Below are positions 1 to 64,000 of a stretch of 64,000 nt of DNA, one piece after another. Source of the stretch: Bacteroidota bacterium (GTDB taxonomy: Bacteria > Bacteroidota > Bacteroidia > NS11-12g > UBA9320); contig WGNA01000021.1 of NCBI GenBank assembly GCA_016124755.1, forward strand, positions 16,304 through 80,303. Direction: 5' to 3'. Position numbers and translations under genes: made by a program. Below the pieces are notes generated by a model that worked only from the letters and a program-made list of their open reading frames with translations, did no database searches and was not told the origin of the DNA. Positions within the stretch are counted from its first letter, which is position 1, and every line of letters begins with the position of its first letter.

Positions 1-569
1 ATCTCGATTGGAAACTATTTACAGAGTTTGCCGCCATTCGAAAAATAATGGATGCAATTCCGGAAAACGCGATTCTTCATGTGTCGAACTCAATGCCGAT
101 ACGCTATTGCTCCATTCTCGGTAATCGAAACGTGAATTGCAACCGGGCAACTAGCGGAATTGATGGTTGTACTTCAACTGCAATCGGAATAGCATTAGCC
201 CAAAAAGACAAGCAGCATTTTCTGATTTCCGGAGATTTAGCTTTTCTGTACGATATCAATGCACTGTGGAATCCGATACCATTAAACGTTAAAATAACGG
301 TAATTAATAATTCTGGAGGTGGGATTTTTCGAATGATCGACGGTCCGGAAAAAATGCAGAATGCTTCCGGATTACAGGTAACTCCTCACAATCGAAATCT
401 CGAATCGTTGGCGGCCCATTTCAACTTGCCGTACTTTTGCGCGACCGATCACAATTCACTGAACAACAATTTATCTGATTGGTTACATACACGAGGTCCG
501 GCTTTGCTTGAAGTACGAACCGACATGGAATTAAACGAGTCTTTTTTCAAAACATTTAAAAAGATATAA
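1..569 (+). CDS. menD: MenD C-terminal part (SEPHCHC synthase), cut by window edge
   Basis: The reading frame is open from the first bases of the window, so this is the 3' end of a longer gene; the Met codon at 48 is internal. MenD is the thiamine-diphosphate enzyme that joins 2-oxoglutarate and isochorismate in menaquinone synthesis. Visible are the family's C-terminal features: [16 protein letters not shown], then [14 protein letters not shown] and the cofactor-binding [10 protein letters not shown]. It overlaps menB by one base (TAATG), so the two are translationally coupled. The N-terminal domains lie outside the window. Confidence 0.93.
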
Positions 570-1387
570 TGAGCAGAAACTGGGAACCGATTAAGCAATA
601 CGAGGATATTCTGTTTGACTTTTTCGAAGGGATCGCCCGAATTACTATTAATCGTCCGGAGGTGTATAATGCCTTTACTCCGCAAACTAATATGGAGATG
701 ATCGATGCGATGGAAATTGCCCGCGAACGTCAGGATATCGGAGTTGTAGTTTTAACCGGTGCCGGCGATAAAGCTTTTTGCAGCGGCGGCGATCAGAACG
801 TTAAAGGAAAAGGTGGTTACATCGGAACGGATGGCGTGCCCAGATTAAACGTTCTGGATTTACATAAAAAAATCCGGGAACTTCCGAAGCCGGTTGTTGC
901 TATGGTTAACGGATATGCAATTGGCGGCGGTCACGTTCTTCATGTGGTTTGTGATTTAACTATTGCTTCTGAAAATGCCCGGTTCGGACAAACAGGACCG
1001 AAGGTCGGAAGCTTCGACGCAGGTTTCGGGAGCAGCTATCTGGCCAGACACGTTGGACAGAAAAAAGCCCGCGAAATCTGGTTTCTCTGTCGGCAGTACA
1101 CAGCAGCAGAAGCCGAAGCAATGGGAATGGTGAATAAAGTTGTTCCTTTTGATCAGTTGGAAGATGAGGTGGTAGACTGGTGTAAAACCATGATGATGCG
1201 AAGTCCGCTTGCGTTAAGAATGATCAAACGCGGATTAAACGCAGAGCTCGATGGGCAACGCGGATTAATGGAGTTTGCCGGCGACGCAACGCTCATGTAC
1301 TATCTGATGGAAGAGGCGCATGAAGGTAAAAATGCCTTCCTCGAAAAACGAGATCCGGATTTCCAGAAATTTCCGAAGTTTCCCTGA
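569..1387 (+). CDS. menB: 1,4-dihydroxy-2-naphthoyl-CoA synthase MenB
   Basis: Crotonase-fold enzyme that closes the naphthoquinone ring of o-succinylbenzoyl-CoA in menaquinone synthesis. The 272-residue length is normal for the family. The oxyanion-hole segments FCSGGDQ and [11 protein letters not shown], the [16 protein letters not shown] active-site loop and the C-terminal FLEKRDPDF motif are all present. The ATG overlaps the menD stop by one base. The gene after it, moaC, follows within 8 bases, so the menaquinone pair may be cotranscribed with the molybdenum-cofactor genes. Confidence 0.96.
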
Positions 1388-1395
1388 TCATCAAA

Positions 1396-1896
1396 ATGAA
1401 AGAAGAGAAATTCACACATATCGATGAATCCGGAAGGGTGAAAATGGTGGATGTTGGTGATAAGGAAATCACTAAAAGAACTGCTCTTGCCTCGGGATTT
1501 ATTGAACTTCCGGTAATGGTTTTATCCCAATTTACCGATGGTGAATTTTCAACTAAAAAAGGTCCGGTAATTCAGACTGCGACAATTGCCGGAATCATGG
1601 CTGCCAAGCAAACTTCCAGTCTCATTCCTCTTTGTCATCCCTTGCCGCTGAGTAAATGCGATGTTAAAATGGAGGTGCGCCAAACCGGTGTTTTTATTAC
1701 ATGTGAGGTTTCCTGCACCGGTAAAACGGGAGTGGAAATGGAGGCTTTAACCGGCGTTTCGGTTGCGGCGCTAACCATTTACGATATGTGTAAAGCCTTT
1801 GGTCATGAAATGAATATTCGGGACATCCGGCTGGAATCAAAGTCTGGCGGCAAATCTGATTTTCAGAATGGGGAATCACAGAAAACACGGGAATGA
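1396..1896 (+). CDS. moaC: Cyclic pyranopterin monophosphate synthase MoaC
   Basis: Second step of molybdenum-cofactor synthesis: turns the MoaA product (3',8-cyclo-7,8-dihydro-GTP) into cPMP. The family landmarks MVDVGDKEITKRTA, PLCHPLPLSKCD and KTGVEMEALTGVSVAALT (active-site Lys, Met, Glu region) are intact. It is 166 residues, close to the usual 160. The last 29 bases overlap the start of mobA in another frame, so the terminal ten or so residues (KSDFQNGESQKTRE) are not conserved-looking and simply read into mobA. Part of a + strand run menB-moaC-mobA-moeB. Confidence 0.96.
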   Translation: MKEEKFTHIDESGRVKMVDVGDKEITKRTALASGFIELPVMVLSQFTDGEFSTKKGPVIQTATIAGIMAAKQTSSLIPLCHPLPLSKCDVKMEVRQTGVFITCEVSCTGKTGVEMEALTGVSVAALTIYDMCKAFGHEMNIRDIRLESKSGGKSDFQNGESQKTRE

Positions 1897-3007
1897 AGTT
1901 CGGGTTCGAACGGGAAATTTCGCGAGAAACGAAATCGCATTTCTCGGTACGCCGTGCGAGGTAATTCAAAATCTCTCTGAACAAATCATTTCGGATTTAT
2001 CCGATAATTTCCGGATTGATTATCTGGATGCCGATCACAAAAAAGCAGATCAACCGGAATTCCTTTCCCAAGGTGCTGAAGCATTTCACGAAGTTGTAAA
2101 TGATTCATTTCTAAAAACCATACAGAAGGTTGGAAACGACTTCGATAATAAATTCCATTATCTGCAAACGGATTTGTTGCTGATCAACGGAAACCATTTT
2201 GTCGCGGAAAACCAGATTGTATTTTTAGATAAAAGGAAAACAGAATCCATTTGCCGGAAGACAGAGCGGCTCACAAATATTTTGTGTTTTATTGATGTGG
2301 ATGGTGATCGGAACATTCCGGATTGCATTCGTGAATTGCCTGTCGATATTTCTGAGATTCCGGTTTTTAAACTTTCCAATGGAAAAGCGATTTCAGAATT
2401 CATCCATCAATTTACGAATGCTAAAAAGCCGGAACTAAAAGGTTTGATTCTCGTTGGCGGGAAGAGCAGCCGAATGGGTGAAGATAAATCCGATTTGCAT
2501 TATCATGGAATGCCGCAACATCAGTATATCAGGGAACTGTTGAAACCATTTTGTTCGGAAATTTTCTATGGTGTTAATAAGGATCAGCAACAGTTTGATG
2601 AATCCGAAATAATCAGAGATTCTTTTTTGGATATGGGGCCGTTAGCATCCATCCTTTCCGCTTTGCGATCTCATCCGGAAGCTGCCTGGTTGGTAATTGC
2701 GTGTGATATCCCACTAATTGATGAGAATATAATCAATCAATTAGTTGATCAGCGAAACCCGAAAAAGTTTGCAACGGCATTCAGAAAAACCGATGCAGAT
2801 TTTCCGGAACCTCTCTTCGCGATCTGGGAACCAAAGTCCTATTCCAGAATTCTTTCATTTCTTTCTTTAGGATATCAATGCCCGCGAAAAGTTTTGATCA
2901 ATTCGGATGTGGAACTGATCACGGCAAATACACCTGAATGGGTTTTTAATGCAAATACACCGGAAGAAAAGGAAACCGCATTGCAATTGATCCGTGAACG
3001 ACTTTAA
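1868..3007 (+). CDS. mobA: Molybdenum cofactor guanylyltransferase MobA with extra N-terminal domain
   Basis: The C-terminal half (about residues 192-379) is a MobA nucleotidyltransferase: LILVGGKSSRMGEDK is the GTP-binding loop, followed by GPLASILSALR and ACDIPLIDENII. It attaches GMP to molybdopterin. The first roughly 190 residues, starting MGNHRKHGN and continuing GNFARNEIAFLGTPCEVI, are not part of classical MobA. From memory this extension recurs in Bacteroidota MobA proteins; it could be a diverged MobB-like P-loop domain, but I see no Walker A motif. Start chosen at 1868 because the HRKH motif immediately follows it. It overlaps moaC by 29 nt and moeB by 14 nt. Confidence 0.88.
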   Translation: MGNHRKHGNEVRVRTGNFARNEIAFLGTPCEVIQNLSEQIISDLSDNFRIDYLDADHKKADQPEFLSQGAEAFHEVVNDSFLKTIQKVGNDFDNKFHYLQTDLLLINGNHFVAENQIVFLDKRKTESICRKTERLTNILCFIDVDGDRNIPDCIRELPVDISEIPVFKLSNGKAISEFIHQFTNAKKPELKGLILVGGKSSRMGEDKSDLHYHGMPQHQYIRELLKPFCSEIFYGVNKDQQQFDESEIIRDSFLDMGPLASILSALRSHPEAAWLVIACDIPLIDENIINQLVDQRNPKKFATAFRKTDADFPEPLFAIWEPKSYSRILSFLSLGYQCPRKVLINSDVELITANTPEWVFNANTPEEKETALQLIRERL

Positions 3008-4007
3008 CCGATATCTGCGACAAATGGTAGTTCCGGATTTTGGCGAATCGGGACAAACGAAATTAAAATCATCAATTGTTGTGGTGGTGGGTTGTGGCGG
3101 ATTAGGTGCCTTAGCTGCCGAATATTTATGTCGTGCCGGCGTTGGAAAACTTGTGCTCATCGATGATGATGAAGTCTCACTTACTAATTTGCACCGACAG
3201 GTAATTTTCCGTGAAACCGATTTGGGAAGTAAAAAAGCGGATGTGTTGTGCAGTGAATTAAAACGCATTAATAGTGAAGTTGAAATCGAATATGCATTGG
3301 TTCGAATGGATGCTTCGAACCTCGAAAAATACATCCCGCAAAACAGCATCGTACTGGAGTGCTCCGACAATTTTGAAACGAAATATCTTCTCAATGATTT
3401 CTGTGTTTCAAATGGTTTAATGATGGTGTATGGTGCAGTAAACCGAATGGAAGGACAGATTTCTGTTTTTAATGTTCCTTTTACGAATGGGCGTTCCGGC
3501 AACTTGAGAAACTGCTTTCGCGAACCGATATCCCCTAATGATTTTGGCAATTGTGAAATCAACGGCGTTCTCGGACCGGCGGCCGGTGTAGTGGCATCGT
3601 GGATGGCATTAGAATGTGTAAAACTGATTACCAGTGTGGGTGAAATTTTAGCGAACAAACTTCTGACGATTGACATGGCATCGAACAGAACCTTTGTACT
3701 AAAATACGGAGACGAGATTCAGATTAATAAAGGCCGTGATGCCCAATCAATAACCTGGGAAGAAATCAGAACGCATCCACAAAGAGATCGATTCGTCTTC
3801 TACGACATGAGGACAGATGCGGAAATCGCTGAAAAATCGGGTCCGGGAATAAAGATAGAAATGAGTGATGCAAAAACTCTGGAGTTGGAAGAAAATCAGA
3901 TCGCTGTTTTCTATTGTGCCAGTGGAATAAGGGCCAAAGTGGCTTTAGAAGAATTCAAAATTCACCATCAAAACCGGGAAGCATTTTTTGTGAATGACCG
4001 GTTGTGA
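2994..4007 (+). CDS. moeB: MoeB/ThiF-family adenylyltransferase fused to a rhodanese domain
   Basis: E1-like enzyme expected to adenylate the C-terminal Gly-Gly of MoaD (6274-6510). Residues 1-240 carry the ThiF/MoeB fold: nucleotide-binding GCGGLGALAAEYLCRAGVG, DDDEVSLTNLHRQ and NCEINGVLGPAAGVV. Residues about 255-337 form a rhodanese-like domain with FYDMRTDAEI and an active loop CASGIRA, as in the MOCS3 type of enzyme, which can also pass sulfur. Starts with GTG inside mobA (14 nt overlap). The two CxxC pairs that bind zinc in E. coli MoeB are not conserved: only one Cys of the first pair remains and the second pair is absent. Its stop directly abuts the stop of the opposite-strand helicase. 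Confidence 0.88.
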   Translation: MNDFNRYLRQMVVPDFGESGQTKLKSSIVVVVGCGGLGALAAEYLCRAGVGKLVLIDDDEVSLTNLHRQVIFRETDLGSKKADVLCSELKRINSEVEIEYALVRMDASNLEKYIPQNSIVLECSDNFETKYLLNDFCVSNGLMMVYGAVNRMEGQISVFNVPFTNGRSGNLRNCFREPISPNDFGNCEINGVLGPAAGVVASWMALECVKLITSVGEILANKLLTIDMASNRTFVLKYGDEIQINKGRDAQSITWEEIRTHPQRDRFVFYDMRTDAEIAEKSGPGIKIEMSDAKTLELEENQIAVFYCASGIRAKVALEEFKIHHQNREAFFVNDRL

Positions 4008-5228
4008 TTACTTCCGTTTCTTTTTTTTCTTTTTGGGAGGATTCAGCGAATCATCAATCAACGTTTTCCAATCGGCATCTGCATCTCTTGAATAATCGAG
4101 AGTCTCTTCGTAGGTCGATGCACTGATCTGATGTATGGTAATTTCCTCACCGAGATATTTTTCGATATCAGCGAGTAATTCATTTTCTTCCTCACCGCAA
4201 AATGAAATCGCAACACCTTTCCGGTTTGATCGTCCGGTTCTTCCAACCCGGTGAACATATTGATCTGCCTGATCCGGCAAATCGTAATTCACGACAAGAT
4301 CCACTTCCGGAATGTCAATACCTCTTGCCGCAACATCGGTTGATATCAGCATTTTCGTTTGTCCGGATCTGAAATCGTCCAGAATTTTAATGCGATCGTT
4401 TTGAGGAATACCGGAATGGATTGCGACGGCTTCAATTTCAACACGGGCCATTGCATTCACCACACGATCAGCTCGAACCTTTGTGCGGGTAAACACCATA
4501 ATTTTCTTTTCCGGATTCTCCCGAACAATCCGCTCCAGAAAAAAACGCTTGTCGTCGTGATTCAGAAACAAAACCGAATGATCCACCATTTTAGCAACCG
4601 GATTTTTAGGTGAGATCTGAATTCGAATCGGATTATTCACTACGGAATACGCAAGCTTTTTAATCTTCTCATTAATAGTTGCCGAGAAAAAGAGTGTTTG
4701 TTTTTTGGCCGGCAATCGTTTCATCACATCCCGGATATCTTTAATAAAACCAAGATCCAGCATCCGGTCGGCTTCATCCAGAATGAGATATCGTATTCCT
4801 GAAAAATCAATAAATCCCTGATGATGTAAATCGAACATTCTTCCGGGAGTGGTGATCAGGATATGAATACCTTTTTTCAGTTTTTCAATTTGCTTATCCT
4901 GTTCAACTCCTCCGTATAAAGCAAGAGATTTCAACCCCGTTCCGGCACTTATTTCTTTAAAAACCTTATCGATCTGTTCTGATAATTCCCGCGTAGGTAC
5001 CATAATGAGGCACGACAATCCGGTGAGCGGTTTTGAAATAAGTGAATGAATTACGGGAATAGCAAAGGCCGCTGTTTTTCCGGTACCGGTTTGAGCAATT
5101 GCCAGAACATCCTGTCGCTGCAAAATCGGTGGAATCGATTTGTACTGAATGTCGGTTGGTTTTCGAAATCCGAGACCGTTCAGATTTGCCTTAATGCGTT
5201 CGTCTATTCTGTAATCTTCGAATTTCAT
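4008..5228 (-). CDS. rhlE: DEAD-box RNA helicase, RhlE type
   Basis: Cytoplasmic ATP-dependent RNA helicase. All superfamily 2 motifs are readable: Q motif (GFRKPTDIQ), AQTGTGKT, PTREL, TPGR, DEAD, SAT, RGIDIPEVD and HRVGRTGR. It ends in a run of lysines (KKKKKKRK), a basic tail common on RhlE-type helicases and useful for RNA contact. 406 residues is typical. A TAACTTTG promoter box lies only 11 bases upstream of the ATG. It sits between moeB and moaE but on the opposite strand to moeB, so it is not itself a cofactor gene. Confidence 0.93.
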   Translation of the reverse strand: MKFEDYRIDERIKANLNGLGFRKPTDIQYKSIPPILQRQDVLAIAQTGTGKTAAFAIPVIHSLISKPLTGLSCLIMVPTRELSEQIDKVFKEISAGTGLKSLALYGGVEQDKQIEKLKKGIHILITTPGRMFDLHHQGFIDFSGIRYLILDEADRMLDLGFIKDIRDVMKRLPAKKQTLFFSATINEKIKKLAYSVVNNPIRIQISPKNPVAKMVDHSVLFLNHDDKRFFLERIVRENPEKKIMVFTRTKVRADRVVNAMARVEIEAVAIHSGIPQNDRIKILDDFRSGQTKMLISTDVAARGIDIPEVDLVVNYDLPDQADQYVHRVGRTGRSNRKGVAISFCGEEENELLADIEKYLGEEITIHQISASTYEETLDYSRDADADWKTLIDDSLNPPKKKKKKRK

Positions 5229-5239
5229 TCTGTGCGCTG

Positions 5240-5247
5240 CAAAGTTA
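5240..5247 (-). promoter_or_regulatory. Bacteroidota -7 promoter box TAACTTTG upstream of rhlE
   Basis: Reads TAACTTTG on the minus strand, matching TAnnTTTG, 11 bases before the helicase ATG. No TTG -33 element at standard spacing was found, so this is a partial match. Confidence 0.4.
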
Positions 5248-5253
5248 GCCGGA

Positions 5254-5685
5254 TCAGGGATGAGCCGACACCCAAACTTCGCCGTCGGCGTACACTTCCT
5301 TTTTCCAGATAGGAACGCTCTTTTTTAATTCATCAATCAGGAAACGACAAGCAACAAAAGCTGCATCACGGTGCGGAGAAGTAACGATAATTAATACCGC
5401 TGTTTCTTCAGGATTCACAACACCCAAACGATGATGTACCAACGCCGAAGAAATTTCAAACAGTTTGTGTGCTTTTTCAATCAGCGTATTTATTTCAGAA
5501 ACAGCCATCGGTTCGTATGCTTCAAACTCTAACCGAATTACTTCCCGGATTCCTGTTTTATTTCGAACCGTTCCAACGAAGTGACATTCTGCGCCGTTTT
5601 CAGAGCTACGGATTTTTTCTCTGCAATCATTCAGATCAATTTCTTCAGGTGATAGGGCCACAAAGGACCGGATCTCATTTTCCAT
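5254..5685 (-). CDS. moaE: Molybdopterin synthase catalytic subunit MoaE
   Basis: Large subunit of molybdopterin synthase; adds the two dithiolene sulfurs from thiocarboxylated MoaD to cPMP. Recognised from EFVGTV-like CHFVGTVRN, LEFEAYEPMA, VHHRLGVV, SPHRDAAFVACRF and the lysine-rich IPIWKKE-type segment (VPIWKKEVYADGEVW). I take the ATG at 5685 (MENEIRSF); an upstream in-frame ATG at 5712 would add nine residues. The chosen start overlaps the preceding lipoprotein gene by 11 nt. Followed after 25 bases by the rhlE start region. Confidence 0.94.
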   Translation of the reverse strand: MENEIRSFVALSPEEIDLNDCREKIRSSENGAECHFVGTVRNKTGIREVIRLEFEAYEPMAVSEINTLIEKAHKLFEISSALVHHRLGVVNPEETAVLIIVTSPHRDAAFVACRFLIDELKKSVPIWKKEVYADGEVWVSAHP

Positions 5686-6121
5686 TTTCACTCCGGATTT
5701 TAAAATGAACATAGTAATCGCCTTTCGCTATTTCTTTCCCGTGAATGGGATACGGCGTTATTGAATCAACACTAAAATAATAATTGCCGGCACTGAAAAC
5801 TTTTGACGGATCCTGACTACTGTAAATGAATCGGTGTTGATGTGAATTTTCAAACAGACTAACAGAAGCTTTTAACTCACCTTCCCAAACACACAAAACA
5901 TTTTTTGGGCAGCGGGAATCGGTTATTACTGAATCAAATGAGATGTAAACATTCTCGGCAACAATTCTTCTTTCTCCGTAATTCAGGTTTAGTAAAAGAT
6001 TTTCGATGTGTAGCGGTTTACTCATTTTAGTCTGGCGACAACCGGAATTAAATGTCAAAAGGGCTGAAAGTATAAAAACGAATTTCCAAATACAGCTTGA
6101 AAATGTGCTATTATGTCTCAT
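5675..6121 (-). CDS. Small lipoprotein of unknown function
   Basis: 148 residues from the ATG at 6121 (an upstream in-frame extension to 6172 is unlikely because the signal peptide starts here). The N-terminus is a lipoprotein signal with a hydrophobic stretch and lipobox ending NSGC at about residue 27-28 after the hydrophobic run. A short motif SRCPKNVLCVWEGE, with two cysteines four residues apart, resembles a recurring segment in small Bacteroidota lipoproteins (DSRCP..V.CIW.GE type); no function is known to me. It lies between moaE and moaD and overlaps moaE, so it is probably cotranscribed with the cofactor genes, but nothing in it points to Moco chemistry. Confidence 0.75.
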   Translation of the reverse strand: MRHNSTFSSCIWKFVFILSALLTFNSGCRQTKMSKPLHIENLLLNLNYGERRIVAENVYISFDSVITDSRCPKNVLCVWEGELKASVSLFENSHQHRFIYSSQDPSKVFSAGNYYFSVDSITPYPIHGKEIAKGDYYVHFKIRSENGK

Positions 6122-6273
6122 AAAAAACTTTTTCACCTTTCGGTCGTTTTTTTGTTTACCAACAGATAACAAACGGTAAATACCTACGTTTACCGTCCAA
6201 GTCCTGAGAGTAAATGATATTGATAAGTTTAATCGTATTATCCGTAATACGCATGTTTGAATCGCGCAAATAA

Positions 6274-6510
6274 TTAGCCGCCGCTCACCGGTGGAATAAC
6301 TGCCACCACATCTTTTGAGTCAAGTCGCTGATCATCGTTTGCATACCGTTCGTTAACCGCGAACGCTATACTTTTTAATCCGGAAATTGCCGGATATTTT
6401 TCTGCTAAAATCTTCCGCAGAGAATTAATGTTTTCGGGAATTTCCCCGTTCCATTCTAATTCGGATCTGCCGACAATCTCTTTGGTAATTCCAAAAAATA
6501 AAATTTTCAT
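6274..6510 (-). CDS. moaD: Molybdopterin synthase sulfur carrier MoaD
   Basis: Ubiquitin-like small subunit of molybdopterin synthase; its terminal Gly-Gly (protein ends PPVSGG) is adenylated by MoeB and converted to a thiocarboxylate. MKILFFGITKEIVG and the AVNERY segment fit MoaD. The ATG at 6510 is preferred over a TTG at 6525, because that TTG lies inside a TACCTTTG promoter box. Length is then 78 residues, normal for MoaD. 152 bases separate it from the lipoprotein gene downstream. Confidence 0.92.
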   Translation of the reverse strand: MKILFFGITKEIVGRSELEWNGEIPENINSLRKILAEKYPAISGLKSIAFAVNERYANDDQRLDSKDVVAVIPPVSGG

Positions 6511-6522
6511 TTTCTCTCCCGA

Positions 6523-6530
6523 CAAAGGTA
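6523..6530 (-). promoter_or_regulatory. Bacteroidota -7 promoter box TACCTTTG upstream of moaD
   Basis: Minus-strand TACCTTTG fits TAnnTTTG and is 12 bases before the moaD ATG at 6510. It overlaps the alternative TTG start and so argues against it. Confidence 0.45.
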
Positions 6531-6938
6531 TTTCGATTTAGGAGGAAGATTAAATTTTAACCGTAAGAACAAAATCTTAAATCCTTCTCCGTTTGGATAC
6601 ACCAAGATTGTAAATCGGTATGGGGATCGATGTAACATCTCTTTTTCTTCTCACTTTTTTCTTGATAAAAAAGTAAGCAAAAAATCAAGTCGGAAAGAAA
6701 GCTGCCCAAGCGCCCTTTATCATTTGTTGAAAATCAGGGGAAAGAAGTGTCAAGCACTTTCCCGATTTTCTACCAAATGACAAATTCCCGCCGGGGCTAT
6801 CCCGCCTTTCCGACAACCCACCCACGCGTTCCTATTTTTGTTTTAGGATCCGCTTCGCACAATTCATTTTGTTCTGTTTAACACTACAATGGAAGTTGAT
6901 CCACAAGTTGGTGTAATCATGCGGGGAAACATTAAATC
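6526..6938. repeat. 413-bp gene-free region holding a long imperfect hairpin
   Basis: No convincing gene. Positions 6721-6779 form an imperfect palindrome of about 25 bp per arm (outer arms catttgttgaaaatc and gattttctaccaaatg, inner arms aaag-aagtg and cacttt) with a loop near 6750. At 6656-6678 there is a smaller hairpin (cttttt...aaaaag). The block continues with a GC-rich stretch cccgccggggct at 6787-6798. The layout looks like a degenerate mobile palindromic repeat; similar AT-hairpin/GC-rich blocks are, from memory, scattered in other Bacteroidota genomes. Confidence 0.5.
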
Positions 6939-7271
6939 TTATTCCTTTTTTCTGATTTTTACGGCTGTTCCGTAAGCAAGTATTTCGGCAGTTGCCTGCA
7001 TGATCATCGCGGTTGTGAGCCTGACGTTTAAAATTGCATCTGCGTTTAATTCCGTCGCTTCCGCAATCATTCTTTCCATCGCCTGATCGCGGGATTCTTT
7101 TTGAAGAACTGTGTATTCTTTGATTTCCCCGCCAATCAGATTGCGAAGTGATGCGATGATATCGCGACCGAAATTTCGTGCGCGTACCGAACTGCCGCGG
7201 CATATTCCGATTACTTCAACTATTTCATATCCGGGAATAAAATCGGTAGTGGTAACAATTATCTCAGACAT
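6939..7271 (-). CDS. YbjQ/UPF0145 family protein
   Basis: 110-residue cytoplasmic protein of the YbjQ family, a small oligomeric fold of unknown role sometimes labelled heavy-metal-binding. Matches: VTTTDFIPGYEI at the start, GGEIKEYT in the middle, and ELNADAILNVR followed by EILAYGTAV near the end. Its ATG overlaps, on the other side, the stop of the polyprenyl synthetase by one base, so it is the last gene of that operon. No metal-binding cysteine cluster is seen. Confidence 0.88.
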   Translation of the reverse strand: MSEIIVTTTDFIPGYEIVEVIGICRGSSVRARNFGRDIIASLRNLIGGEIKEYTVLQKESRDQAMERMIAEATELNADAILNVRLTTAMIMQATAEILAYGTAVKIRKKE

Positions 7272-8245
7272 TATTTATGACGATTAATTACGTAATCAAC
7301 CAGAGATTGAAGCGGAACTTTATCTCCGGATGTTTCAATTTCCGAAAGACAATTTAACGCCTTTTCATGGAACTCATTCATTCGTCCCCTTGCATATTCG
7401 ATCCCGTTCATGTCCCGGACAAAATCCAAAACCACCTGAACATCTGCTTTCTTTTTCTGATCCGACTTCATAATGCGGATGATCTTTTTGCGAAGAGAAT
7501 CATCTGCTTTTTGGAGAGAATAAATTAGCGGTAGAGTCATCTTCTTTTCCTTGATGTCGATACCGGTTGGTTTACCAATGTCGCTCACACCGTAATCCAG
7601 CAAGTCGTCTTTTATTTGAAAAGCAATGCCGGCATTCAGACCAAACTCACCCATTTTATTTACGTTGTTTTCATTGTCGCTGGTCGAGATGGCTCCAATC
7701 GAACAGCAACTGGAAATGAGTGATGCGGTTTTTTTTGAAATGATGTCGAAATAAACTTCCTCAGTAATATCCAGACGCCGGGCTTTTTCCATTTGCAAAA
7801 GTTCGCCTTCGCTCATTTCTTCCACAGCTGTTGAGAGAATTTCAAGCATATCGAAATCTTTATTTCTCAATGAAAGGAGCAATCCTTTTGAAAGCAGATA
7901 ATCACCAACCAGAACGGCGACCTTGTTTTTCCAAAGCGCATTAATGGAAAAGAATCCGCGCCGCTTATCTGCATCATCAACCACGTCGTCGTGAACCAGA
8001 GTCGCGGTGTGAAGCAATTCCACCAACGAAGCCCCACGATAAGTTCGCTCATTGATATTTCCGAACAACCGTGCAGAATGCAAAACGAACATGGGGCGCA
8101 TCTGCTTTCCTTTCCGTTTTACAATGTACGTCATGATCGTATCCAGAAGGGCAACCCTGCTCTTCATGCTCTGTCTGAATCTTTCTTCAAAAAGTTTCAG
8201 TTCACCGGCAATAGGTTCCTGTATCAGTTTCAGGTGGTTGCTCAT
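7271..8245 (-). CDS. All-trans polyprenyl diphosphate synthase
   Basis: Isoprenyl chain elongation enzyme, probably supplying the side chain of menaquinone, since menD/menB lie nearby. Both aspartate-rich motifs that bind Mg-diphosphate are present: DDVVDDADKRRG (first) and KDDLLDYGVSDIGKPTG (second). The 324-residue length matches octaprenyl/heptaprenyl synthases (IspB/HepT type). Chain length cannot be read with confidence. First gene of a two-gene unit with ybjQ; it lies downstream of the terminator that ends the exb operon. Confidence 0.93.
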   Translation of the reverse strand: MSNHLKLIQEPIAGELKLFEERFRQSMKSRVALLDTIMTYIVKRKGKQMRPMFVLHSARLFGNINERTYRGASLVELLHTATLVHDDVVDDADKRRGFFSINALWKNKVAVLVGDYLLSKGLLLSLRNKDFDMLEILSTAVEEMSEGELLQMEKARRLDITEEVYFDIISKKTASLISSCCSIGAISTSDNENNVNKMGEFGLNAGIAFQIKDDLLDYGVSDIGKPTGIDIKEKKMTLPLIYSLQKADDSLRKKIIRIMKSDQKKKADVQVVLDFVRDMNGIEYARGRMNEFHEKALNCLSEIETSGDKVPLQSLVDYVINRHK

Positions 8246-8287
8246 GAATCAGATGAATGACTTTAGAAATGTTTTTTCGAAAATAAA

Positions 8288-8316
8288 AAAGGTGCCCGTG
8301 ATAAACGGACACCTTT
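8288..8316 (-). terminator. Rho-independent terminator of the exbB-exbD operon
   Basis: Stem AAAGGTGTCCGT/ACGGGCACCTTT (one mismatch) with a short AT loop, followed on the minus strand by a run of T. It lies 33 bases after the last ExbD stop. Confidence 0.85.
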
Positions 8317-8348
8317 CGATATATAAAGTTTGATTCAGAAACCGATCA

Positions 8349-8816
8349 TCAATGTTGCTTAACCTGACCACCCGATGCAGAGTAGAGTAGTTTAAGCGAA
8401 TTCACTTTTCTCAATTCCTGTTTAATATCCTGTATCAATCCCATTTTAACAGATCTGTCTGCCTTAATGGAAGTTGTGAGGTAGTCCCGGATCGCCTCCG
8501 GTTTTTCGCTTTGTTTGATAATAATATACTGTTGAACATCATCAACGGTAGCGAATTTATCATCAAGCTGAATTCTCGGAGATGTTCCCTGAGCCGGATC
8601 CCTTGGAGGCCCGACCAAAATATAATTCACCCAGGATTTCTTTTGAACCTTCTCCACTTCGGAAACAGTAGGAACCGCAGTTTTCACCAGGATTTTGGGA
8701 TCCCGCATCTTGGTTGCAACCATGAAGAAGAAAAGAAGCATAAACACGATATCTGGAAGGGACGACGTATTTATCGCAGGTGAATCACTCTTTTTATTTT
8801 TTCTGAATTTAGACAT
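8349..8816 (-). CDS. ExbD/TolR family biopolymer transport protein (distal copy)
   Basis: 155 residues; one N-terminal membrane helix (SSLPDIVFMLLFFFMVAT) carrying the conserved Asp of ExbD that takes part in proton flow, then a periplasmic domain. The preceding SDSPAINTSSL is the usual cytoplasmic lead. With the ExbB-like protein it forms the proton-driven motor that energises TonB or Tol-type machines. It follows the other ExbD by 14 bases. In Bacteroidota a pair of unequal ExbD genes after exbB is a common arrangement. Confidence 0.92.
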   Translation of the reverse strand: MSKFRKNKKSDSPAINTSSLPDIVFMLLFFFMVATKMRDPKILVKTAVPTVSEVEKVQKKSWVNYILVGPPRDPAQGTSPRIQLDDKFATVDDVQQYIIIKQSEKPEAIRDYLTTSIKADRSVKMGLIQDIKQELRKVNSLKLLYSASGGQVKQH

Positions 8817-8830
8817 AGTTTCAGATAAAA

Positions 8831-9382
8831 TTATTTCCCGTAAGATTCCGGCTCTGCTTCCGAAATTTTTAGCGGGTATTTGTCTTTAACCTCTTTATAA
8901 CTTTTACCTTTTTCCGGAAGATCGCTGAATTTACGATTGAACTTTTTCAGTGCATATTCATCGCGCACTTCATTGTAGGCACGCATCAACTCATTATAAA
9001 CTTCCAGATAACGCTCATAAGAAGTACCGCGGTCGTTCTTAAGCGACACAATCGCATCTTCAGACTTGTCGGAATACTTGGGATTTCGTCCTTCATTCTG
9101 AAGATGTTCTTTCGTGATGTTGGTTAATTCTTCGATGTTCAATGGTTGTTTTTCAACCAGCAACTCATCATTGAAGTTTACCAATACCTCTAGAACATTA
9201 CGATCGTTTTGAGTACTTGTCGGCGGCGGACTGTTCGGATCCGGATATGGAGGCAGCTTCACACGCAATCCCTTATCGGTATCCATCGTCGTTGTTACGA
9301 GGAAGAATACCAAAAGCAGGAAGGCGATGTCGGCCATCGATCCGGCATTGATTTCTGGTATTGCTCTGGGTTTTCTTGCCAT
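8831..9382 (-). CDS. ExbD/TolR family biopolymer transport protein (proximal copy)
   Basis: 183 residues with a single membrane helix (AGSMADIAFLLLVFFLVTTTM) that contains the conserved Asp, then a long periplasmic part rich in charged residues (residues 60-183). It is longer than the next ExbD and probably pairs with it as a heterodimer. Six bases separate it from the upstream small membrane protein. Conserved lead NAGSMADIAF is diagnostic. Confidence 0.92.
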   Translation of the reverse strand: MARKPRAIPEINAGSMADIAFLLLVFFLVTTTMDTDKGLRVKLPPYPDPNSPPPTSTQNDRNVLEVLVNFNDELLVEKQPLNIEELTNITKEHLQNEGRNPKYSDKSEDAIVSLKNDRGTSYERYLEVYNELMRAYNEVRDEYALKKFNRKFSDLPEKGKSYKEVKDKYPLKISEAEPESYGK

Positions 9383-9388
9383 AATTTC

Positions 9389-9808
9389 TTATTGAAAAAA
9401 TCCTCGGATTCCGGATGCAATTGTTATCAGAAGTGCAATTCCGATTAAAACAACGCTTACAAAAACTCCAGCTTCTGAAGCAGTGAGAGTTCCTACAGTA
9501 ATACCTTCATCAGCCATCTTTTGCGGAAGCTCTGTTGAAGCAAGACCTTTTCCAATCAGGTAAATTAAACCCATTGCAACTACTCCAATGATTGCCTTAA
9601 TACTGCCCCTAAAGTTGAGGACCATATTTAAAAGTGCAAAGACGAGAGTAATACCGGCCGCAATAATGCTGTATATAATTCCCTGCCAGAGGCTGAGATC
9701 CACTTTTGGTAAGGCCGCGTCTGATCTAAAAATTATCGCCAATCCAACAATTGCCAGAATGGAGATAATAATATAGTAGACGTAGCGGATTATTCTGTCA
9801 ATACTCAT
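9389..9808 (-). CDS. Small four-helix membrane protein of the exb operon
   Basis: 139 residues with about four predicted membrane helices (near residues 10-28, 42-63, 72-90 and 112-135). I do not recognise a named family. Its fixed position between exbB and the two exbD genes, with 5-6 base gaps on both sides, suggests it is an accessory of the same motor; a protein of this kind appears in this slot in other Bacteroidota, from memory. Confidence 0.75.
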   Translation of the reverse strand: MSIDRIIRYVYYIIISILAIVGLAIIFRSDAALPKVDLSLWQGIIYSIIAAGITLVFALLNMVLNFRGSIKAIIGVVAMGLIYLIGKGLASTELPQKMADEGITVGTLTASEAGVFVSVVLIGIALLITIASGIRGFFQ

Positions 9809-9813
9809 AATGA

Positions 9814-10656
9814 TTAACCTTTGGTGTTAACAACGTTGTTTTTGATCAGCATGTCAACAAGCTTGATAGAAGAATCTTCCATGTTGTTAACGATTGCGTC
9901 GATCTTGGAAACAAGAAGGTTGTAGAAAATCTGAAGAATGATCGCAACGATCAAACCGGCAACGGTTGTTAACAGAGCGACCTTGATACCTTTCGCAACG
10001 ATTGCCGGAGAAATATCTCCCGCGTTTTCAATCGCGTCAAAGGCGTCGATCATACCGATTACTGTTCCAAGGAACCCGAGCATAGGTGCCAGAGCGATGA
10101 AGAGAGAAATCCAAACCAGACCCCGCTCAAGCTGGCCCATCTGAACTCCACCATAAGAAATCACGGATTTTTCAACCATATCGATTCCTTCGTCGGCCCG
10201 GTCAAGACCCTGATAAAATATACTCGCAATTGGTCCTCGGGTGTTTCTGCATACGTCTTTAGCAGATTCAATTCCACCGGAAGTAAGTGCGTCTTCAACC
10301 TTTTGAACGAATTTGTTTGAGTTGGTTCCGACTGAAAAAAGAGTGATCAAACGCTCGATCACAATAGCTAAACCGAAGATGAGACAAAGAAGCGGAAGAG
10401 CCATGAATTCGGCACCACCTTCAATGAATTTGTCGCGAATCACCTTGATTCCTTCACCTTTTTTCGGAGCTTCTTTTTTTACTGCCGGAGCTTCCTCTCC
10501 ACCTTCCTCGGTGGCCGGAGCTTCTGCTGCAGTGTTTGAGTCGTTTTCAGAAACTTCCTCCTGTGCGGCTGCGTTATTTGCAGTGTTACCCTGTGCGAAT
10601 GCATCAATGTTGAAAAGCATTCCAAGAGCCAGGATCAGAACGATTACTTTTTTCAT
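9814..10656 (-). CDS. MotA/TolQ/ExbB proton channel family protein
   Basis: 280 residues. It begins with a cleavable-looking signal (MKKVIVLILALGMLFNIDAFAQ) and an acidic, Ala/Glu-rich periplasmic segment (about residues 23-70), an arrangement common in Bacteroidota ExbB. Three membrane helices follow, including SLFIALAPMLGFLGTVIGMIDAF and the AIVAKGIKVALLTTVAGLIVA helix, both conserved in the family. It forms the pentameric channel of the motor with the ExbD proteins. First gene of the operon exbB-membrane protein-exbD-exbD. Confidence 0.93.
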   Translation of the reverse strand: MKKVIVLILALGMLFNIDAFAQGNTANNAAAQEEVSENDSNTAAEAPATEEGGEEAPAVKKEAPKKGEGIKVIRDKFIEGGAEFMALPLLCLIFGLAIVIERLITLFSVGTNSNKFVQKVEDALTSGGIESAKDVCRNTRGPIASIFYQGLDRADEGIDMVEKSVISYGGVQMGQLERGLVWISLFIALAPMLGFLGTVIGMIDAFDAIENAGDISPAIVAKGIKVALLTTVAGLIVAIILQIFYNLLVSKIDAIVNNMEDSSIKLVDMLIKNNVVNTKG

Positions 10657-10689
10657 TATTAACTACTGTTTTAGTGTATGAGTTTCGGG

Positions 10690-10697
10690 CAAAAATA
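10690..10697 (-). promoter_or_regulatory. -7 promoter box TATTTTTG upstream of the exb operon
   Basis: Minus-strand TATTTTTG (TAnnTTTG) 34 bases before the ExbB ATG. No clear -33 TTG was found. Confidence 0.4.
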
Positions 10698-10840
10698 GAG
10701 TTTTTTATTTATCGCCATCTTAAATTTTCCCATATTTCATTGGGTTTTCCGGCTGTTCAAATCAACGAAAGATGCGTTACTTGCACACGAATTTTAACAC
10801 AAGGTTTTAGCAAAAGATAGTTTACGTTAACAAACGGGAA

Positions 10841-12205
10841 ATGGCGAAAAGCAAAACGGTTTATTTCTGTCAGAACTGCGGGGCCTCTTCCGCTAAGTGG
10901 GTCGGGCATTGTCCCGTATGTAAACAATGGAATACCTATGTTGAAGAAGTGGTTGAAAGTTCTCCGACTGCTGTTCCGGCATGGGTCGGTGATTCGGATC
11001 CGGAAGTTCAGGGAAAATCGCAACGCATTTCTTCTATTCAGGCCGGAAAGGAACAGCGAACCAAAACCCCCGACGAAGAACTCAACCGCGTTCTCGGTGG
11101 AGGAATCGTTCAGGGCAGTCTCGTACTGATTGGCGGTGAACCGGGAATCGGGAAGTCAACCCTGCTTTTGCAAATGGCTTTGAAACTGGATCGGCGGGTA
11201 CTATATGTAAGTGGCGAGGAAAGCGAATCGCAACTGAAAATGCGTGCCGACCGACTCGGCATTGCCAATGAAGCCTGTTACATTCTCGCTGCAACCGACA
11301 TCCAGAATATTTTTAAAGAAGTGAAAAAACTAAAGCCTCAGGTTTTAGTAATCGATTCCATTCAAACACTTTTTTCCAGAACTATCGAGTCAACTCCGGG
11401 AAGCATTTCACAAATCCGTGAGTGCACCGGACAACTGTTGCGTTTTGCGAAAGACAGTAATACTCCGGTTTTTCTGATCGGACATATCACCAAAGACGGC
11501 CATATCGCCGGACCGAAAGTTTTGGAACACATGGTTGATACGGTTCTTCAGTTTGAAGGCGACCGCCATCATATCTATCGGATTTTGCGATCGGTGAAGA
11601 ATCGATTCGGGTCTTCGTCGGAACTCGGTATTTATGAAATGGCCGGAGAAGGACTTCGCGAAGTTTCAAATCCATCGGAAGTTCTCATTTCAGAAACCGA
11701 CGATAATCTTTCCGGAATTTCCATTACTGCCGCCATGGAAGGTGCTCGTCCGCTTATGATCGAAACTCAGGCTCTTGTGAGTTCAGCCGTGTATGGAACT
11801 CCGCAAAGAAATGCAAACGGTTACGACCTGCGTAGACTAAATATGTTATTAGCCGTTCTCGAAAAGCGTTGTGGTTTTAAACTCGGAATGCAGGATGTTT
11901 TTGTAAATGTCGCCGGTGGTTTGCGACTCGACGATCCCGGCTCGGATCTCGGAATTGCTTCTGCAATTCTCTCCTCGTATGAAAATATTCCGCTCAACCG
12001 GAAGACATGTTTTGTCGGCGAAATCGGATTGTCGGGAGAAGTACGAGCGGTAAACCGGATTGAACAACGAATCGCCGAAGCTCAGAAACTCGGATTTGAA
12101 GAAATGGTCGTTAGCAAAGCCAATCTGAAAAACCCCATTTCTTCCAATATGAAATTAAGTGGCGTCCGGAATATTATGGAAGTTGCCGAACTGCTTTTTG
12201 GTTGA
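10841..12205 (+). CDS. radA: DNA repair protein RadA (Sms)
   Basis: RecA-related branch-migration ATPase used in recombination. All four parts are present: an N-terminal zinc finger (C10, C13, C24, C27), Walker A GEPGIGKST, the RadA-specific KNRFGSSSELGIYEM motif and a C-terminal Lon-protease-like domain (GGLRLDDPGSDLGIASAI). 454 residues is the normal length. Divergent from the exb operon; ends one base from the stop of the convergent AlgX-like gene. Confidence 0.97.
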   Translation: MAKSKTVYFCQNCGASSAKWVGHCPVCKQWNTYVEEVVESSPTAVPAWVGDSDPEVQGKSQRISSIQAGKEQRTKTPDEELNRVLGGGIVQGSLVLIGGEPGIGKSTLLLQMALKLDRRVLYVSGEESESQLKMRADRLGIANEACYILAATDIQNIFKEVKKLKPQVLVIDSIQTLFSRTIESTPGSISQIRECTGQLLRFAKDSNTPVFLIGHITKDGHIAGPKVLEHMVDTVLQFEGDRHHIYRILRSVKNRFGSSSELGIYEMAGEGLREVSNPSEVLISETDDNLSGISITAAMEGARPLMIETQALVSSAVYGTPQRNANGYDLRRLNMLLAVLEKRCGFKLGMQDVFVNVAGGLRLDDPGSDLGIASAILSSYENIPLNRKTCFVGEIGLSGEVRAVNRIEQRIAEAQKLGFEEMVVSKANLKNPISSNMKLSGVRNIMEVAELLFG

Positions 12206-12206
12206 T

Positions 12207-13349
12207 TCACTTCAATACTTCATACGCTTTATCAATAAATCCCCAACCAAATCTCGACAGCGTTCCGTCGGTTGCGAGCAGAATTACCACATCCTGTTTG
12301 GTGAGTTCTCTTTTCAGATTTACCTGATCCACCGTTAATCCATTTTCAAAATTCTGCGGATAAATCTCCCGGAAATAATACCAGAATTCTCCTTTAAAAG
12401 AAGCCTGATTGCTGAAGCCGTGATCGAACAAACCCCAGAAATAACTGTCGGCAATTACCGCAGTTCGAACCGGTTGGGCGTTTGATGTGTCGAATCGCAG
12501 TTCGGGATAATACATTGCATTGTGATTCAACGACCGGAGCAGATTCATTCCGTCTTCGATATCGCTATCCGATTTGCGCATTTCATTGGAAACTTCACCT
12601 CCAAAAATCTCATACTCCGGGAGTTTTCGATTTAAGGTTTTTGCTAAATAATGCTGAAGCGAATCTCCGGCGACCGCCATTCCGTAAGTCGACCAGTGAA
12701 TTCCGGTTCTGGGGAATAATGCGAATTGCGAAGTGTCTTTCATCGATCGAAACCAGGCATTGAAATCCAAGAAGTGAATTCCGTTGGCAATCAGATTTCG
12801 CTTGTATGCATCGTAACAGCGCACATCTTTTTTGAATTTTAGATAATAGTCGGGAATGTATTCCGGATAAAAACTTGCCTTTCCGGGAGCGAGTACAATG
12901 AGAAATTCAACACCCAAATCCCGCAACCGGTTCTGTATGGTTTTTAGTTTTAAACAACTGTCACGAATAGCCGACTCACCGGGAAAATCTCTCCCATAGT
13001 ATTCATCGATATACGCCGATTCGTATAAATAATCCTCTTTTCCGATTACCACATACCGCGCATTCGCCACATGAAAAACATCAAAATCAAATTGATTGAT
13101 GTGTCGCACAAGCCAAGGATTAAAGCCAAAAGAATCGGCGGAATACAATTCAAATTTCTTTTGATAACTGCCGTTGAACCACGACTGCAAGGTGATGGAA
13201 GGCTTTTCCGATGTTTCGTGATAGCCTTTTAGTTTGTCGAAATGAAAAAACTGAAACTGCCGCTGAACAAAGGGAATGAGAAAAAGAAGCGCCATCAGCG
13301 TTATGCAAACCCATTCAGTTGTTGATTTTCGTTTCAGTTGCATTTTCAT
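12207..13349 (-). CDS. AlgX/AlgJ-like SGNH acyltransferase-type protein
   Basis: 380 residues with an N-terminal membrane anchor (about residues 13-30) and a periplasmic SGNH-hydrolase-like domain of the alginate O-acetyltransferase type: LIVLAPGKASFYPEY, GIHWSTYG and VIADSYFWG (candidate nucleophile Ser). The usual D-x-H motif reads G-I-H here, so the Asp is displaced or lost. It is encoded directly after the MBOAT gene with a one-base overlap (TAATG). The pair is expected to move acetyl groups across the inner membrane onto a polysaccharide. No polymer synthesis genes are next to it, so the substrate is unknown. Confidence 0.84.
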   Translation of the reverse strand: MKMQLKRKSTTEWVCITLMALLFLIPFVQRQFQFFHFDKLKGYHETSEKPSITLQSWFNGSYQKKFELYSADSFGFNPWLVRHINQFDFDVFHVANARYVVIGKEDYLYESAYIDEYYGRDFPGESAIRDSCLKLKTIQNRLRDLGVEFLIVLAPGKASFYPEYIPDYYLKFKKDVRCYDAYKRNLIANGIHFLDFNAWFRSMKDTSQFALFPRTGIHWSTYGMAVAGDSLQHYLAKTLNRKLPEYEIFGGEVSNEMRKSDSDIEDGMNLLRSLNHNAMYYPELRFDTSNAQPVRTAVIADSYFWGLFDHGFSNQASFKGEFWYYFREIYPQNFENGLTVDQVNLKRELTKQDVVILLATDGTLSRFGWGFIDKAYEVLK

Positions 13350-14743
13350 TAAAACCGGAAATAAATAAACGGGTTAAATGATCCGCTGCTGAGACTGGCG
13401 GTGGAAAACACAAAAAAGCAAACCGAAACTATAAAGCGAATGACCATTCCGGATTCGGTTTCAAATAATTTCGGCGGTATAATTCTTTGCGGAAGGAAAG
13501 ACAACAGAATGGCAACTATTGCAACGGTCATGGTTTTGGCGTTGAATAATGCTAAATCCCAACCGGGTTCGAATGCGAACAATTTAGAATAAAACATTGC
13601 CCAACGATCCGATTCCTCGATTCTGAATACCACCCAACCCAACACCACAATCAGAAAGGTGAGGGGAATTCGCACAATCTTTAATCGTTCGGTTTTATTA
13701 AGACCGGTAAGTCTTTCGATTATTAAAAAGCTTCCGTGCCATACACCCCAAAGAATAAAATTCCAGTTCGCTCCGTGCCAGAAACCCGAAAGTAAAAACA
13801 CGATTCCGAGATTTCGGTAGGTTGAAAATTTACTATTTCTGTTTCCGCCAAGAGGCACATATAAATAATCGCGCATAAAATTTCCGAGCGTGATGTGCCA
13901 TCGTCTCCAGAATTCGGTTATCGAAAAAGACCGGTAAGGCTGATTGAAATTTTCGGGAAACCGAAAGCCCATCATTCTTCCCAAACCAATAGCCATATCG
14001 GAATAACCCGAAAAGTCGAAATAAATCTGAAACGTATAGAGCAAGATGGCGATCCAGGCAGAAACAGAATTGAGTTCCGCAAGATTACCGCGGAGAACTT
14101 CGTCTACTTCTGCTCCGAGTGTATTGGCGATTAAAACTTTTTTAGCCAATCCGCGACAAAACCGGTTGAAACCTTCGATGATGTTTTTACGACTGAAAAC
14201 CCGGTTAACTAATTCGTCGGCTATTTCGTGAAACCGCACAATCGGCCCGGCAATGAGTTGCGGAAACATTATGATGTACAACACGTAATCGCGAACATTT
14301 CTCAATGGTTTGTGCGTGCCGCGATAAACATCTATCGAGTAGGTGAGGGTCTGAAATGTATAAAAGGAAATCCCGATCGGAAGAATAATTTCCATCCAGT
14401 GATAACCCGACATGCCCAGATTCATGAGAAAGGAATTCAGGTTTTCGGCGAAGAAGTTTGCGTATTTAAACCATAAGAGAAGTCCGAGATTTAATGCAAT
14501 CGAAAGCAGAAGCCACCGCTTTTTACGTCGGGTATTTCCTTCTTTATAAATCTGGTTTACGATGTAATAATCAGCAACTGTGGATGCGATAAGGATAAAA
14601 ATAAAACGGGGAGCGCCCCACGCGTAAAAGACTAAACTGAAAATAAGCAGAACCCAATTGCGAAATCGTTCCGGAGATAATGCATACGTCAGCAGCCAAA
14701 TCGGAAAGAAGTAAAAGAGGAAAACTATACTGCTGAAAACCAT
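13349..14743 (-). CDS. MBOAT family O-acyltransferase, AlgI type
   Basis: 464-residue polytopic inner-membrane protein. The family signature is clear: WLLTYALSPERFRNWVLL near the N-terminus, GISFYTFQTLTYSIDVYRG, PQLIAGPIVRF, SGYSDMAIGLGRMMGF, FWRRWHITL and the catalytic His in FLLSGFWHGANWNFILWG. It transfers acetyl from a cytoplasmic donor to the partner AlgX-like protein encoded immediately downstream. Confidence 0.95.
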   Translation of the reverse strand: MVFSSIVFLFYFFPIWLLTYALSPERFRNWVLLIFSLVFYAWGAPRFIFILIASTVADYYIVNQIYKEGNTRRKKRWLLLSIALNLGLLLWFKYANFFAENLNSFLMNLGMSGYHWMEIILPIGISFYTFQTLTYSIDVYRGTHKPLRNVRDYVLYIIMFPQLIAGPIVRFHEIADELVNRVFSRKNIIEGFNRFCRGLAKKVLIANTLGAEVDEVLRGNLAELNSVSAWIAILLYTFQIYFDFSGYSDMAIGLGRMMGFRFPENFNQPYRSFSITEFWRRWHITLGNFMRDYLYVPLGGNRNSKFSTYRNLGIVFLLSGFWHGANWNFILWGVWHGSFLIIERLTGLNKTERLKIVRIPLTFLIVVLGWVVFRIEESDRWAMFYSKLFAFEPGWDLALFNAKTMTVAIVAILLSFLPQRIIPPKLFETESGMVIRFIVSVCFFVFSTASLSSGSFNPFIYFRF

Positions 14744-14790
14744 TCGCTGTCAAAGATGTGATAAGATTCAGAATGTTTTAAAGCAGGCAA

Positions 14791-15522
14791 TCAGGCGGAT
14801 TGTTCTTTCAATCGTTCGAGTTCCTGTTTGGATACCGGAAGATCAATTCCATTTTTAAAACTCAACTGACCTTTAATGAGCGAAACCGGATCGATAAGAT
14901 CTTTATTAACCAACATGCGCTGACCAATCGAGAGAAATTTATTATGCATTATGATCTCAGCGAATTCCTGAAGATCTCTTTTACTCTGGATATTTTCGCC
15001 TTCGAGTGTGTGCACCATCACGCCTTCCGGATTTTTTTCAATAAAGGTGATTTCGGAAACATCGGTAAATCTCAAACCGCCGGAAGTTATAATCGGAATG
15101 CGGGTGAATTTGCTTTTCAAAATTCCGTTAACCATTTCATACGCAAGTCCGGTGTTGGTTGCCCGGTTTCGCACCAAACGAATCGCCGATTGCAATTCTT
15201 CAATATCCAATGGCTTGAATAAACAGGTGATTCCCGAAAATTTTAATGCGCGAACCGAATATTCATCGTAGGCCGTAACGAAGATGATGTCGAAATCGAT
15301 CGACTCGAGCTTTTGTAAAATCTGAAACGAATCGCCTTCCTTTAATGTAATGTCGAGAAAGACGAGATCGGGTTTAAATTGATGGATGATTTTCAGACTT
15401 TGCTCTATGTCTCCGGCTTCCGAAACCACTTCAACATCTTCACAAAAATTCGCAATCAGTGCTTTGATCACTTCCCTGCTTTTCACTTCATCGTCGATAA
15501 CGATGGCTCTAATCTTCTGCAT
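14791..15522 (-). CDS. LytTR-family response regulator (paired with propeller kinase)
   Basis: 243 residues from the ATG at 15522 (MQKIRAIVIDDE); a longer frame to 15588 would put 22 residues inside the kinase gene and lacks receiver-domain character. Receiver domain about residues 1-120: acidic pair in IVIDDE, phospho-acceptor Asp in LVFLDITLKEGD and Lys in LFKPLD. LytTR DNA-binding domain in the C-terminal 100 residues. Starts 14 nt inside the upstream kinase gene, so it is the obvious partner. Last gene of a four-gene operon. Confidence 0.92.
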   Translation of the reverse strand: MQKIRAIVIDDEVKSREVIKALIANFCEDVEVVSEAGDIEQSLKIIHQFKPDLVFLDITLKEGDSFQILQKLESIDFDIIFVTAYDEYSVRALKFSGITCLFKPLDIEELQSAIRLVRNRATNTGLAYEMVNGILKSKFTRIPIITSGGLRFTDVSEITFIEKNPEGVMVHTLEGENIQSKRDLQEFAEIIMHNKFLSIGQRMLVNKDLIDPVSLIKGQLSFKNGIDLPVSKQELERLKEQSA

Positions 15523-18500
15523 TTTCTGATTTAAGTATAATCGGTATGCCCAGAACCACGCGGGTTCCGGCAGCTTCACCGTTTTCAAAAAGGTCGATAA
15601 TTTTCAACTCCGGTTTCACCTTTAAATCCTGAGTAAGAATTTCAAGTCGTTCCCCGGTTAGCTTTATTCCCTGTGATTTGTATTTGCGGGTACGCTGTTC
15701 GTTCAGCTCCCGACTTTTAGCTCTTCCGATTCCATTGTCTTCAATTACACAATGAATGTGTTCGCCATGACGCGAAAACTGAACGGTTAGTTTTCGTTCA
15801 TCGTTTTTCGGCAACAAACCGTGAATAATTGCATTCTCCACATACGGTTGAATGAGCATACTCGGAATCATGATTTCTTTCGGATTGAGATCTTCCGCCA
15901 CATCGATCTGAAACTCCAGTTCATTTTCTAACCGCAGTTTTTCAAGTTCCAGATAAGTGGTAAGCCATTCGGTTTCATCTTTTAATGAAATGTATTTAAC
16001 TCCCGAATTCTGGAGGATCATCCGCATCAGCGTCGAGAATTTTGTGAGGTACGTGTACGCTGCTTTAGGTTCATTCTTCAACACAAAATACTGAATCGAG
16101 TTAAGGCTGTTAAAAATAAAGTGCGGGTTCATTTGGCTGCGCAAAGCCTGCAATTCGAGGTCGACGAGTTTGTGTTTGTAGGATCGCGAAATGGCTTTGG
16201 TGCGCAGAAAGAATATTAATCCGATTAATGCGAGAATTATCGCACCTACTAAAATCCGGAACCACCAGGTTTGCCAGTAAGGTGGGTGAACAATAATCTG
16301 AATCACCTTCTCTCCATCGCTTCGAACCCCGTCGTGATTGATGGCACGAACCCGGAAAGTGTACATGCCGGGAGAAAGGTGGCCGTAATAGGCAGCCCGA
16401 CGTTTCCCCGATTTTATCCAGTCTTCATCGTAACCTTCGAGCCAGTATTCATAAGTGTTTTCGTGCGAATTAGTAAATGATAAAGAGGCAAATTCGAAAC
16501 TGATGAGATCTTCGTTGTAGCGTATTTCGAGTTTGTCTCGGTAATTAATGTCAACCGGTAATTTCACTTCCTGATCGAGTACCCGGAAAGCGGTTAACAC
16601 AACCGGCTGTGGTTTCGATTTTGGAATAATGCTTTCGGGCTGGAAATAATTAAACCCGTTTTGTCCGCCGAAATAAAATGTTCCGTCACTCGCTTTCCAA
16701 TAAGCTCCTTCGTTAAACTCAAGTCCCTGTAAATAATGACTCATGTTAAACTGAGTGAACGAATTGCTTTTTCGGTCGTACCGAATTAAACCGTCGTTCG
16801 TGCTTAGCCAGAATACATTTCGGTTTTCCTTTAAAATTCCATACACCACGTCGTTTGGCAGCCCGTCATTAGAATTGATAGCAGAAAAGCTTTGGTTTTT
16901 TCGATCAAAAATATTGAGACCTCCGCCGTATGTGCCGATAATAAAAGAATCGCGGGTGATCTGATCGATGCACATCATGGAGTTTACACTCGGGCTGGTG
17001 GAATCATTGCCGTGTTGCAAAACGGTGAATGCATTTTTTTCCTTGTTATAAATATGTAAACCGCTGCGAAAAGTTACCAGCAATAATTCCTTGCGGCTTT
17101 TGTCTTCCAGTATCTGATAAATGGGATTGTTGTTGAGAAACCGTGACGGATATAATTTGAAATCGTCTTCATCGCGCAGATATTCCACCAAACCCCAACG
17201 CGTTCCAATCCACATTCTGCCTTCGCTGTCTTCCATAATGCAGCGGATTTCGTTTTGTTTAATCTCCGGATTGGAAGGAGAGTGGTGCTCAAATTTTTCG
17301 GTTTGCCGGTTAAAACTAAAAAGACCTTCATCGCGCGAACCAACCCAGAGTACGCCATAGGAGTCTTCGAAAATGGCACGAACTGCTTTTGTCTCAATGT
17401 TTGCTTTCTCATCGCGAATGGAAGCATACACTTTCAATTCTTCCGTCTTCGGATTAAAAGCAGCCAACCCGCTGCCGAGTGTACCAAGCCAAATGGTTTT
17501 ATCGCGACTTTCAAAAATTGAATAAACGATGTTGTTGGTGGGTTCACCTTCGTATTCAAAATTTTCAAAAAGATTAAAAAGCTGAAGGTTCGGATCGTAT
17601 TTACTAATGCCATTAATACAGCCAAACCACAGAATTCCCTGCCGATCCATAAAACCGCAATTCACCTGATCGCCGATCAGACTGCGATAGTTATAAGGGT
17701 TGTTGCGATAGGTTACATACGTGTCGCCGTTAAACTTCATGAGTCCACCGCCGTCGGTCCCGATCCACAGATTTCCGCTGTTGTCGTGAACCACAAAATT
17801 GGTGAGGTTGGTTCCCCGAATTCTTGGTGAGGGAATTGGCAGTACGTAATCTTTTCTCACATCCCAAACCTGAAGCCCCTGTCCGCGGGTGGCGATGTAC
17901 ACCATTGATCCGTGTTGCAGAATCCCGTTTACATTTTGGTTGAAGAATAATTCGAGTGACGAAAACTCTTTGAAAATTCCATTGTGATAAAGAATTATTC
18001 CCTGATCCGTTCCAACCCAGACTCCCAATCCATTGAGTTCTGGAGCAAAACAATTCACATAATTATTGGGGAGTTTGCTGTTTTCTTTCAGATACGATTT
18101 ATAACTGCCGTTTTCCATGTTAATGGAAATCATTCCGCCACCATCAAGACCTACCAGCAATTCGTTTTCGGCAGATTGACGGATGCAGGTTATGGAATAC
18201 CGGTTTTCATTGAGATCCTGATCCCGGATCCGGAACTTTTGGAACTTGTGAGTAATCTTATCGAACCGGTTGACTTCACCGGTATAAGTTCCAACCCAGA
18301 TATATCCCCGGCTGTCTTCGTAAATGGTTGTAATGTGATTGTTCGACAGTGATGTTGAATCGCGGGCATCGTGCTTAAAAACTTTGAACTCATAGCCGTC
18401 GAACCGGTGAAGTCCTTCGGCAGTAGCAAACCACATGAACCCTTCCTTACCTTGAAGAATTCCGTTGATCGTACTCTGAGCCAGACCGTTTTCTCGTCCT

Positions 18501-18592
18501 ATATTTTCGAAATGAATTACATCTCTCTGAGCCGTAACCCAAACAGAAATTCCGGAAAAAAACAGGAGCAGAAAATATTTCAGTCGGCTCAT
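15509..18592 (-). CDS. Two-component regulator propeller sensor histidine kinase (LytS-type)
   Basis: 1027 residues: signal peptide (1-21), about fourteen beta-propeller repeats of the WxGTxxGGLxxF kind through roughly residue 680, a Y_Y_Y domain (about 690-770, including LEGYDEDWIKSG), one membrane helix (about 778-798), then a His_kinase dimer domain with phospho-acceptor H824 in NPHFIFNSLNSIQY and an HATPase domain (QPYVENAIIHG, DNGIGRAKS). The periplasmic propeller is the sensor; such sensors often respond to carbohydrates. No response regulator is fused; the LytTR gene overlapping its end fills that role. Confidence 0.93.
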   Translation of the reverse strand: MSRLKYFLLLFFSGISVWVTAQRDVIHFENIGRENGLAQSTINGILQGKEGFMWFATAEGLHRFDGYEFKVFKHDARDSTSLSNNHITTIYEDSRGYIWVGTYTGEVNRFDKITHKFQKFRIRDQDLNENRYSITCIRQSAENELLVGLDGGGMISINMENGSYKSYLKENSKLPNNYVNCFAPELNGLGVWVGTDQGIILYHNGIFKEFSSLELFFNQNVNGILQHGSMVYIATRGQGLQVWDVRKDYVLPIPSPRIRGTNLTNFVVHDNSGNLWIGTDGGGLMKFNGDTYVTYRNNPYNYRSLIGDQVNCGFMDRQGILWFGCINGISKYDPNLQLFNLFENFEYEGEPTNNIVYSIFESRDKTIWLGTLGSGLAAFNPKTEELKVYASIRDEKANIETKAVRAIFEDSYGVLWVGSRDEGLFSFNRQTEKFEHHSPSNPEIKQNEIRCIMEDSEGRMWIGTRWGLVEYLRDEDDFKLYPSRFLNNNPIYQILEDKSRKELLLVTFRSGLHIYNKEKNAFTVLQHGNDSTSPSVNSMMCIDQITRDSFIIGTYGGGLNIFDRKNQSFSAINSNDGLPNDVVYGILKENRNVFWLSTNDGLIRYDRKSNSFTQFNMSHYLQGLEFNEGAYWKASDGTFYFGGQNGFNYFQPESIIPKSKPQPVVLTAFRVLDQEVKLPVDINYRDKLEIRYNEDLISFEFASLSFTNSHENTYEYWLEGYDEDWIKSGKRRAAYYGHLSPGMYTFRVRAINHDGVRSDGEKVIQIIVHPPYWQTWWFRILVGAIILALIGLIFFLRTKAISRSYKHKLVDLELQALRSQMNPHFIFNSLNSIQYFVLKNEPKAAYTYLTKFSTLMRMILQNSGVKYISLKDETEWLTTYLELEKLRLENELEFQIDVAEDLNPKEIMIPSMLIQPYVENAIIHGLLPKNDERKLTVQFSRHGEHIHCVIEDNGIGRAKSRELNEQRTRKYKSQGIKLTGERLEILTQDLKVKPELKIIDLFENGEAAGTRVVLGIPIILKSENAED

Positions 18593-18600
18593 CCGCCTTT

Positions 18601-19347
18601 CTAAAGTTTACTGAGTGCTGCGAGAAACGATTCCTTTCTTCGTTTGGAAACATCTACTGTATCTCCATTCGACATTACCACATATCCACCCTCTCCGCGA
18701 ACGTATTTCTTCATTTCAACAAGGTGAATCAGAAAGGATTTGTGCACTCTGAAAAAATCGTAATCCGACAAAAGTTCTTCGTATTCTTTCAGGTTTTTGG
18801 AAACCGTAATTCGTTCACCGGTTTTCAGAAAGAAATACGTATAGGCTCCATCACCACGCAGATATATAATGTTATCAATTTTAATAAAAAGCAGTCCGTC
18901 TGAACTTGAAATTGCGATCTGATGATGCGATCCTCCGTTTTTCATATTGCTTACAAAGACTTCAAAATTCTTGTTCACTTTTTCTTTTTGTCGTTTCTCA
19001 CGGGCTTTGTCAACGGCTTCCTGAAGAAGTTTCACGTCGATGGGTTTTAGCAAATAATCAATGGCGGTGGTTCGAAATGCTTTTAGTGCATATTGCTCAT
19101 GAGCTGTTGTAAAGATCACTTCGAAGTTTACCGGGTTAAAGGCCTCGAATAATGCGAATCCGTCTCGTTTGGGCATTTCGATGTCGAGAAAGACAATATC
19201 CGGTTGATTTTTTTCAATAGCCTTCACACCAGACGCAACCGAATCGGCGGTGGCCACTACAGAAACGTCTTTAACATAGGTTTGCAGTAAGGCTTCGAGG
19301 CCTTCTCTGCCATGTGCTTCGTCGTCGATAATTACAGCTCTCAGCAT
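18601..19347 (-). CDS. LytTR-family response regulator (second)
   Basis: 248 residues: receiver domain with IIDDEAHGREG, phospho-acceptor in IVFLDIEMPKRDG and the LLKPIDVKLL lysine, then a LytTR domain (IIYLRGDGAYTYFFLKTGE, FFRVHKSFLIHL). Such proteins bind direct-repeat operators. Sits three bases after the small kinase-like gene and eight bases before the propeller kinase gene, so all four are one operon. Confidence 0.94.
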   Translation of the reverse strand: MLRAVIIDDEAHGREGLEALLQTYVKDVSVVATADSVASGVKAIEKNQPDIVFLDIEMPKRDGFALFEAFNPVNFEVIFTTAHEQYALKAFRTTAIDYLLKPIDVKLLQEAVDKAREKRQKEKVNKNFEVFVSNMKNGGSHHQIAISSSDGLLFIKIDNIIYLRGDGAYTYFFLKTGERITVSKNLKEYEELLSDYDFFRVHKSFLIHLVEMKKYVRGEGGYVVMSNGDTVDVSKRRKESFLAALSKL

Positions 19348-19350
19348 AGT

Positions 19351-19944
19351 TTACAGATTTTCAGTTGAGGTTAGGTTTAAATGTATAAAGTGGTTTTGGT
19401 TCCACTCAAATTCTATAAGACCTTCTTTCTTCAGAATTTCCAGTCTTTGCAGGGCAAGATTATATTTTGCCTCGATTTTAGGATGAATTTTTTTATCGGG
19501 GACAGGTTGAATATCCGCACGAAACTGAACCTGGTTTTCGGAACATTCGAGATGAACTTTTACCATTTCCGCATCAACTTCAAGACTCAGTAAAACAATA
19601 TTTTCGAGAAGCGACTGATATACAAAAGAAGGAAGCCACAGATCCGGATCCAGATTTTTAGTAGTAACAGATTTCGGAAATCTCCCGTTTCCGAAACGTT
19701 TTTGCTCCATGTCGAGATACTGATTAAGAAAGGCAACTTCCTTTTCAACAGGGGTTAATTGTTCGTTACTCGAAGAAAGGGCGTATTTGTAGAGCCGGTT
19801 AAAACCCTGAAGAGTTTGAAAGGCATCTGAAGTTCTGGAAAGTAAGAGATCCGATTGAATGGTATTAATCACATTCAGCATAAAGTGCGATCCAATGAAC
19901 GCTTTGAATGAGTTGAGCAGATTATGATCGGATTGATGATCCAT
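19351..19944 (-). CDS. Soluble, degenerate LytS-type kinase-like protein
   Basis: 197 residues with no membrane segment or sensor. SHFMLNVINTIQS aligns with the His_kinase H-box (normally NPHFLFNSLNSI), keeping the His; YLDMEQKRFGN corresponds to the YLELExLRF motif, and SLLENIVLL to the N-box. However, the N-box lacks the HG that normally follows, and no DNGxG or later glycine-rich ATP-lid motif is visible. It is therefore either catalytically dead or strongly diverged. First gene of the operon with two LytTR regulators; perhaps a phosphorelay or adaptor partner. Confidence 0.72.
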   Translation of the reverse strand: MDHQSDHNLLNSFKAFIGSHFMLNVINTIQSDLLLSRTSDAFQTLQGFNRLYKYALSSSNEQLTPVEKEVAFLNQYLDMEQKRFGNGRFPKSVTTKNLDPDLWLPSFVYQSLLENIVLLSLEVDAEMVKVHLECSENQVQFRADIQPVPDKKIHPKIEAKYNLALQRLEILKKEGLIEFEWNQNHFIHLNLTSTENL

Positions 19945-20083
19945 TTAGCAGGCAAATTACTGAATTTCAAAGTTCGTCTTGATGTGCAATTTCGTTAACA
20001 CACAAACAGGTCTGCCCGAATCAACATCCGGATCGTGGAATCAGGGGGCAATGTGATTCCACCATTTCCGGATGCAAAAAAAA

Positions 20084-20112
20084 TCCCCGTACCTTCAAAG
20101 AAAATACGGGGA
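20084..20112 (-). terminator. Rho-independent terminator of the small T9SS protein gene
   Basis: Perfect 8-bp stem (minus strand tccccgta/tacgggga) with a 13-base loop, followed by eight T on the minus strand. It begins eight bases after the stop of the gene at 20120-20752. Confidence 0.85.
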
Positions 20113-20119
20113 GTTATGG

Positions 20120-20752
20120 CTATTGTACAATGAGTCTTGTTGTTTCCGAATCAGTGCCGTTCGTGATTTGAACGAAGTACATTCCTGACGCCGGTTTATC
20201 TATTGCAAATTCTGCAGAATCTGAACTAAGGGTATTTACTGTTTTGCCAGACATATCGGTTATCACGATAGTTACCGAACCTTTCAAATTGTGTTTAACA
20301 TGAATTTCGGCGTCGTTCTGGCTGGCCGGATTCGGGTAAATCTTACATTCGGTTTTAACCGCATGTACATCTGCAGGTGAAATATTCTGATTGTTATTAT
20401 CGGAATCAGAAATAATGGCGTTGCTGGAATAACCGGCATTTCCATTATCACTCACTTTGATGTTTGAATTATAAATACCGGTTTGCTCAGTAACGGTAAT
20501 TTCATTCGTTGCAGGATGCTTCGCAATTAGTCCGTTACCTTCATCATAATCGTCGAACACTAATGTGTCATCAACCTGAACCTCTTTGGAATTGTGATTT
20601 AAGAGAGTATCTGTTTTGTCTTTGCCAAGAGTACTCAGAACTGATTTGTCGTTCTGCTTGTCTTTCTTGTCATCACCTTCATCTGCCCGGCTGGTTTGAA
20701 AGCCAAGAAACACAACCCCGGCCAGTAAAACTAAATTGAACAGTACTTTCAT
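20120..20752 (-). CDS. Small secreted protein with T9SS C-terminal sorting domain
   Basis: 210 residues: Sec signal peptide (ending ...GFQTSRA), an Asp/Asn/Lys-rich low-complexity middle (residues 24-130), and a type IX sorting domain at 138-210 (YPNPASQNDAEIHV, ITDMSGKTV, GMYFVQIT, ending RLIVQ). The domain should direct export through the T9SS and attachment to the surface. No catalytic domain is visible; the middle may be just a linker or a small adhesive segment. Confidence 0.85.
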   Translation of the reverse strand: MKVLFNLVLLAGVVFLGFQTSRADEGDDKKDKQNDKSVLSTLGKDKTDTLLNHNSKEVQVDDTLVFDDYDEGNGLIAKHPATNEITVTEQTGIYNSNIKVSDNGNAGYSSNAIISDSDNNNQNISPADVHAVKTECKIYPNPASQNDAEIHVKHNLKGSVTIVITDMSGKTVNTLSSDSAEFAIDKPASGMYFVQITNGTDSETTRLIVQ

Positions 20753-20836
20753 AAATTTCCAGATGTAAATGTATAACGGTTGATCAGCATCCTGATAACT
20801 CAGTTCACCAACGGCGATATAGCCTTTACGAACGGA

Positions 20837-22441
20837 TTATTTCGTGCGGTTTGGAGCCGGACTGGTTCCCGGGAAGGAAGATTTTCCGCTGCCTCCGCTG
20901 CTTCCGGTTCCATACCAGGTGTGGTTTCTTGTGGTACCAGAACCGGATGTGCCCCGACCGGTTGAGCCACTTGATTTTTCCGGATAGGATTCGAACGGAA
21001 ACGAACGATAATTCACATCTTCATCTTCTTCGTTGCTGCTGTATTTTTTCTTGTAACAGGGACAATCACAAGGAATCAAAACTTTGGAAGAATCTTCGGT
21101 AGACATGTACAGGTCTTCGGTAACTTCTTCCCAGTGCGCCGAATCAACAAGAACCTTTTCGCGTTCCTGACTGCTCAGGTCGAATATGAAACCAATCTTG
21201 AACATGGAGCCGCTCATATCCATTTTAGATTTTTTTACATCATAGGTCAATCCGTTGAATTTTGATGTTGAGTAATTCAAGATATCGGCGTTTCCGGCCA
21301 TCATCATATCATACCTGAGATCTAATGATACCCAAGGACTGAGTTTAACGCGGGTTCCAACACCAAGGTCGATTACACTTGTGGCGGTTGTAAGAACATT
21401 ATGACTTGTTGAACTCTCGTAATCTTTCGAAGTTATCAGTGCTTTTACGGTTTGTCCGGTGCTGAAAATACGGGTTCCGAAACCGAGGTTCACATACGGA
21501 ATAACCGGACCGCTTGCATACTCGATGTGAGTTTTCACCATCAGGTCGTTTACGTTGCTGTGGAGATACGAAAATCCCCGATCCTGATTTGCCGAGTTGA
21601 TTATAATTTCATTTTTATCCGATCTTCCGTAAAACTGCATTCCCCAATCGAGTCCGGCATAGATGGCAAACCGTTCGGTTGGAAGAATATTCCCCGACAT
21701 AAACTGAAGGTTGAAACCATAGGTTTTTTGTCTTCTTCCGATTGAATCCCAAAGTGCAGGTTTCAAAAGGTTTTGTTGGGTGTAGTGAATTCCGAACCAG
21801 AAGTCTTCGATGTCGTTTTCTGGTTTGAGGTACTTATATGTGTACCGGTCTTCAACCCAATATCGACGGGTGATGGTTTTGTAAAATTTGAATTCCTCTT
21901 GGCCGGTGGAATCTTTTTTAGTTACTGAAAGTTGTGGGGGATCCACATCTGATTTTCCCGCAGTTTTTGCAGGTATTTCGCTTGCTGTACCGGAATTTCC
22001 GTCGGCTTCACTAACAGCTTCAGCAGTTTTTGATCTGCTGCCGGAAACAGTGGTTACAGCAGAATTGAATTTTGAATTGGAATTGTTTTGATCGCTTGAT
22101 TCGGTTTGATAGGTTAATGTCTCGGGTTTATCTGCCACAACAGCGGGAGAGGTAGTAATCGTCGGACTGACGAACATGGTTTCCTGGATTTTTTTATTTC
22201 CTGATCCGGCAGGATTAATTAACAGTGCTATGCCTGTTGCGATGGTCATGAATGTCATGGTGAAAAGTTTTTTGAGTGATGTTTTCTGTTTGTCTGAAAT
22301 GTTCAACGGCGGCAGAACAAGTGCATCTTCCTCCTCGAGTAAGGCGAGCATCTGATCCCAGTCTCCGGATTGAAACTCAGGTTCAAACGACCGGAGCTTT
22401 TCCTCGAAAGCTAAATCGGTATGTGTTCTTTCCTGGTTCAT
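20837..22441 (-). CDS. Membrane-anchored protein with C-terminal outer-membrane-barrel-like domain; likely anti-sigma partner
   Basis: 534 residues. Residues 1-60 are charged and cytoplasmic in character (FEEKLRSFEPEFQSGDWDQM, an opening common in Bacteroidota proteins that follow ECF sigma genes). One membrane helix lies at about 66-86, a Ser/Thr/Asn-rich linker at 90-185, and then aromatic, alternating strands typical of an OMP beta-barrel-like domain (about 190-460). The tail is Gly/Ser rich. It overlaps the sigma gene by 4 nt (ATGA). I infer an anti-sigma role for the N-terminus; how a barrel-like domain is used behind an inner-membrane anchor is unclear. Confidence 0.72.
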   Translation of the reverse strand: MNQERTHTDLAFEEKLRSFEPEFQSGDWDQMLALLEEEDALVLPPLNISDKQKTSLKKLFTMTFMTIATGIALLINPAGSGNKKIQETMFVSPTITTSPAVVADKPETLTYQTESSDQNNSNSKFNSAVTTVSGSRSKTAEAVSEADGNSGTASEIPAKTAGKSDVDPPQLSVTKKDSTGQEEFKFYKTITRRYWVEDRYTYKYLKPENDIEDFWFGIHYTQQNLLKPALWDSIGRRQKTYGFNLQFMSGNILPTERFAIYAGLDWGMQFYGRSDKNEIIINSANQDRGFSYLHSNVNDLMVKTHIEYASGPVIPYVNLGFGTRIFSTGQTVKALITSKDYESSTSHNVLTTATSVIDLGVGTRVKLSPWVSLDLRYDMMMAGNADILNYSTSKFNGLTYDVKKSKMDMSGSMFKIGFIFDLSSQEREKVLVDSAHWEEVTEDLYMSTEDSSKVLIPCDCPCYKKKYSSNEEDEDVNYRSFPFESYPEKSSGSTGRGTSGSGTTRNHTWYGTGSSGGSGKSSFPGTSPAPNRTK

Positions 22442-23034
22442 TGTCTGTTTATTCTCTCAATCAGGGTTTTCAATTGTTGACGTGCGCTGTGCAAATGCCA
22501 CTTACTCGTACCTACTGAAATATCCAGCATTTCTGCGATTTCCGGATGGGTATATCCTTCAATTGCATACAGGTTAAACACGGCATTAGTCGCTTTTGGA
22601 AGTTGGTGAAGGAGCCTCATGATATCCTGGGCATCCATGTTCCGGACGATGTCGGGATCCATCGAATCATCCGGAAGCTCTTCTTCCGTCATCTCATGTT
22701 TGCTGCGTCTTACCTGTTTGCGCACTTCATCGATAGCAGTCCGCTGAATGATCCGGTAAACCCAACCTTCGAAATCGTACGAATGATCGAAGCCGGAAAG
22801 ACTGGTGAACACTTTTAGAAATCCATGATTCATTACAGATAATGCATCATCGCGATTCACAAAGTATCTGAGACAGAGGGCGAGCATTTTTCCATGCAAT
22901 CTTTGGTAAACTTCAGCCTGAGCTTTGCGGTCGTTTTGCCGGCATGCATCAATGAGCATTTGCCAGTTAAAACTACTGCCAGCCGAACTTTTGTTCTTCG
23001 ATTCCTTCAGATCTGTGCAGGTGTCTGCCTCCAT
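22438..23034 (-). CDS. ECF-family RNA polymerase sigma factor
   Basis: 198 residues with sigma region 2 (LALCLRYFVNRDDALSVMNHGFLKVF, then FEGWVYRIIQRTAIDEVRK) and region 4 (LPKATNAVFNLYAIEGYTHPEIAEMLDISVGTSKWHL). It resembles the extracytoplasmic-function sigma factors of Bacteroidota that are paired with a membrane protein, here the next gene, with which it shares an ATGA overlap. Confidence 0.93.
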   Translation of the reverse strand: MEADTCTDLKESKNKSSAGSSFNWQMLIDACRQNDRKAQAEVYQRLHGKMLALCLRYFVNRDDALSVMNHGFLKVFTSLSGFDHSYDFEGWVYRIIQRTAIDEVRKQVRRSKHEMTEEELPDDSMDPDIVRNMDAQDIMRLLHQLPKATNAVFNLYAIEGYTHPEIAEMLDISVGTSKWHLHSARQQLKTLIERINRQ

Positions 23035-23166
23035 TTCGCGGGTGCTTTCATCAGAAACTACGCCAGCCTCCGGAACAGGGTTGGGTAGTTCGCAAAAAAA
23101 AATTCACTTCCTACAAAAATCGCTTTATGTGAATGTGGTTTAATCCCGATTCTTAAAAAAACAAAA

Positions 23167-23186
23167 AGACACACCGAAGTGTGCCT
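23167..23186 (-). terminator. Rho-independent terminator of the TonB-like gene
   Basis: Stem-loop with 8 bp arms (aggcacac/gtgtgtct, one G-T pair) and a stable TTCG tetraloop, followed on the minus strand by TTTTTGTTTTTTT. Lies 34 bases past the TonB-like stop. Confidence 0.87.
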
Positions 23187-23220
23187 CTCTGATATTATGT
23201 ACTGAAAGTAAGCTTAGACT

Positions 23221-23901
23221 TTATTTATAATTGAAACTGAAAGTTTGTATAAAATACGATTTAACCGGTCGTCCGTTTTTCGTTGCCGGAGTCCATTTCG
23301 GCATTCCGTTCAAAGCTTTTATTGCTTCCCTCGAAGCGGAACAACCCAACTCATCTTTCAATATTACCGGTTGTGAAATGTATCCGAATTCATCAACAAT
23401 AAACTTCACCACAACCTTTCCGGATCGGTTCGTTTCAAGGCAGATTTCGGGATACTTCACATTTCTTTCTAAGTATTTGGTTAAAGCAACCTGACCACCG
23501 GGATAGGCTGCGAGAACATCCGGATTTATTTCTAACGGACTTGGTTTTACCGGTTCCGGATCCGGAAGTGTGCGACTGAATAAATCCTGAGATTTAAACA
23601 GATCGATTGGAGTTGAAATCTGAAGAGGGATTTCTACCACTTGCTCCACGATTTTTATTTTATCTCCTTCTTCAAATGGTTTTTCCTCTGTTAGTCGCTT
23701 TATTATTTGTTTTGGCGGTGGCGGAGGAAGTGTAAATGCATAAATCTGAACTCCATCGTCATCCGGTTCTTCAATTATGTAAATTGAATTTTCCGATGGA
23801 ACTCGCTCTACATTAAAAGCCCATAAGGTGAATGTGCAGGATCCGATTATTCCAATGAGGAAATTTCGGTACCGGTTTCGGTTGATGTTTCTTCGGTTCA
23901 T
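23221..23901 (-). CDS. TonB-family energy transducer
   Basis: 226 residues: one N-terminal membrane helix (about 10-28), a Pro-rich periplasmic span containing PPPPPKQ, and a C-terminal TonB domain (about 135-226: LTKYLERNVKYPE, GKVVVKFIVDEFGYIS, ALNGMPKWTPATKNGRPVKSY). It should carry proton-motive energy to an outer-membrane receptor, working with an ExbB/ExbD motor such as the one at 8349-10656. No TonB-dependent receptor is next to it. Confidence 0.9.
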   Translation of the reverse strand: MNRRNINRNRYRNFLIGIIGSCTFTLWAFNVERVPSENSIYIIEEPDDDGVQIYAFTLPPPPPKQIIKRLTEEKPFEEGDKIKIVEQVVEIPLQISTPIDLFKSQDLFSRTLPDPEPVKPSPLEINPDVLAAYPGGQVALTKYLERNVKYPEICLETNRSGKVVVKFIVDEFGYISQPVILKDELGCSASREAIKALNGMPKWTPATKNGRPVKSYFIQTFSFNYK

Positions 23902-23999
23902 AGCGGGTCATTTAAACTCTTAATGTCCGAATGACATCATTGGTTACATCCGAATCGGCGGTGATATACCAAAGGCGGATTTCACTTCATAAAAAAGCG

Positions 24000-25190
24000 T
24001 TACCAGAAATAAAACGGGAATGTGTTTTCTGTGGAGTGTATGGTTTCGTGCGCCGGAAGTTCAACGAAGCCATCTGTACCAACCAGATTGGCCAGATCGC
24101 CCGAACCATGCCCGGGTTTTGGAATGGCTTTTCCGGTTGAGCGGTCAATTATTACAGGTAGAAAATATGTGAGGTTCGGTTTAAACTCAATTTCACTTTC
24201 GATTTGCATAAATTGATTTAGCGGGCTAATTCCCATACTTCGCCAGAGCCATGGAAGAAAAAATCGTCGGGCACAAATGGTCGTGGAAACCGGATTGCCC
24301 GGAAATGCAAAAACCGCCTTTGAATCTTCCGTAACACCGAACCAAAACGGTTTCCCGGGCCGCTGTTCTACCCGATGAAACAAAGGTTTTACGCCCAAAC
24401 GGATTAATACTTCCGGCAGAAAATCGAACTTGCCCATGCTCACCGCTCCACTCAACAGCAGACAATCGTGATCCTTTAAAACCGACTTTAAACCCGCCTC
24501 CATTTCATCCCGGTCATCGTTGAAATGAAACAGATTTCCAGCGATTCCATTTCTCTCACACATCGAGCGCAGCACATGCACATTACTTTTTCGTATTTGA
24601 TGCGGAAGTGGTATTTCTTTAATATCTACTAATTCGTTTCCGGTGCTGATGACGGCAATTTCCGGAAGGGATTTAACCTTAATATTCTGTATCCCAACAG
24701 TTGAGATCACACCGGTTTCAGGGTAGTTAATTTTGATTCCTGCCGGCATTACCTCATCACCCTTTTTATGATCCGAACCCATCAGGTGAATATTCTGCCA
24801 TTCGCGAACGGATGAAATTTTTAGTGTTGCTTCATCATCGACAATTTCCAGATCTTCATACCGAATTACCACGTCTGCATTTTCCGGAAGAATCGCTCCC
24901 GTCATCACCTCAATAGCGTTTCCTGTTCCTGTTAATGCGACAGATTCTGCGCCGGCAGCCTGAACACCGGTTATCTTAAAATTCCGAATCCCTTTTGAGT
25001 AATCTTCGAATCTGATGCAGATGCCATCCATGGCAACCCGGTTGAAAGGTGGGAAATCCCGATCCGCTTTAATGTCTTCTGCCAGAACGCGACCTTGCAT
25101 GGCAGAGGAGGAAACAGTTTCCTCTCTGGGAATAAAAAGGTTGCTGAGAATAATCGATTCTGCTTCGGCAACGGAAATATTGGTTTTCAT
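24000..25190 (-). CDS. moeA: Molybdopterin molybdenumtransferase MoeA
   Basis: Inserts molybdate into adenylylated molybdopterin. Start taken at the ATG at 25190 (MKTNISVAEAE), one base after the moaA stop codon; the frame continues upstream into moaA but without a signal. 396 residues, typical for MoeA. Landmarks: RDFPPFNRVAMDG, TGAILPENADVVIRYED, ISTGNELVD, LLLSGAVSMGKFDF (the family usually has GGVSVGxxD) and FAFPGNPVST. Second block of the Moco pathway, cotranscribed with moaA. Confidence 0.94.
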   Translation of the reverse strand: MKTNISVAEAESIILSNLFIPREETVSSSAMQGRVLAEDIKADRDFPPFNRVAMDGICIRFEDYSKGIRNFKITGVQAAGAESVALTGTGNAIEVMTGAILPENADVVIRYEDLEIVDDEATLKISSVREWQNIHLMGSDHKKGDEVMPAGIKINYPETGVISTVGIQNIKVKSLPEIAVISTGNELVDIKEIPLPHQIRKSNVHVLRSMCERNGIAGNLFHFNDDRDEMEAGLKSVLKDHDCLLLSGAVSMGKFDFLPEVLIRLGVKPLFHRVEQRPGKPFWFGVTEDSKAVFAFPGNPVSTTICARRFFLPWLWRSMGISPLNQFMQIESEIEFKPNLTYFLPVIIDRSTGKAIPKPGHGSGDLANLVGTDGFVELPAHETIHSTENTFPFYFW

Positions 25191-25191
25191 T

Positions 25192-26175
25192 TTAACCACC
25201 GATTGTTGCCATACTTTCTTCCACTTGATGGGATCGGAGTTTTTCCGCTTCAAAACCGTCGACAGGTTTTTTGCTCACCGCAAACCGGATTGCATCAGCG
25301 ATCTCAAAATCGGATGCGCCGGATCGCAACAGATCCCGAAGATTGAGTGAACTATCGGCATACAAACAAGTGCGTAAATCTCCGGTTGGTGTTATGCGCA
25401 GCCTGTTACACGATCCGCAGAATGTTCTGGAATAGGAAGCAATTATTCCGAGCTTTCCTTTAAATCCGTTCACGCGAAACCGCTTGCTGGTATCGCCGGG
25501 TTTTGATATTACCGGTTCGAGATTTCCGAATTCTTCCTGCAGTATATTTTCAATTTTCCGGTAATTCAGAAAATGCTGTTTTTCTTCTCCGATTCCGTTG
25601 AACGGCATTTCCTCCAGAAATCGAACATCGGCAAATCCATCACGGGCAAGCTGGGCCATGGGAATAATATCTTCTTCGTTAACTCCCGCCATCACTACCA
25701 TGTTCACCTTCATTTTTATTCCGAGACTTTTAAAAGTGTGCATGCAGGTAAGCACATTTTCCAATTCATCCCGACGGGAAATTTGAAGAAAACGTTTTCG
25801 GTCTAATGTATCCAGACTAATATTCACATTCCGGATTCCGGCTGATGCAAATCGATCTGCAAAAGGTTCGGTTAAGGTTGCGTTTGTTGTGAGGTTAATT
25901 TCAGAAAATCGATTGAGCGAGTGAATGTTTTCAATAAAATCCATCACACCTTTTCGAACAAAAGGTTCTCCGCCGGTAATTCTGATTTTTTCAATTCCGA
26001 GATCTGCCAGAATGTTGAGCAATTTCAGCATCTCCTCGTACGTGAGAAGTTCCTTTCGCTCGACGAAACTGATTCCATAAGCCGGCATGCAATACGTACA
26101 TCGCAGATTGCACCGGTCTGTTACGGCTAATCTCAGATAGGTTATTTTTCTGCCATGCGAATCAATCAGCGACAT
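25192..26175 (-). CDS. moaA: GTP 3',8-cyclase MoaA (radical SAM)
   Basis: First enzyme of molybdenum-cofactor synthesis. The SAM-cluster cysteines are C22, C26 and C29 (CNLRCTYC); the second cluster is in FCGSCNRLRIT...LRTCL near residue 255-275. ITGGEPFVRKG is the SAM-binding glycine motif. The protein ends in Gly-Gly, the flexible tail conserved in MoaA. 327 residues is normal. It follows a small conserved gene by four bases and precedes moeA by one base. Confidence 0.96.
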   Translation of the reverse strand: MSLIDSHGRKITYLRLAVTDRCNLRCTYCMPAYGISFVERKELLTYEEMLKLLNILADLGIEKIRITGGEPFVRKGVMDFIENIHSLNRFSEINLTTNATLTEPFADRFASAGIRNVNISLDTLDRKRFLQISRRDELENVLTCMHTFKSLGIKMKVNMVVMAGVNEEDIIPMAQLARDGFADVRFLEEMPFNGIGEEKQHFLNYRKIENILQEEFGNLEPVISKPGDTSKRFRVNGFKGKLGIIASYSRTFCGSCNRLRITPTGDLRTCLYADSSLNLRDLLRSGASDFEIADAIRFAVSKKPVDGFEAEKLRSHQVEESMATIGG

Positions 26176-26179
26176 AGAA

Positions 26180-26539
26180 TCAACAGCTTTCGTTCGGATT
26201 GGTAAACAGATCGCTTTCGTCTTCGTTTGGCCGGTCTGTCAAACATTTAAAATCCTTTTCAATTAACACATAAGGAATACGGTTTCTCGATGTTTCGAAA
26301 CCAACCTGATCTGTATTTATTAATTGTTCGGCAAGATCAGCGCGAAGGGAAATTTTCATGTTTCCTTTTTGAAATCCGGTGGTAATTTCTTCACCGGTTT
26401 CGTGCGTCTTCAGTTCATACGAAAAAGTACCATCATTAAAATGAGTCAACTCTTCAACCGATTTTCCGCTGCCAATCCGGTCAACTTCTGTTTGAGATAA
26501 ACGAAGACGGATTGTATCCCCTTGAATTCTGATCTTCAT
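26180..26539 (-). CDS. Small conserved protein of the moaA operon (DUF7009-like)
   Basis: 119 residues, cytoplasmic, no membrane helix. It starts MKIRIQGDTIRLRLSQTEVDR and continues with predicted beta strands; it ends in an acidic tail with a Cys (NESC). From memory, this matches a small family found next to molybdenum-cofactor genes in Bacteroidota (DUF7009); I am not certain of the number. First gene of the operon with moaA and moeA (4-base gap), so a Moco-related role is likely but unproven. Confidence 0.75.
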   Translation of the reverse strand: MKIRIQGDTIRLRLSQTEVDRIGSGKSVEELTHFNDGTFSYELKTHETGEEITTGFQKGNMKISLRADLAEQLINTDQVGFETSRNRIPYVLIEKDFKCLTDRPNEDESDLFTNPNESC

Positions 26540-26546
26540 GAATTTT

Positions 26547-26554
26547 CAAAATTA
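26547..26554 (-). promoter_or_regulatory. -7 promoter box TAATTTTG of the moaA-moeA operon
   Basis: Minus-strand TAATTTTG, 8 bases before the ATG of the first operon gene at 26539. The distance would give a nearly leaderless mRNA. Confidence 0.35.
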
Positions 26555-26634
26555 AAATTTAGTACTCATGAAACCGGATTGATGAAAAGATGATCCGCAT
26601 ACTTATTAATTAACAGAGAGTCAGACCATACGTT

Positions 26635-26662
26635 TTGAAATTGTTCATTTCTGCTACCTTTG
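26635..26662 (+). promoter_or_regulatory. Promoter with -33 TTG and -7 TACCTTTG
   Basis: TTG at 26635-26637, a 17-base spacer and TACCTTTG at 26655-26662, matching the Bacteroidota consensus closely. It serves the T9SS PKD gene, whose ATG is 31 bases further on. Confidence 0.6.
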
Positions 26663-26692
26663 GCAATTCGATCGAATTTTCATTGAACTAAT

Positions 26693-27532
26693 ATGAGACA
26701 AAGAATACTGTTTACCTTTTTGCTGTTTTGGACTTCTGCAGTTTTGGTTTTAGCACAGGATACAATTCGGGCAAGCTTTGAGTCTTCTCCGGTTTGTTAC
26801 GGAACCCAGACTCAATTCATCAATAAATCCTACGTTCCCACTTCACTCGGTGGTGTGAATTACCTCTGGAAGTTCGGTGACGGAACTACTTCCACCGATC
26901 AGTTCGGAAAGCATACATATAAACTTAGCGATACTTTAACCACGCAGAATTTCAACGTTACTTTAGTAATTACTTCTAAAACCAATCCACCCGACATCGA
27001 CAGCGTTACCAATACAACAACCGTCTATGGTTTGCCCCAGGTTTTCTTTAACTGGAAAGTAATTAATCACGGAAGCACTCAGGAAGTACAGGTCGACTCA
27101 ATCAGTATCGACAACGATAATTTCACGTACACTTACACTCTTGGCGGAGTGCTGAAAAGCAACAATAAAAAACCGGTTTTTTCTGGTAATGACCTAAAGC
27201 CTTACCTCGACGGAAAGGATCACACTTTTACTCTGTTTATGCGATCACCAGACGGATGTGAGAACTTATATTTGGCAACTTTCAACTACAACCCGTTGGG
27301 AATTGAAGATCTCATTCAACAGAATGTTCAGTTATTTCCAAACCCGACAACCGGAATTTTAAACATCCCTCAGGTTGTTGAGAATATTGAGATTCTTTCG
27401 ATGGATGGAAGAATCCTGATTTCCGATCAGCAAACCGCATCGGTTAATGTTTCGGAATTTCCAGCCGGAATTTATTTAGCCCGCATTAAAACGGGTGACA
27501 GAATTTTCCTGCAACAAATAATCAAACAATAG
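26693..27532 (+). CDS. Secreted PKD-domain protein with T9SS sorting domain
   Basis: 279 residues: signal peptide (1-21, ...SAVLVLAQ), a PKD domain at about 25-110 with the characteristic YLWKFGDGTTST, a middle beta-rich region, and a T9SS sorting domain at 205-279 (LFPNPTTGILNI, ILSMDGRIL, AGIYLARI). Likely a small surface or extracellular adhesin-like protein. It has its own good promoter and is not part of an obvious operon. Confidence 0.86.
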   Translation: MRQRILFTFLLFWTSAVLVLAQDTIRASFESSPVCYGTQTQFINKSYVPTSLGGVNYLWKFGDGTTSTDQFGKHTYKLSDTLTTQNFNVTLVITSKTNPPDIDSVTNTTTVYGLPQVFFNWKVINHGSTQEVQVDSISIDNDNFTYTYTLGGVLKSNNKKPVFSGNDLKPYLDGKDHTFTLFMRSPDGCENLYLATFNYNPLGIEDLIQQNVQLFPNPTTGILNIPQVVENIEILSMDGRILISDQQTASVNVSEFPAGIYLARIKTGDRIFLQQIIKQ

Positions 27533-27592
27533 TTTTCCATTTCTACGGCCTTTAGAATTCTGAAGCGAAAAGGCACAGGCGATTTGTTTGTT

Positions 27593-27600
27593 TAATTTTG
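27593..27600 (+). promoter_or_regulatory. -7 promoter box TAATTTTG upstream of gldH
   Basis: TAATTTTG at 22-29 bases before the gldH ATG (27622). The in-frame TTG at 27598 falls inside it, supporting the ATG as start. Confidence 0.42.
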
Positions 27601-27621
27601 CCGCCGGTTTTAAAGTTTAAA

Positions 27622-28113
27622 ATGAAAACCGGAAACAAGGCAATTCTCTATATCGGATACTTCCTTTTCCTTATGGTCGGAATGATATCCTGTAACTCCT
27701 CTACTATAACCGATAACCGTATCGACAATTCCGGTGATATCTGGAGTATTACCGATACGCTCAAAACGGATTTTGAAATAGAGGATACCGCCTATTATCA
27801 CGACATACTTTTTACTTGTCGGGTAACGAATGAATATAAATTCTCCAACATTTATGTCTGGTATTCCATCACGGCTCCGGACGGAAGAATATCAGAAGGG
27901 ATTAAAACCTTTGATGTGATGGATAAATCCGGTAAATGGCTGGGAAGCGGTTTTGGTGATGTTCATTCTTACGAACTTCCTTTATTAAATAACTGGAATG
28001 CCGGGATGAAAGGAAAGTTCGAAATCCGGATCGTGCAGAATATGCGAACAGATGAACTTACCGGCGTACGAGGAGAAGGGGTAAAAGTGAATAGAGGGGA
28101 AGATATCTTTTAG
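27622..28113 (+). CDS. gldH: Gliding motility lipoprotein GldH
   Basis: 163 residues from the ATG at 27622. Lipoprotein signal with lipobox ending GMISC. The body matches GldH: DIWSITDTLKTDFEIEDTAYYHD, the YVWYSITAPDGR segment and KSGKWLGSGFGDVHSYELPL. In Flavobacterium johnsoniae, GldH is required for gliding and, indirectly, for function of the T9SS. Its presence agrees with the T9SS sorting domains elsewhere in the window. No other gld genes are nearby. Confidence 0.85.
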   Translation: MKTGNKAILYIGYFLFLMVGMISCNSSTITDNRIDNSGDIWSITDTLKTDFEIEDTAYYHDILFTCRVTNEYKFSNIYVWYSITAPDGRISEGIKTFDVMDKSGKWLGSGFGDVHSYELPLLNNWNAGMKGKFEIRIVQNMRTDELTGVRGEGVKVNRGEDIF

Positions 28114-28135
28114 AAACAATTCAATTTGATTTGAG

Positions 28136-29527
28136 ATGAAATATGATGTAACCGTTATCGGATCGGGCCCGGGAGGATATGTGGCGGCAATCCGCTGTGC
28201 TCAACTGGGAATGAAAACCGCCATCGTTGAAAAATACAATACCCTCGGAGGAACATGCCTCAACGTGGGATGCATTCCTTCTAAAGCACTTCTTGACAGC
28301 TCTGAACATTATCATGCTGCCGCGCATAAGTTCGAAAAACACGGGATTGAAATCACCGGACTGAAAGTAAATCTCGCCCAGATGATGAGCCGCAAAGATG
28401 GCGTGGTTGAACAAATGACCAAGGGTGTTGATTTTCTGATGAAGAAGAACAAAATCGATGTTTACCGGGGAGTCGGGAGCTTTGTTAATGCCAACCAGAT
28501 TTTAGTAAAAGGGGAATCGGATACAACCATTGAAACCGACAAGGTGATTATTGCCACCGGTTCTAAACCGTCTTCGTTGCCGGGAATGGAGATCGATAAA
28601 AAGAGAGTTATTTCTTCAACCGAAGCGCTGAAACTCACCGAAATTCCAAAACATCTTGTGGTGATAGGTGGCGGCGTAATTGGTATGGAGCTCGGATCGG
28701 TTTACGGTCGTTTGGGTTCTAAGGTAAGTGTTGTCGAATACATGGATTCCATTATTCCGACAATGGATGCGGATCTCGGTAAAGAACTTCAACGCGTGAT
28801 GAAGAAACAGGGATTCGATTTTTACACCGGACACAAGGTTACTTCCGTAACAACCAAAGGAAAAAAGGTTACCATAAAGGCTGAAGGTAAAAAGGGTGAA
28901 GTGGTTTTGGAGGCAGATTACTGTCTGGTCTCTGTTGGCAGAAAACCCTACACCGAAGGTTTAAATCTGGAAGCTGCCGGATTGAAAACTGACGATCGTG
29001 GAAGAATACCGGTTAACGAACATCTGCAAACATCCGTTTCAAATATTTACGCCATCGGTGATGTGGTTCAGGGAGCGATGCTCGCACACAAAGCGGAAGA
29101 AGAAGGAGTTTTTGTGGCGGAATGGATCAATGGTCAGAAACCGCATATCGATTACAATTTAATTCCGGGAGTGGTTTATACCTGGCCGGAAGTTGCGTCT
29201 GTGGGCAAAACCGAAGATGAATTGAAGAAAGGCGGGATTGCTTATAAGACCGGAAAATTTCCTTTTCGGGTTAATGGTCGTGCGGTTGCGGGAATGGACA
29301 TCGACGGTTTTGTAAAGATTCTAGCAGATGAAAAATCCGATGAAATTCTCGGCGTACATATCATCGGGCCCAGAGCGGCAGATCTGATTGCAGAAGCAGT
29401 GGTTGCCATGGAATTCAGAGCAAGTGCAGAAGACATAGCCCGAATTTGCCATGCTCACCCGACAACGAGTGAAGCCACCAAAGAAGCAGCGTTAGCCGCA
29501 ACAGCCGATCGGGCACTTCACGTTTAG
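28136..29527 (+). CDS. lpd: Dihydrolipoyl dehydrogenase
   Basis: E3 flavoprotein of 2-oxo acid dehydrogenase complexes. FAD-binding GSGPGGYVAAIRCAQLG, the redox disulfide in GGTCLNVGCIPSKALL, NAD-binding VIGGGVIGMELGSVYGRLG and the C-terminal His-Glu pair in CHAHPTTSE are all intact. 463 residues is the usual size. No E1/E2 genes are adjacent; in many Bacteroidota lpd is encoded alone and shared by several complexes. Confidence 0.97.
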   Translation: MKYDVTVIGSGPGGYVAAIRCAQLGMKTAIVEKYNTLGGTCLNVGCIPSKALLDSSEHYHAAAHKFEKHGIEITGLKVNLAQMMSRKDGVVEQMTKGVDFLMKKNKIDVYRGVGSFVNANQILVKGESDTTIETDKVIIATGSKPSSLPGMEIDKKRVISSTEALKLTEIPKHLVVIGGGVIGMELGSVYGRLGSKVSVVEYMDSIIPTMDADLGKELQRVMKKQGFDFYTGHKVTSVTTKGKKVTIKAEGKKGEVVLEADYCLVSVGRKPYTEGLNLEAAGLKTDDRGRIPVNEHLQTSVSNIYAIGDVVQGAMLAHKAEEEGVFVAEWINGQKPHIDYNLIPGVVYTWPEVASVGKTEDELKKGGIAYKTGKFPFRVNGRAVAGMDIDGFVKILADEKSDEILGVHIIGPRAADLIAEAVVAMEFRASAEDIARICHAHPTTSEATKEAALAATADRALHV

Positions 29528-29542
29528 GATACAGGAATCTAT

Positions 29543-29550
29543 TACTTTTG
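29543..29550 (+). promoter_or_regulatory. -7 promoter box TACTTTTG
   Basis: TAnnTTTG match 16 bases before the ATG of the gene at 29567; -33 element not clear. Confidence 0.38.
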
Positions 29551-29566
29551 ATGGGATTGTGATTCC

Positions 29567-30178
29567 ATGAAAGTAAAATCATTTCTAATTTGGATGTGTC
29601 TGGCCGTGTTCGGATCGTCCTTTAGTTCGGCACAGAAAGCTGAAAATCCTTCAGTATTCGCGATTCAGGCGGGTGCCGGTATTGCCGGTGGCGTATACCA
29701 ACCGGGAGGCATAAGTGATGACCGCGACACAGACACTTCTCAGGTTAGCAGAGGAGCTGTATGGATGTTCTCTTACGACTATCTTGTTGGCAAACGGTTT
29801 TCGGTTGGCGGATTAATCGCATCACAATCTTTGGAGGTGAGTTCAAAATTAAAAGCGACGAATACCTCTTCCGAAAACGGACACATTCTGAGGACGTATA
29901 TCGGGTTTCGCGGAAACTGGCATTATGGAAAAAATGATAAAATCGATCTGTACAGTGGTTTTAAAATCGGTATTGTGAATTTTAACACAACACGGGTCGA
30001 CAACTTTGTACCATTTCGCGAATCGTACATTGAAGCAAAGAACAATTACTCAAGATTGGCTGTAGGTTTCACACCGATTGCCGCCCGGTTTTTCGTGTCG
30101 GATAATCTCGGAATTAATCTTGAAACCAGCATTGGTGCACCTTCGTTCATTTCCATCGGAATGAATTACAGAATGTGA
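29567..30178 (+). CDS. Outer-membrane beta-barrel protein, small
   Basis: 203 residues: Sec signal peptide ending SSFSSAQ, then alternating hydrophobic/aromatic strands with turns (FAIQAGAGIAGGVYQPGG, RTYIGFRGNWHYGKNDKIDLYSGFKIGIV, ending SIGMNYRM with an aromatic close to the C-terminus). It fits a small 8-stranded OMP fold. No specific function can be read. The final ATGTGA overlaps the GTG start of the next gene by four bases. Confidence 0.72.
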   Translation: MKVKSFLIWMCLAVFGSSFSSAQKAENPSVFAIQAGAGIAGGVYQPGGISDDRDTDTSQVSRGAVWMFSYDYLVGKRFSVGGLIASQSLEVSSKLKATNTSSENGHILRTYIGFRGNWHYGKNDKIDLYSGFKIGIVNFNTTRVDNFVPFRESYIEAKNNYSRLAVGFTPIAARFFVSDNLGINLETSIGAPSFISIGMNYRM

Positions 30179-30798
30179 TTCTCAGAAAAATTGCTTTTGG
30201 ATTTGCGTTCGCATTTTTATTTACAGATTCGACGCGTTCTCAAAATGTTAAATTTTCCGATACATCAAATCGGATGGCTTTGGTAAGTCCTTCGGGTAAG
30301 TTTACCGGATTCGAATTCACAGAGATTTCTTCATTTTCGGAAGGGAAATGTTTTATCAATAAAGGTGAACTGTATGCATTTGCCGATTCCGGTTTAACGC
30401 TACTAACCGAATATGTTTATGCAATTGTTTCGGGTTATAAAAATGGATTCGCCATTGTATCGAGAGATTCGGTTCATTATGGTTTTATCGATTCGGCAGG
30501 TTCTGAAATCTGTGAATTGAAATACGAAGCAGTAAAATCCTTTAAACGCGGATTCGCCCCGGTTTCAATTCAGAACAAATGGGGATTAATAAACGATTCC
30601 GGTAAATTAGTTTATGGTTGTGAACTCGATTATCCTCCGAACATTTTAAACAATGGATTGATTCTTATTATCCGCAATTCGAAATGGGCGGTGCTCAATA
30701 ACGACCTTTCTTTTTTCAGAGAATTTCAATACGATTTTATTCTTCCATCCGGTGAGGCGTGGCTGGGAAGAGAAAAGCAGATTTTATGGAATAAATAG
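30175..30798 (+). CDS. Exported WG-repeat protein
   Basis: 207 residues with signal peptide (1-22). At least three WG-like repeats: YAFADSGLTLL, HYGFIDSAGSEI and KWGLINDSGKLV, each followed by the FxxG/Y-type strand, plus a last repeat KWAVLNNDLSFF. WG repeats are structural modules in Bacteroidota envelope proteins and carry no known activity. Starts with GTG, overlapping the barrel gene by four bases, so the two are likely coexpressed. Confidence 0.75.
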   Translation: MILRKIAFGFAFAFLFTDSTRSQNVKFSDTSNRMALVSPSGKFTGFEFTEISSFSEGKCFINKGELYAFADSGLTLLTEYVYAIVSGYKNGFAIVSRDSVHYGFIDSAGSEICELKYEAVKSFKRGFAPVSIQNKWGLINDSGKLVYGCELDYPPNILNNGLILIIRNSKWAVLNNDLSFFREFQYDFILPSGEAWLGREKQILWNK

Positions 30799-30826
30799 AT
30801 TTTCAATCAGGCTAATTTCCTTGGAT

Positions 30827-30834
30827 TAATTTTG
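30827..30834 (+). promoter_or_regulatory. -7 promoter box TAATTTTG upstream of kynU
   Basis: TAnnTTTG match only four bases before the kynureninase ATG; would give a leaderless transcript. Confidence 0.3.
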
Positions 30835-30838
30835 CCCG

Positions 30839-32098
30839 ATGCAATGGGAAAATACTCGACAATTTGCGCTAAAGCAGGATGAAGCGGATGAATTAAAAAC
30901 TTACCGACAAAGATTTTTTATTCCGCAACACAATGGAATCGACTGTGTTTATTTAACCGGTAACAGTTTGGGTTTGCAGCCAAAAACGGTACGGGAAAAA
31001 CTACAGCAAGAACTTGATGACTGGGCGGAGTTTGGAGTCGAAGGGCATTTCGAAGGCCAGAATCCATGGTTTCACTACCACAAATTTTCAACAGAATCGG
31101 TAGCGAGAATCGTTGGGGCCAAACCTGTTGAGGTTGTCGTAATGAACAACCTCACCGTAAATCTACATTTAATGATGGTCTCCTTTTATCGGCCATCCGG
31201 AAGCCGGTATAAAATCGTAATGGAAGCCGGAGCTTTCCCTTCCGACCAATACGCAATGGAGTCACAGGTGAAGTTTCATGGTTACGAATACGACGATGCA
31301 GTAATTGAAATAAAACCCAGACCCGGAGAAAACGCGCTGCGAAATGAAGATATACTGCAGGTGATTCGTGATAACGGAGATTCGATTGCTCTGGTGATGT
31401 TCAGCGGAGTTCAGTACTATACCGGTCAGGCTTTTAACATAAAAGAAATAACAATAACTGCTCATGAAGTGGGTGCCAATGCCGGATTTGATCTCGCACA
31501 CGCTGCCGGAAATTTGGAATTATCACTACACGACTGGGATGTGGATTTCGCGGTGTGGTGCAGTTATAAATATCTGAACTCTGGTCCGGGTGGAGTTTCC
31601 GGTGCTTTTGTTCACGAAAGACATTCGAACAATCCTGATTTGCCAAGATTTGCGGGTTGGTGGGGACACAAAGAATCGGATCGCTTTTTAATGAAACGCG
31701 GATTTATTCCGGAATCAGGAGCTGCCGGTTGGCAATTGAGTAACGCGCCGGTATTAACCATGGCTGCACATCGTGCTTCCCTCGATATTTTCGACGAGGT
31801 GAACATGGCACAACTCAACCGAAAATCCGTTCGATTAAACGCTTATTTGGAGTATGTGGTTTTAGAATCAGTCAGGTCGAATCCAAAACTTTCGTTCACG
31901 ATCATTACCCCAGAAGACCGGGGATGTCAGCTCAGTGTGTTAACCGGAGAAAATGGAAAATCCCTTTTTGATCATCTTACGGAAAATGGCATAATCGCAG
32001 ATTGGCGCGAACCGAATGTGATTCGTATGGCACCGGTTCCTTTGTACAATTCTTTTGAAGACATACATCGATTCGGAGAAGTTTTGAAATCATTTTAG
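30839..32098 (+). CDS. kynU: Kynureninase
   Basis: PLP enzyme that cleaves kynurenine or 3-hydroxykynurenine to (hydroxy)anthranilate and alanine. 419 residues. Landmarks: YLTGNSLGLQPKTV near the start, DLAHAAGNLEL, and the PLP lysine K244 in VWCSYKYLNSGPGG; FAGWWGHKE follows. In Bacteroidota this enzyme serves tryptophan breakdown or NAD synthesis; no other kynurenine-pathway gene lies close, so the route is open. Confidence 0.95.
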   Translation: MQWENTRQFALKQDEADELKTYRQRFFIPQHNGIDCVYLTGNSLGLQPKTVREKLQQELDDWAEFGVEGHFEGQNPWFHYHKFSTESVARIVGAKPVEVVVMNNLTVNLHLMMVSFYRPSGSRYKIVMEAGAFPSDQYAMESQVKFHGYEYDDAVIEIKPRPGENALRNEDILQVIRDNGDSIALVMFSGVQYYTGQAFNIKEITITAHEVGANAGFDLAHAAGNLELSLHDWDVDFAVWCSYKYLNSGPGGVSGAFVHERHSNNPDLPRFAGWWGHKESDRFLMKRGFIPESGAAGWQLSNAPVLTMAAHRASLDIFDEVNMAQLNRKSVRLNAYLEYVVLESVRSNPKLSFTIITPEDRGCQLSVLTGENGKSLFDHLTENGIIADWREPNVIRMAPVPLYNSFEDIHRFGEVLKSF

Positions 32099-32112
32099 AA
32101 CTGTAAAGCACA

Positions 32113-33042
32113 ATGGCAAGAGAGTTCAGACAATCGGGATTCAGCAACCGTGCGGAGAATGAAGGTCACCGCTTGATCAACAAAGACGGAAGTTTTAATG
32201 TTGAGAAAACCGGATTGCGATTCTTTGAGCGGTTTAGCCTGTTTCACTGGTTAATTCATCTCTCTCTTCTCCGGTTCGTAAGTATTCTGTTCGCAACTTA
32301 TCTTGTTGTGAATGCAATTTTTGCGATAATCTATATGTTGTGCGGACCGGAGGCGATCAGTGGTCCAATACCGGAAACCTCATCCGAAAATTTTTTGCAT
32401 GCATTCTTTTTTAGTACGCAAACTTTGACCACTGTCGGTTACGGATCTCTTTATCCGATAAGCAAGGCCGCTTCTCTGGTGGCTTCGGTTGAAGCCTTTC
32501 TGGGTTTGCTCGGATTTGCCATGGCCACCGGTTTATTGTATGGAAGATTTTCAAGACCCAAAGCGCGAATCCTGTTTAGTAACCGGGCACTCATTGCGCC
32601 GTATCGCGATGGTAAAGGTCTGATGATTCGTTTGGCGAACGCGAAGGAAAGTCAGATTACAAACCTTTCGGTAATCATGACATATTCAGAATTGTGGAAC
32701 GAAGACGGCGAAATCAAAAGAAAGTTTTTTGCCCTTGATTTAGAAATACAGGAGATCTCTGCATTGGTTACTTCCTGGACTTTGGTTCATCCGGTTAATG
32801 AAGACAGCCCGCTTTGGGACATCAGTGAAGAAAAACTCAAAAACAAAAAATCAGAAATTATTATTCATCTGCGCGGGTACGATGAAACCTATTCTCAGAT
32901 TGTTCAGACCCGGGCGTCGTTTACTTCCGATGAGATAATTCTCAATGCTCGTTTCCGAAAAATCCTCGGTCATAACGAAGAAGGAAAAGCGACCATTGAT
33001 TTAAGTACGTTGAGTGATTTCGAAGTGGTTTCGGTATCCTGA
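32113..33042 (+). CDS. Inward-rectifier potassium channel (KirBac type)
   Basis: 309 residues. Two membrane helices (about 50-75 and 115-140) flank a pore loop with the K+ filter T107-V108-G109-Y110-G111 in LTTVGYGSLYP. The rest is a cytoplasmic immunoglobulin-like domain with RLANAKESQITNL, LDLEIQEISALVTSWTLVHPVNEDSPL and GYDETYSQIVQTRASF, all typical of Kir channels. Only 14 bases after kynU, so possibly cotranscribed, although the functions are unrelated. Confidence 0.93.
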   Translation: MAREFRQSGFSNRAENEGHRLINKDGSFNVEKTGLRFFERFSLFHWLIHLSLLRFVSILFATYLVVNAIFAIIYMLCGPEAISGPIPETSSENFLHAFFFSTQTLTTVGYGSLYPISKAASLVASVEAFLGLLGFAMATGLLYGRFSRPKARILFSNRALIAPYRDGKGLMIRLANAKESQITNLSVIMTYSELWNEDGEIKRKFFALDLEIQEISALVTSWTLVHPVNEDSPLWDISEEKLKNKKSEIIIHLRGYDETYSQIVQTRASFTSDEIILNARFRKILGHNEEGKATIDLSTLSDFEVVSVS

Positions 33043-33057
33043 TCCGGAAATTTTATA

Positions 33058-33228
33058 AATCAAAAAGTCCGGCACAAGACCGGACTTTTCGGAACTAAAA
33101 TTACTAACCATGCTTATCTGATGATAAGATCTTTTATGATGAATTACTTCATCGACACGTCTGTAAGATTAGGCTGAAAGGACAAGGTCTCTGGATCAGC
33201 ACATGGTCAATCTTTAGTAGTTAGTAGT
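33058..33228 (-). ncRNA. Candidate structured small RNA with own promoter and terminator
   Basis: The gap between the convergent genes has no ORF, but on the minus strand it contains a -7 box TACATTTG (33230-33237), then about 165 bases of foldable sequence. A 7-bp pair joins 5' TACTAAC (33220-33226) with 3' GTTAGTA (33102-33108). Inside are perfect 6-bp hairpins at 33138-33153 (GATGAA/TTCATC) and 33113-33128 (CTTATC/GATAAG). A strong terminator ends it. The closed outer stem and size recall 6S-like RNAs, but no identity is claimed; it could also be only the mfd 3' UTR. Confidence 0.45.
33062..33089 (-). terminator. Strong terminator, usable on both strands
   Basis: Perfect 10-bp stem AAAAGTCCGG/CCGGACTTTT with a 7-base loop; minus strand continues TTTTTGATTT. 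It can end the RNA candidate or mfd on -, and the KirBac transcript on +. Confidence 0.9.
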
Positions 33229-33229
33229 T

Positions 33230-33237
33230 CAAATGTA
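33230..33237 (-). promoter_or_regulatory. -7 promoter box TACATTTG for the RNA candidate
   Basis: Minus-strand TAnnTTTG match placed about 8 bases upstream of the first paired bases of the RNA candidate. -33 TTG not evident. Confidence 0.35.
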
Positions 33238-33322
33238 ATTCGAAAAATTAAAAATTAAAGAAAATTTTTTCTGATGCAGATCTTAAAATTAAATGTGATC
33301 GGGTTCTTAAAAATGAATTCTC

Positions 33323-36300
33323 TTATTTTACAAGCAATTGCAGGCATTGAGTGAAGTCCCGGATGTCCTGAAAATTTTTTTCCGTGACTAATAAAAGTTG
33401 ATTCGTTTTTTGTTTCAGACTAAAAATATCAGCATGTTCACCAACCTTCGCCACTATTTTTCCGAATCGTTCCGACTGATAATAGCGCTGATCATTTTCA
33501 TTCGGGAAATAACCGATGAGCTTACCCATTTTGATCCGGATTTTCCCGAAGCCAAGTTCGTTCCCCAGAAATTTCAAACGCATACTATAAATGAGATCGG
33601 CCACCGCTTTTGGTAACGGACCAAATCTGTCTTTGAGCGAATCGCGGAATTGGATCAAACCTTCTTCGGTTTCAATTCTCGAAAGTTCCGTATATAAATT
33701 CAACCTCTCCGCAATGTTCGAAACATACGCGTCGGGAATCATAATGTCGAGGTCGGTTTCTACCTGACAATCCTCGGCCGACTGAAACTCCTCTTCAAAA
33801 ACATCTTTGAATTCTTCTTCCCGAAGTTCCTTCACCGCTTCATCCAGAATTTTATGGTACATGTCAAAACCGATTTCGGAAATGAAACCGCTCTGTTCTC
33901 CGCCCAACAAATTTCCGGCGCCCCGAATATCCAAATCGCGCATGGCCACATTAAATCCGCTGCCGAGATCCGAAAATTCTTCAATAGCGTGAAGTCTTCT
34001 TTTTGCATCGTCGGTTAACATGTGAAATGGCGGAGCGATCAGATAACAGAATGCTTTTTTATTACTTCTCCCAACACGACCCCGCATCTGATGTAAATCA
34101 CTCAAACCAAAAAACTGAGCGTTGTTTACCAGAATTGTATTGGCATTCGGAATGTCGAGACCGCTTTCAATAATGGTGGTTGAAACCAAAACATCGTACT
34201 CACCTTCGATAAACCGGAGCATAACATTTTCCAATTCATCGCCCGGCATTTGTCCATGACCCACAACCACTTTAGCCTCCGGACAAGCATCTGCAATCAT
34301 CGAAGCGAGATCGTAAATATCCTTAATCCGGTTGTGCACCACGAAGACCTGGCCGCCCCGTTTTAATTCATTTTCGACAGCATGCTTAAAAACATCCGGA
34401 CTAAAAACCTGAAGAGAAGTCTGAATAGGTTGACGGTTTGGAGGAGGCGTATTAATTACAGACAAGTCGCGCGCACCCATTAATGAAAAATGCAGTGTTC
34501 TCGGAATCGGCGTTGCTGTGAGAGTTAATGTATCAACATTAGCCCGAAGCTTTTTGAGCTTTTCTTTCGCACCAACTCCAAACTTTTGTTCCTCATCAAT
34601 AATGAGCAGACCCAAATCCTGAAATTTGATTTTATCACTCAGAATTTTATGCGTTCCGATGAAGATATCGGTCTTTCCCTCGGCCAGATCTTTCAACGAC
34701 TGACTTTGTTGCTTCGCCGTTCTGAACCGGTTTATGTAATCGACATTGCACGGAAAACCATCAAGCCGGTCTTTAAAAGTATGATAATGTTGCTGGGCTA
34801 AAATGGTTGTCGGTACCAAAACAGCCACCTGTTTATTATCGCAAACTGCCTTGAATGCAGCCCGCAGAGCAACTTCCGTTTTCCCGAAACCAACATCGCC
34901 GCAAACCAGTCTGTCCATCGGATGGTCAGACATCATATCGCGCTTTACATCTTCAGTTGCTTTGCTCTGATCCGGCGTGTCTTCGTACAGAAAGCTCGCT
35001 TCCAGTTCGGTCTGCAAATAATTGTCAGGAGCAAACCGGAATCCGGGTTGAGCCTTTCGCTGAGCGTACAGTTTAATGAGATCGCGGGCAATATCTTTAA
35101 CCTGTTTTTTAGTCTTCTTCTTAAGATTCGTCCAGGCTTCTGATCCGAGTTTGTTGATCTTCGGAGTAAAACCTTCCTTGCCCGTATAACGACTGATTTT
35201 ATGAAGAGCTCCGATATTCACATACAGTAAATCGTTGTTGCTGTATGAAATCCGGACCGCTTCCTGAATTCGTCCGCCCATCTCAATTTTCTGCAATCCT
35301 TCGAACCTTCCAACTCCATGATCGACATGAACGATGTAATCGCCGGGTTTCAGATTTCCGAGTTCGCGTAAAGTGAGCGCCTGATTTTTAGAAAAGCGCT
35401 GTTTGCTCTTGTATTGATAATGCCGACCGAAAATCTGATGTTCGGTGTACAGTGCTAATGAAAATTCTTTGTCGATGAAACCTTCGCTCAAACCCAGATA
35501 AACCGGCGTGAATTTTACGTTAGCTCCGAGATCTTCGAAAATGCTTTCGAGTCGCTCGATCTGTTTGCTGGTTTCCGAAAAAATGTGTTGATCGAAACCC
35601 AATCGCGACTGTTCCTGAAGGTGTTCAATCAGTAGTTTAAAATTCTTTCCGAAAGTTGATTGCGCAGTCTGATTGAATTTTAGTTCGGTTCGGTTCCGGA
35701 AATGCGGCGATCCTCCCAATTCTATTCCCGACAATTTTGAAAGTTTGTCTTTCACTTCATCGGTCGACATAAAGAAATCCGAATTTTCTTCTGTTACTCC
35801 GGCAGAAAGAAGATCGAAAGATTCGTGCAAACGATTTCCGACAAACACAACATCTTCCGGGAGGTGATGAAACAAACTCACACGGTTTCCGGCAACAGAC
35901 TCGTGTTGGATATTCGGAACAACCGAGGTGAATTTTAATTCGGTCACCGATAACTGAGTAATCGGATCAAACTGCCTTATCGATTCGATGTGTCGTCCGT
36001 CGAGTTCAATCCGCAGTGGCAGGTCGTGGGCAAAACTGAAAATATCGATGATGCCGCCGCGAATGGAATAATGGCCGGGTTCGTACACAAAATCTTCCCG
36101 GGAAAAGGCGAACGTGTTGAGTACTTCCATCATAAATTCGATGTCGAGTACTTCCCCTACCTGAATCTGAAACTGGTTTTTCTCTAACTCTTCTCGGTCG
36201 ATTACTTTTTCGGCCAACGACTCAGCTCGACAAACCAAAACCAACGGTTCCGATCTTTTCCGGAGTCGGAGAATCAACTCAGATCGCTGCTGAATGGCAT

Positions 36301-36598
36301 TGTTGTCGGGCGTATCCGTTTCAAAAGATTTGCGGAACGAAGGCGGTAAAAGAGCCGCGTGATTCGAACCGAGAATATTTGAAATATCCTGAAAATTATA
36401 CTGAGCCTCTTCGTCTTCATTACAAATAAAAACAACGCTTCTCCCGGTTTCGGTAAAAATGAGGGAAGCTAAAAAGGCTTTGAAAGATCCTGAAATTCCG
36501 GCAATATGAATGTGGCTCCCTTTGGTTTCAAGGGTTTTTATCATTTCCCGGATTTGAGAAGTCTGACTGTAAAAACTGAGAATTTCCCGGGTATTCAA
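33323..36598 (-). CDS. mfd: Transcription-repair coupling factor Mfd
   Basis: 1091 residues. UvrB-like N-terminal part, RNA-polymerase-interacting CarD-like domain (about 405-480, [18 protein letters not shown]), RecG-like translocase with Walker A [19 protein letters not shown], DEEQ box [39 protein letters not shown] and [21 protein letters not shown], ending in the TRCF D7 domain. It removes stalled RNA polymerase and recruits UvrA. Slightly shorter than E. coli Mfd but normal for the phylum. Confidence 0.97.
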   Translation of the reverse strand: [1091 protein letters not shown]

Positions 36599-36617
36599 AC
36601 CTCTGTAAATTGGGTGG

Positions 36618-36625
36618 CAAATTTA
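36618..36625 (-). promoter_or_regulatory. -7 promoter box TAAATTTG upstream of mfd
   Basis: Minus-strand TAnnTTTG match 20 bases before the mfd ATG. Confidence 0.4.
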
Positions 36626-36728
36626 AACCGATCACAAAACGATTTTGTTTGAACTATAAAATCATGATGTGAAATGATGAACTTCTTTCACTTCACAATT
36701 AATGAACATCAATCTGTTTTGTTTAAAA

Positions 36729-36736
36729 TAAATTTG
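36729..36736 (+). promoter_or_regulatory. -7 promoter box TAAATTTG upstream of the exonuclease-GIY-YIG gene
   Basis: TAnnTTTG match five bases before the ATG at 36742; divergent from the mfd promoter. Confidence 0.35.
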
Positions 36737-36741
36737 AATCC

Positions 36742-38124
36742 ATGCAGTACGCGGTAGTCGATGTTGAAACAAGTGGTCAGTCGAATAAGATCACTGAAAT
36801 TGCCGTGTATGTTTATGATGACGAGCAAAGGGAAATTGTAGATACCTTTTCTTCATTAGTAAATCCCGAGTGCAACATCCCTGTTTTTATTTCCAATCTC
36901 ACCGGAATAACCGATGACATGGTTCGCTCGGCACCCCGCTTTTTTGAAATTGCCAAAGAGGTTTTTACCATTACCGAGAACCGCGTTTTTGTTGCTCACT
37001 CAGTGGGTTTCGATTACAATGTGATCCGAAACGAATTCCGCGAATTGGGAGCCGACTTCCGACGCAAAAAAATGTGCACGGTTCGTCTCAGCCGAAAAGT
37101 ATTTCCGGGTTTAAAATCCTATTCACTCGGAAATTTGTGTGAAAGTCTGGGAGTGGAAATTACCGACCGGCATCGCGCAACCGGAGACGCCAAAGCCACA
37201 ACCCGCTTACTCGAATTAATACTCGACCACGATCTCGATAACAGTGTCGGAAACGCATTAAATGTTAAAAGCCGCGAAGCCTCCTTGCCGCCAAATCTTC
37301 CGGCAAATGTGTTTCACGAGTTGCCGGAACAAACCGGAGTGTATTACATGCACGACGAAGAAGGAAAGGTTATATATGTAGGAAAGGCCATCAACATTAA
37401 ATCAAGAATTGAGGGACATTTCGCGGATACCAGCATTCGAAAATGGAAATTTAAAGACCAGATTTACGACATCAGTTATATGCTTACCGGCTCTGAATTG
37501 CTGGCGCTATTGGTTGAATCGGCAGAAATTAAAAAGTGGTTTCCAACCTATAACCGGGCTCAGAAATATACGGGAAGTGGTTATACGCTTTGCCGGTACC
37601 GCGATCAAAATGATGTGGAGCGACTTGAGGTTATTAAACAACAAAAGGCAGTGGGAAGTCCGTTGGCAGCCTTTTCAAATCCCACAAAAGGCCGGGAATT
37701 TTTGCGTCGGCTTTGTGATGAATTCTCATTGTGCGCCCGAATGACCGGTTTGCAGAATACACAGGGAAGTTGTTTTGATTACCACTTAGGGAAGTGCAAA
37801 GGCGTTTGTGCGGGAGAGGAAAGTCAACAGGATTACAACAATAGAGTGGAAGAAGCCATCGCGAGTTTTGCTCTGGAATTCGGCAATTATCTTTTCTGGA
37901 TTAAAGGTAGAAACCGCGATGAGAAGGCTTTTGTGCTGATTGAAAACGGTCGGTATAAAGGTTATGGTTTCGTGGATACCCTTACTCAGATTTCATCATT
38001 CGAAGACATCACAGATTTGCTGGTTCATCAGAATCACAATCCCGATATACAGCACATTCTCCACGGCTATCTCACCAAATTATCTTCACAGGACATCGTG
38101 CGGTTCGACAAAATTTCGGTTTGA
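36742..38124 (+). CDS. DnaQ-type exonuclease fused to a GIY-YIG (UvrC/Cho-like) nuclease
   Basis: 460 residues. Residues 1-165 form a DEDDh 3'-5' exonuclease: DVETSG (first Asp, Glu), VAHSVGFDYNVI and HRATGDAKATTRL. Residues about 190-290 contain a GIY-YIG endonuclease like the N-terminus of UvrC/Cho: TGVYYMHDEEGKVIYVGKAI. The C-terminal part holds four cysteines in a C-x11-C-x6-C-x3-C spacing (LCARMTG...SCFDYHLGKCKGVC), as in Cho-like proteins. The role is probably DNA repair; it is divergent from mfd. Confidence 0.9.
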   Translation: MQYAVVDVETSGQSNKITEIAVYVYDDEQREIVDTFSSLVNPECNIPVFISNLTGITDDMVRSAPRFFEIAKEVFTITENRVFVAHSVGFDYNVIRNEFRELGADFRRKKMCTVRLSRKVFPGLKSYSLGNLCESLGVEITDRHRATGDAKATTRLLELILDHDLDNSVGNALNVKSREASLPPNLPANVFHELPEQTGVYYMHDEEGKVIYVGKAINIKSRIEGHFADTSIRKWKFKDQIYDISYMLTGSELLALLVESAEIKKWFPTYNRAQKYTGSGYTLCRYRDQNDVERLEVIKQQKAVGSPLAAFSNPTKGREFLRRLCDEFSLCARMTGLQNTQGSCFDYHLGKCKGVCAGEESQQDYNNRVEEAIASFALEFGNYLFWIKGRNRDEKAFVLIENGRYKGYGFVDTLTQISSFEDITDLLVHQNHNPDIQHILHGYLTKLSSQDIVRFDKISV

Positions 38125-38177
38125 AAAAATATCCGGGAATATTTAAGAACTGTGAAATGTCTATTGGGTAAAGAACC

Positions 38178-38729
38178 TTGGCGGAAAACATTTATACCGA
38201 CGAAGAGATCATCCGAAAGGTGGTTGACGGCGACAGGGATGCCTTTCGACTCATTGTTCGAAAATATCAGAGCACCGTGGCCGGAATTTGTTTCAACATG
38301 CTGAAAGATGAAAACCTCGCCGATGAGGTTGGGCAGGATGTCTTTATCCGGTTGTTTAAATCTTTAGCGCATTTCCGGTTCGAGTCGAGTTTGAAAACCT
38401 ATGTTTCGAGAATCGCAATGAACCTGTGTCTGAACAAACTGAAACAACAAAATACATGGTGGAACCGGTTTTCGGGAACATCTGAAGACTTGGAATTGAT
38501 GCCAACAAAGAGTGCTGCCCATGATTTTGAAAACAAAGAGATTCTGGCTAAAGCGCTGCAGCAACTTGACGATAAACCGAGAGCTCTGGTTGTTCTTCGA
38601 ATGATCGAAGGCTACTCAATAAAAGAAACCGCTGAAATTCTTGAAATCCGTGAAGGCACTGTTATGTCGGGGCTGAAACGGGCTTTAGATAAACTAAAAA
38701 ACATCTTAGAAAAACTGGGTTATGAATAA
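38178..38729 (+). CDS. ECF-family RNA polymerase sigma factor
   Basis: 183 residues, TTG start (MAENIYTDEEIIRKV), no ATG close upstream. Region 2 (VAGICFNMLKDENLADEVGQDVFIRLF, then FESSLKTYVSRIAMNLCLNKLKQ) and region 4 (LDDKPRALVVLRMIEGYSIKETAEILEIREGTVMSGLKRAL) are clear. It overlaps the next gene by eight bases and heads a run encoding a small membrane protein and two Spy-like proteins, an organisation typical of an envelope-stress sigma system. Confidence 0.93.
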   Translation: MAENIYTDEEIIRKVVDGDRDAFRLIVRKYQSTVAGICFNMLKDENLADEVGQDVFIRLFKSLAHFRFESSLKTYVSRIAMNLCLNKLKQQNTWWNRFSGTSEDLELMPTKSAAHDFENKEILAKALQQLDDKPRALVVLRMIEGYSIKETAEILEIREGTVMSGLKRALDKLKNILEKLGYE

Positions 38730-39027
38730 CATGGATAAACTTAATGAGGAACTGAAATCGCTAAAAAGGGATTTTGCTTCCGGCTTCGATGATCGGGTGA
38801 TTTCGTCGATTCAACATCATGGTATGACCCGAACCGCTAACCGGACAGTTACCCTCTGGACAAAACGGGTATCCACTCTCGCAGCGGCCTGTGTGGTTGC
38901 CTTGTTCTTGATTACCTATTTCACATACGGACGAATTTCAAAAGACAGCCTGCTCGGAATAGACGGCTACAGCTCGGTTGATATCTCCGAAAGTTACGAA
39001 ACCTATAGCTACCTGTACAATGAATAA
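38722..39027 (+). CDS. Small single-pass membrane protein, probable anti-sigma factor
   Basis: 101 residues: charged N-terminal cytoplasmic part (DKLNEELKSLKRDFASGFDDRV), one membrane helix at about 50-68 (TLAAACVVALFLITYF), and a short periplasmic tail. No zinc-finger anti-sigma motif (HxxxCxxC) is visible. Its position directly after and overlapping the sigma gene supports an anti-sigma role by analogy. Ends eight bases inside the next gene. Confidence 0.7.
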   Translation: MNNMDKLNEELKSLKRDFASGFDDRVISSIQHHGMTRTANRTVTLWTKRVSTLAAACVVALFLITYFTYGRISKDSLLGIDGYSSVDISESYETYSYLYNE

Positions 39028-39418
39028 AAGAATCATCATCATCGTAATTTCTTCTTTGCTTGTGGGATTTGCCGCCGGTGTATTCTCCATGCAAATTATG
39101 ACGCGGAAGCGAATTCACGACATTATTGAAATGCAACGCCCGCCTAAATTCAGAGACGATCTCAAAGAGCAACTAAAACTTACGCCTGAACAAGCCGAAA
39201 AATTTGATAACATCTTTAAAGAACATATTCAACAAGTACGTGGAATAAGAGAAGGCGAGCGGGAAGCACTGAAAAATGCCATGGACGGATTATACAATGA
39301 TCTTGCGAAAGAACTCAACGAAGATCAGGTGAAAATTCTTCGGGATTTCGAAATGCGCATGAGAAGAAATCATCAGAAAAAAATGCAACGGGATCGGGAA
39401 TATCACCGACCTGAATAA
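39020..39418 (+). CDS. Spy/CpxP-like periplasmic protein, membrane-anchored
   Basis: 132 residues from the ATG at 39020 (MNKRIIIIVISS); the longer frame to 38978 lies inside the previous gene. After an N-terminal membrane helix or uncleaved signal (4-24) comes a helical, highly charged segment with the Spy-type phrase LKLTPEQAEKFDNIFKEH and a second LNEDQVKILRDFE. These are heavy-metal-resistance/Spy helical hairpins (LTxxQ motif). The role is probably to sense or chaperone in the envelope, coupled to the sigma/anti-sigma pair upstream. Confidence 0.8.
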   Translation: MNKRIIIIVISSLLVGFAAGVFSMQIMTRKRIHDIIEMQRPPKFRDDLKEQLKLTPEQAEKFDNIFKEHIQQVRGIREGEREALKNAMDGLYNDLAKELNEDQVKILRDFEMRMRRNHQKKMQRDREYHRPE

Positions 39419-39452
39419 TGTCAAAACAATAAACACAGTAATTATCCAAGCT

Positions 39453-40451
39453 ATGAAAAGTCTGAAATCATTCGCACTGCTACTTGCCCTGGGGGCAGCG
39501 CAGGCATTCGCACAAGGACCGGGAAAACCTCATCATTTTAAAGGAGGTCCGGGTCACGAAATGAACATACAAAAACTCGATTCTATTCTGAAACTAACCG
39601 ACGATCAGAAAGCGAAAATCGAAGCACTTCACAAAGAACAACGCGATAAAATGAAAGCGGCTCGCGAGAGCGGACAGAAGCCTGATCGCGAGGAAATGAT
39701 GAAAGCGATGAAGGAGAATCGTGAAAAGTTCATGAATATCTTAACTCCCGAACAAAAGCAAATTCTTGAAAAGAAAAGAGAAGAGCAAAAGGAAAAGATG
39801 AAAGCCATGCAGGCTGAAATCAAAACTTACCGCGACACCCGGATTAAACCCACAATGGAAAATCTGAGAAACGATTTCGACTCCAAACTCAGCGATCAGG
39901 AACGGGCCAAAGTAACGGAAGTAAGAGCGAAATCCACCGAAATGAGAGAAGGCTTTAAAAAGGAAAATGTCAAAGCCGAATCATCAGCACCTGCAGAGGA
40001 TGATATTCACAGAGGTCATCGCGCCGGAAGATTAACCCCAGATCAGCACAAACAAATAAAAACCTATGTCGACTCCGAACTCAAGCCGATTTTGGATGCC
40101 CACAAAGCCGACCTCGATAAAGTTGCGGAAGATCTCAAACCTCTGCGAGCAACCTGGAAAGCAGACATGAAGGCCATTCGCGATAAATACATCGAACCCG
40201 ACACTGCCAAATCAAACTGCGGTCATTGCAAAAAAGGAGATGGAAAATGTGAAGGTGGAAAAGGAAAAGGTAAAGGAAATGGAACCGGAAAAGCAGATGG
40301 TAAAGCACATAGTAACTCTGGCGGTTCAAATGGAAAACCTACCTACGGACATGCGAAACGACCCGATGAATCACAAAGCAATCAACGGGTAAAAGCTGAA
40401 AGCGTAAGATTCATCCTGATGTCTCCCGAAGACGAAACGGAAGATCGGTAA
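39453..40451 (+). CDS. Exported Spy/CpxP-like protein with Cys-rich, Gly/Lys-rich tail
   Basis: 332 residues: signal peptide (1-20, ...GAAQAFAQ), a His/Gly start (GKPHHFKGGPGHEM), then two LTxxQ modules (LKLTDDQKAKIEALHKEQ, ILTPEQKQILEKKR) in long charged helices, and a third (RLTPDQHKQIKTYV) at about 192. Near residue 254 lies a Cys cluster CGHCKKGDGKCEGG followed by a Lys/Gly-rich run and a low-complexity tail. The CxxC-x6-C spacing and nearby His suggest metal or redox function; unproven. Gene stop is followed by a strong terminator. Confidence 0.78.
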   Translation: MKSLKSFALLLALGAAQAFAQGPGKPHHFKGGPGHEMNIQKLDSILKLTDDQKAKIEALHKEQRDKMKAARESGQKPDREEMMKAMKENREKFMNILTPEQKQILEKKREEQKEKMKAMQAEIKTYRDTRIKPTMENLRNDFDSKLSDQERAKVTEVRAKSTEMREGFKKENVKAESSAPAEDDIHRGHRAGRLTPDQHKQIKTYVDSELKPILDAHKADLDKVAEDLKPLRATWKADMKAIRDKYIEPDTAKSNCGHCKKGDGKCEGGKGKGKGNGTGKADGKAHSNSGGSNGKPTYGHAKRPDESQSNQRVKAESVRFILMSPEDETEDR

Positions 40452-40469
40452 GATAATCTGCTGTTGGCT

Positions 40470-40511
40470 AACCGACCGCCGGAGTGTTGAGAGAGAGCTC
40501 CGGCGTCGGTT
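40470..40511 (+). terminator. Rho-independent terminator after the Spy-like genes
   Basis: Long GC-rich stem AACCGACCGCCGGAG / CTCCGGCGTCGGTT (one bulged base) with a 12-13-base loop, followed by attttaaat. U tract is short, so strength is moderate. Confidence 0.8.
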
Positions 40512-40547
40512 ATTTTAAATCCCTCTCACGACCCAATTGAAAGCATT

Positions 40548-41312
40548 ATGAAATCTAAAAACGCAGCATTACTGCTGTCTCTTCTCGTTTTTCTAATGGT
40601 TAGTTGTAAAGACAAAGACGACGACACCGTAACCACAAACACAAACAATTCTTCGGACGAAATTCCGGCTGTTTACAAAAAGATCTACGGCACCACGGAT
40701 ATGTATATTGATGGTGACTACATTGTTTTTAAGACTAATGGAATTCCGGATCATCCCAGTCCGTATTACCAAAATACCCAGTGGTCTGATAAATATGAAG
40801 CGTACAATGGAAGCAACCCTCAGTGGAATCAGAATCCGAATACCATTTCATCCGCGAATTACACTTTCAAAATTCCATTGCATCCCACTGAAGACGCAAG
40901 TCATGCGGCAACTCCATTAGGCCCGATCGGTATTTCTTTAAACGGGGTGGCTTTTTATAATCAGTACGCCGGACCCAACAATCAGAAACTTACCGGTGAG
41001 ATAAATTCTTTCGATCAATACAACGGTCATCCTCAACAACAAGGTCAGTATCACTACCACGTAGAACCACTTTATCTCACAAAAAACAGCGGTACAGATG
41101 CTCTGCTCGGATTTTTATTAGACGGATTTCCGGTTTACGGACCGATGGAAAACGGCAAATCTGTTTCGAACGACGATCTCGACGACTATCACGGTCACAG
41201 TCACGCAACCGCAGATTACCCGGATGGTATTTATCATTATCACATTACTGCAGATGATCCTTACATAAATGGAAGCGGATTCTGGGGAAAGGCCGGCACG
41301 GTTTCATTTTAA
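40548..41312 (+). CDS. YHYH-domain lipoprotein
   Basis: 254 residues; lipoprotein signal with lipobox LMVSC. The C-terminal half carries YHYH motifs (QYHYHVEPLY at about 165 and IYHYHITADDPY near 225) and GFLLDGFPVYGPM, the defining pattern of the YHYH family, whose function is not established; the His clusters suggest metal binding. The order here, YHYH protein followed by a MORN-like lipoprotein and a Sco1-type protein, may point to a shared copper or redox role. Confidence 0.88.
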   Translation: MKSKNAALLLSLLVFLMVSCKDKDDDTVTTNTNNSSDEIPAVYKKIYGTTDMYIDGDYIVFKTNGIPDHPSPYYQNTQWSDKYEAYNGSNPQWNQNPNTISSANYTFKIPLHPTEDASHAATPLGPIGISLNGVAFYNQYAGPNNQKLTGEINSFDQYNGHPQQQGQYHYHVEPLYLTKNSGTDALLGFLLDGFPVYGPMENGKSVSNDDLDDYHGHSHATADYPDGIYHYHITADDPYINGSGFWGKAGTVSF

Positions 41313-41325
41313 TTTTTAACAGGTT

Positions 41326-41895
41326 TTGAGGGCAACTTTCCGGCTTGGATTCTTCTTTATTCTGGTTGTTTTTATAGCATGTTCAAAAAGGATGGCTTCA
41401 GAACCGTTACCCGAAATTGCCCTGCAAAGCAACATCCTCATCCCGGTGAAAGGCAGATATTACATTGGCGATTCTTTGGCTAATGGAATCTACTTTTTAC
41501 CGGGTAAAGAGGGTGACACGATTTGGATCAAATCCATTCGAAAAGGGAGAGCCGATGGCATCTGGAAAAGTTTTTATCCTAATCACCGGATTGAAGAGCA
41601 ACGGGTTTTTATCAACGGATTGAAAGAAGGAGAACTCATTCAATGGTGGCCCAACGGACAATTAAAATTAAAATTCAATTTTCTTCACGACGAATACGAA
41701 GGAACCTGTCGGGCATGGAATCAAAATGGTGTTTTAATTTCTGAAATGAATTACCACCGCGGGCATGAAGAAGGAAGTCAGAAAGTCTGGTACGACGACG
41801 GAAAAATCAAATCGAATTATGTGGTGAAAAATGGCAGGCGATACGGAATGCTGGGTACTAAAAATTGTATTAATGTTTCGGATAGTCTCTATTAA
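41326..41895 (+). CDS. MORN-type repeat lipoprotein
   Basis: 189 residues with TTG start and lipobox ending VFIAC. Body made of MORN/YwqK-like repeats: GRADGIWKSFYPNHRIEE, KEGELIQWWPNGQLKLK, YEGTCRAWNQNGVLISE and EEGSQKVWYDDGKIKS. Such repeats fold as beta hairpins and are common in Bacteroidota lipoproteins with no known activity. It overlaps the Sco1-type gene by 23 nt, implying cotranscription. Confidence 0.82.
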   Translation: MRATFRLGFFFILVVFIACSKRMASEPLPEIALQSNILIPVKGRYYIGDSLANGIYFLPGKEGDTIWIKSIRKGRADGIWKSFYPNHRIEEQRVFINGLKEGELIQWWPNGQLKLKFNFLHDEYEGTCRAWNQNGVLISEMNYHRGHEEGSQKVWYDDGKIKSNYVVKNGRRYGMLGTKNCINVSDSLY

Positions 41896-42517
41896 TTTCC
41901 TGGTCTTAACAGGGATGGTGTTTCTTTCATCCTGTTCTAAAAAAGAGCAGAGTCTCCCGTATTTCAACGATCCCGCTTTTACCCCGTTTTTTTATTCTAA
42001 AGCCGAAGCGGAAACCAAAATCACACATACAATCGGTGATTTTACCTTTACGGATCAAACCGGAAAATCATTTGGGAGCCAACAACTCAAAAATAAAATT
42101 CAGGTTGCTTCATTCTTCTTTACCGGGTGTGGAAGTATTTGTCCGATCATGACGAACCATCTCACCGAAATTCAGGATTCATTTCCCGGAAGTAAAGAAA
42201 TTGTTCTGGTCTCTTTTTCGGTAATGCCCTGGGTTGATACCGTCGGTCGATTGAGTGAATATGCCGCATCACACCGGATAAATTCTGAACAGTGGCATCT
42301 GCTTACAGGTGCAACATCGGAGATCTATGCTGTGGCAAGGCAGCAATATTTCGCTGAAGAAGAAACCGGATTCACAAAAGACAGTTCCGATTTTTTACAT
42401 ACCGAACACATCATTCTTGCAGATCGGAATGGAAGAATTCGCGGTATTTATAACGGAACCCTTTTAACCGATATTCACCAACTCATCGCCGATATCCGGG
42501 TTTTGCAAAATGATTAA
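41873..42517 (+). CDS. Sco1/SenC-family copper chaperone/thioredoxin-like lipoprotein
   Basis: 214 residues from the ATG at 41873; lipobox ending FLSSC. The thioredoxin-like fold carries the Sco1 copper motif C86-x3-C90-P (TGCGSICP) and His near H176/H179 (LHTEHIIL), the usual three ligands. The role would be copper delivery to cytochrome oxidase or a related redox partner. It overlaps the MORN gene upstream and shares a TTAA palindrome as stop codon with the convergent amylase gene. Confidence 0.9.
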   Translation: MFRIVSINFLVLTGMVFLSSCSKKEQSLPYFNDPAFTPFFYSKAEAETKITHTIGDFTFTDQTGKSFGSQQLKNKIQVASFFFTGCGSICPIMTNHLTEIQDSFPGSKEIVLVSFSVMPWVDTVGRLSEYAASHRINSEQWHLLTGATSEIYAVARQQYFAEEETGFTKDSSDFLHTEHIILADRNGRIRGIYNGTLLTDIHQLIADIRVLQND

Positions 42518-45303
42518 TTTGACATCACCACATGTTGGAAGCTGAACGTTCTTCCATCACCGGAAATAAAACGAACCCAATACATACCCGGCATTAAATT
42601 AACTGAAACCGGAACTTCGCTGTTCGGTGGAATATTCGTCCATTCACGATTTGTAATTTCTTTACCCTGCAAATCCGTAATCTGTATTTTCAATAGAGCA
42701 ATTGACTTATCTCCGCTTTGAAATGCGAAAGATCCGGTTGATGGATTCGGATAAAGCTGAAGTGCAAACAACTCATTAATCTCCGGCACAGATAACACCG
42801 CCGTGTCTTTTCGATCGATCTTTTTATTTGTGTAGATGTGATATTCACCGGGGAGGAAGAACAATTTTTCTCCGCTGGATTCAACTGTAATACTATCGCC
42901 CGAAAAGTAATCGTACCAGGTTCCGTTGGTTGCAAACCCCATCGTAATATCAAGACTTTTAACATCGAAATTGCCGGCAACAACTACTTCCATATCGTCG
43001 TGATGCAAGTGAATGGTTTTTCCCATACCGGTTAGATTAATTACAAAATCATCTGTATCAAAAAGTCCTTTTTCGGTTTTGAGATAATTGAGTTCTCTGA
43101 AAACTCGGAAGAGATGATAGCGGTCTTTGTCATTGAGATATTGCCACCGGATCGGCTTGTTGCCTACTCTGCCGTTGCTGTCGATGGAAACATCATAACC
43201 CAGTTCGCCAAACTGCCAGATCATTTTTGGACCCGGAACACCCAAAAAGAAACAAGCTGCAAGTTCGATTCGATCTAATGCGGTGGATTTATCCTGAATT
43301 TTATAGCTGCCGGAAGAAGATCCGAAATGAAGGTTTTTGTACATCAATCGCTCTTCATCATGGCTTTCCATATACATTACCCAATCGGGCTCATCCTGAC
43401 CGCGGGATGCATACGAGCTATAACTCAGATCGGAAGCATAACCCATTGCGGCTTCATTAAAGGCATAGTTCATATTGCCCCAAAGTAAAAATCCATACTT
43501 GCCGAGTTCTCTTTCTTCCACCACGTGGGCGAAATGTTCGAGGATCAGAATTGCATCTGATTTATAGCTGCGGATGGCATCCGACATTCGTTTGAGAAGC
43601 GCGATACGGGAAGCATCGTAACTGCCCCAGGCATTTACATCCGAACCGTAATCGATCTGAGTAAATCCCTTACTCAGATCGAACCGAAAACCATCGATAT
43701 GAAATTCTTCAATCCAATATTTATTCACCCGGTCGAGCCAGATTTTGGTCGCTGCACTTTCATGGTTAAAATCATAACCCACATTGAAAGGGTGTTTTGC
43801 AACCGGATTCAAATACGGATTTGCAGTTGAAGGTCTGGAGTTAGCTGCGTCCCACCACATTTTGCAGAGCGGACTTTGGCCGAATGCGTGATTATAAACT
43901 ACGTCCATTATTACCGCAATCCCTTCTTTATGACAGGCATCTACAAGGGCCCGAAAGTCATTTTCATTTCCATAATATTTGTCGAGCGCCATGTGAAAAG
44001 ACACATTGTATCCCCAACTTTCATTTCCCTCAAATTCAGAGACCGGCATAAGTTCAATGGCATTTATTCCGAGTTTTTTCAGATACGGAATTGTATCTAT
44101 TAAGGACTTGTAGTCGTGAGCGGCAATAAAGTCGCGGATTAATAATTCGTACACAACCAAATCCTTTTTGGCAGGAGGCGAGAACGAATTATTCTGCCAT
44201 ACAAAAGGTGTTTTATTAAATGTAAATACACTTACAATGTCTGTGGTTTTACCGGTCGGGTAAGCCATTAGATTCGGGTACGTGGTTGAGTTGATATAAC
44301 TGTCGTTCCAGGGGTCGAGAACCTTAGTACTAAAAGGATCTGCAACCGACATATTACCATTAATTAAATACTGATAGGCATACTCTTTATCGGCTTGTAA
44401 ACCCGGAACATCGAGCCAGTATGTATTGCCATCGGCAGAAAGTCGCATGAGATAATTGGTGTCAACCTGCCAGTTGTTAAAATCACCAATTACATACACA
44501 TAGTTTTTATATGGGGCGTATAGTGTAAACCGGGCCGTTTGATTATCGAGTGTTGTTGCTCCGAGCGGCATACTTACCGATGGATTTGTTCTCGGACGAT
44601 TTGGTGTGATAACGATCTGAACCGAGTCTGCAATTTCAGAAGTCCCGTTGTCGGCAGTGATCTTCACATTGTGCACTCCGCTGGTTGTGAAACTCAATAA
44701 ATAATCAATGGAAGTTGCCGTATCAGCGGATGTTTTTTCAACTCCATCTACATATAAGTGAATATCCGATGGCTGGGAAACATACGCCAGGAAATCGATG
44801 AATTCACCAGTATTGGCGAATCGTACTTTTTCGGCGGGTGATTGAATGGAAAGCGCAAAGCCGTCGTATAAATCATAAAATATATCACTACCATCCGAAG
44901 TTCGGCCGACTTTGCTTCCATCGGCATTTCTAAAAACAAATGCGAGTCGTTTAATTATTTCACCAGAGGGAACTCCATAAAAATTCCGTATGTGATATTT
45001 TTTCTGATACGTGTTATTGCCGATATAGGTCATTAACACTTTGCTGTCGGCTTGTCCCCAGTTTCCCTGAACATATTTCCAGTCTGTTGCCGAGGAACTT
45101 TTATCGGTAATTACTCCGGCATGCATATAAACAGAGGGAGGAGTGAGATTCTCGAGTTGTTTATTACCGAGCGATGCATTATAAGTAACGGTTATGGTGT
45201 CGTTTTGTCCGGGAAACGGCGGACTAACACTCACCTGAGCATAGGCAGAAAATACTCCCGTTAAAAGGCAAAGCAGAATTAGTTTTCGCATGTGTTGAGT
45301 CAT
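42514..45303 (-). CDS. Secreted GH13 alpha-amylase-family enzyme with T9SS sorting domain
   Basis: 929 residues. Signal peptide (1-23), N-terminal Ig-like modules, a CBM48/isoamylase-N-like module at about 247-330 (FTLYAPYKNYVYVIGDFNNWQ), a GH13 (beta/alpha)8 barrel with nucleophile D542 (GFRFDLSK), acid/base E589 (LILEHFAH) and D649 (ESHDEERL), and a T9SS sorting domain at about 855-929. Region I reads MDVVYNHAFG. Activity is an alpha-amylase or branching/debranching type; exact specificity is uncertain. Convergent with the Sco1 gene; the two stops share TTAA. Confidence 0.92.
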   Translation of the reverse strand: MTQHMRKLILLCLLTGVFSAYAQVSVSPPFPGQNDTITVTYNASLGNKQLENLTPPSVYMHAGVITDKSSSATDWKYVQGNWGQADSKVLMTYIGNNTYQKKYHIRNFYGVPSGEIIKRLAFVFRNADGSKVGRTSDGSDIFYDLYDGFALSIQSPAEKVRFANTGEFIDFLAYVSQPSDIHLYVDGVEKTSADTATSIDYLLSFTTSGVHNVKITADNGTSEIADSVQIVITPNRPRTNPSVSMPLGATTLDNQTARFTLYAPYKNYVYVIGDFNNWQVDTNYLMRLSADGNTYWLDVPGLQADKEYAYQYLINGNMSVADPFSTKVLDPWNDSYINSTTYPNLMAYPTGKTTDIVSVFTFNKTPFVWQNNSFSPPAKKDLVVYELLIRDFIAAHDYKSLIDTIPYLKKLGINAIELMPVSEFEGNESWGYNVSFHMALDKYYGNENDFRALVDACHKEGIAVIMDVVYNHAFGQSPLCKMWWDAANSRPSTANPYLNPVAKHPFNVGYDFNHESAATKIWLDRVNKYWIEEFHIDGFRFDLSKGFTQIDYGSDVNAWGSYDASRIALLKRMSDAIRSYKSDAILILEHFAHVVEERELGKYGFLLWGNMNYAFNEAAMGYASDLSYSSYASRGQDEPDWVMYMESHDEERLMYKNLHFGSSSGSYKIQDKSTALDRIELAACFFLGVPGPKMIWQFGELGYDVSIDSNGRVGNKPIRWQYLNDKDRYHLFRVFRELNYLKTEKGLFDTDDFVINLTGMGKTIHLHHDDMEVVVAGNFDVKSLDITMGFATNGTWYDYFSGDSITVESSGEKLFFLPGEYHIYTNKKIDRKDTAVLSVPEINELFALQLYPNPSTGSFAFQSGDKSIALLKIQITDLQGKEITNREWTNIPPNSEVPVSVNLMPGMYWVRFISGDGRTFSFQHVVMSN

Positions 45304-45330
45304 AAATAATATTCGGCCTTATATAAAAAA

Positions 45331-45362
45331 AAGAGCAACCCGAATTTATCCGGATTGCTCTT
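45331..45362 (-). terminator. Rho-independent terminator of the four-module starch-binding-like gene
   Basis: 15-bp stem with two mismatches (aagagcaatccggat / attcgggttgctctt on the minus strand), followed by a T-rich stretch on the minus strand. Lies 24 bases past the stop at 45386. Confidence 0.85.
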
Positions 45363-45385
45363 CAGCGTTAAAAATCAAAATATAC

Positions 45386-47134
45386 TTATTGAACAATGAG
45401 CTTTTCATAGGCTGTTGATCCTTCGCCGTCGGAGATGATCAACAGATACATTCCCGGAACGAGATCCTGAATGTTCAGCGTTGTTGTTTTTTCTAATCCG
45501 GTTGCTTGCTGAACGGTTCTTCCATTCAAATCAACCAATGAAAGAACATAGTGTACGGGTTCGTTTTTGAATTTTACGGTTACCTGATTTGTTGCCGGGT
45601 TAGGGAACATCCGGTAAACATTATCAAGGTTGGAAATACCAACCGACGATACGTCACAAGAATTGAAAACATACACCGGCAGAATGGTGTCATTCATTGT
45701 ACCGGCGAAGTCTGAATAGCGGTTCCAGCCTCCGACTCCGCTTTCAACTCCGCAACCGCCGGTTTTAAAATCGAACGATTCAGAACACTTGTCGTCTGAG
45801 CATATTCCGTTGTAAACTTTCCACTGGTAATCGTCAATAATTAAAGAGGTGAAGGTGTATTCATAAATATCATCACCATTATCGTCGGTCATTTCAAAAG
45901 AGTCTTTTTTCCAAATGGCACCGGGAAATGAACCGGCGAGGAATACTCCGTTTGCATCGGCGATTTCGTTGCTCATATCTACCCGGAAGGTAACTTTCAC
46001 CGGAGGAAGTACAGACGGACAATTGGCTGTACACTCGCCAAAGCAAACCTTTACCTGATCGGTCAGAATATCCGCCCAAGCATCACCATTTCCGGCAGCT
46101 GTGTACAATCGGTTTCCGTTCGAATTGCAACCCGGAGGAATAGATTCATCGGTTCCCCAGGCATTTCCATTTAAATATTTGTGTTGATAAGACCCTTCGG
46201 AAAGTCGGAGGGTTACTTCATAAACATTATCTGAATTAGCGTCGGTCAGCATTATTCCCGCTGGATCCCAGTTGGGTTGACCTGCCTGACCGAATGCACC
46301 AGCCAGATGAACACCATTGGCACCAACTGTCTGATTGGTCATATCAACCATAAAAGTCACATCAACCGAATCGGAAGGCGGGCATAATCCGTATGCTGCA
46401 ATGTACGACGCAGTAAATCCGCTTTCACTCTGGTCGTCTCCGTCGCCTAAAAGTTTTTGGAAGCGGTTTCCACCGGAATTACATTCTCCCGGAACTCCTT
46501 CATCGCTTCCCCATGAATTTCCATTCACAAACTTGAAAGGATATTCTCCTTCGGGAAGATTGAGTGTAACCTCATAAACTTTATCGTTATCGCCGTCGGT
46601 TAATTCGATGGCAGCAGGATCCCAGTCGGCATATCCTCCGGCACCAAAACCACCGGCAACGTGAACTCCATTACTGGAAACCGTTTGCTGACTCATGTCA
46701 ACCTTTAATGTAAATGCAATTGTGTCAACCGCAGTCGGGCAGGCTTCACAGCTACCAAAGCACACAACCGGAATTGAATAAGTACCGGATGATGGTACGG
46801 TAAGTCCTCGGTTGCCACCAACATTGCAGGAAGAAGGAATTCCTTCATCGTTGCCCCATGCATTGCCATTAACAAATTTGTACTGGTAAACACTGTCGGC
46901 CGGAAGTGTTACTGTGAGTGTGTACACTCCGTCTCCGTCTCCATCAGTTAATGCAGAAGTAGAAGGATCCCAGTCACCGGCAAATCCGGCTTCATCCTGG
47001 AAGCTTCCTGCTACGTGAACACCATTGGCTCCTACCGTTTGCTTGCTCATGTCAACCTGAAAGGTAACCTGAACCTGAGCAAAGGAAAATGCAGAAGTCA
47101 AAAGCGACATCAGTAATAAGTATCCTTTTTTCAT
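45386..47134 (-). CDS. Secreted protein with four tandem starch-binding-like modules and T9SS sorting domain
   Basis: 582 residues. After a signal peptide (1-20) come four modules of about 115-120 residues at 21-137, 138-256, 257-378 and 379-495. The first three are nearly collinear: VTFxVDMSxQTVxxNGVHVAG at the start, a Trp-Asp-Pro WDP, LTDxDxDxVY, YxxKFVNGNxWGxDE and a Cys-Asn pair with GGNR. The fourth is divergent. A T9SS domain covers about 510-582. The fold is E-set/CBM20-like by sequence shape; with the neighbours I infer starch or maltodextrin binding at the cell surface. No catalytic domain. Confidence 0.82.
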   Translation of the reverse strand: MKKGYLLLMSLLTSAFSFAQVQVTFQVDMSKQTVGANGVHVAGSFQDEAGFAGDWDPSTSALTDGDGDGVYTLTVTLPADSVYQYKFVNGNAWGNDEGIPSSCNVGGNRGLTVPSSGTYSIPVVCFGSCEACPTAVDTIAFTLKVDMSQQTVSSNGVHVAGGFGAGGYADWDPAAIELTDGDNDKVYEVTLNLPEGEYPFKFVNGNSWGSDEGVPGECNSGGNRFQKLLGDGDDQSESGFTASYIAAYGLCPPSDSVDVTFMVDMTNQTVGANGVHLAGAFGQAGQPNWDPAGIMLTDANSDNVYEVTLRLSEGSYQHKYLNGNAWGTDESIPPGCNSNGNRLYTAAGNGDAWADILTDQVKVCFGECTANCPSVLPPVKVTFRVDMSNEIADANGVFLAGSFPGAIWKKDSFEMTDDNGDDIYEYTFTSLIIDDYQWKVYNGICSDDKCSESFDFKTGGCGVESGVGGWNRYSDFAGTMNDTILPVYVFNSCDVSSVGISNLDNVYRMFPNPATNQVTVKFKNEPVHYVLSLVDLNGRTVQQATGLEKTTTLNIQDLVPGMYLLIISDGEGSTAYEKLIVQ

Positions 47135-47173
47135 ATCAGACTATTAAATTGTTCTTGCCAAAAATAATTTAAT

Positions 47174-47192
47174 AAGTGTAATAATGACACTT
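47174..47192. promoter_or_regulatory. Putative operator AAGTGT-N7-ACACTT (site 1)
   Basis: Perfect 6-bp inverted repeat AAGTGT/ACACTT with a 7-base centre, in the 107-bp gap between the starch-binding-like gene (-) and the exported amylase (+), so it could control both. Two similar palindromes, with identical spacing, occur at 50513 and 51418 and nowhere else noticed. In + direction the right half runs acac-TTTCTTTG, the same position as the acac-TAAGTTTG promoter at site 3. Confidence 0.65.
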
Positions 47193-47241
47193 TCTTTGTT
47201 TGGAATTAACAAATTGTTACGCTAATACCCAATATTAAATC

Positions 47242-49092
47242 ATGGTCGTATTGAAATATTTAAAGTCGCTCATGCTGATTTTCTTTTTGTTAGCATTGAA
47301 TTTTCCATTGGCCGGCAACAATTCAGGGAATCAAAAAAAATTTATGATTTCCCCGCCATTCTGGTACATAGATCTGGGTTCAGATACTTTGATGCTGTTG
47401 ATTAATGCCGAAAAAATAGCCGGAAAGGAAATTTCCTTCAGCTCTGAATCCATTAAAATCATATCCGATCAGAAGGGTATGTCGCAGAATTATCGGATGA
47501 TAAAAATTTCAGTTGGCACAAATGCACCGGACAGTTTTAACATTCTTGTTAATGGAAAACCGGAATATGTTTATCACCTTTTCAAACGCAAATCCGGGAG
47601 ATCACCATTGGTTTCTTCTTCCGATAATATGTATCTGATTACACCGGATCGCTTCGCAAACGGAGATATTTCCAATGATGAAATCCGAAATTACCCGGAT
47701 CCGGTTGATCGATCTAAAAGTATGTCGAGGCACGGTGGGGATATCCGGGGAATCATTAATCACATTCCCTATTTAAATGAATTGGGAGTAACAGCTCTTT
47801 GGCTGAATCCGATCTGGGAGAACAACCAGAAAAGAGCTTCGTATCACGGATATGCCTGTACCGATTTTTACGCCATTGATCCGCGGTTCGGGAGTCTGAA
47901 AGAATATCAGGAGCTGTCTGGGAAACTGGCGGAATCAGACATTGCTTTGCTGATGGATGTGGTTTATAATCATATCGGCAGTGATCATCCATGGATGAAG
48001 GATGTTCCCGACAGTAACTGGTTTCATTTTTTTAAAACATTCACACAAAGTAATTACCGGGCGGCAGCACTTTCAGATCCGAATGCCTCCGAATTTGACC
48101 GAAACAGACTCGAAGACGGATGGTTTGTTCCTACCATGCCGGATTTAAATACCAATGATCCTTTGCTCTCCGCTTATTTAATTCAAAATACATTGTGGTG
48201 GATTGAAACAGCACATCTCTCCGGATTAAGGATTGATACGTACGCGTATCCCGGAAATTCATTTATGAGAAAGCTGACTCAAGCGGTGAAAAAAGATTTT
48301 CCTGATTGTTTTCTACTCGGTGAAATATGGGAGATCGGAGATGCTGCACAAGCATGGTTCGCTCCGAATAATATTAAAAATTCACCGGATCAGGGACTGG
48401 ATGCCGTTACCGATTACCAACTGTATTTTAGCATTAATAAGTGGTTGAAGGAAGACGAAAGCTGGAGCGAAGGGTTGGGAAGATTGTATTACGATCTCGC
48501 TGCCGATGTGCTTTACCAGAAACCGAATGAGCTGGTAACATTTGTCGACAATCACGATCAGCAACGTTTTTTCGGCACGATTGATTCCGATACCCATAAA
48601 TGGAAGCAAGCCATGACTTTCCTTTTAACCATCCGGGGAATTCCTTGTGTTTATTACGGAACCGAATTGTTGTTTTCAGAACAGGGCGACGATGGAATAA
48701 AGCGAAAAGATTTTCCGGGCGGTTGGTCAAATGATTCGTCAGATAAATTTACAGCAATCAACCGAACACCTGCAGAAACAGCCGCGTTCAACTACATCGC
48801 AACCTGGTTCATGTTTCGCAAAAATCATCCGGATATTTTCGATGGGAAACTCATCCACTTTGCTCCTGAAAAAGGATTGTATGTTTATTTCAGAAGGGGT
48901 GAAAAAGAAACTCTGATGGTGGTTCTCAGCAATTCGTATATGGATCAGGTGCTCGATGTTTCAACACTGAGAGAGATTCTTCCGGCAAATACAACGATTA
49001 ATGAATTTCCAAAAGGATCGAAAGTACCTTCATCTCAGAATCTCATTATTCCGGCAAAAGGGATTTTTATCGGAACTTTTCAAAACCGGTAA
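47242..49092 (+). CDS. Exported GH13 enzyme, neopullulanase/cyclomaltodextrinase-like
   Basis: 616 residues, signal peptide (1-26, ...NFPLAG), an N-terminal beta module and a GH13 barrel beginning MYLITPDRFANGD. Catalytic residues: D332 (LRIDTYAY), E361 (LGEIWE), D439 (DNHDQQR); region I is MDVVYNHIGSDH. The YxxxPDRFxNG opening is typical of cyclomaltodextrinase/neopullulanase-type enzymes that act on maltodextrins. No lipobox or sorting domain, so periplasm is the likely place. Convergent with the MFS gene, stops adjacent. Confidence 0.9.
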   Translation: MVVLKYLKSLMLIFFLLALNFPLAGNNSGNQKKFMISPPFWYIDLGSDTLMLLINAEKIAGKEISFSSESIKIISDQKGMSQNYRMIKISVGTNAPDSFNILVNGKPEYVYHLFKRKSGRSPLVSSSDNMYLITPDRFANGDISNDEIRNYPDPVDRSKSMSRHGGDIRGIINHIPYLNELGVTALWLNPIWENNQKRASYHGYACTDFYAIDPRFGSLKEYQELSGKLAESDIALLMDVVYNHIGSDHPWMKDVPDSNWFHFFKTFTQSNYRAAALSDPNASEFDRNRLEDGWFVPTMPDLNTNDPLLSAYLIQNTLWWIETAHLSGLRIDTYAYPGNSFMRKLTQAVKKDFPDCFLLGEIWEIGDAAQAWFAPNNIKNSPDQGLDAVTDYQLYFSINKWLKEDESWSEGLGRLYYDLAADVLYQKPNELVTFVDNHDQQRFFGTIDSDTHKWKQAMTFLLTIRGIPCVYYGTELLFSEQGDDGIKRKDFPGGWSNDSSDKFTAINRTPAETAAFNYIATWFMFRKNHPDIFDGKLIHFAPEKGLYVYFRRGEKETLMVVLSNSYMDQVLDVSTLREILPANTTINEFPKGSKVPSSQNLIIPAKGIFIGTFQNR

Positions 49093-50475
49093 TCATTCCG
49101 GAGTATAGGTGATCGCTCTTCTTTCGGTTATTAGAAAATTGCACAATCCCGCCACAACCAATGAAATGCCTGCCAGAATCATCGTATTAATGATCTGGTC
49201 ACCCAACAGGTTTTTATACAAAAAGTTGATTCCTCCAATGGATGCAACGATTTGCGGAATCACGATAAACATGTTAAACAAGCCCATGTAAAATCCCATT
49301 TTTTTCGGATCGATCGAACTGGATAACATGGCATACGGCATAGATAAAATGCTGCCCCAGGCAATTCCAACCAATGAATAACAGATGTTCAGATCCATTT
49401 CACTTCGGGCATAATACATCGCCAGAAAACCGATTCCTCCCAAAATCAAACTCGCCATGTGGATGAATTTCCGGTTGATTCTTTTTTTGGTGGTATAAAA
49501 GGTAAGCAACAGTGCAAAGGCCATCGATGAAATTCCGTACAAACCGGCTGATGCACCTACACTATCTGCAGCATTATTAAAAGCCGCATCCGCTTTTTTA
49601 TAATTGTCCGCATCTGCTTTAATAGCCATGTTATATTCCGTTTCAACCGGTTTGGGTGCGTGAAAAACGTGTTCGGTGAGTGCAGGTGTTGCCATACTCC
49701 ACATGGTAAAAAAGGCAAACCAGGAAAAGAACTGAATTACACCGAGTTTTTTCATCGTCGAATTCATGCGACCAAATCCCCGCATAATTTCCATCGTACC
49801 ATTCATAAAACCTTTGCTGTTTTCTTTTTCCTGCTGAAAAGCTTCAAGGTCTTCGGGCGGATATTCCTTTGTCGTAAAAACCGTGTACAGGATGGTAAGG
49901 ATAAACACAACGGCTCCGATTACGAAAGCAATTTTCACATTCATCGGAACCACACCTGCAGCTGCTTGGTTACTTACACCGATATTAGTCAGAATTTTTG
50001 GCAACTGACTGGCGACAAAAGTTCCGATACCGATTATGAGTGTCTGCACTACAAAACCATTTGATCGTTGAGCATCGGGAAGTTTATCGGCAACCAGCGC
50101 CCTGAACGGTTCCATACTAATATTGATACTCGCATCGAGCATCCACAAACAACCGGAAGCAACCCACAACACCGGTGAATAGGGAACGAAAAACAAAACG
50201 ATCGTACTCAAAATGGCTCCTACTAAAAAATACGGTTTTCGTCTTCCAAAAACCGGATGCCAGGTACGGTCGCTCATGTAACCAATAATTGGCTGAACTA
50301 TTAATCCCGTAAAAGGTGCTGCGAGCCACAAACCGGGAATCTGATCCGGTGTTGCACCTAATGTCTGGAATATCCTGGACATGAAACCACCCTGTAGAGC
50401 AAATCCGAATTGAATTCCGAGAAATCCGAAACTCATGTTCCAGATATCAATGAAGCGCAAACGTGGTTTCGACAT
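49093..50475 (-). CDS. MFS sugar porter (maltose-type, SLC45-like)
   Basis: 460 residues, about 12 membrane helices. N-terminal MSFGFLGIQFGFALQGGFMSRIFQTLGA with the following AAPFTGLIVQPIIGYMSDRTWHP are features of the glycoside-pentoside/SLC45-type disaccharide transporters. In this setting it would import maltose or maltodextrins into the cytoplasm by proton symport. Between helices about 190-290 there is a long soluble loop. It is convergent with the exported amylase (stops touch) and its promoter region carries operator site 2. Confidence 0.87.
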   Translation of the reverse strand: MSKPRLRFIDIWNMSFGFLGIQFGFALQGGFMSRIFQTLGATPDQIPGLWLAAPFTGLIVQPIIGYMSDRTWHPVFGRRKPYFLVGAILSTIVLFFVPYSPVLWVASGCLWMLDASINISMEPFRALVADKLPDAQRSNGFVVQTLIIGIGTFVASQLPKILTNIGVSNQAAAGVVPMNVKIAFVIGAVVFILTILYTVFTTKEYPPEDLEAFQQEKENSKGFMNGTMEIMRGFGRMNSTMKKLGVIQFFSWFAFFTMWSMATPALTEHVFHAPKPVETEYNMAIKADADNYKKADAAFNNAADSVGASAGLYGISSMAFALLLTFYTTKKRINRKFIHMASLILGGIGFLAMYYARSEMDLNICYSLVGIAWGSILSMPYAMLSSSIDPKKMGFYMGLFNMFIVIPQIVASIGGINFLYKNLLGDQIINTMILAGISLVVAGLCNFLITERRAITYTPE

Positions 50476-50512
50476 CGCTCAAATTTTTTGGGAAAGATAG
50501 AAATTATTTGAT

Positions 50513-50531
50513 ATGTGTGTTTATGACACTA
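50513..50531. promoter_or_regulatory. Putative operator ATGTGT-N7-ACACTA (site 2)
   Basis: Weaker copy of the 19-bp palindrome: TGT-N9-ACA core intact, spacing identical. It sits 38 bases upstream of the MFS ATG (50475) and about 14 bases upstream of a near-match -7 box TATCTTTC (50492-50499 on the minus strand). Confidence 0.55.
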
Positions 50532-50570
50532 AGGGAGGTGCGTCATTAAATCCTGTCGCCGAATCCGGTT

Positions 50571-51305
50571 TCAGAACGCAGGGAAATCCAAATCAACTGA
50601 ATCGAATTTCTTTTTATCAAACTTATACAGCATGGCGGGTTTATGAGCCACGCCGGTTTGTTTTTCCTGAAGTGGAACCACGAACTGAGCTTTTAAAATT
50701 TTGCGTCGGAAATTCCGCTTATCCATTCGTGTATGCAGAATAATTTCATAAAGCCTTTGCAACTGGGCTAAAGTGAATTTCTCTGGCAACAATTCAAATC
50801 CAACCGGCTCGTGATATATTTTTCGTTTCAGAAATTCAATCGCCTTATCGAAGATTTCATTGTGATCAAATGCCAGTTGTGGCACTTTATGAATAGGAAC
50901 CCAAATAGCATTGCTCGCAAATCCAGATGGAGTTGGCTTGTAATCTTCAATTTTCACTAAAGAATAATACGCAACGGTGATTACTCTTGCCTCCGGATGT
51001 GCCCGAATCTTTTTCAACCAATCCAGATCTTCCTTTTTACTGATCCGGTTCGGACTACCAAACGTAAAGAACTGCTCCAGAAAAATATTTTTCAATCCTG
51101 TAAGCTCGTATAAAACTCTCGCTGCCGCATCGTCAAGCCCTTCGTCTTCATAAATGAGGTCACCCGGTAAAGCGAGAAAGTCTTCGATTTTTTCATCCGG
51201 TGTTCGCTCGATCAAAAGCACCTTCATGTCACTTCCGTCGAATCCCAGAATCACGTTGTCAACCGAAACATTCGGGTTAATGGTATGGTTAAATGCAGCT
51301 GACAT
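50571..51305 (-). CDS. Nudix-related transcriptional regulator (NrtR/AraR-like), catalytically degenerate
   Basis: 244 residues. N-terminal Nudix fold (about 12-150) begins VSVDNVILGFDGSDMKVLLIER. The Nudix box reads GDLIYEDEGLDDAAARVLYELTGL: against GX5EX7REUXEEXGU the second Arg-Glu has become Arg-Val and one of the paired Glu is Leu, so hydrolysis is doubtful. Residues about 160-244 are a winged-helix DNA-binding domain (FTLAQLQRLYEIILHTRMDKRNFRRKIL). That architecture is the NrtR family; Bacteroidota use such proteins as sugar regulators (AraR). Divergent from the kinase-pgmB-GH65 operon. Confidence 0.88.
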   Translation of the reverse strand: MSAAFNHTINPNVSVDNVILGFDGSDMKVLLIERTPDEKIEDFLALPGDLIYEDEGLDDAAARVLYELTGLKNIFLEQFFTFGSPNRISKKEDLDWLKKIRAHPEARVITVAYYSLVKIEDYKPTPSGFASNAIWVPIHKVPQLAFDHNEIFDKAIEFLKRKIYHEPVGFELLPEKFTLAQLQRLYEIILHTRMDKRNFRRKILKAQFVVPLQEKQTGVAHKPAMLYKFDKKKFDSVDLDFPAF

Positions 51306-51337
51306 GGCAGTGACTCAGTTGAGGCCCAACAAAAAAA

Positions 51338-51353
51338 ACAAAGTCTGCTTTGT
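51338..51353 (-). promoter_or_regulatory. Small hairpin with T-run in the leader of the Nudix regulator
   Basis: Perfect palindrome ACAAAG-CAGA-CTTTGT followed on the minus strand by seven more T, 33-48 bases upstream of the ATG at 51305. Weak AT-rich stem; may be a leaky attenuator or only chance. Confidence 0.25.
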
Positions 51354-51417
51354 CCACAAAGGCTATTTGTATGTTTGTCATGCTAATAATTAATCTTCTG
51401 ATTTACATCACATCACA

Positions 51418-51436
51418 AAGTGTACAAATTACACTA
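51418..51436. promoter_or_regulatory. Putative operator AAGTGT-N7-ACACTA (site 3)
   Basis: Near-perfect copy of the palindrome between the divergent Nudix regulator and the kinase gene. Its right arm overlaps the promoter box TAAGTTTG (51435-51442) of the kinase operon, so a bound protein would block initiation. Confidence 0.65.
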
Positions 51437-51442
51437 AGTTTG
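51435..51442 (+). promoter_or_regulatory. -7 promoter box TAAGTTTG of the kinase-pgmB-GH65 operon
   Basis: Matches TAnnTTTG, 22 bases before the ATG at 51465, with its first two bases inside the right arm of operator site 3. Confidence 0.5.
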
Positions 51443-51464
51443 TTGGCTTTCTCAAATAAATAAT

Positions 51465-52316
51465 ATGATTCTGGTTGCAGACAGCGGATCGACCAAGTGT
51501 GACTGGCTCATTGCCGCAGACGGGGAAATGATTGAAACCAAGACGATGGGCTTCAACCCGTTCTTTCATACATCGGAATTAATCGCAGAACAGATATCGG
51601 CCAATCCTGAATTATCAAAAATCGCAGATGATGTTGATGCTGTTTTTTTCTACGGAGCAGGTTGTTCCAGTGAGGATCGCGACGAAATTGTGAGGAAAGC
51701 ATTGAAATCGGTGTTTACCAATGCGATCGAAATCGTGGTAGATCATGACCTCACCGGAGCGGCATTGGCAACTTGTGGTAATAATCCCGGCATTGCCTGT
51801 ATTCTCGGCACCGGATCCAATTCCTGTTATTTCGACGGGAACATGGTTTCAGAAGTTATTCCAGCGCTCGGATATATACTTGGTGACGAAGGTTCAGGAT
51901 CGTATTTCGGCAAACAACTTCTTTCCAATTACCTTTATAAAAGACTGCCAAAAGATTTGAGTGAAGAGTTTTATCAGACTTTCGGACTTGGTAAGGAAGA
52001 CATTTTAACCAGTGTTTACAACAAGCCGAACCCCAATGTTTATCTCGCTTCATTCATGCGATTTGTTTCCGATCACCGGGAGCATCCGTATGTGAGAGAA
52101 ATGATTTATAAAGGCATCCGGCATTTTGCGGAAATTCATATTCTTTGTTACGAACAGGCTAATTCGGCAACAGTGAATTTTGTTGGATCGGTCGCATATT
52201 ATTTTCATGAAGTTGTGAAACTTGTAGCTGATGATCTCGGTTTCACCGTGGGTTCCATCGTTAAAAAACCCATAACTTCTTTAGCCGAATACCATTTGCA
52301 GCGCGTTAAATCCTGA
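51465..52316 (+). CDS. BadF/BadG/BcrA-type sugar kinase (N-acetylglucosamine kinase-like)
   Basis: 283 residues of the ASKHA fold: phosphate-1 loop VADSGSTKCDWLIA, ILGTGSNSCYFDG (phosphate-2) and LGDEGSGSYFGK, typical of BadF/N-acetylglucosamine kinase-like proteins. Maltose phosphorolysis yields free glucose; a kinase first in the operon with GH65 and beta-phosphoglucomutase would phosphorylate it. This is inference from context; the annotated family substrate is GlcNAc. Ends 18 bases before pgmB. Confidence 0.85.
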   Translation: MILVADSGSTKCDWLIAADGEMIETKTMGFNPFFHTSELIAEQISANPELSKIADDVDAVFFYGAGCSSEDRDEIVRKALKSVFTNAIEIVVDHDLTGAALATCGNNPGIACILGTGSNSCYFDGNMVSEVIPALGYILGDEGSGSYFGKQLLSNYLYKRLPKDLSEEFYQTFGLGKEDILTSVYNKPNPNVYLASFMRFVSDHREHPYVREMIYKGIRHFAEIHILCYEQANSATVNFVGSVAYYFHEVVKLVADDLGFTVGSIVKKPITSLAEYHLQRVKS

Positions 52317-52334
52317 TCTAAAAATTCAATCGAA

Positions 52335-52988
52335 TTGAAAATTTCAGCCTGCATTTTCGACCTCGATGGCGTAATCACCGACACAGCCGAACATCACTTT
52401 TATTCCTGGAAAAAAATTGCCGAAAAATTCGGATTCGATCTTCAGGAAGAGAGAAATGAAGAATTAAAAGGGGTGAGCAGAAAAGAGTCTTTGCTGAAAA
52501 TAACTTCATGGGCCGGAGTTAAACTCAAGCATGCCGAAATAGAAGATTTGCTTAGACTCAAAAATGAAATCTACCTCGAAAGTATCGGGCATTTATCGGC
52601 CAGTGATATTCTCCCCGGAGTGGAACATTTTCTTTCCGATTTAAAACAAAACGGAATTCATACCGCCATCGGATCGAGCAGCAAGAATGCGCGATTTATA
52701 CTCGATCATCTCGGATTGACTTCTTTATTTCCGGTAATAAGCGACGGCAATAGCGTGGTGGAAACAAAACCGAATCCGGCGGTTTTTCTGATGGCTGCAC
52801 AACTTATGGAAGTTCCGGATGAAGAATGTGTGGTTTTCGAAGATGCGGTTTCCGGAGTGGAAGCTGCCCGTTCCGCCGGAATGAAATGCGTCGGAATTGG
52901 CAAACCTGAAATTTTGTCTCGGGCGGATGCTTGTATATCCACGCTGGAAGATTTTACTTTCGATCGATTAAAACAACTGCTCTCATGA
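52335..52988 (+). CDS. pgmB: Beta-phosphoglucomutase
   Basis: 217 residues, HAD superfamily. Starts at TTG 52335 (no ATG near), giving MKISACIFDLDGVITDTAEHH: nucleophile Asp and DxD motif are intact; GSSSKN and the acidic motif FEDAVSGVEAARSAG follow. Converts beta-glucose 1-phosphate, the product of the GH65 enzyme encoded next, to glucose 6-phosphate. Its stop overlaps the GH65 start (ATGA). Confidence 0.95.
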   Translation: MKISACIFDLDGVITDTAEHHFYSWKKIAEKFGFDLQEERNEELKGVSRKESLLKITSWAGVKLKHAEIEDLLRLKNEIYLESIGHLSASDILPGVEHFLSDLKQNGIHTAIGSSSKNARFILDHLGLTSLFPVISDGNSVVETKPNPAVFLMAAQLMEVPDEECVVFEDAVSGVEAARSAGMKCVGIGKPEILSRADACISTLEDFTFDRLKQLLS

Positions 52989-55231
52989 AGCGCTATCTGC
53001 AGATTGATCCCTGGAAAATTATTGAGGAAGGATTTCATCCGGGTTACAACCGGGTTTCCGAAAGTGTCTTTAGCACAGGAAATGGCAAATTCGGTCAGCG
53101 GGGAAATTTTGAAGAAACTTTTTCCGGAGAATCGCTTCAGGGAAGCTATGTAGCGGGTGTTTATTATCCCGATAAAACAAGGGTTGGCTGGTGGAAAAAC
53201 GGTTATCCCGAATATTTCGCAAAAGTGCTTAATGCGCCCAACTGGATTGGTATGCAGGTTTGGGTTAACGGGGAAGAACTCGATCTTGCCAAAATCAAAG
53301 AGGTGCATTCGTTTCGCCGTGCACTGGATATGCAACACGGTGTATTCAGCCGAGAAATGGAGGTTTCGTTTCAAAACGGAATTCGCTGCCGCATTGAAAC
53401 GAATCGGTTTTGCAATCTGGCGGAAACCGATTCACAATTGGTTTCCTATAAACTCACTGTTGTTAATTCCGATGCGTTAGTAGTGATGGTTCCTTTCATT
53501 GACGGGAAGGTGCTGAATTCTGATTCGAATTACGAAAACCGTTTTTGGAAACAAGGCGTTACCGACACACGGGGCGATGATCTTCTATTAATCGCAACTA
53601 CCAAAAAAACGGGTTTTGATGTTGGCATTGCTTCCAATCTTGAAGTGGTAGCGAACAATCAGCGGTTGCTTCCGAAAGATCAGCACAGCCGGAAAAAATT
53701 TGTATCCAACCGTTACTCCGCAAAACTCACTATTGGCGGAACGATGGAACTCACCCGGAAGAATATTATCGTTTCTTCACTGGATGTTCCGAGAGCTCAG
53801 ATGGAGGTTCATCTCCGTTCCAGATTATCCCAGCTCAAACCCATACCGTTTGCCCATCTTTTAGAAAAGCATGAAACCGCGTGGCGAAAAAAGTGGGAAG
53901 AAAGTGATATCGTAATTGAGGGAGATGTGGAAGCTCAGCAGGGAATCCGGTTTAATATTTTTCAACTCAACTGCACTTACAACGGAGAAGATCAACGGCT
54001 GAACATCGGTCCTAAAGGCTTTACCGGGGAGAAATACGGAGGTTCAACGTATTGGGACACAGAAGCATATTGCCTTCCGTTCTATCAGGCAACGGCAGAT
54101 GAACATGTCGCTAAAAATCTGTTGATCTATCGGTACAAGCATTTGCAAAAAGCTATTGAAAATGCCCGGATGCTCGGTTTCAAAAACGGAGCGGCACTTT
54201 ATCCGATGGTTACCATGAACGGCGAAGAATGCCACAATGAATGGGAAATCACCTTTGAGGAAATTCATCGCAACGGAGCAATTGCCTATGCAATCTTTGA
54301 TTACATCAGGTACACCGGAGATTCGGATTATTTAGCCAGTCACGGACTTGAAGTGCTCATCGGTATTTCGCGGTTCTGGCGACAGCGCGTAAACTGGAGC
54401 GAAGACAAACAGCAATTTGTAATGCTTGGCGTTACGGGTCCGAATGAATTTGAAAACAACGTCAACAACAACTGGTACACAAACCGACTCGCCGTTTGGT
54501 GTATGAAATATACAATGCAGTCGGTGGAATGGGTGAAAAATATTCATCCGACCGATTGGAAACGCATTGTTGCCAATACCGGATACAAACCCGAGGAAGC
54601 ATTATCGTGGAAAGAGGTCGTCGATAAAATGTACTTTCCATTTAGTGAAAAGCACAATGTCTTTCTTCAGCAAGACGGGTTTCTGGACAAGGAACTTATT
54701 CCTGTTGCGCAACTTCCCGAAAGTGAACGACCTATTGTCGAGCACTGGAGCTGGGATCGGATTCTAAGATCTTGTTACATCAAACAAGCAGATGTATTAC
54801 AGGGCTTTTATTTCTTCGAAGATGAATTTGATGAAGACACACTTCGAAGACATTACGATTTTTATGAACCGCTAACAGTTCACGAATCTTCCCTTTCTCC
54901 ATGCGTGCACAGTATACTGGCGGCAAAACTCGGAGACCACAGAAGAGCTTACGAATTTTATTTGCGAACCGCCCGGCTTGATCTCGACGATTACAACAAT
55001 GACACATGCGACGGTTTGCACATTACCAGCATGGCCGGAACGTGGATGAGCATCGTGAAGGGTTTTGCCGGAATGCGCGTCATCGACAACCACCTTAGCT
55101 TTAAACCATTTTTACCCGAATCCTGGAAGTCTTTCAGTTTTCACATTCGCTTCCGGGGTGAGATAATGGAAATCCAGGTGGATAAAAAAGGACTTACCAT
55201 AAACGGTGAACCGATGGCGGTTTCCGGGTGA
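52985..55231 (+). CDS. GH65 family phosphorylase (maltose phosphorylase-like)
   Basis: 748 residues from the ATG at 52985 (MKRYLQIDPWKIIEEGFHP); a longer frame inside pgmB is not used. General acid E488 in TGPNEFENNVNNNWY; phosphate-site HSI motif SLSPCVHSILAAKLG near the C-terminus; WDTEAYCLPFY is the substrate-pocket motif of the family. With pgmB next to it, it should split maltose with phosphate into beta-G1P and glucose. Kojibiose or trehalose specificity cannot be excluded from sequence alone. Confidence 0.92.
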   Translation: MKRYLQIDPWKIIEEGFHPGYNRVSESVFSTGNGKFGQRGNFEETFSGESLQGSYVAGVYYPDKTRVGWWKNGYPEYFAKVLNAPNWIGMQVWVNGEELDLAKIKEVHSFRRALDMQHGVFSREMEVSFQNGIRCRIETNRFCNLAETDSQLVSYKLTVVNSDALVVMVPFIDGKVLNSDSNYENRFWKQGVTDTRGDDLLLIATTKKTGFDVGIASNLEVVANNQRLLPKDQHSRKKFVSNRYSAKLTIGGTMELTRKNIIVSSLDVPRAQMEVHLRSRLSQLKPIPFAHLLEKHETAWRKKWEESDIVIEGDVEAQQGIRFNIFQLNCTYNGEDQRLNIGPKGFTGEKYGGSTYWDTEAYCLPFYQATADEHVAKNLLIYRYKHLQKAIENARMLGFKNGAALYPMVTMNGEECHNEWEITFEEIHRNGAIAYAIFDYIRYTGDSDYLASHGLEVLIGISRFWRQRVNWSEDKQQFVMLGVTGPNEFENNVNNNWYTNRLAVWCMKYTMQSVEWVKNIHPTDWKRIVANTGYKPEEALSWKEVVDKMYFPFSEKHNVFLQQDGFLDKELIPVAQLPESERPIVEHWSWDRILRSCYIKQADVLQGFYFFEDEFDEDTLRRHYDFYEPLTVHESSLSPCVHSILAAKLGDHRRAYEFYLRTARLDLDDYNNDTCDGLHITSMAGTWMSIVKGFAGMRVIDNHLSFKPFLPESWKSFSFHIRFRGEIMEIQVDKKGLTINGEPMAVSG

Positions 55232-55256
55232 TATTCAGAATAAAAAATTTAGTGTT

Positions 55257-57572
55257 ATGAAACACAAAGCCGGACTCTTTCTTCTTCTTTTCGCTATCCT
55301 GAACGGATGTTCCAAAAAGGCTTCATCGCCACAAGAGAGCAAGTTGTTCGGACTCGCCTCCCCAATCCAGCTCAATCACGGATCGAACACCATTTTTTTG
55401 GCGGACTACTTTCCGGTTGATCTGAAAATTGATTCGATACGAATCGACGGGCCGTTGAATTCCGGTGTGAATATGAAAGATTTTCAGATTCTCATTAACG
55501 TAGGAGATCAAAAGATTGAGCCGTTGATGAACCTCACCATTTTCGCCGAGGGAATTCCGTACAGTATTCTACTGAAATCACCGGTTAAAAAAGTCGTGAG
55601 TTTTAATTTTAATGATGAGAAAGAACATCAGGAAGTTCGCATTAAAGGTGAATTCAACAGTTGGGATCCGGCGCAATGCGAATTAAAAAAGTCGGGTAAA
55701 GAGTGGGTTGGAAAAGCGTATGTGGCTCCGGGAACCTATCCATATAAATATGTGGTGGACGGAGTTGAGCAAAACGATCCGGATAATTCTGAAACGATTT
55801 CCAACGGCATGGGAGGAAGTAATTCTGTGCTAAAAGTTGCCGGGATTAAAGAAGACAAAAAGCCGGTTTTATTCACCGATAATTTCGTTAAACACGAGAT
55901 CACTCTGGGAAGTTACAATGTGAAAGGAGTTTATGCCTATTACGAAAATTTCCGGTTACAAGCTGAGCAATCGGGTGATCAATGGATAATTAAAATCCCT
56001 CCTTTTGCAACCTACGATGCGCGTTCGCATATCCGCGTTTTTTGTTTTAATGAGGAAGCTGCCGGGAATGATATTCTGATTCCGATTAACAAGGGAAAGA
56101 TTATTACTTCCACTTCAAAACTGAACAACAACGACTGGCAGAGCAGCATCATGTATTTCCTGATGGTGGATCGTTTCTTCGACGGAGATTCAACAAACGA
56201 TCATCCTATTTCAGATCCGGCTGTTTTGCCGAAAGCGAACTACATGGGTGGCGATCTGAAGGGAATTACCGAAAAAATTAAATCCGGTTATTTCCGGGAT
56301 TTGGGAATTAATACGATCTGGATTTCACCGATAACAAGAAATCCGGATGATGCGTGGGGACAATTTCACGATCCCGAAACCAAATTCAGCGGATATCACG
56401 GTTACTGGCCAATCTCATCCAGCGAGGTTGATTATCGATTCGGCAAACCGGAGGATTTGAGGGAGATGTTGGAAACGGCGCACAAAAACGGAATCAGTGT
56501 GTTGCTCGACTATGTGGCGAATCACGTGCATCGCGAACATCCGCTTTACAAACAACATCCCGATTGGGTAACTCCGCTTTACCTTCCGGATGGATCGATG
56601 AATACGGAACGCTGGGATGATCATCGCCTCACCACCTGGTTCGATACTTTTATGCCTACTCTAAATCTGATGGATAATAAAGTCGCGGAATTTATGGTCG
56701 ATAGTGCGGCGTATTGGATGACCGAATACGACTTCGACGGTTTCCGCCACGATGCGACCAAACACATCCCCGAAAATTTCTGGCGGCTTCTCACGAAAAG
56801 AGTAAAAACCATTTCGAAGGAAAAAGGGAAGTATCTCTATCAGATCGGCGAGACTTACGGAAGTCGGGAACTCATCAACAGTTACATCGGAAGCGGAATG
56901 CTCGACGGTCAGTTTGATTTTAATCTCTACGACCAGGCACTTACTGTTTTTGCAGATGATCATCAGCCGGTAAACCGATTAACCGGAGCATTGGATGCCA
57001 GTTTGAATACGTACGGATTTCACCACTTGATGGGCAACATCAGTGGAAATCAGGATAAACCCAGATTCATCAGTTTTGCCGACGGCAGTTTGTCGTTCGA
57101 TACCGAATGGCTCGAGTACAAACGAATCGGTTGGAAGCAAACTATCGGAATTAAAAATCCGGTCGGGTACAAAAAAATGGCGTTGTTTCAAGCCTTTAAC
57201 ATGACCATTCCGGGAATTCCGATCATTTATTATGGAGATGAAATCGGAATGCCGGGAGCCGGAGATCCTGACAACCGCCGCATGATGAAGTTCGGAAAAT
57301 TATCGGATGAAGAAGCCGCATTAAAACAGAAAGTGGCCAAACTCACCAAACTGAGAATGGAACACATGGCGCTGTTGTACGGAGATTTCACCTGGATGAG
57401 AACCGACAGCGTGATCATGTTTAAGCGCAGGTATTTTAATGATGAAGTGATTGTTGCGCTGAACCGTTCCGACAAAGCCAACGAAATAAAATTACCCGAT
57501 GGAAAGCCATTGATACTGGAACCATACGACTTTGCCATTATTCCCATTAAACGACCCGAATCTGCCGAATGA
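55257..57572 (+). CDS. Lipoprotein GH13 amylase-family enzyme
   Basis: 771 residues from ATG 55257; lipobox ILNGC. An N-terminal beta module and a CBM48-like module (about 115-195, VRIKGEFNSWDPAQ) precede a GH13 barrel starting MYFLMVDRFFDGD. Nucleophile D499 (GFRHDATK), acid/base E532 (IGETYGS), third Asp D600. The last motif reads GNQDKPR instead of the usual NHD, so the conserved His is Gln599. Region I LDYVANHVH. Likely outer-membrane bound and acting on maltodextrins. Overlaps the next gene by 4 nt. Confidence 0.9.
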   Translation: MKHKAGLFLLLFAILNGCSKKASSPQESKLFGLASPIQLNHGSNTIFLADYFPVDLKIDSIRIDGPLNSGVNMKDFQILINVGDQKIEPLMNLTIFAEGIPYSILLKSPVKKVVSFNFNDEKEHQEVRIKGEFNSWDPAQCELKKSGKEWVGKAYVAPGTYPYKYVVDGVEQNDPDNSETISNGMGGSNSVLKVAGIKEDKKPVLFTDNFVKHEITLGSYNVKGVYAYYENFRLQAEQSGDQWIIKIPPFATYDARSHIRVFCFNEEAAGNDILIPINKGKIITSTSKLNNNDWQSSIMYFLMVDRFFDGDSTNDHPISDPAVLPKANYMGGDLKGITEKIKSGYFRDLGINTIWISPITRNPDDAWGQFHDPETKFSGYHGYWPISSSEVDYRFGKPEDLREMLETAHKNGISVLLDYVANHVHREHPLYKQHPDWVTPLYLPDGSMNTERWDDHRLTTWFDTFMPTLNLMDNKVAEFMVDSAAYWMTEYDFDGFRHDATKHIPENFWRLLTKRVKTISKEKGKYLYQIGETYGSRELINSYIGSGMLDGQFDFNLYDQALTVFADDHQPVNRLTGALDASLNTYGFHHLMGNISGNQDKPRFISFADGSLSFDTEWLEYKRIGWKQTIGIKNPVGYKKMALFQAFNMTIPGIPIIYYGDEIGMPGAGDPDNRRMMKFGKLSDEEAALKQKVAKLTKLRMEHMALLYGDFTWMRTDSVIMFKRRYFNDEVIVALNRSDKANEIKLPDGKPLILEPYDFAIIPIKRPESAE

Positions 57573-58957
57573 AAATGCCCAAAATACTCCTGTTGCTTTT
57601 CGGAGGAATCTTTTTGATTTCCTGCCAGAAAGTTAGTGATCACAAAACCGCCGGAAATCCGGTTGAGTATGATTCCCTCAAGTGGGTTGAGAACGCAACC
57701 ATTTACGAAGTGAACCTCCGGCATTATTCTCCGGAAGGAAATATTCAGGGTTTTATTCCGCATCTCGATCGCCTGAAAAATCTGGGAATCGACATTTTGT
57801 GGATCATGCCGATTCACCCGATCGGAATGAAAAACCGCAAGGCTAAAGGCGATCTTTTCGTGGAAGATATTGCCGACTCAACCGAGCGCATGAAATATCA
57901 GGGAAGTCCGTATTCGGTTCAGAATTACCGGGCAGTAAATCCGGATTTCGGAACCGTTGACGACTTTAAACTTTTGGTTAAGGAATGCCATAAACGCGGA
58001 ATGAAAATCATGCTCGACTGGGTGGCAAATCACACGGCCTGGGATCACGCATGGATTACCGAACATCCGGAATGGTACACACACAAAGACGGAAAAATCA
58101 CCGATCCGCTGAATGAAAAAGGCGAGAGCATCGGGTGGACCGATGTTGCCGATCTCAATTATGATGAGCCGGGTTTGCGAAAAGCAATGACCGATGATAT
58201 GATGTTTTGGGTGAAAGAATGCGACATCGACGGATTTCGTTGCGACGTGGCTTTTGAAGTTCCGGCAGATTTCTGGGATGCGGCGGTAAACGAAATCCGG
58301 AAAACCAAAAACGTATTTATGCTGGCGGAAGCAGAAGGTCATAATATGAAACTGTACGACAGCACATTTCAGATGTATTACGCGTGGAACATTCACCATC
58401 AGATGAATGAACTTGCCAAAGGAAAAATTACGCCCGAAATCTTCATTAACGAATGGAAAAAGACCGATTCGCTTTTTGAAGGCAAGGCGTTCCCGATGAA
58501 TTTTATAACCAACCACGACGAGAATTCGTGGAACGGAACCGAATTCGAACGAATGGGAAATGCCTGGAGAGCGATGGCAGTTCTGAGTTATGCGCTAAAG
58601 GGAATGCCGTTGATTTACACCGGACAGGAAATTGGTCTCGATCGCAGGTTGCCGTTTTTCGAAAAAGATACCATCGACTGGAACGTTCCGGTGGGAGATT
58701 CGTACACCGGATTTTACAGGGATCTCAACAGATTAAAAGCAATGCATTTTCTGCGGGTGAATGCTCCCATTGAATTATTGGCAACCGGAAATATTCTCGT
58801 TATCAACCGGGGTAAAGCTACCTTCATGATCAATTGTTCGGAAAATCCCGAGTCGATGAATCTCAACACCGATGGGCGGCAAATTCTCGATTCGTACGGC
58901 TGGTCGGATGATAAAAAATTCTCCGCCTGGGGGTATTTGGTTTATGCGAATGAGTGA
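57569..58957 (+). CDS. Lipoprotein GH13 alpha-amylase-family enzyme, compact
   Basis: 462 residues, lipobox ending LISC. Short GH13 without extra modules: WVENATIYEVNLRHYSPEG start, DWVANHTAWDH region I, nucleophile D226 (GFRCDVA), acid/base E254 (MLAEAEG), D317 (TNHDENSW). Resembles Bacteroidota periplasmic/outer-membrane alpha-amylases. Translationally coupled to the upstream GH13 (ATGA) and likely last gene of the operon that begins at the kinase. Confidence 0.91.
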   Translation: MKMPKILLLLFGGIFLISCQKVSDHKTAGNPVEYDSLKWVENATIYEVNLRHYSPEGNIQGFIPHLDRLKNLGIDILWIMPIHPIGMKNRKAKGDLFVEDIADSTERMKYQGSPYSVQNYRAVNPDFGTVDDFKLLVKECHKRGMKIMLDWVANHTAWDHAWITEHPEWYTHKDGKITDPLNEKGESIGWTDVADLNYDEPGLRKAMTDDMMFWVKECDIDGFRCDVAFEVPADFWDAAVNEIRKTKNVFMLAEAEGHNMKLYDSTFQMYYAWNIHHQMNELAKGKITPEIFINEWKKTDSLFEGKAFPMNFITNHDENSWNGTEFERMGNAWRAMAVLSYALKGMPLIYTGQEIGLDRRLPFFEKDTIDWNVPVGDSYTGFYRDLNRLKAMHFLRVNAPIELLATGNILVINRGKATFMINCSENPESMNLNTDGRQILDSYGWSDDKKFSAWGYLVYANE

Positions 58958-59310
58958 AGCTGAGAGTAGGAATTAATTTGCCTAAGGGGTTTTGAAGTTA
59001 GGTTTGAGTTTCTGCGGAAGTCTATAATTTTATTTGAAAAATAGCTTCGGTTGCTGCGGTGAATTGTTGAATTAAAATCCGGCGGGCTAAAGCCATCCCC
59101 TCCCCATACGAAAGTTCGCGAATTTTAAATTAACAGAGATGAACGAAGGACAATTTAAGTGTTTAAATGGTCTTCAAAGAGTTCAGATTTTATGTTAAAC
59201 CTATTAATTTTCTAAGAAGTCATTCAATTTGAAATCTAAAATTTCAACAAACAAAAAAGCCGATGCTTCTTGCGCACCGGCTTATCACACCTTGATTCAA
59301 AAAATAATTA
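58958..59310. repeat. Intergenic region with copy A of an inverted repeat
   Basis: No gene. Holds copy A of a diverged repeat at 58991-59166: tttgaagtta, then after a 66-bp longer interval ccggcgggcta-x-gcc-x-cccctcccc (59079-59106), gaaagttcg and finally atttaagtgtttaa (59153-59166). Copy B lies in reverse orientation at 63801-63914. The rest is AT-rich plus the terminator at 59257. Confidence 0.6.
59257..59283 (-). terminator. Rho-independent terminator of the sigma/vWA operon
   Basis: 10-bp stem AAGCCGGTGC/GCATCGGCTT (one G-T/A-G mismatch), short loop, then TTTTTTGTTTG on the minus strand, 28 bases past the vWA stop. Confidence 0.85.
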
Positions 59311-61566
59311 TCAATCCTTTTTAGTCATATAGACCGTCTCGGCTAATTCAATTAATTTTAATAATTCGGTTACGTCTTCGTTGGTTTCTCCTTTGGTTGC
59401 ATCGCGGATTATGGATTTAACGGTAGCGAAATTTCGTTGTGGCACAAACTGACTTTGCCGTAAAATCTGTGCGTACATCGCTACTCCTGAGGCGAGTTTA
59501 AAATCGCGACTGGCTGAGCTAAAAGGAGTGGAACTGGTATTTAAAGAGGTTTCCAATAAAATGCTTTTCGTTCCTTTTGGCTGTTTATACCGGAGTTTTA
59601 CCGTTAACATTTCGTTTCCGAAAGAAGTGGTAGTTGCCGGTTTCTGATATTTGAGATTCACCTCGCCCGGAATTTCTTCTTTGCTGTTGGCCGGAATTAT
59701 TTCATACAAAGCTGTTACCGTATGACCGGCCCCGAGTTCGCCGCCGTCTTTGGTGTCGTCGTTAAAATCCTGTGCCGGCATAATGCGGTTTTCGTACCCG
59801 ATAAGCCGGTATGCTTTTACATGAGCCGGATTAAACTCAACCTGAATTTTTACATCTTTGGCTATCGTGAAAAGTGTGGCTCTCAGATCCCGCTCAAAAA
59901 CCCGCGACGATTCTTTCCGGTTGTCGATGTAGAAATAATTTCCGTTTCCGTTGTCGGCGATCGTTTCCATTTTCGAATCCTTGTAGTTCCCCATTCCGAA
60001 TCCGCAAACCGTTATAAAAATGTTTTTGTCGCGATTGCCGACGATCAGGTTTTTCATGTCGCCGTCGGATGATGCTCCGACATTGAAATCGCCATCGGTG
60101 CAAAGAATTACCCGGTTGTTTCCATCGGTGAGCAGATTTTCCATCGCCACATTATAGGCGAGTTTTATGCCTTCACCTCCTGCGGTAGATCCACCTGCTT
60201 CAAGCTGATCAATTTGTTTTTTGATGTAGTCTTTTTCATCGCACCGGGTGGATGGCAATGCGAGTCCGGCGGAACCGGCGTAGGTTACAATGGCTATTCG
60301 GTCGTTTTTGCCCAATTGGTCCACCAACAGTTTTAGTGAACTTTTTACTAATGGAAGTTTATTTTCTTCATCCATCGATCCGCTCACATCAATAAGAAAT
60401 ACGAGGTTGGAAGTGCCGAGATGTTCCATGTCGATGTCTTTTCCTTTTAATCCGATTCGAACGAGCTGGTGGCCTTCGTTCCACGGACATGCGGCCGATT
60501 CGAGATGCACAGCAAATGGATGTTCGTTTTTCGGCTGGCCGTATCCGTATTGAAAGTAATTGACAAATTCCTCTACTCTAATGGCGTCTTTCGGAACCGG
60601 GAAATTCGAATTGAGTTTGGTGCGCATCACGGTATAGCTGGCGTTGTCCACATCAATACCAAAAGTGGAAAGCGGTTCTTTCAGCGGAGATAAATAGGTG
60701 TTCTCAACAAGTGGTGCATACGATTCATTATCCGAATCCCAGGGATCATATTTGGGTGAAGCAGGTGTTATCTCCCAGAAAATTGTGTCCGATTTACCTT
60801 TGAATTTGCGATCATAATTCGCGTTTTGAGGCTGGTCTTCCTCTTTATCGTAATAATCATCAACTCCATCTGCGTCAGTATCAGCATTATTTGCCCATGT
60901 AGTTCTACGCGAGATCGGCTTGGCATTTATGTCTTTCTTTCCAAGCATGTCACTTCTTCCCTGATGTTTTGCATTTCCCGAAGCCTTTAAGCCCACATTG
61001 GTTTTATTGGTGGTTACGAAATAATTTCCCTGTGGAACGCTGTACGAATGCACCGGAGCAGACGCTTGTGAAAAATTATCACCAAAGTCCCATTGGTAGG
61101 TAAGATCTCCTTGTGAAATTGCTCCATTTGAGGTGAAGTTATAACTAATGATAACAGAATCACTCAGATTATTTACCGAATTGACGGGTTTGGGGTTTGA
61201 TTTCTCAGTTGAAATTTTTACCGATGAAAATTGGGGAAAGGAATCGGCCTCCTGATACTTTAGTGGTTTTTCATCTGCCGAATCCACTTGTTTTAATTGA
61301 TTTTGATGGGGATTAATCGGAGTTTCCTGTAACCGGGTTTCTGTTGCCACATCGTTCTTTCCAAATTTCTGATTTCGCAACAGGAAAGAAATTCCGGCTA
61401 ATAAAATCAGAGAAGCGGCCAAACCTTTCGTCCAGTGCCACATAAAAATGGCCGGTCGTTTTTCTCTGTCGAGTTGTTGTTCTATCGAGTCCCAGAAATC
61501 CGGTCTCGGTTCATATTGCGGGAGGTTTTCCAATCCGCGCGCTTCATTTTTATCGTTCTTTTTCAT
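59311..61566 (-). CDS. Anti-sigma-like / PKD / von Willebrand factor A domain fusion protein
   Basis: 751 residues. Cytoplasmic start LPQYEPRPDFWDSIEQQL is the usual anti-sigma-type lead; one membrane helix at about 48-64; a PKD-like strand with TYQWDFGDN at about 155-185; a DTDADGVDDYYDKEEDQ Ca-binding (TSP3-like) stretch near 225; then a vWA domain with MIDAS D393-x-S-x-S (FLIDVSGSM) and CTDGDFNVG; C-terminal YfbK-like DUF3520-type region. It begins overlapping the sigma gene stop by 4 nt. I infer a signal-transducing surface or periplasmic sensor linked to the sigma factor. Confidence 0.85.
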   Translation of the reverse strand: MKKNDKNEARGLENLPQYEPRPDFWDSIEQQLDREKRPAIFMWHWTKGLAASLILLAGISFLLRNQKFGKNDVATETRLQETPINPHQNQLKQVDSADEKPLKYQEADSFPQFSSVKISTEKSNPKPVNSVNNLSDSVIISYNFTSNGAISQGDLTYQWDFGDNFSQASAPVHSYSVPQGNYFVTTNKTNVGLKASGNAKHQGRSDMLGKKDINAKPISRRTTWANNADTDADGVDDYYDKEEDQPQNANYDRKFKGKSDTIFWEITPASPKYDPWDSDNESYAPLVENTYLSPLKEPLSTFGIDVDNASYTVMRTKLNSNFPVPKDAIRVEEFVNYFQYGYGQPKNEHPFAVHLESAACPWNEGHQLVRIGLKGKDIDMEHLGTSNLVFLIDVSGSMDEENKLPLVKSSLKLLVDQLGKNDRIAIVTYAGSAGLALPSTRCDEKDYIKKQIDQLEAGGSTAGGEGIKLAYNVAMENLLTDGNNRVILCTDGDFNVGASSDGDMKNLIVGNRDKNIFITVCGFGMGNYKDSKMETIADNGNGNYFYIDNRKESSRVFERDLRATLFTIAKDVKIQVEFNPAHVKAYRLIGYENRIMPAQDFNDDTKDGGELGAGHTVTALYEIIPANSKEEIPGEVNLKYQKPATTTSFGNEMLTVKLRYKQPKGTKSILLETSLNTSSTPFSSASRDFKLASGVAMYAQILRQSQFVPQRNFATVKSIIRDATKGETNEDVTELLKLIELAETVYMTKKD

Positions 61567-62123
61567 TGGTTTTCGTTGCTGAGTTTTTTGCGTAGAATTT
61601 TTTTGGCGTGCAGTAGCTGCGTGCGACTAGTGCTCGGTGTAATGTTGAGCATTTCTGCAATTTCCTTGTGTTTGTAGCCTTCGATTTCGAATAATGTGAA
61701 TACGGTTCTGCAACCTTCAGGCAGGTTTTGAATTTCCCGTTCGAGTGCAGAAGAAGCGAACTCCTGATACGGAATTGCATACTCTTCACTGTTGTCATCG
61801 ATCGTTTCGAATTGCTGTTCGAACCTGAATTTCTTCACCGACTTCCGAACCACAATCGTTTTCATCCAGGCGCCAAGTGTGGATGAAGCCCGAAAGGTTT
61901 TCAGGTCGCGAAAGATTTCAAGAAAGGCTTCCTGTAAAGCATCGTGGGCCATGTCTTCGTCGCCGGTGATCCGATAGGCGAGTGTGTACATGGCTCTTGA
62001 ATATTGCAGGTAAAGGGTTTTCTGTGCTCTTCTTTCCCCGTCGATACAGGCACGGATCAGGTCCTGTTCTGCGTCGGGTAGTGAAAAGTCTGACGATATC
62101 GCCGCTGCTGTTTGTGCCATCAT
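61563..62123 (-). CDS. ECF-family RNA polymerase sigma factor
   Basis: 186 residues from the ATG at 62123 (MMAQTAAAISSDF), an upstream frame to 62150 being possible but unlikely. Region 2: YRITGDEDMAHDALQEAFLEIF, then LGAWMKTIVVRKSVKKFRFEQQ; region 4: LPEGCRTVFTLFEIEGYKHKEIAEMLNITPSTSRTQLLHAKKIL. Overlaps the anti-sigma/vWA gene by four bases (ATGA), the classical sigma/anti-sigma arrangement. Confidence 0.93.
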   Translation of the reverse strand: MMAQTAAAISSDFSLPDAEQDLIRACIDGERRAQKTLYLQYSRAMYTLAYRITGDEDMAHDALQEAFLEIFRDLKTFRASSTLGAWMKTIVVRKSVKKFRFEQQFETIDDNSEEYAIPYQEFASSALEREIQNLPEGCRTVFTLFEIEGYKHKEIAEMLNITPSTSRTQLLHAKKILRKKLSNENQ

Positions 62124-62193
62124 GTAAACTAAAGGGCACGACTCCAACAAAAACGTTGTATGGTTTTGCTAAAATTTTTTTGATTCCGCATTT

Positions 62194-63672
62194 TCAGGGA
62201 ATGACAAGAATTTTTTTAGAGAATAACTTTCCACTCGTTTCTCCATTAATAATGATGAAACCTGAAAGATTCTGAAATCGCAGATGTATTCCGTTAGCCG
62301 TTGAAATCCATTCTGGAAAAATCTCCTCTCCCCGGATATTATAAAAATGAAGATCGGTCAGAGAATTTTTCGGATAATCAATATATAGATCTCCATTTGA
62401 CGGGTTCGGCCAGATTGAAATCAAGTCGGTTAATTCATTTTTAACAGAAGAATTGCCTCCTTCAAAAGCACCGATAGAAGGAGTGAAGGCATATTGATTT
62501 CCATCGAAATCGGTTGTGAGATCCTGAACTTTGATTCCCGCCGCTATTGCCGGACTGCTTTCCAAAAGGTGAAAATCCTCATTAGAAATATCCTTGAACT
62601 GCGGAACCATTTGAATAACGGCATGAGACTCGGTGGTTGGAAGTGTTGGGCCTCCCCACGCTTTGTTGTTATCGTGAAACCAAAGATTGTTGGCAAACTG
62701 AAATGTATTCGGAGCGGTATTCGGACCGATGTTCACTTCCGTTGAGACATCTGCATTCATCACTACCACATTATTTATAAACTGACTATTGCCACAGGGA
62801 AGAAAACGACTTTCATCAACCGTCTCCTGTAAAATCCGGATAACCCATTTTTCGGGATGATAAATCGTGTTGTTTGCAACCGTAACATATACACAACCGG
62901 TAAAACTCACAGATGCCAGAGATCCGATTATCACATTAGCATACACGGCGATATAAGCAGCTTCATATTCTGCCGTATCCGGACGAAAAAACTGCAACCC
63001 GGTGCTGCCGCCGAGATTTAAAGTGCGCTGCCCTCCGTTTTTAAAATAGTTTCTCTGAATTAACAGATATGCCGTTCCGCCTTTAGCCTGAATGCAATTG
63101 GAGCCCATATTTTCCCAACGGTTTCCTTCTATTATTCCGCGGTGACAACCCACCATGTCGATTCCGCTTCCACCAGCAGAACCATTCAGAAAAGTGCATC
63201 CTGAAATTTGAAAATCATCGAGACCTGAAAGTTTTAATAAATCATTATTGCCCGTTGCATTAATGTTCCGGAATGTACAATTCTGCAACACGATGTGATG
63301 GGAAGGAGTCTCGAAGGTTCCATCGTCGTCGATGTTAACACCGTTACCCGTTTGTTCCTGAAAAATGAAACCAGAAATTTTCAGATACGCAACATCGCTC
63401 AGATGCCAGGCTTCGGTTCCGCATTTGAAAATCACATCGCCAGAAGGATCGGCGAACAGAACCAACCAGTTATCCGCATTTCCGGAATATCCGGTGAGAT
63501 ATTCGATATGTGTATAGGTTCCTTTTACCACAAAAACGGTATCTCCCGGTTTTGCGACCGATAAAGCCCCATCGATCTGATGATACGTTTCTGAAGTACC
63601 AACTCTGAGTGTTTTTGCATTTGCTGGCAGGAAGCTAATCAGTCCGAAAACCCATACAATCAACTGTTTCAT
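62194..63672 (-). CDS. Secreted right-handed beta-helix protein with T9SS sorting domain
   Basis: 492 residues. Signal peptide (1-19, ...LPANA), then a parallel beta-helix of many short turns (about 60-340: HIVLQNCTFRNINATGN, FQISGCTFLNG, GIIEGNRWENMGSN, YLLIQRNYFKNGG), a linker and a T9SS domain (SIWPNPSNGDLYI, about 415-492). Such helices are polysaccharide lyases or adhesins; catalytic residues cannot be assigned. Unrelated transcriptionally to the sigma operon, with a 43-base gap. Confidence 0.84.
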   Translation of the reverse strand: MKQLIVWVFGLISFLPANAKTLRVGTSETYHQIDGALSVAKPGDTVFVVKGTYTHIEYLTGYSGNADNWLVLFADPSGDVIFKCGTEAWHLSDVAYLKISGFIFQEQTGNGVNIDDDGTFETPSHHIVLQNCTFRNINATGNNDLLKLSGLDDFQISGCTFLNGSAGGSGIDMVGCHRGIIEGNRWENMGSNCIQAKGGTAYLLIQRNYFKNGGQRTLNLGGSTGLQFFRPDTAEYEAAYIAVYANVIIGSLASVSFTGCVYVTVANNTIYHPEKWVIRILQETVDESRFLPCGNSQFINNVVVMNADVSTEVNIGPNTAPNTFQFANNLWFHDNNKAWGGPTLPTTESHAVIQMVPQFKDISNEDFHLLESSPAIAAGIKVQDLTTDFDGNQYAFTPSIGAFEGGNSSVKNELTDLISIWPNPSNGDLYIDYPKNSLTDLHFYNIRGEEIFPEWISTANGIHLRFQNLSGFIIINGETSGKLFSKKILVIP

Positions 63673-64000
63673 ACAAGATCAAAGATGAAAAGAATTTGGG
63701 CCAAAGTCAATTCAGGCATTTATAGGTGAACAACAACAGTTTGAATAATGTTAAAAGTTATTCGGGGAAGTAACCTGATGATTTGAGTTCGGTCGAATAC
63801 TTAAACACTTAAATAACCGCTTTGAGTTTTAGATGTAGAAAGAATTTCCGAACTTTCAAATGGGGAGGGGTGGCAATAGCCCGGCAGAAATGTAGCCCCT
63901 CAATTAACTTCAAAAAAGAAATGCGGTTTTGAGTTCAAGTAGGCAGATTTTACCCTACCCAATAATTATTTTTGGTTGTCCTGCACACTCGCGTGCAACC
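63673..64000. repeat. Intergenic region with copy B of an inverted repeat
   Basis: Gene-free to the window end. Copy B of the repeat at 63801-63914: ttaaacacttaaat (63801-63814), cgaactttc (63849-63857), the block ggggaggggtggc with agcccgg (63862-63883) and taacttcaaaa (63905-63915). This is the reverse complement order of copy A. The remainder is AT-rich with nothing recognisable. Confidence 0.6.

Follow-up and report, generated by a model that had tools for sequence, protein, structure and literature searches.

Conserved palindromes as predicted operators of a Nudix-domain regulator at a starch and maltose locus of Bacteroidota

Genes and palindromes of the locus

The window, that is, the whole 64,000-nt stretch of Bacteroidota DNA that was analyzed, carries a cluster of starch and maltose genes around a gene for a regulator that combines a Nudix domain with a winged helix.

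42514..45303, minus strand: secreted GH13 enzyme with a type IX secretion tail, behind the 45386..47134 gene
45386..47134, minus strand: secreted protein with starch-binding-type modules and a type IX secretion tail
47174-47192, no strand assigned: site 1, predicted operator AAGTGTAATAATGACACTT, in the gap that separates the SusA-like GH13 gene from the divergent CBM-bearing/GH13 operon
47242..49092, plus strand: GH13 cyclomaltodextrinase/neopullulanase, SusA-like (best PDB match SusA neopullulanase 9fyz, 466.5 bits)
49093..50475, minus strand: MFS protein resembling sucrose/proton symporters, predicted inner-membrane maltose/maltodextrin carrier (PF07690, 84.5 bits)
50513-50531, no strand assigned: site 2, predicted operator ATGTGTGTTTATGACACTA, ahead of the MFS transporter gene and the weakest of the three
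50571..51305, minus strand: regulator of 244 aa, Nudix domain plus NrtR/AraR winged helix (PF21906, PF19368, PF00293; best PDB match BtAraR)
51418-51436, no strand assigned: site 3, predicted operator AAGTGTACAAATTACACTA, between the divergent regulator and kinase genes
51435..51442, plus strand: -7-like promoter box TAAGTTTG of the kinase operon, with two bases (TA) in common with the right arm of site 3
51465..52316, plus strand: sugar kinase of the N-acetylglucosamine-kinase type, predicted glucokinase step
52335..52988, plus strand: beta-phosphoglucomutase, pgmB (TIGR01990, 218.7 bits; cut-off 189.4)
52985..55231, plus strand: GH65 enzyme, predicted maltose phosphorylase (PDB 1h54 maltose phosphorylase, 780.5 bits)
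55206..57572, plus strand: GH13 alpha-amylase-family enzyme with a glycogen-binding-type module
57569..58957, plus strand: GH13 alpha-amylase-family enzyme, last gene of the kinase operon

The second-best PDB match of the GH65 enzyme is a kojibiose phosphorylase (438.1 bits), and the MFS transporter scores 103.8 bits against TIGR01301, which is under the cut-off of that model.

Sites 1 to 3 are 19-bp palindromes, each with a GTGT-N7-ACAC core, and this core occurs in the window only at these three places. In 100 dinucleotide shuffles of the window, the core appeared 0.34 times on average, and no shuffle reached three. Site 1 stands between two gene starts, that of the CBM-bearing gene at 39 bp and that of the SusA-like GH13 gene at 49 bp, site 2 is located 37 bp before the MFS gene, and site 3 is upstream of both the kinase gene (28 bp) and the regulator gene (112 bp). 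The first-pass annotation had described three palindromes of equal length and N7 centre at 47174, 50513 and 51418, each upstream of one unit of the locus; its sequences and coordinates are exact, and the gaps to gene starts span 28-112 bp. It was also right that the regulator gene adjoins site 3 and that the right arm of this site runs into the -7 box.

A regulator of the NrtR family related to AraR

The regulator has the architecture of the NrtR family, an N-terminal Nudix domain followed by a C-terminal NrtR winged helix. PF21906 reaches 94.4 bits (cut-off 27), PF19368 52.8 bits (over its cut-off) and PF00293 31.3 bits (cut-off 21.1); together, the Nudix and winged-helix domains span residues 13-229 of 244, and the model aligns to PDB 5bs6 over both of them. 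The NrtR winged-helix family has a single match in the genome, which is this protein. Relative to the signature given in PMC4666351, its Nudix signature is impaired, two glutamates being replaced by Val64 and Leu68, and Leu68 is invariant among 32 aligned proteins. Relatives are named 8-oxo-dGTP diphosphatase or NUDIX hydrolase in databases.

BtAraR (BT0354; PDB 5bs6, 5dd4, 5ddg and 5deq) is described in PMC4666351 as the NrtR-family L-arabinose regulator of Bacteroides. Its crystal operator (Table 2 of the same paper) is GTGT-N7-ACAC, read by Lys179, Arg180 and Asn181. The first-pass annotation had named AraR of Bacteroidota as a Nudix sugar regulator and palindrome binding as a trait of NrtR regulators. 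Both proteins combine a Nudix domain with a winged helix, and the predicted operator described here shares the GTGT-N7-ACAC architecture. The recognition residues D178, K179, R180 and N181 of BtAraR correspond to Asp195-Lys196-Arg197-Asn198 of the regulator, and its sugar contacts R34, R86 and H131 to R34, R87 and H148. SusC/SusD operons belong to both regulons, by prediction in the present case. However, six DNA contacts (K179, R180, N181, K184, K204 and R205) are reported in PMC4666351 as absolutely conserved in AraR orthologues, and the regulator retains only three of them; two are changed conservatively (K184 to R201 and R205 to K222) and one is replaced (K204 to H221). The pocket differs as well: where the pentose pocket has Phe36 and Phe49, the regulator has Pro36 and Leu50, and a 15-residue insert (88-102) stands beside the sugar pocket directly after R87. 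K90, D93, W96 and R101 of this insert are invariant among 15 aligned members. Whereas the AraR type clusters with arabinose utilization genes, the neighbors here are GH65, pgmB, GH13, MFS and kinase genes for starch and maltose. In the tree, the regulator group forms a branch of its own; long branches, including those of BtAraR and SoNrtR, were flagged.

Other characterized regulators differ further. The NAD-type NrtR of Shewanella (SoNrtR, PDB 3gz5/3gz6) responds to ADP-ribose and controls NAD genes, according to PMC4666351. The regulator scores 116.9 bits against the NCBIfam equivalog model for this type (NF050029; cut-off 400), no NAD enzyme was found among the ten neighboring proteins scanned, and sugar genes surround it instead. 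SusR is described in PMC3878776 as an activator located in the membrane, with maltose binding on the periplasmic side. A SusA-like enzyme and SusC/SusD uptake proteins would be under one control here, as in the Bacteroides Sus system. By contrast, the regulator is a Nudix protein of 244 aa without a membrane-borne periplasmic maltose sensor, judged from the coverage by its two domains, and maltose is broken down inside the cell by phosphorolysis. XylR (BT0791), the NrtR-family xylose regulator of Bacteroides (PMC3878776 and PMC4666351), governs xylose rather than starch and maltose genes; by its description, it too would fall into the sugar-responsive branch of NrtR proteins predicted for the phylum.

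Placement and conservation of the sites

The computational checks named in the first-pass annotation, a genome-wide scan and a comparison with relatives, were carried out. In the 4.05-Mb genome, the bare GTGT-N7-ACAC core occurs 34 times versus 37 for the reversed pattern; it is thus not enriched, and the core alone is not specific. The longer 19-mer AWGTGTN7ACACTW has four perfect occurrences, near the approximately 1.5 per strand predicted from the base composition of the window, and when one mismatch is tolerated, its counts (28 and 29) stay below those of the control (49 and 54). Its number is therefore unremarkable and its placement remarkable, as all four perfect copies are intergenic and each precedes genes for starch or maltose use. 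Away from the locus, the fourth copy is found 45 bp upstream of a SusC/SusD operon, and SusC orthologues in G036, G041 and G055 have one site each just upstream. Among the 31 core matches outside the locus, 15 were examined, 12 of them inside ORFs. Since the bare core is not enriched, the case for a regulon is built on the 19-mer, on where it stands and on its conservation.

A matrix made solely from the sites of relatives was applied to the 34 core matches of the genome. The four perfect 19-mers ranked 1st, 2nd, 3rd and 12th, with site 1 second, site 3 third and site 2 twelfth. The next-ranked matches were not counted: C36:11307 is intergenic but approximately 290 bp before the next gene, and C39:83939 is within an ORF spanning the whole examined stretch. 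One-mismatch sites were rejected as regulon members because they are rarer than the control and, among those examined, mostly inside ORFs.

Among related loci, the 300 bp ahead of the regulator gene contain the exact core in 70 of 80 cases (the best 80 of at least 543 confirmed loci) and in 25 of 26 cases of a second set; the two sets share at least six contigs (L160, L162, L164, L214, L226 and L239) and are hence not independent. The exact core is absent there in the remaining 10 and 1 loci, and L168 of the larger set, with 91 bases available for the scan, was scored as a miss. The reversed core was found in neither set, and shuffles gave 0.22 and 0.06 cores per set, respectively. Group B paralogues have the exact core upstream in 1 of 14 cases. 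All three gaps of the locus carry a site in five syntenic loci of another family (L048-L052), the site 1 gap also does so in L159, and L173 (Cryomorpha ignava QSSC 1-22) combines regulator, kinase, pgmB, GH65 and GH13 genes with a site. Orthologous places have thus been kept, as the first-pass annotation would expect.

The excess of sites over control is limited to genomes holding the regulator: 93 sites versus 21 in the 27 genomes with it, and 16 versus 21 in the 31 without it. Within the sites, core letters are invariant by construction, so that only the outer positions and flanks are informative; the outer arm positions, which played no part in picking sites, hold 0.96 bit versus 0.25 bit for the flanks in 59 non-redundant gaps. 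Two kinds of site in relatives were judged to be probable chance matches: those that neighbor UvrD, Dus, ThyA, acyl-CoA dehydrogenase or ketoacyl synthase genes, and those that fall within genes (L143). The starch/maltose regulon proposed in the first-pass annotation is supported by the conserved sites, from their excess only where the regulator is present and from the AraR-type recognition helix; what fell away is the specificity of the core by itself, and the predicted regulon is wider, extending to the distant SusC/SusD operon.

A predicted starch and maltose switch

We consider it quite probable that the Nudix/winged-helix regulator encoded next to sites 1 to 3 uses them as operators; it likely acts as a repressor at the promoters of a starch and maltose regulon. 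The sign of regulation was approached through TAnnTTTG-type boxes, which we take to be -7 elements on the basis of the Bacteroidota -33/-7 promoter consensus. Such a box starts at +8 from the site centre, the same offset as in the window, in 23 of 94 related gaps, and at -18/-19 in 28 of 94; CBM20-side sites have one at +17 to +19 in 7 of 10 cases (two of the sites on one contig). No consistent box accompanies the MFS, SusA-like, GH13ext, SusC or pckA sites, so promoter overlap applies to part of the regulon only. Judged from these sequences, repression of the target genes is likely because sites in two promoter regions overlap or adjoin promoter boxes.

By analogy with AraR, the regulator would bind as a dimer whose two recognition helices contact one GTGT arm each. 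As long as sugar is absent, RNA polymerase would be blocked at the kinase-pgmB-GH65-GH13 operon, and likewise at the secreted amylase and starch-binding pair, the transporter gene and the distant SusC/SusD operon; through the site in the gap ahead of its own gene, the regulator would also control itself. The effector would be a cytoplasmic product of starch import: maltose itself, or what its phosphorolysis yields, glucose or a glucose phosphate. Its binding to the inactive Nudix domain might then turn the winged helices off the DNA.

Alternatively, the Nudix protein could bind the same sites as an activator when sugar is present, which we regard as unlikely. The boxes missing or away from the site at several targets suit this alternative, blocking not being seen everywhere, as do pckA sites at 168-186 bp before the gene. 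In many loci, however, the kinase and CBM20-side sites sit inside or right beside a promoter box, which fits blocking, and AraR, the nearest characterized relative, is released by its sugar (PMC4666351).

It seems improbable that the palindrome belongs to a different transcription factor and that the Nudix protein is a mere neighbor. Palindrome binding is also known from other families, but the excess of sites is confined to genomes with the regulator, most loci have a site in the gap ahead of the regulator gene, and the recognition helix of the protein fits the AraR type of operator. It is harder still to credit an ordinary Nudix hydrolase next to palindromes that are chance matches or RNA hairpins. 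The database names of relatives favor such an enzyme, a hairpin could form from arms of 6 around a loop of 7, and perfect 19-mers are about as many as base composition predicts. Nonetheless, the replacement of two signature glutamates, with Leu68 invariant, and the presence of NrtR and AraR winged-helix domains argue against a hydrolase, and the information in the outer arms argues against chance.

The sugar-sensing NrtR regulators of Bacteroidota described in PMC3878776 and PMC4666351 are AraR and XylR, both for pentoses. A literature search of top-ranked titles and abstract openings found no NrtR protein regulating maltose or starch; the 2008 paper on the NrtR family may mention such a branch. 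If correct, our reading would add a starch/maltose branch to these pentose-type regulators and provide a predicted starch regulator, distinct from SusR, for many uncultured Flavobacteriales. It would also correct the database name 8-oxo-dGTP diphosphatase, and the operator would allow such regulons to be read from metagenome-assembled genomes. Furthermore, the insert beside the pocket makes ligand choice accessible to structural work.

Cra is a central-carbon switch of enterobacteria. As a tentative extension, in which we place rather less than even confidence, this new branch of Nudix regulators with an enlarged pocket may sense a glucose-type metabolite and serve as the starch switch of many Flavobacteriales, the regulator of one clade having become a Cra-like central-carbon switch by gaining the same operator before PEP carboxykinase and a leucine-dehydrogenase-type gene. 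The pckA survey took in 52 of 58 genomes, with G004, G007 and G034 giving no match and G008, G021 and G028 left out (copies broken, partial or not taken in); the leucine-dehydrogenase survey comprised 30 loci.

Distribution of the palindrome in the window and the genome

The three 19-bp palindromes reported in the first-pass annotation were confirmed at exactly 47174, 50513 and 51418, and a search of the 64 kb for their core, GTGT-N7-ACAC, returned these sites only. Across 100 dinucleotide shuffles of the window, the core occurred 0.34 times on average, and none of the 100 gave three. All three palindromes lie in short intergenic gaps:

Site 1, 47174: gap between divergent genes for a type-IX-secreted protein with starch-binding-type modules and a SusA-like GH13
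Site 2, 50513: directly upstream of the MFS transporter gene
Site 3, 51418: gap from which the regulator and kinase genes diverge
Regulator gene, 50571-51305, minus strand: 244-aa Nudix and winged-helix protein

Within the 4.05-Mb assembly, the bare core is not enriched (34 places; reversed pattern, 37). The 19-mer AWGTGTN7ACACTW is matched perfectly at four places, where base composition alone would give about 1.5 per strand, so the count by itself tells little. The fourth place precedes an operon encoding SusC-like (1008 aa) and SusD-like (454 aa) proteins as well as two smaller proteins whose domain matches are weak:

SusC site, G000:C39:100936-100954 (L110:9936-9954 in the fetched locus): 45 bp before the operon start

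When the 34 core matches were ranked by a matrix trained on 58 relatives' regulator-upstream sites only, the SusC site and sites 1 and 3 took the first three ranks, in that order, and site 2 came twelfth.

Conservation of the sites with the regulator

Relatives of the regulator are present in 42 of the 58 genomes compared, its own included, and 26 genomes besides its own carry near-full-length members of its group (group A). The 300 bp upstream of the regulator contain an exact core in 70 of the best 80 of 543 confirmed loci and in 25 of 26 loci of a second set, which shares at least six contigs with the first; shuffling predicts 0.22 and 0.06 per set, and the reversed core was found in the same intervals in 0/80 and 0/26. 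By title, the 80 are mostly Flavobacteriales, Crocinitomicaceae and unplaced Bacteroidetes MAGs, and include the isolate Cryomorpha ignava. Several contigs titled as a 'Chitinophaga pinensis' MAG (L160, L164, L214; also L177, L178, L218) grouped with Flavobacteriales relatives; the titles look wrong, since L160, L164 and L214 are apparently genomes of the window's own order.

In 27 regulator-bearing genomes, the pattern WAGTGTN7ACACTW occurs 93 times and its control pattern 21 times; in 31 genomes that lack the regulator, the corresponding counts are 16 and 21. Over 59 non-redundant gaps, the outer site positions, which played no part in picking sites, average 0.96 bit versus 0.25 bit in the flanks. 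Five genomes from another family of the order (L048-L052) have a site in all three gaps, with a secreted GH13 gene directly at site 1 in L049; site 1 is also kept in L159 (genome G018). SusC orthologues in G036, G041 and G055 are 56-58% identical, are followed by the same three genes and have one site just upstream each, and in another genus a site lies between SusC and a secreted GH13 gene (L054, L059, L067-L069, L071, L157, L158). Thus, a starch/maltose regulon of this regulator, as initially proposed, is well supported. Three genomes of genus g12 (L140, L141, L142) have two sites before two large ORFs, which in L140 encode a type IX secretion tail and passenger-transport repeats; these ORFs are possible further members.

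Recognition residues, proposed mode of action and possible ligand

Domain tests assign the regulator to the NrtR family, and its residues and gene context indicate that it is not an AraR. In the tree, its group forms a single clade (21/21 rows, support 100/100), separate from the paralogues of group B and two reference proteins. The crystal operator of BtAraR, the Bacteroides L-arabinose regulator, contains AAGTGT-TACTTTT-ACACCC and hence the same core (Table 2, PMC4666351), and its arms are contacted by Lys179, Arg180 and Asn181 (PMC4666351). At the arm-reading positions, the window protein aligns Asp195-Lys196-Arg197-Asn198, whereas Lys184, Arg205 and Lys204 of BtAraR are replaced by Arg201, Lys222 and His221. 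Group A carries D-K-R-N or D-R-R-N; among 14 group B paralogues compared, 10 have D-K-P-N and four D-V/T-R-N, and an exact core lies upstream in one. This paralogue (L076, D-T-R-N) has the core about 100 bp upstream of its own regulator gene, so the motif may be common to some group B proteins as well.

With the Bacteroidota -7 box taken as TAnnTTTG, 23 of 94 related gaps have a kinase-side box starting 8 bases past the site centre, as the window also does, and 28 of 94 have one starting 18-19 bases ahead of the centre. On the CBM20 operon side, 7 of 10 sites have a box starting between +17 and +19, and the one in the window starts at +17 (47166, minus strand). An operator within or adjoining the promoter box fits repression. 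No consistent TAnnTTTG box was found at the MFS, SusA-like, other GH13, SusC or pckA sites, and the promoter argument therefore applies to part of the regulon only. In BtAraR, arabinose rotates the winged helices and DNA affinity is lost (PMC4666351); the same hinge action would be the simplest model here, and by this analogy the regulator is predicted to act in an AraR-like manner, probably by repression and release.

Arabinose is hydrogen-bonded in BtAraR by R34, R86 and H131 (PMC4666351), which correspond to R34, R87 and H148 in the alignment, whereas the pentose-pocket residues Phe36 and Phe49 are replaced by Pro36 and Leu50. Aligned group A members also carry a 15-residue insert straight after R87 (residues 88-102), next to the ligand pocket and absent from BtAraR and group B, in which K90, D93, W96 and R101 are invariant across 15 members. 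The changed pocket and the insert suggest that the ligand may exceed a pentose in size, maltose or a glucose phosphate being candidates. Among the products of the locus are a predicted maltose phosphorylase, a beta-phosphoglucomutase and an N-acetylglucosamine-kinase-type kinase, the last of which would provide the glucokinase step.

Sites before pckA and a dehydrogenase gene in one clade

Of 27 genomes that encode the regulator, 12 have a perfect core 168-186 bp upstream of pckA (PEP carboxykinase); of 25 that lack it, none does. The 12 comprise every regulator-bearing genome of genera g11, g15, g16 and g19 (10 genomes) and two of the 13 from the window's family, and the window's own genome has no such core before pckA. 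The same 10 genomes have a core (nine exact, one with one mismatch) that begins 12-17 bp ahead of the earliest possible start of a leucine-dehydrogenase-type (ELFV-type) gene; the true start may be further downstream. Among the 30 matches listed, this core is absent from all 14 genomes that lack the regulator and from the six others that have it.

Cores upstream of pckA: L144, L149, L152, L155, L240, L242, L278, L280, L284-L287, L289
Cores upstream of the ELFV-type dehydrogenase gene: L293-L300, L304, L305

Because group B paralogues are also present in many of these genomes, assignment of both sites to the group A regulator is likely rather than certain, and it could act there as a repressor or as an activator. 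Immediately ahead of the pckA palindrome, nine of the 12 genomes (G035, G040, G046, G047, G048, G050, G054, G056, G057) share a second conserved element, AATAATGCACA, in seven exact and two near copies.
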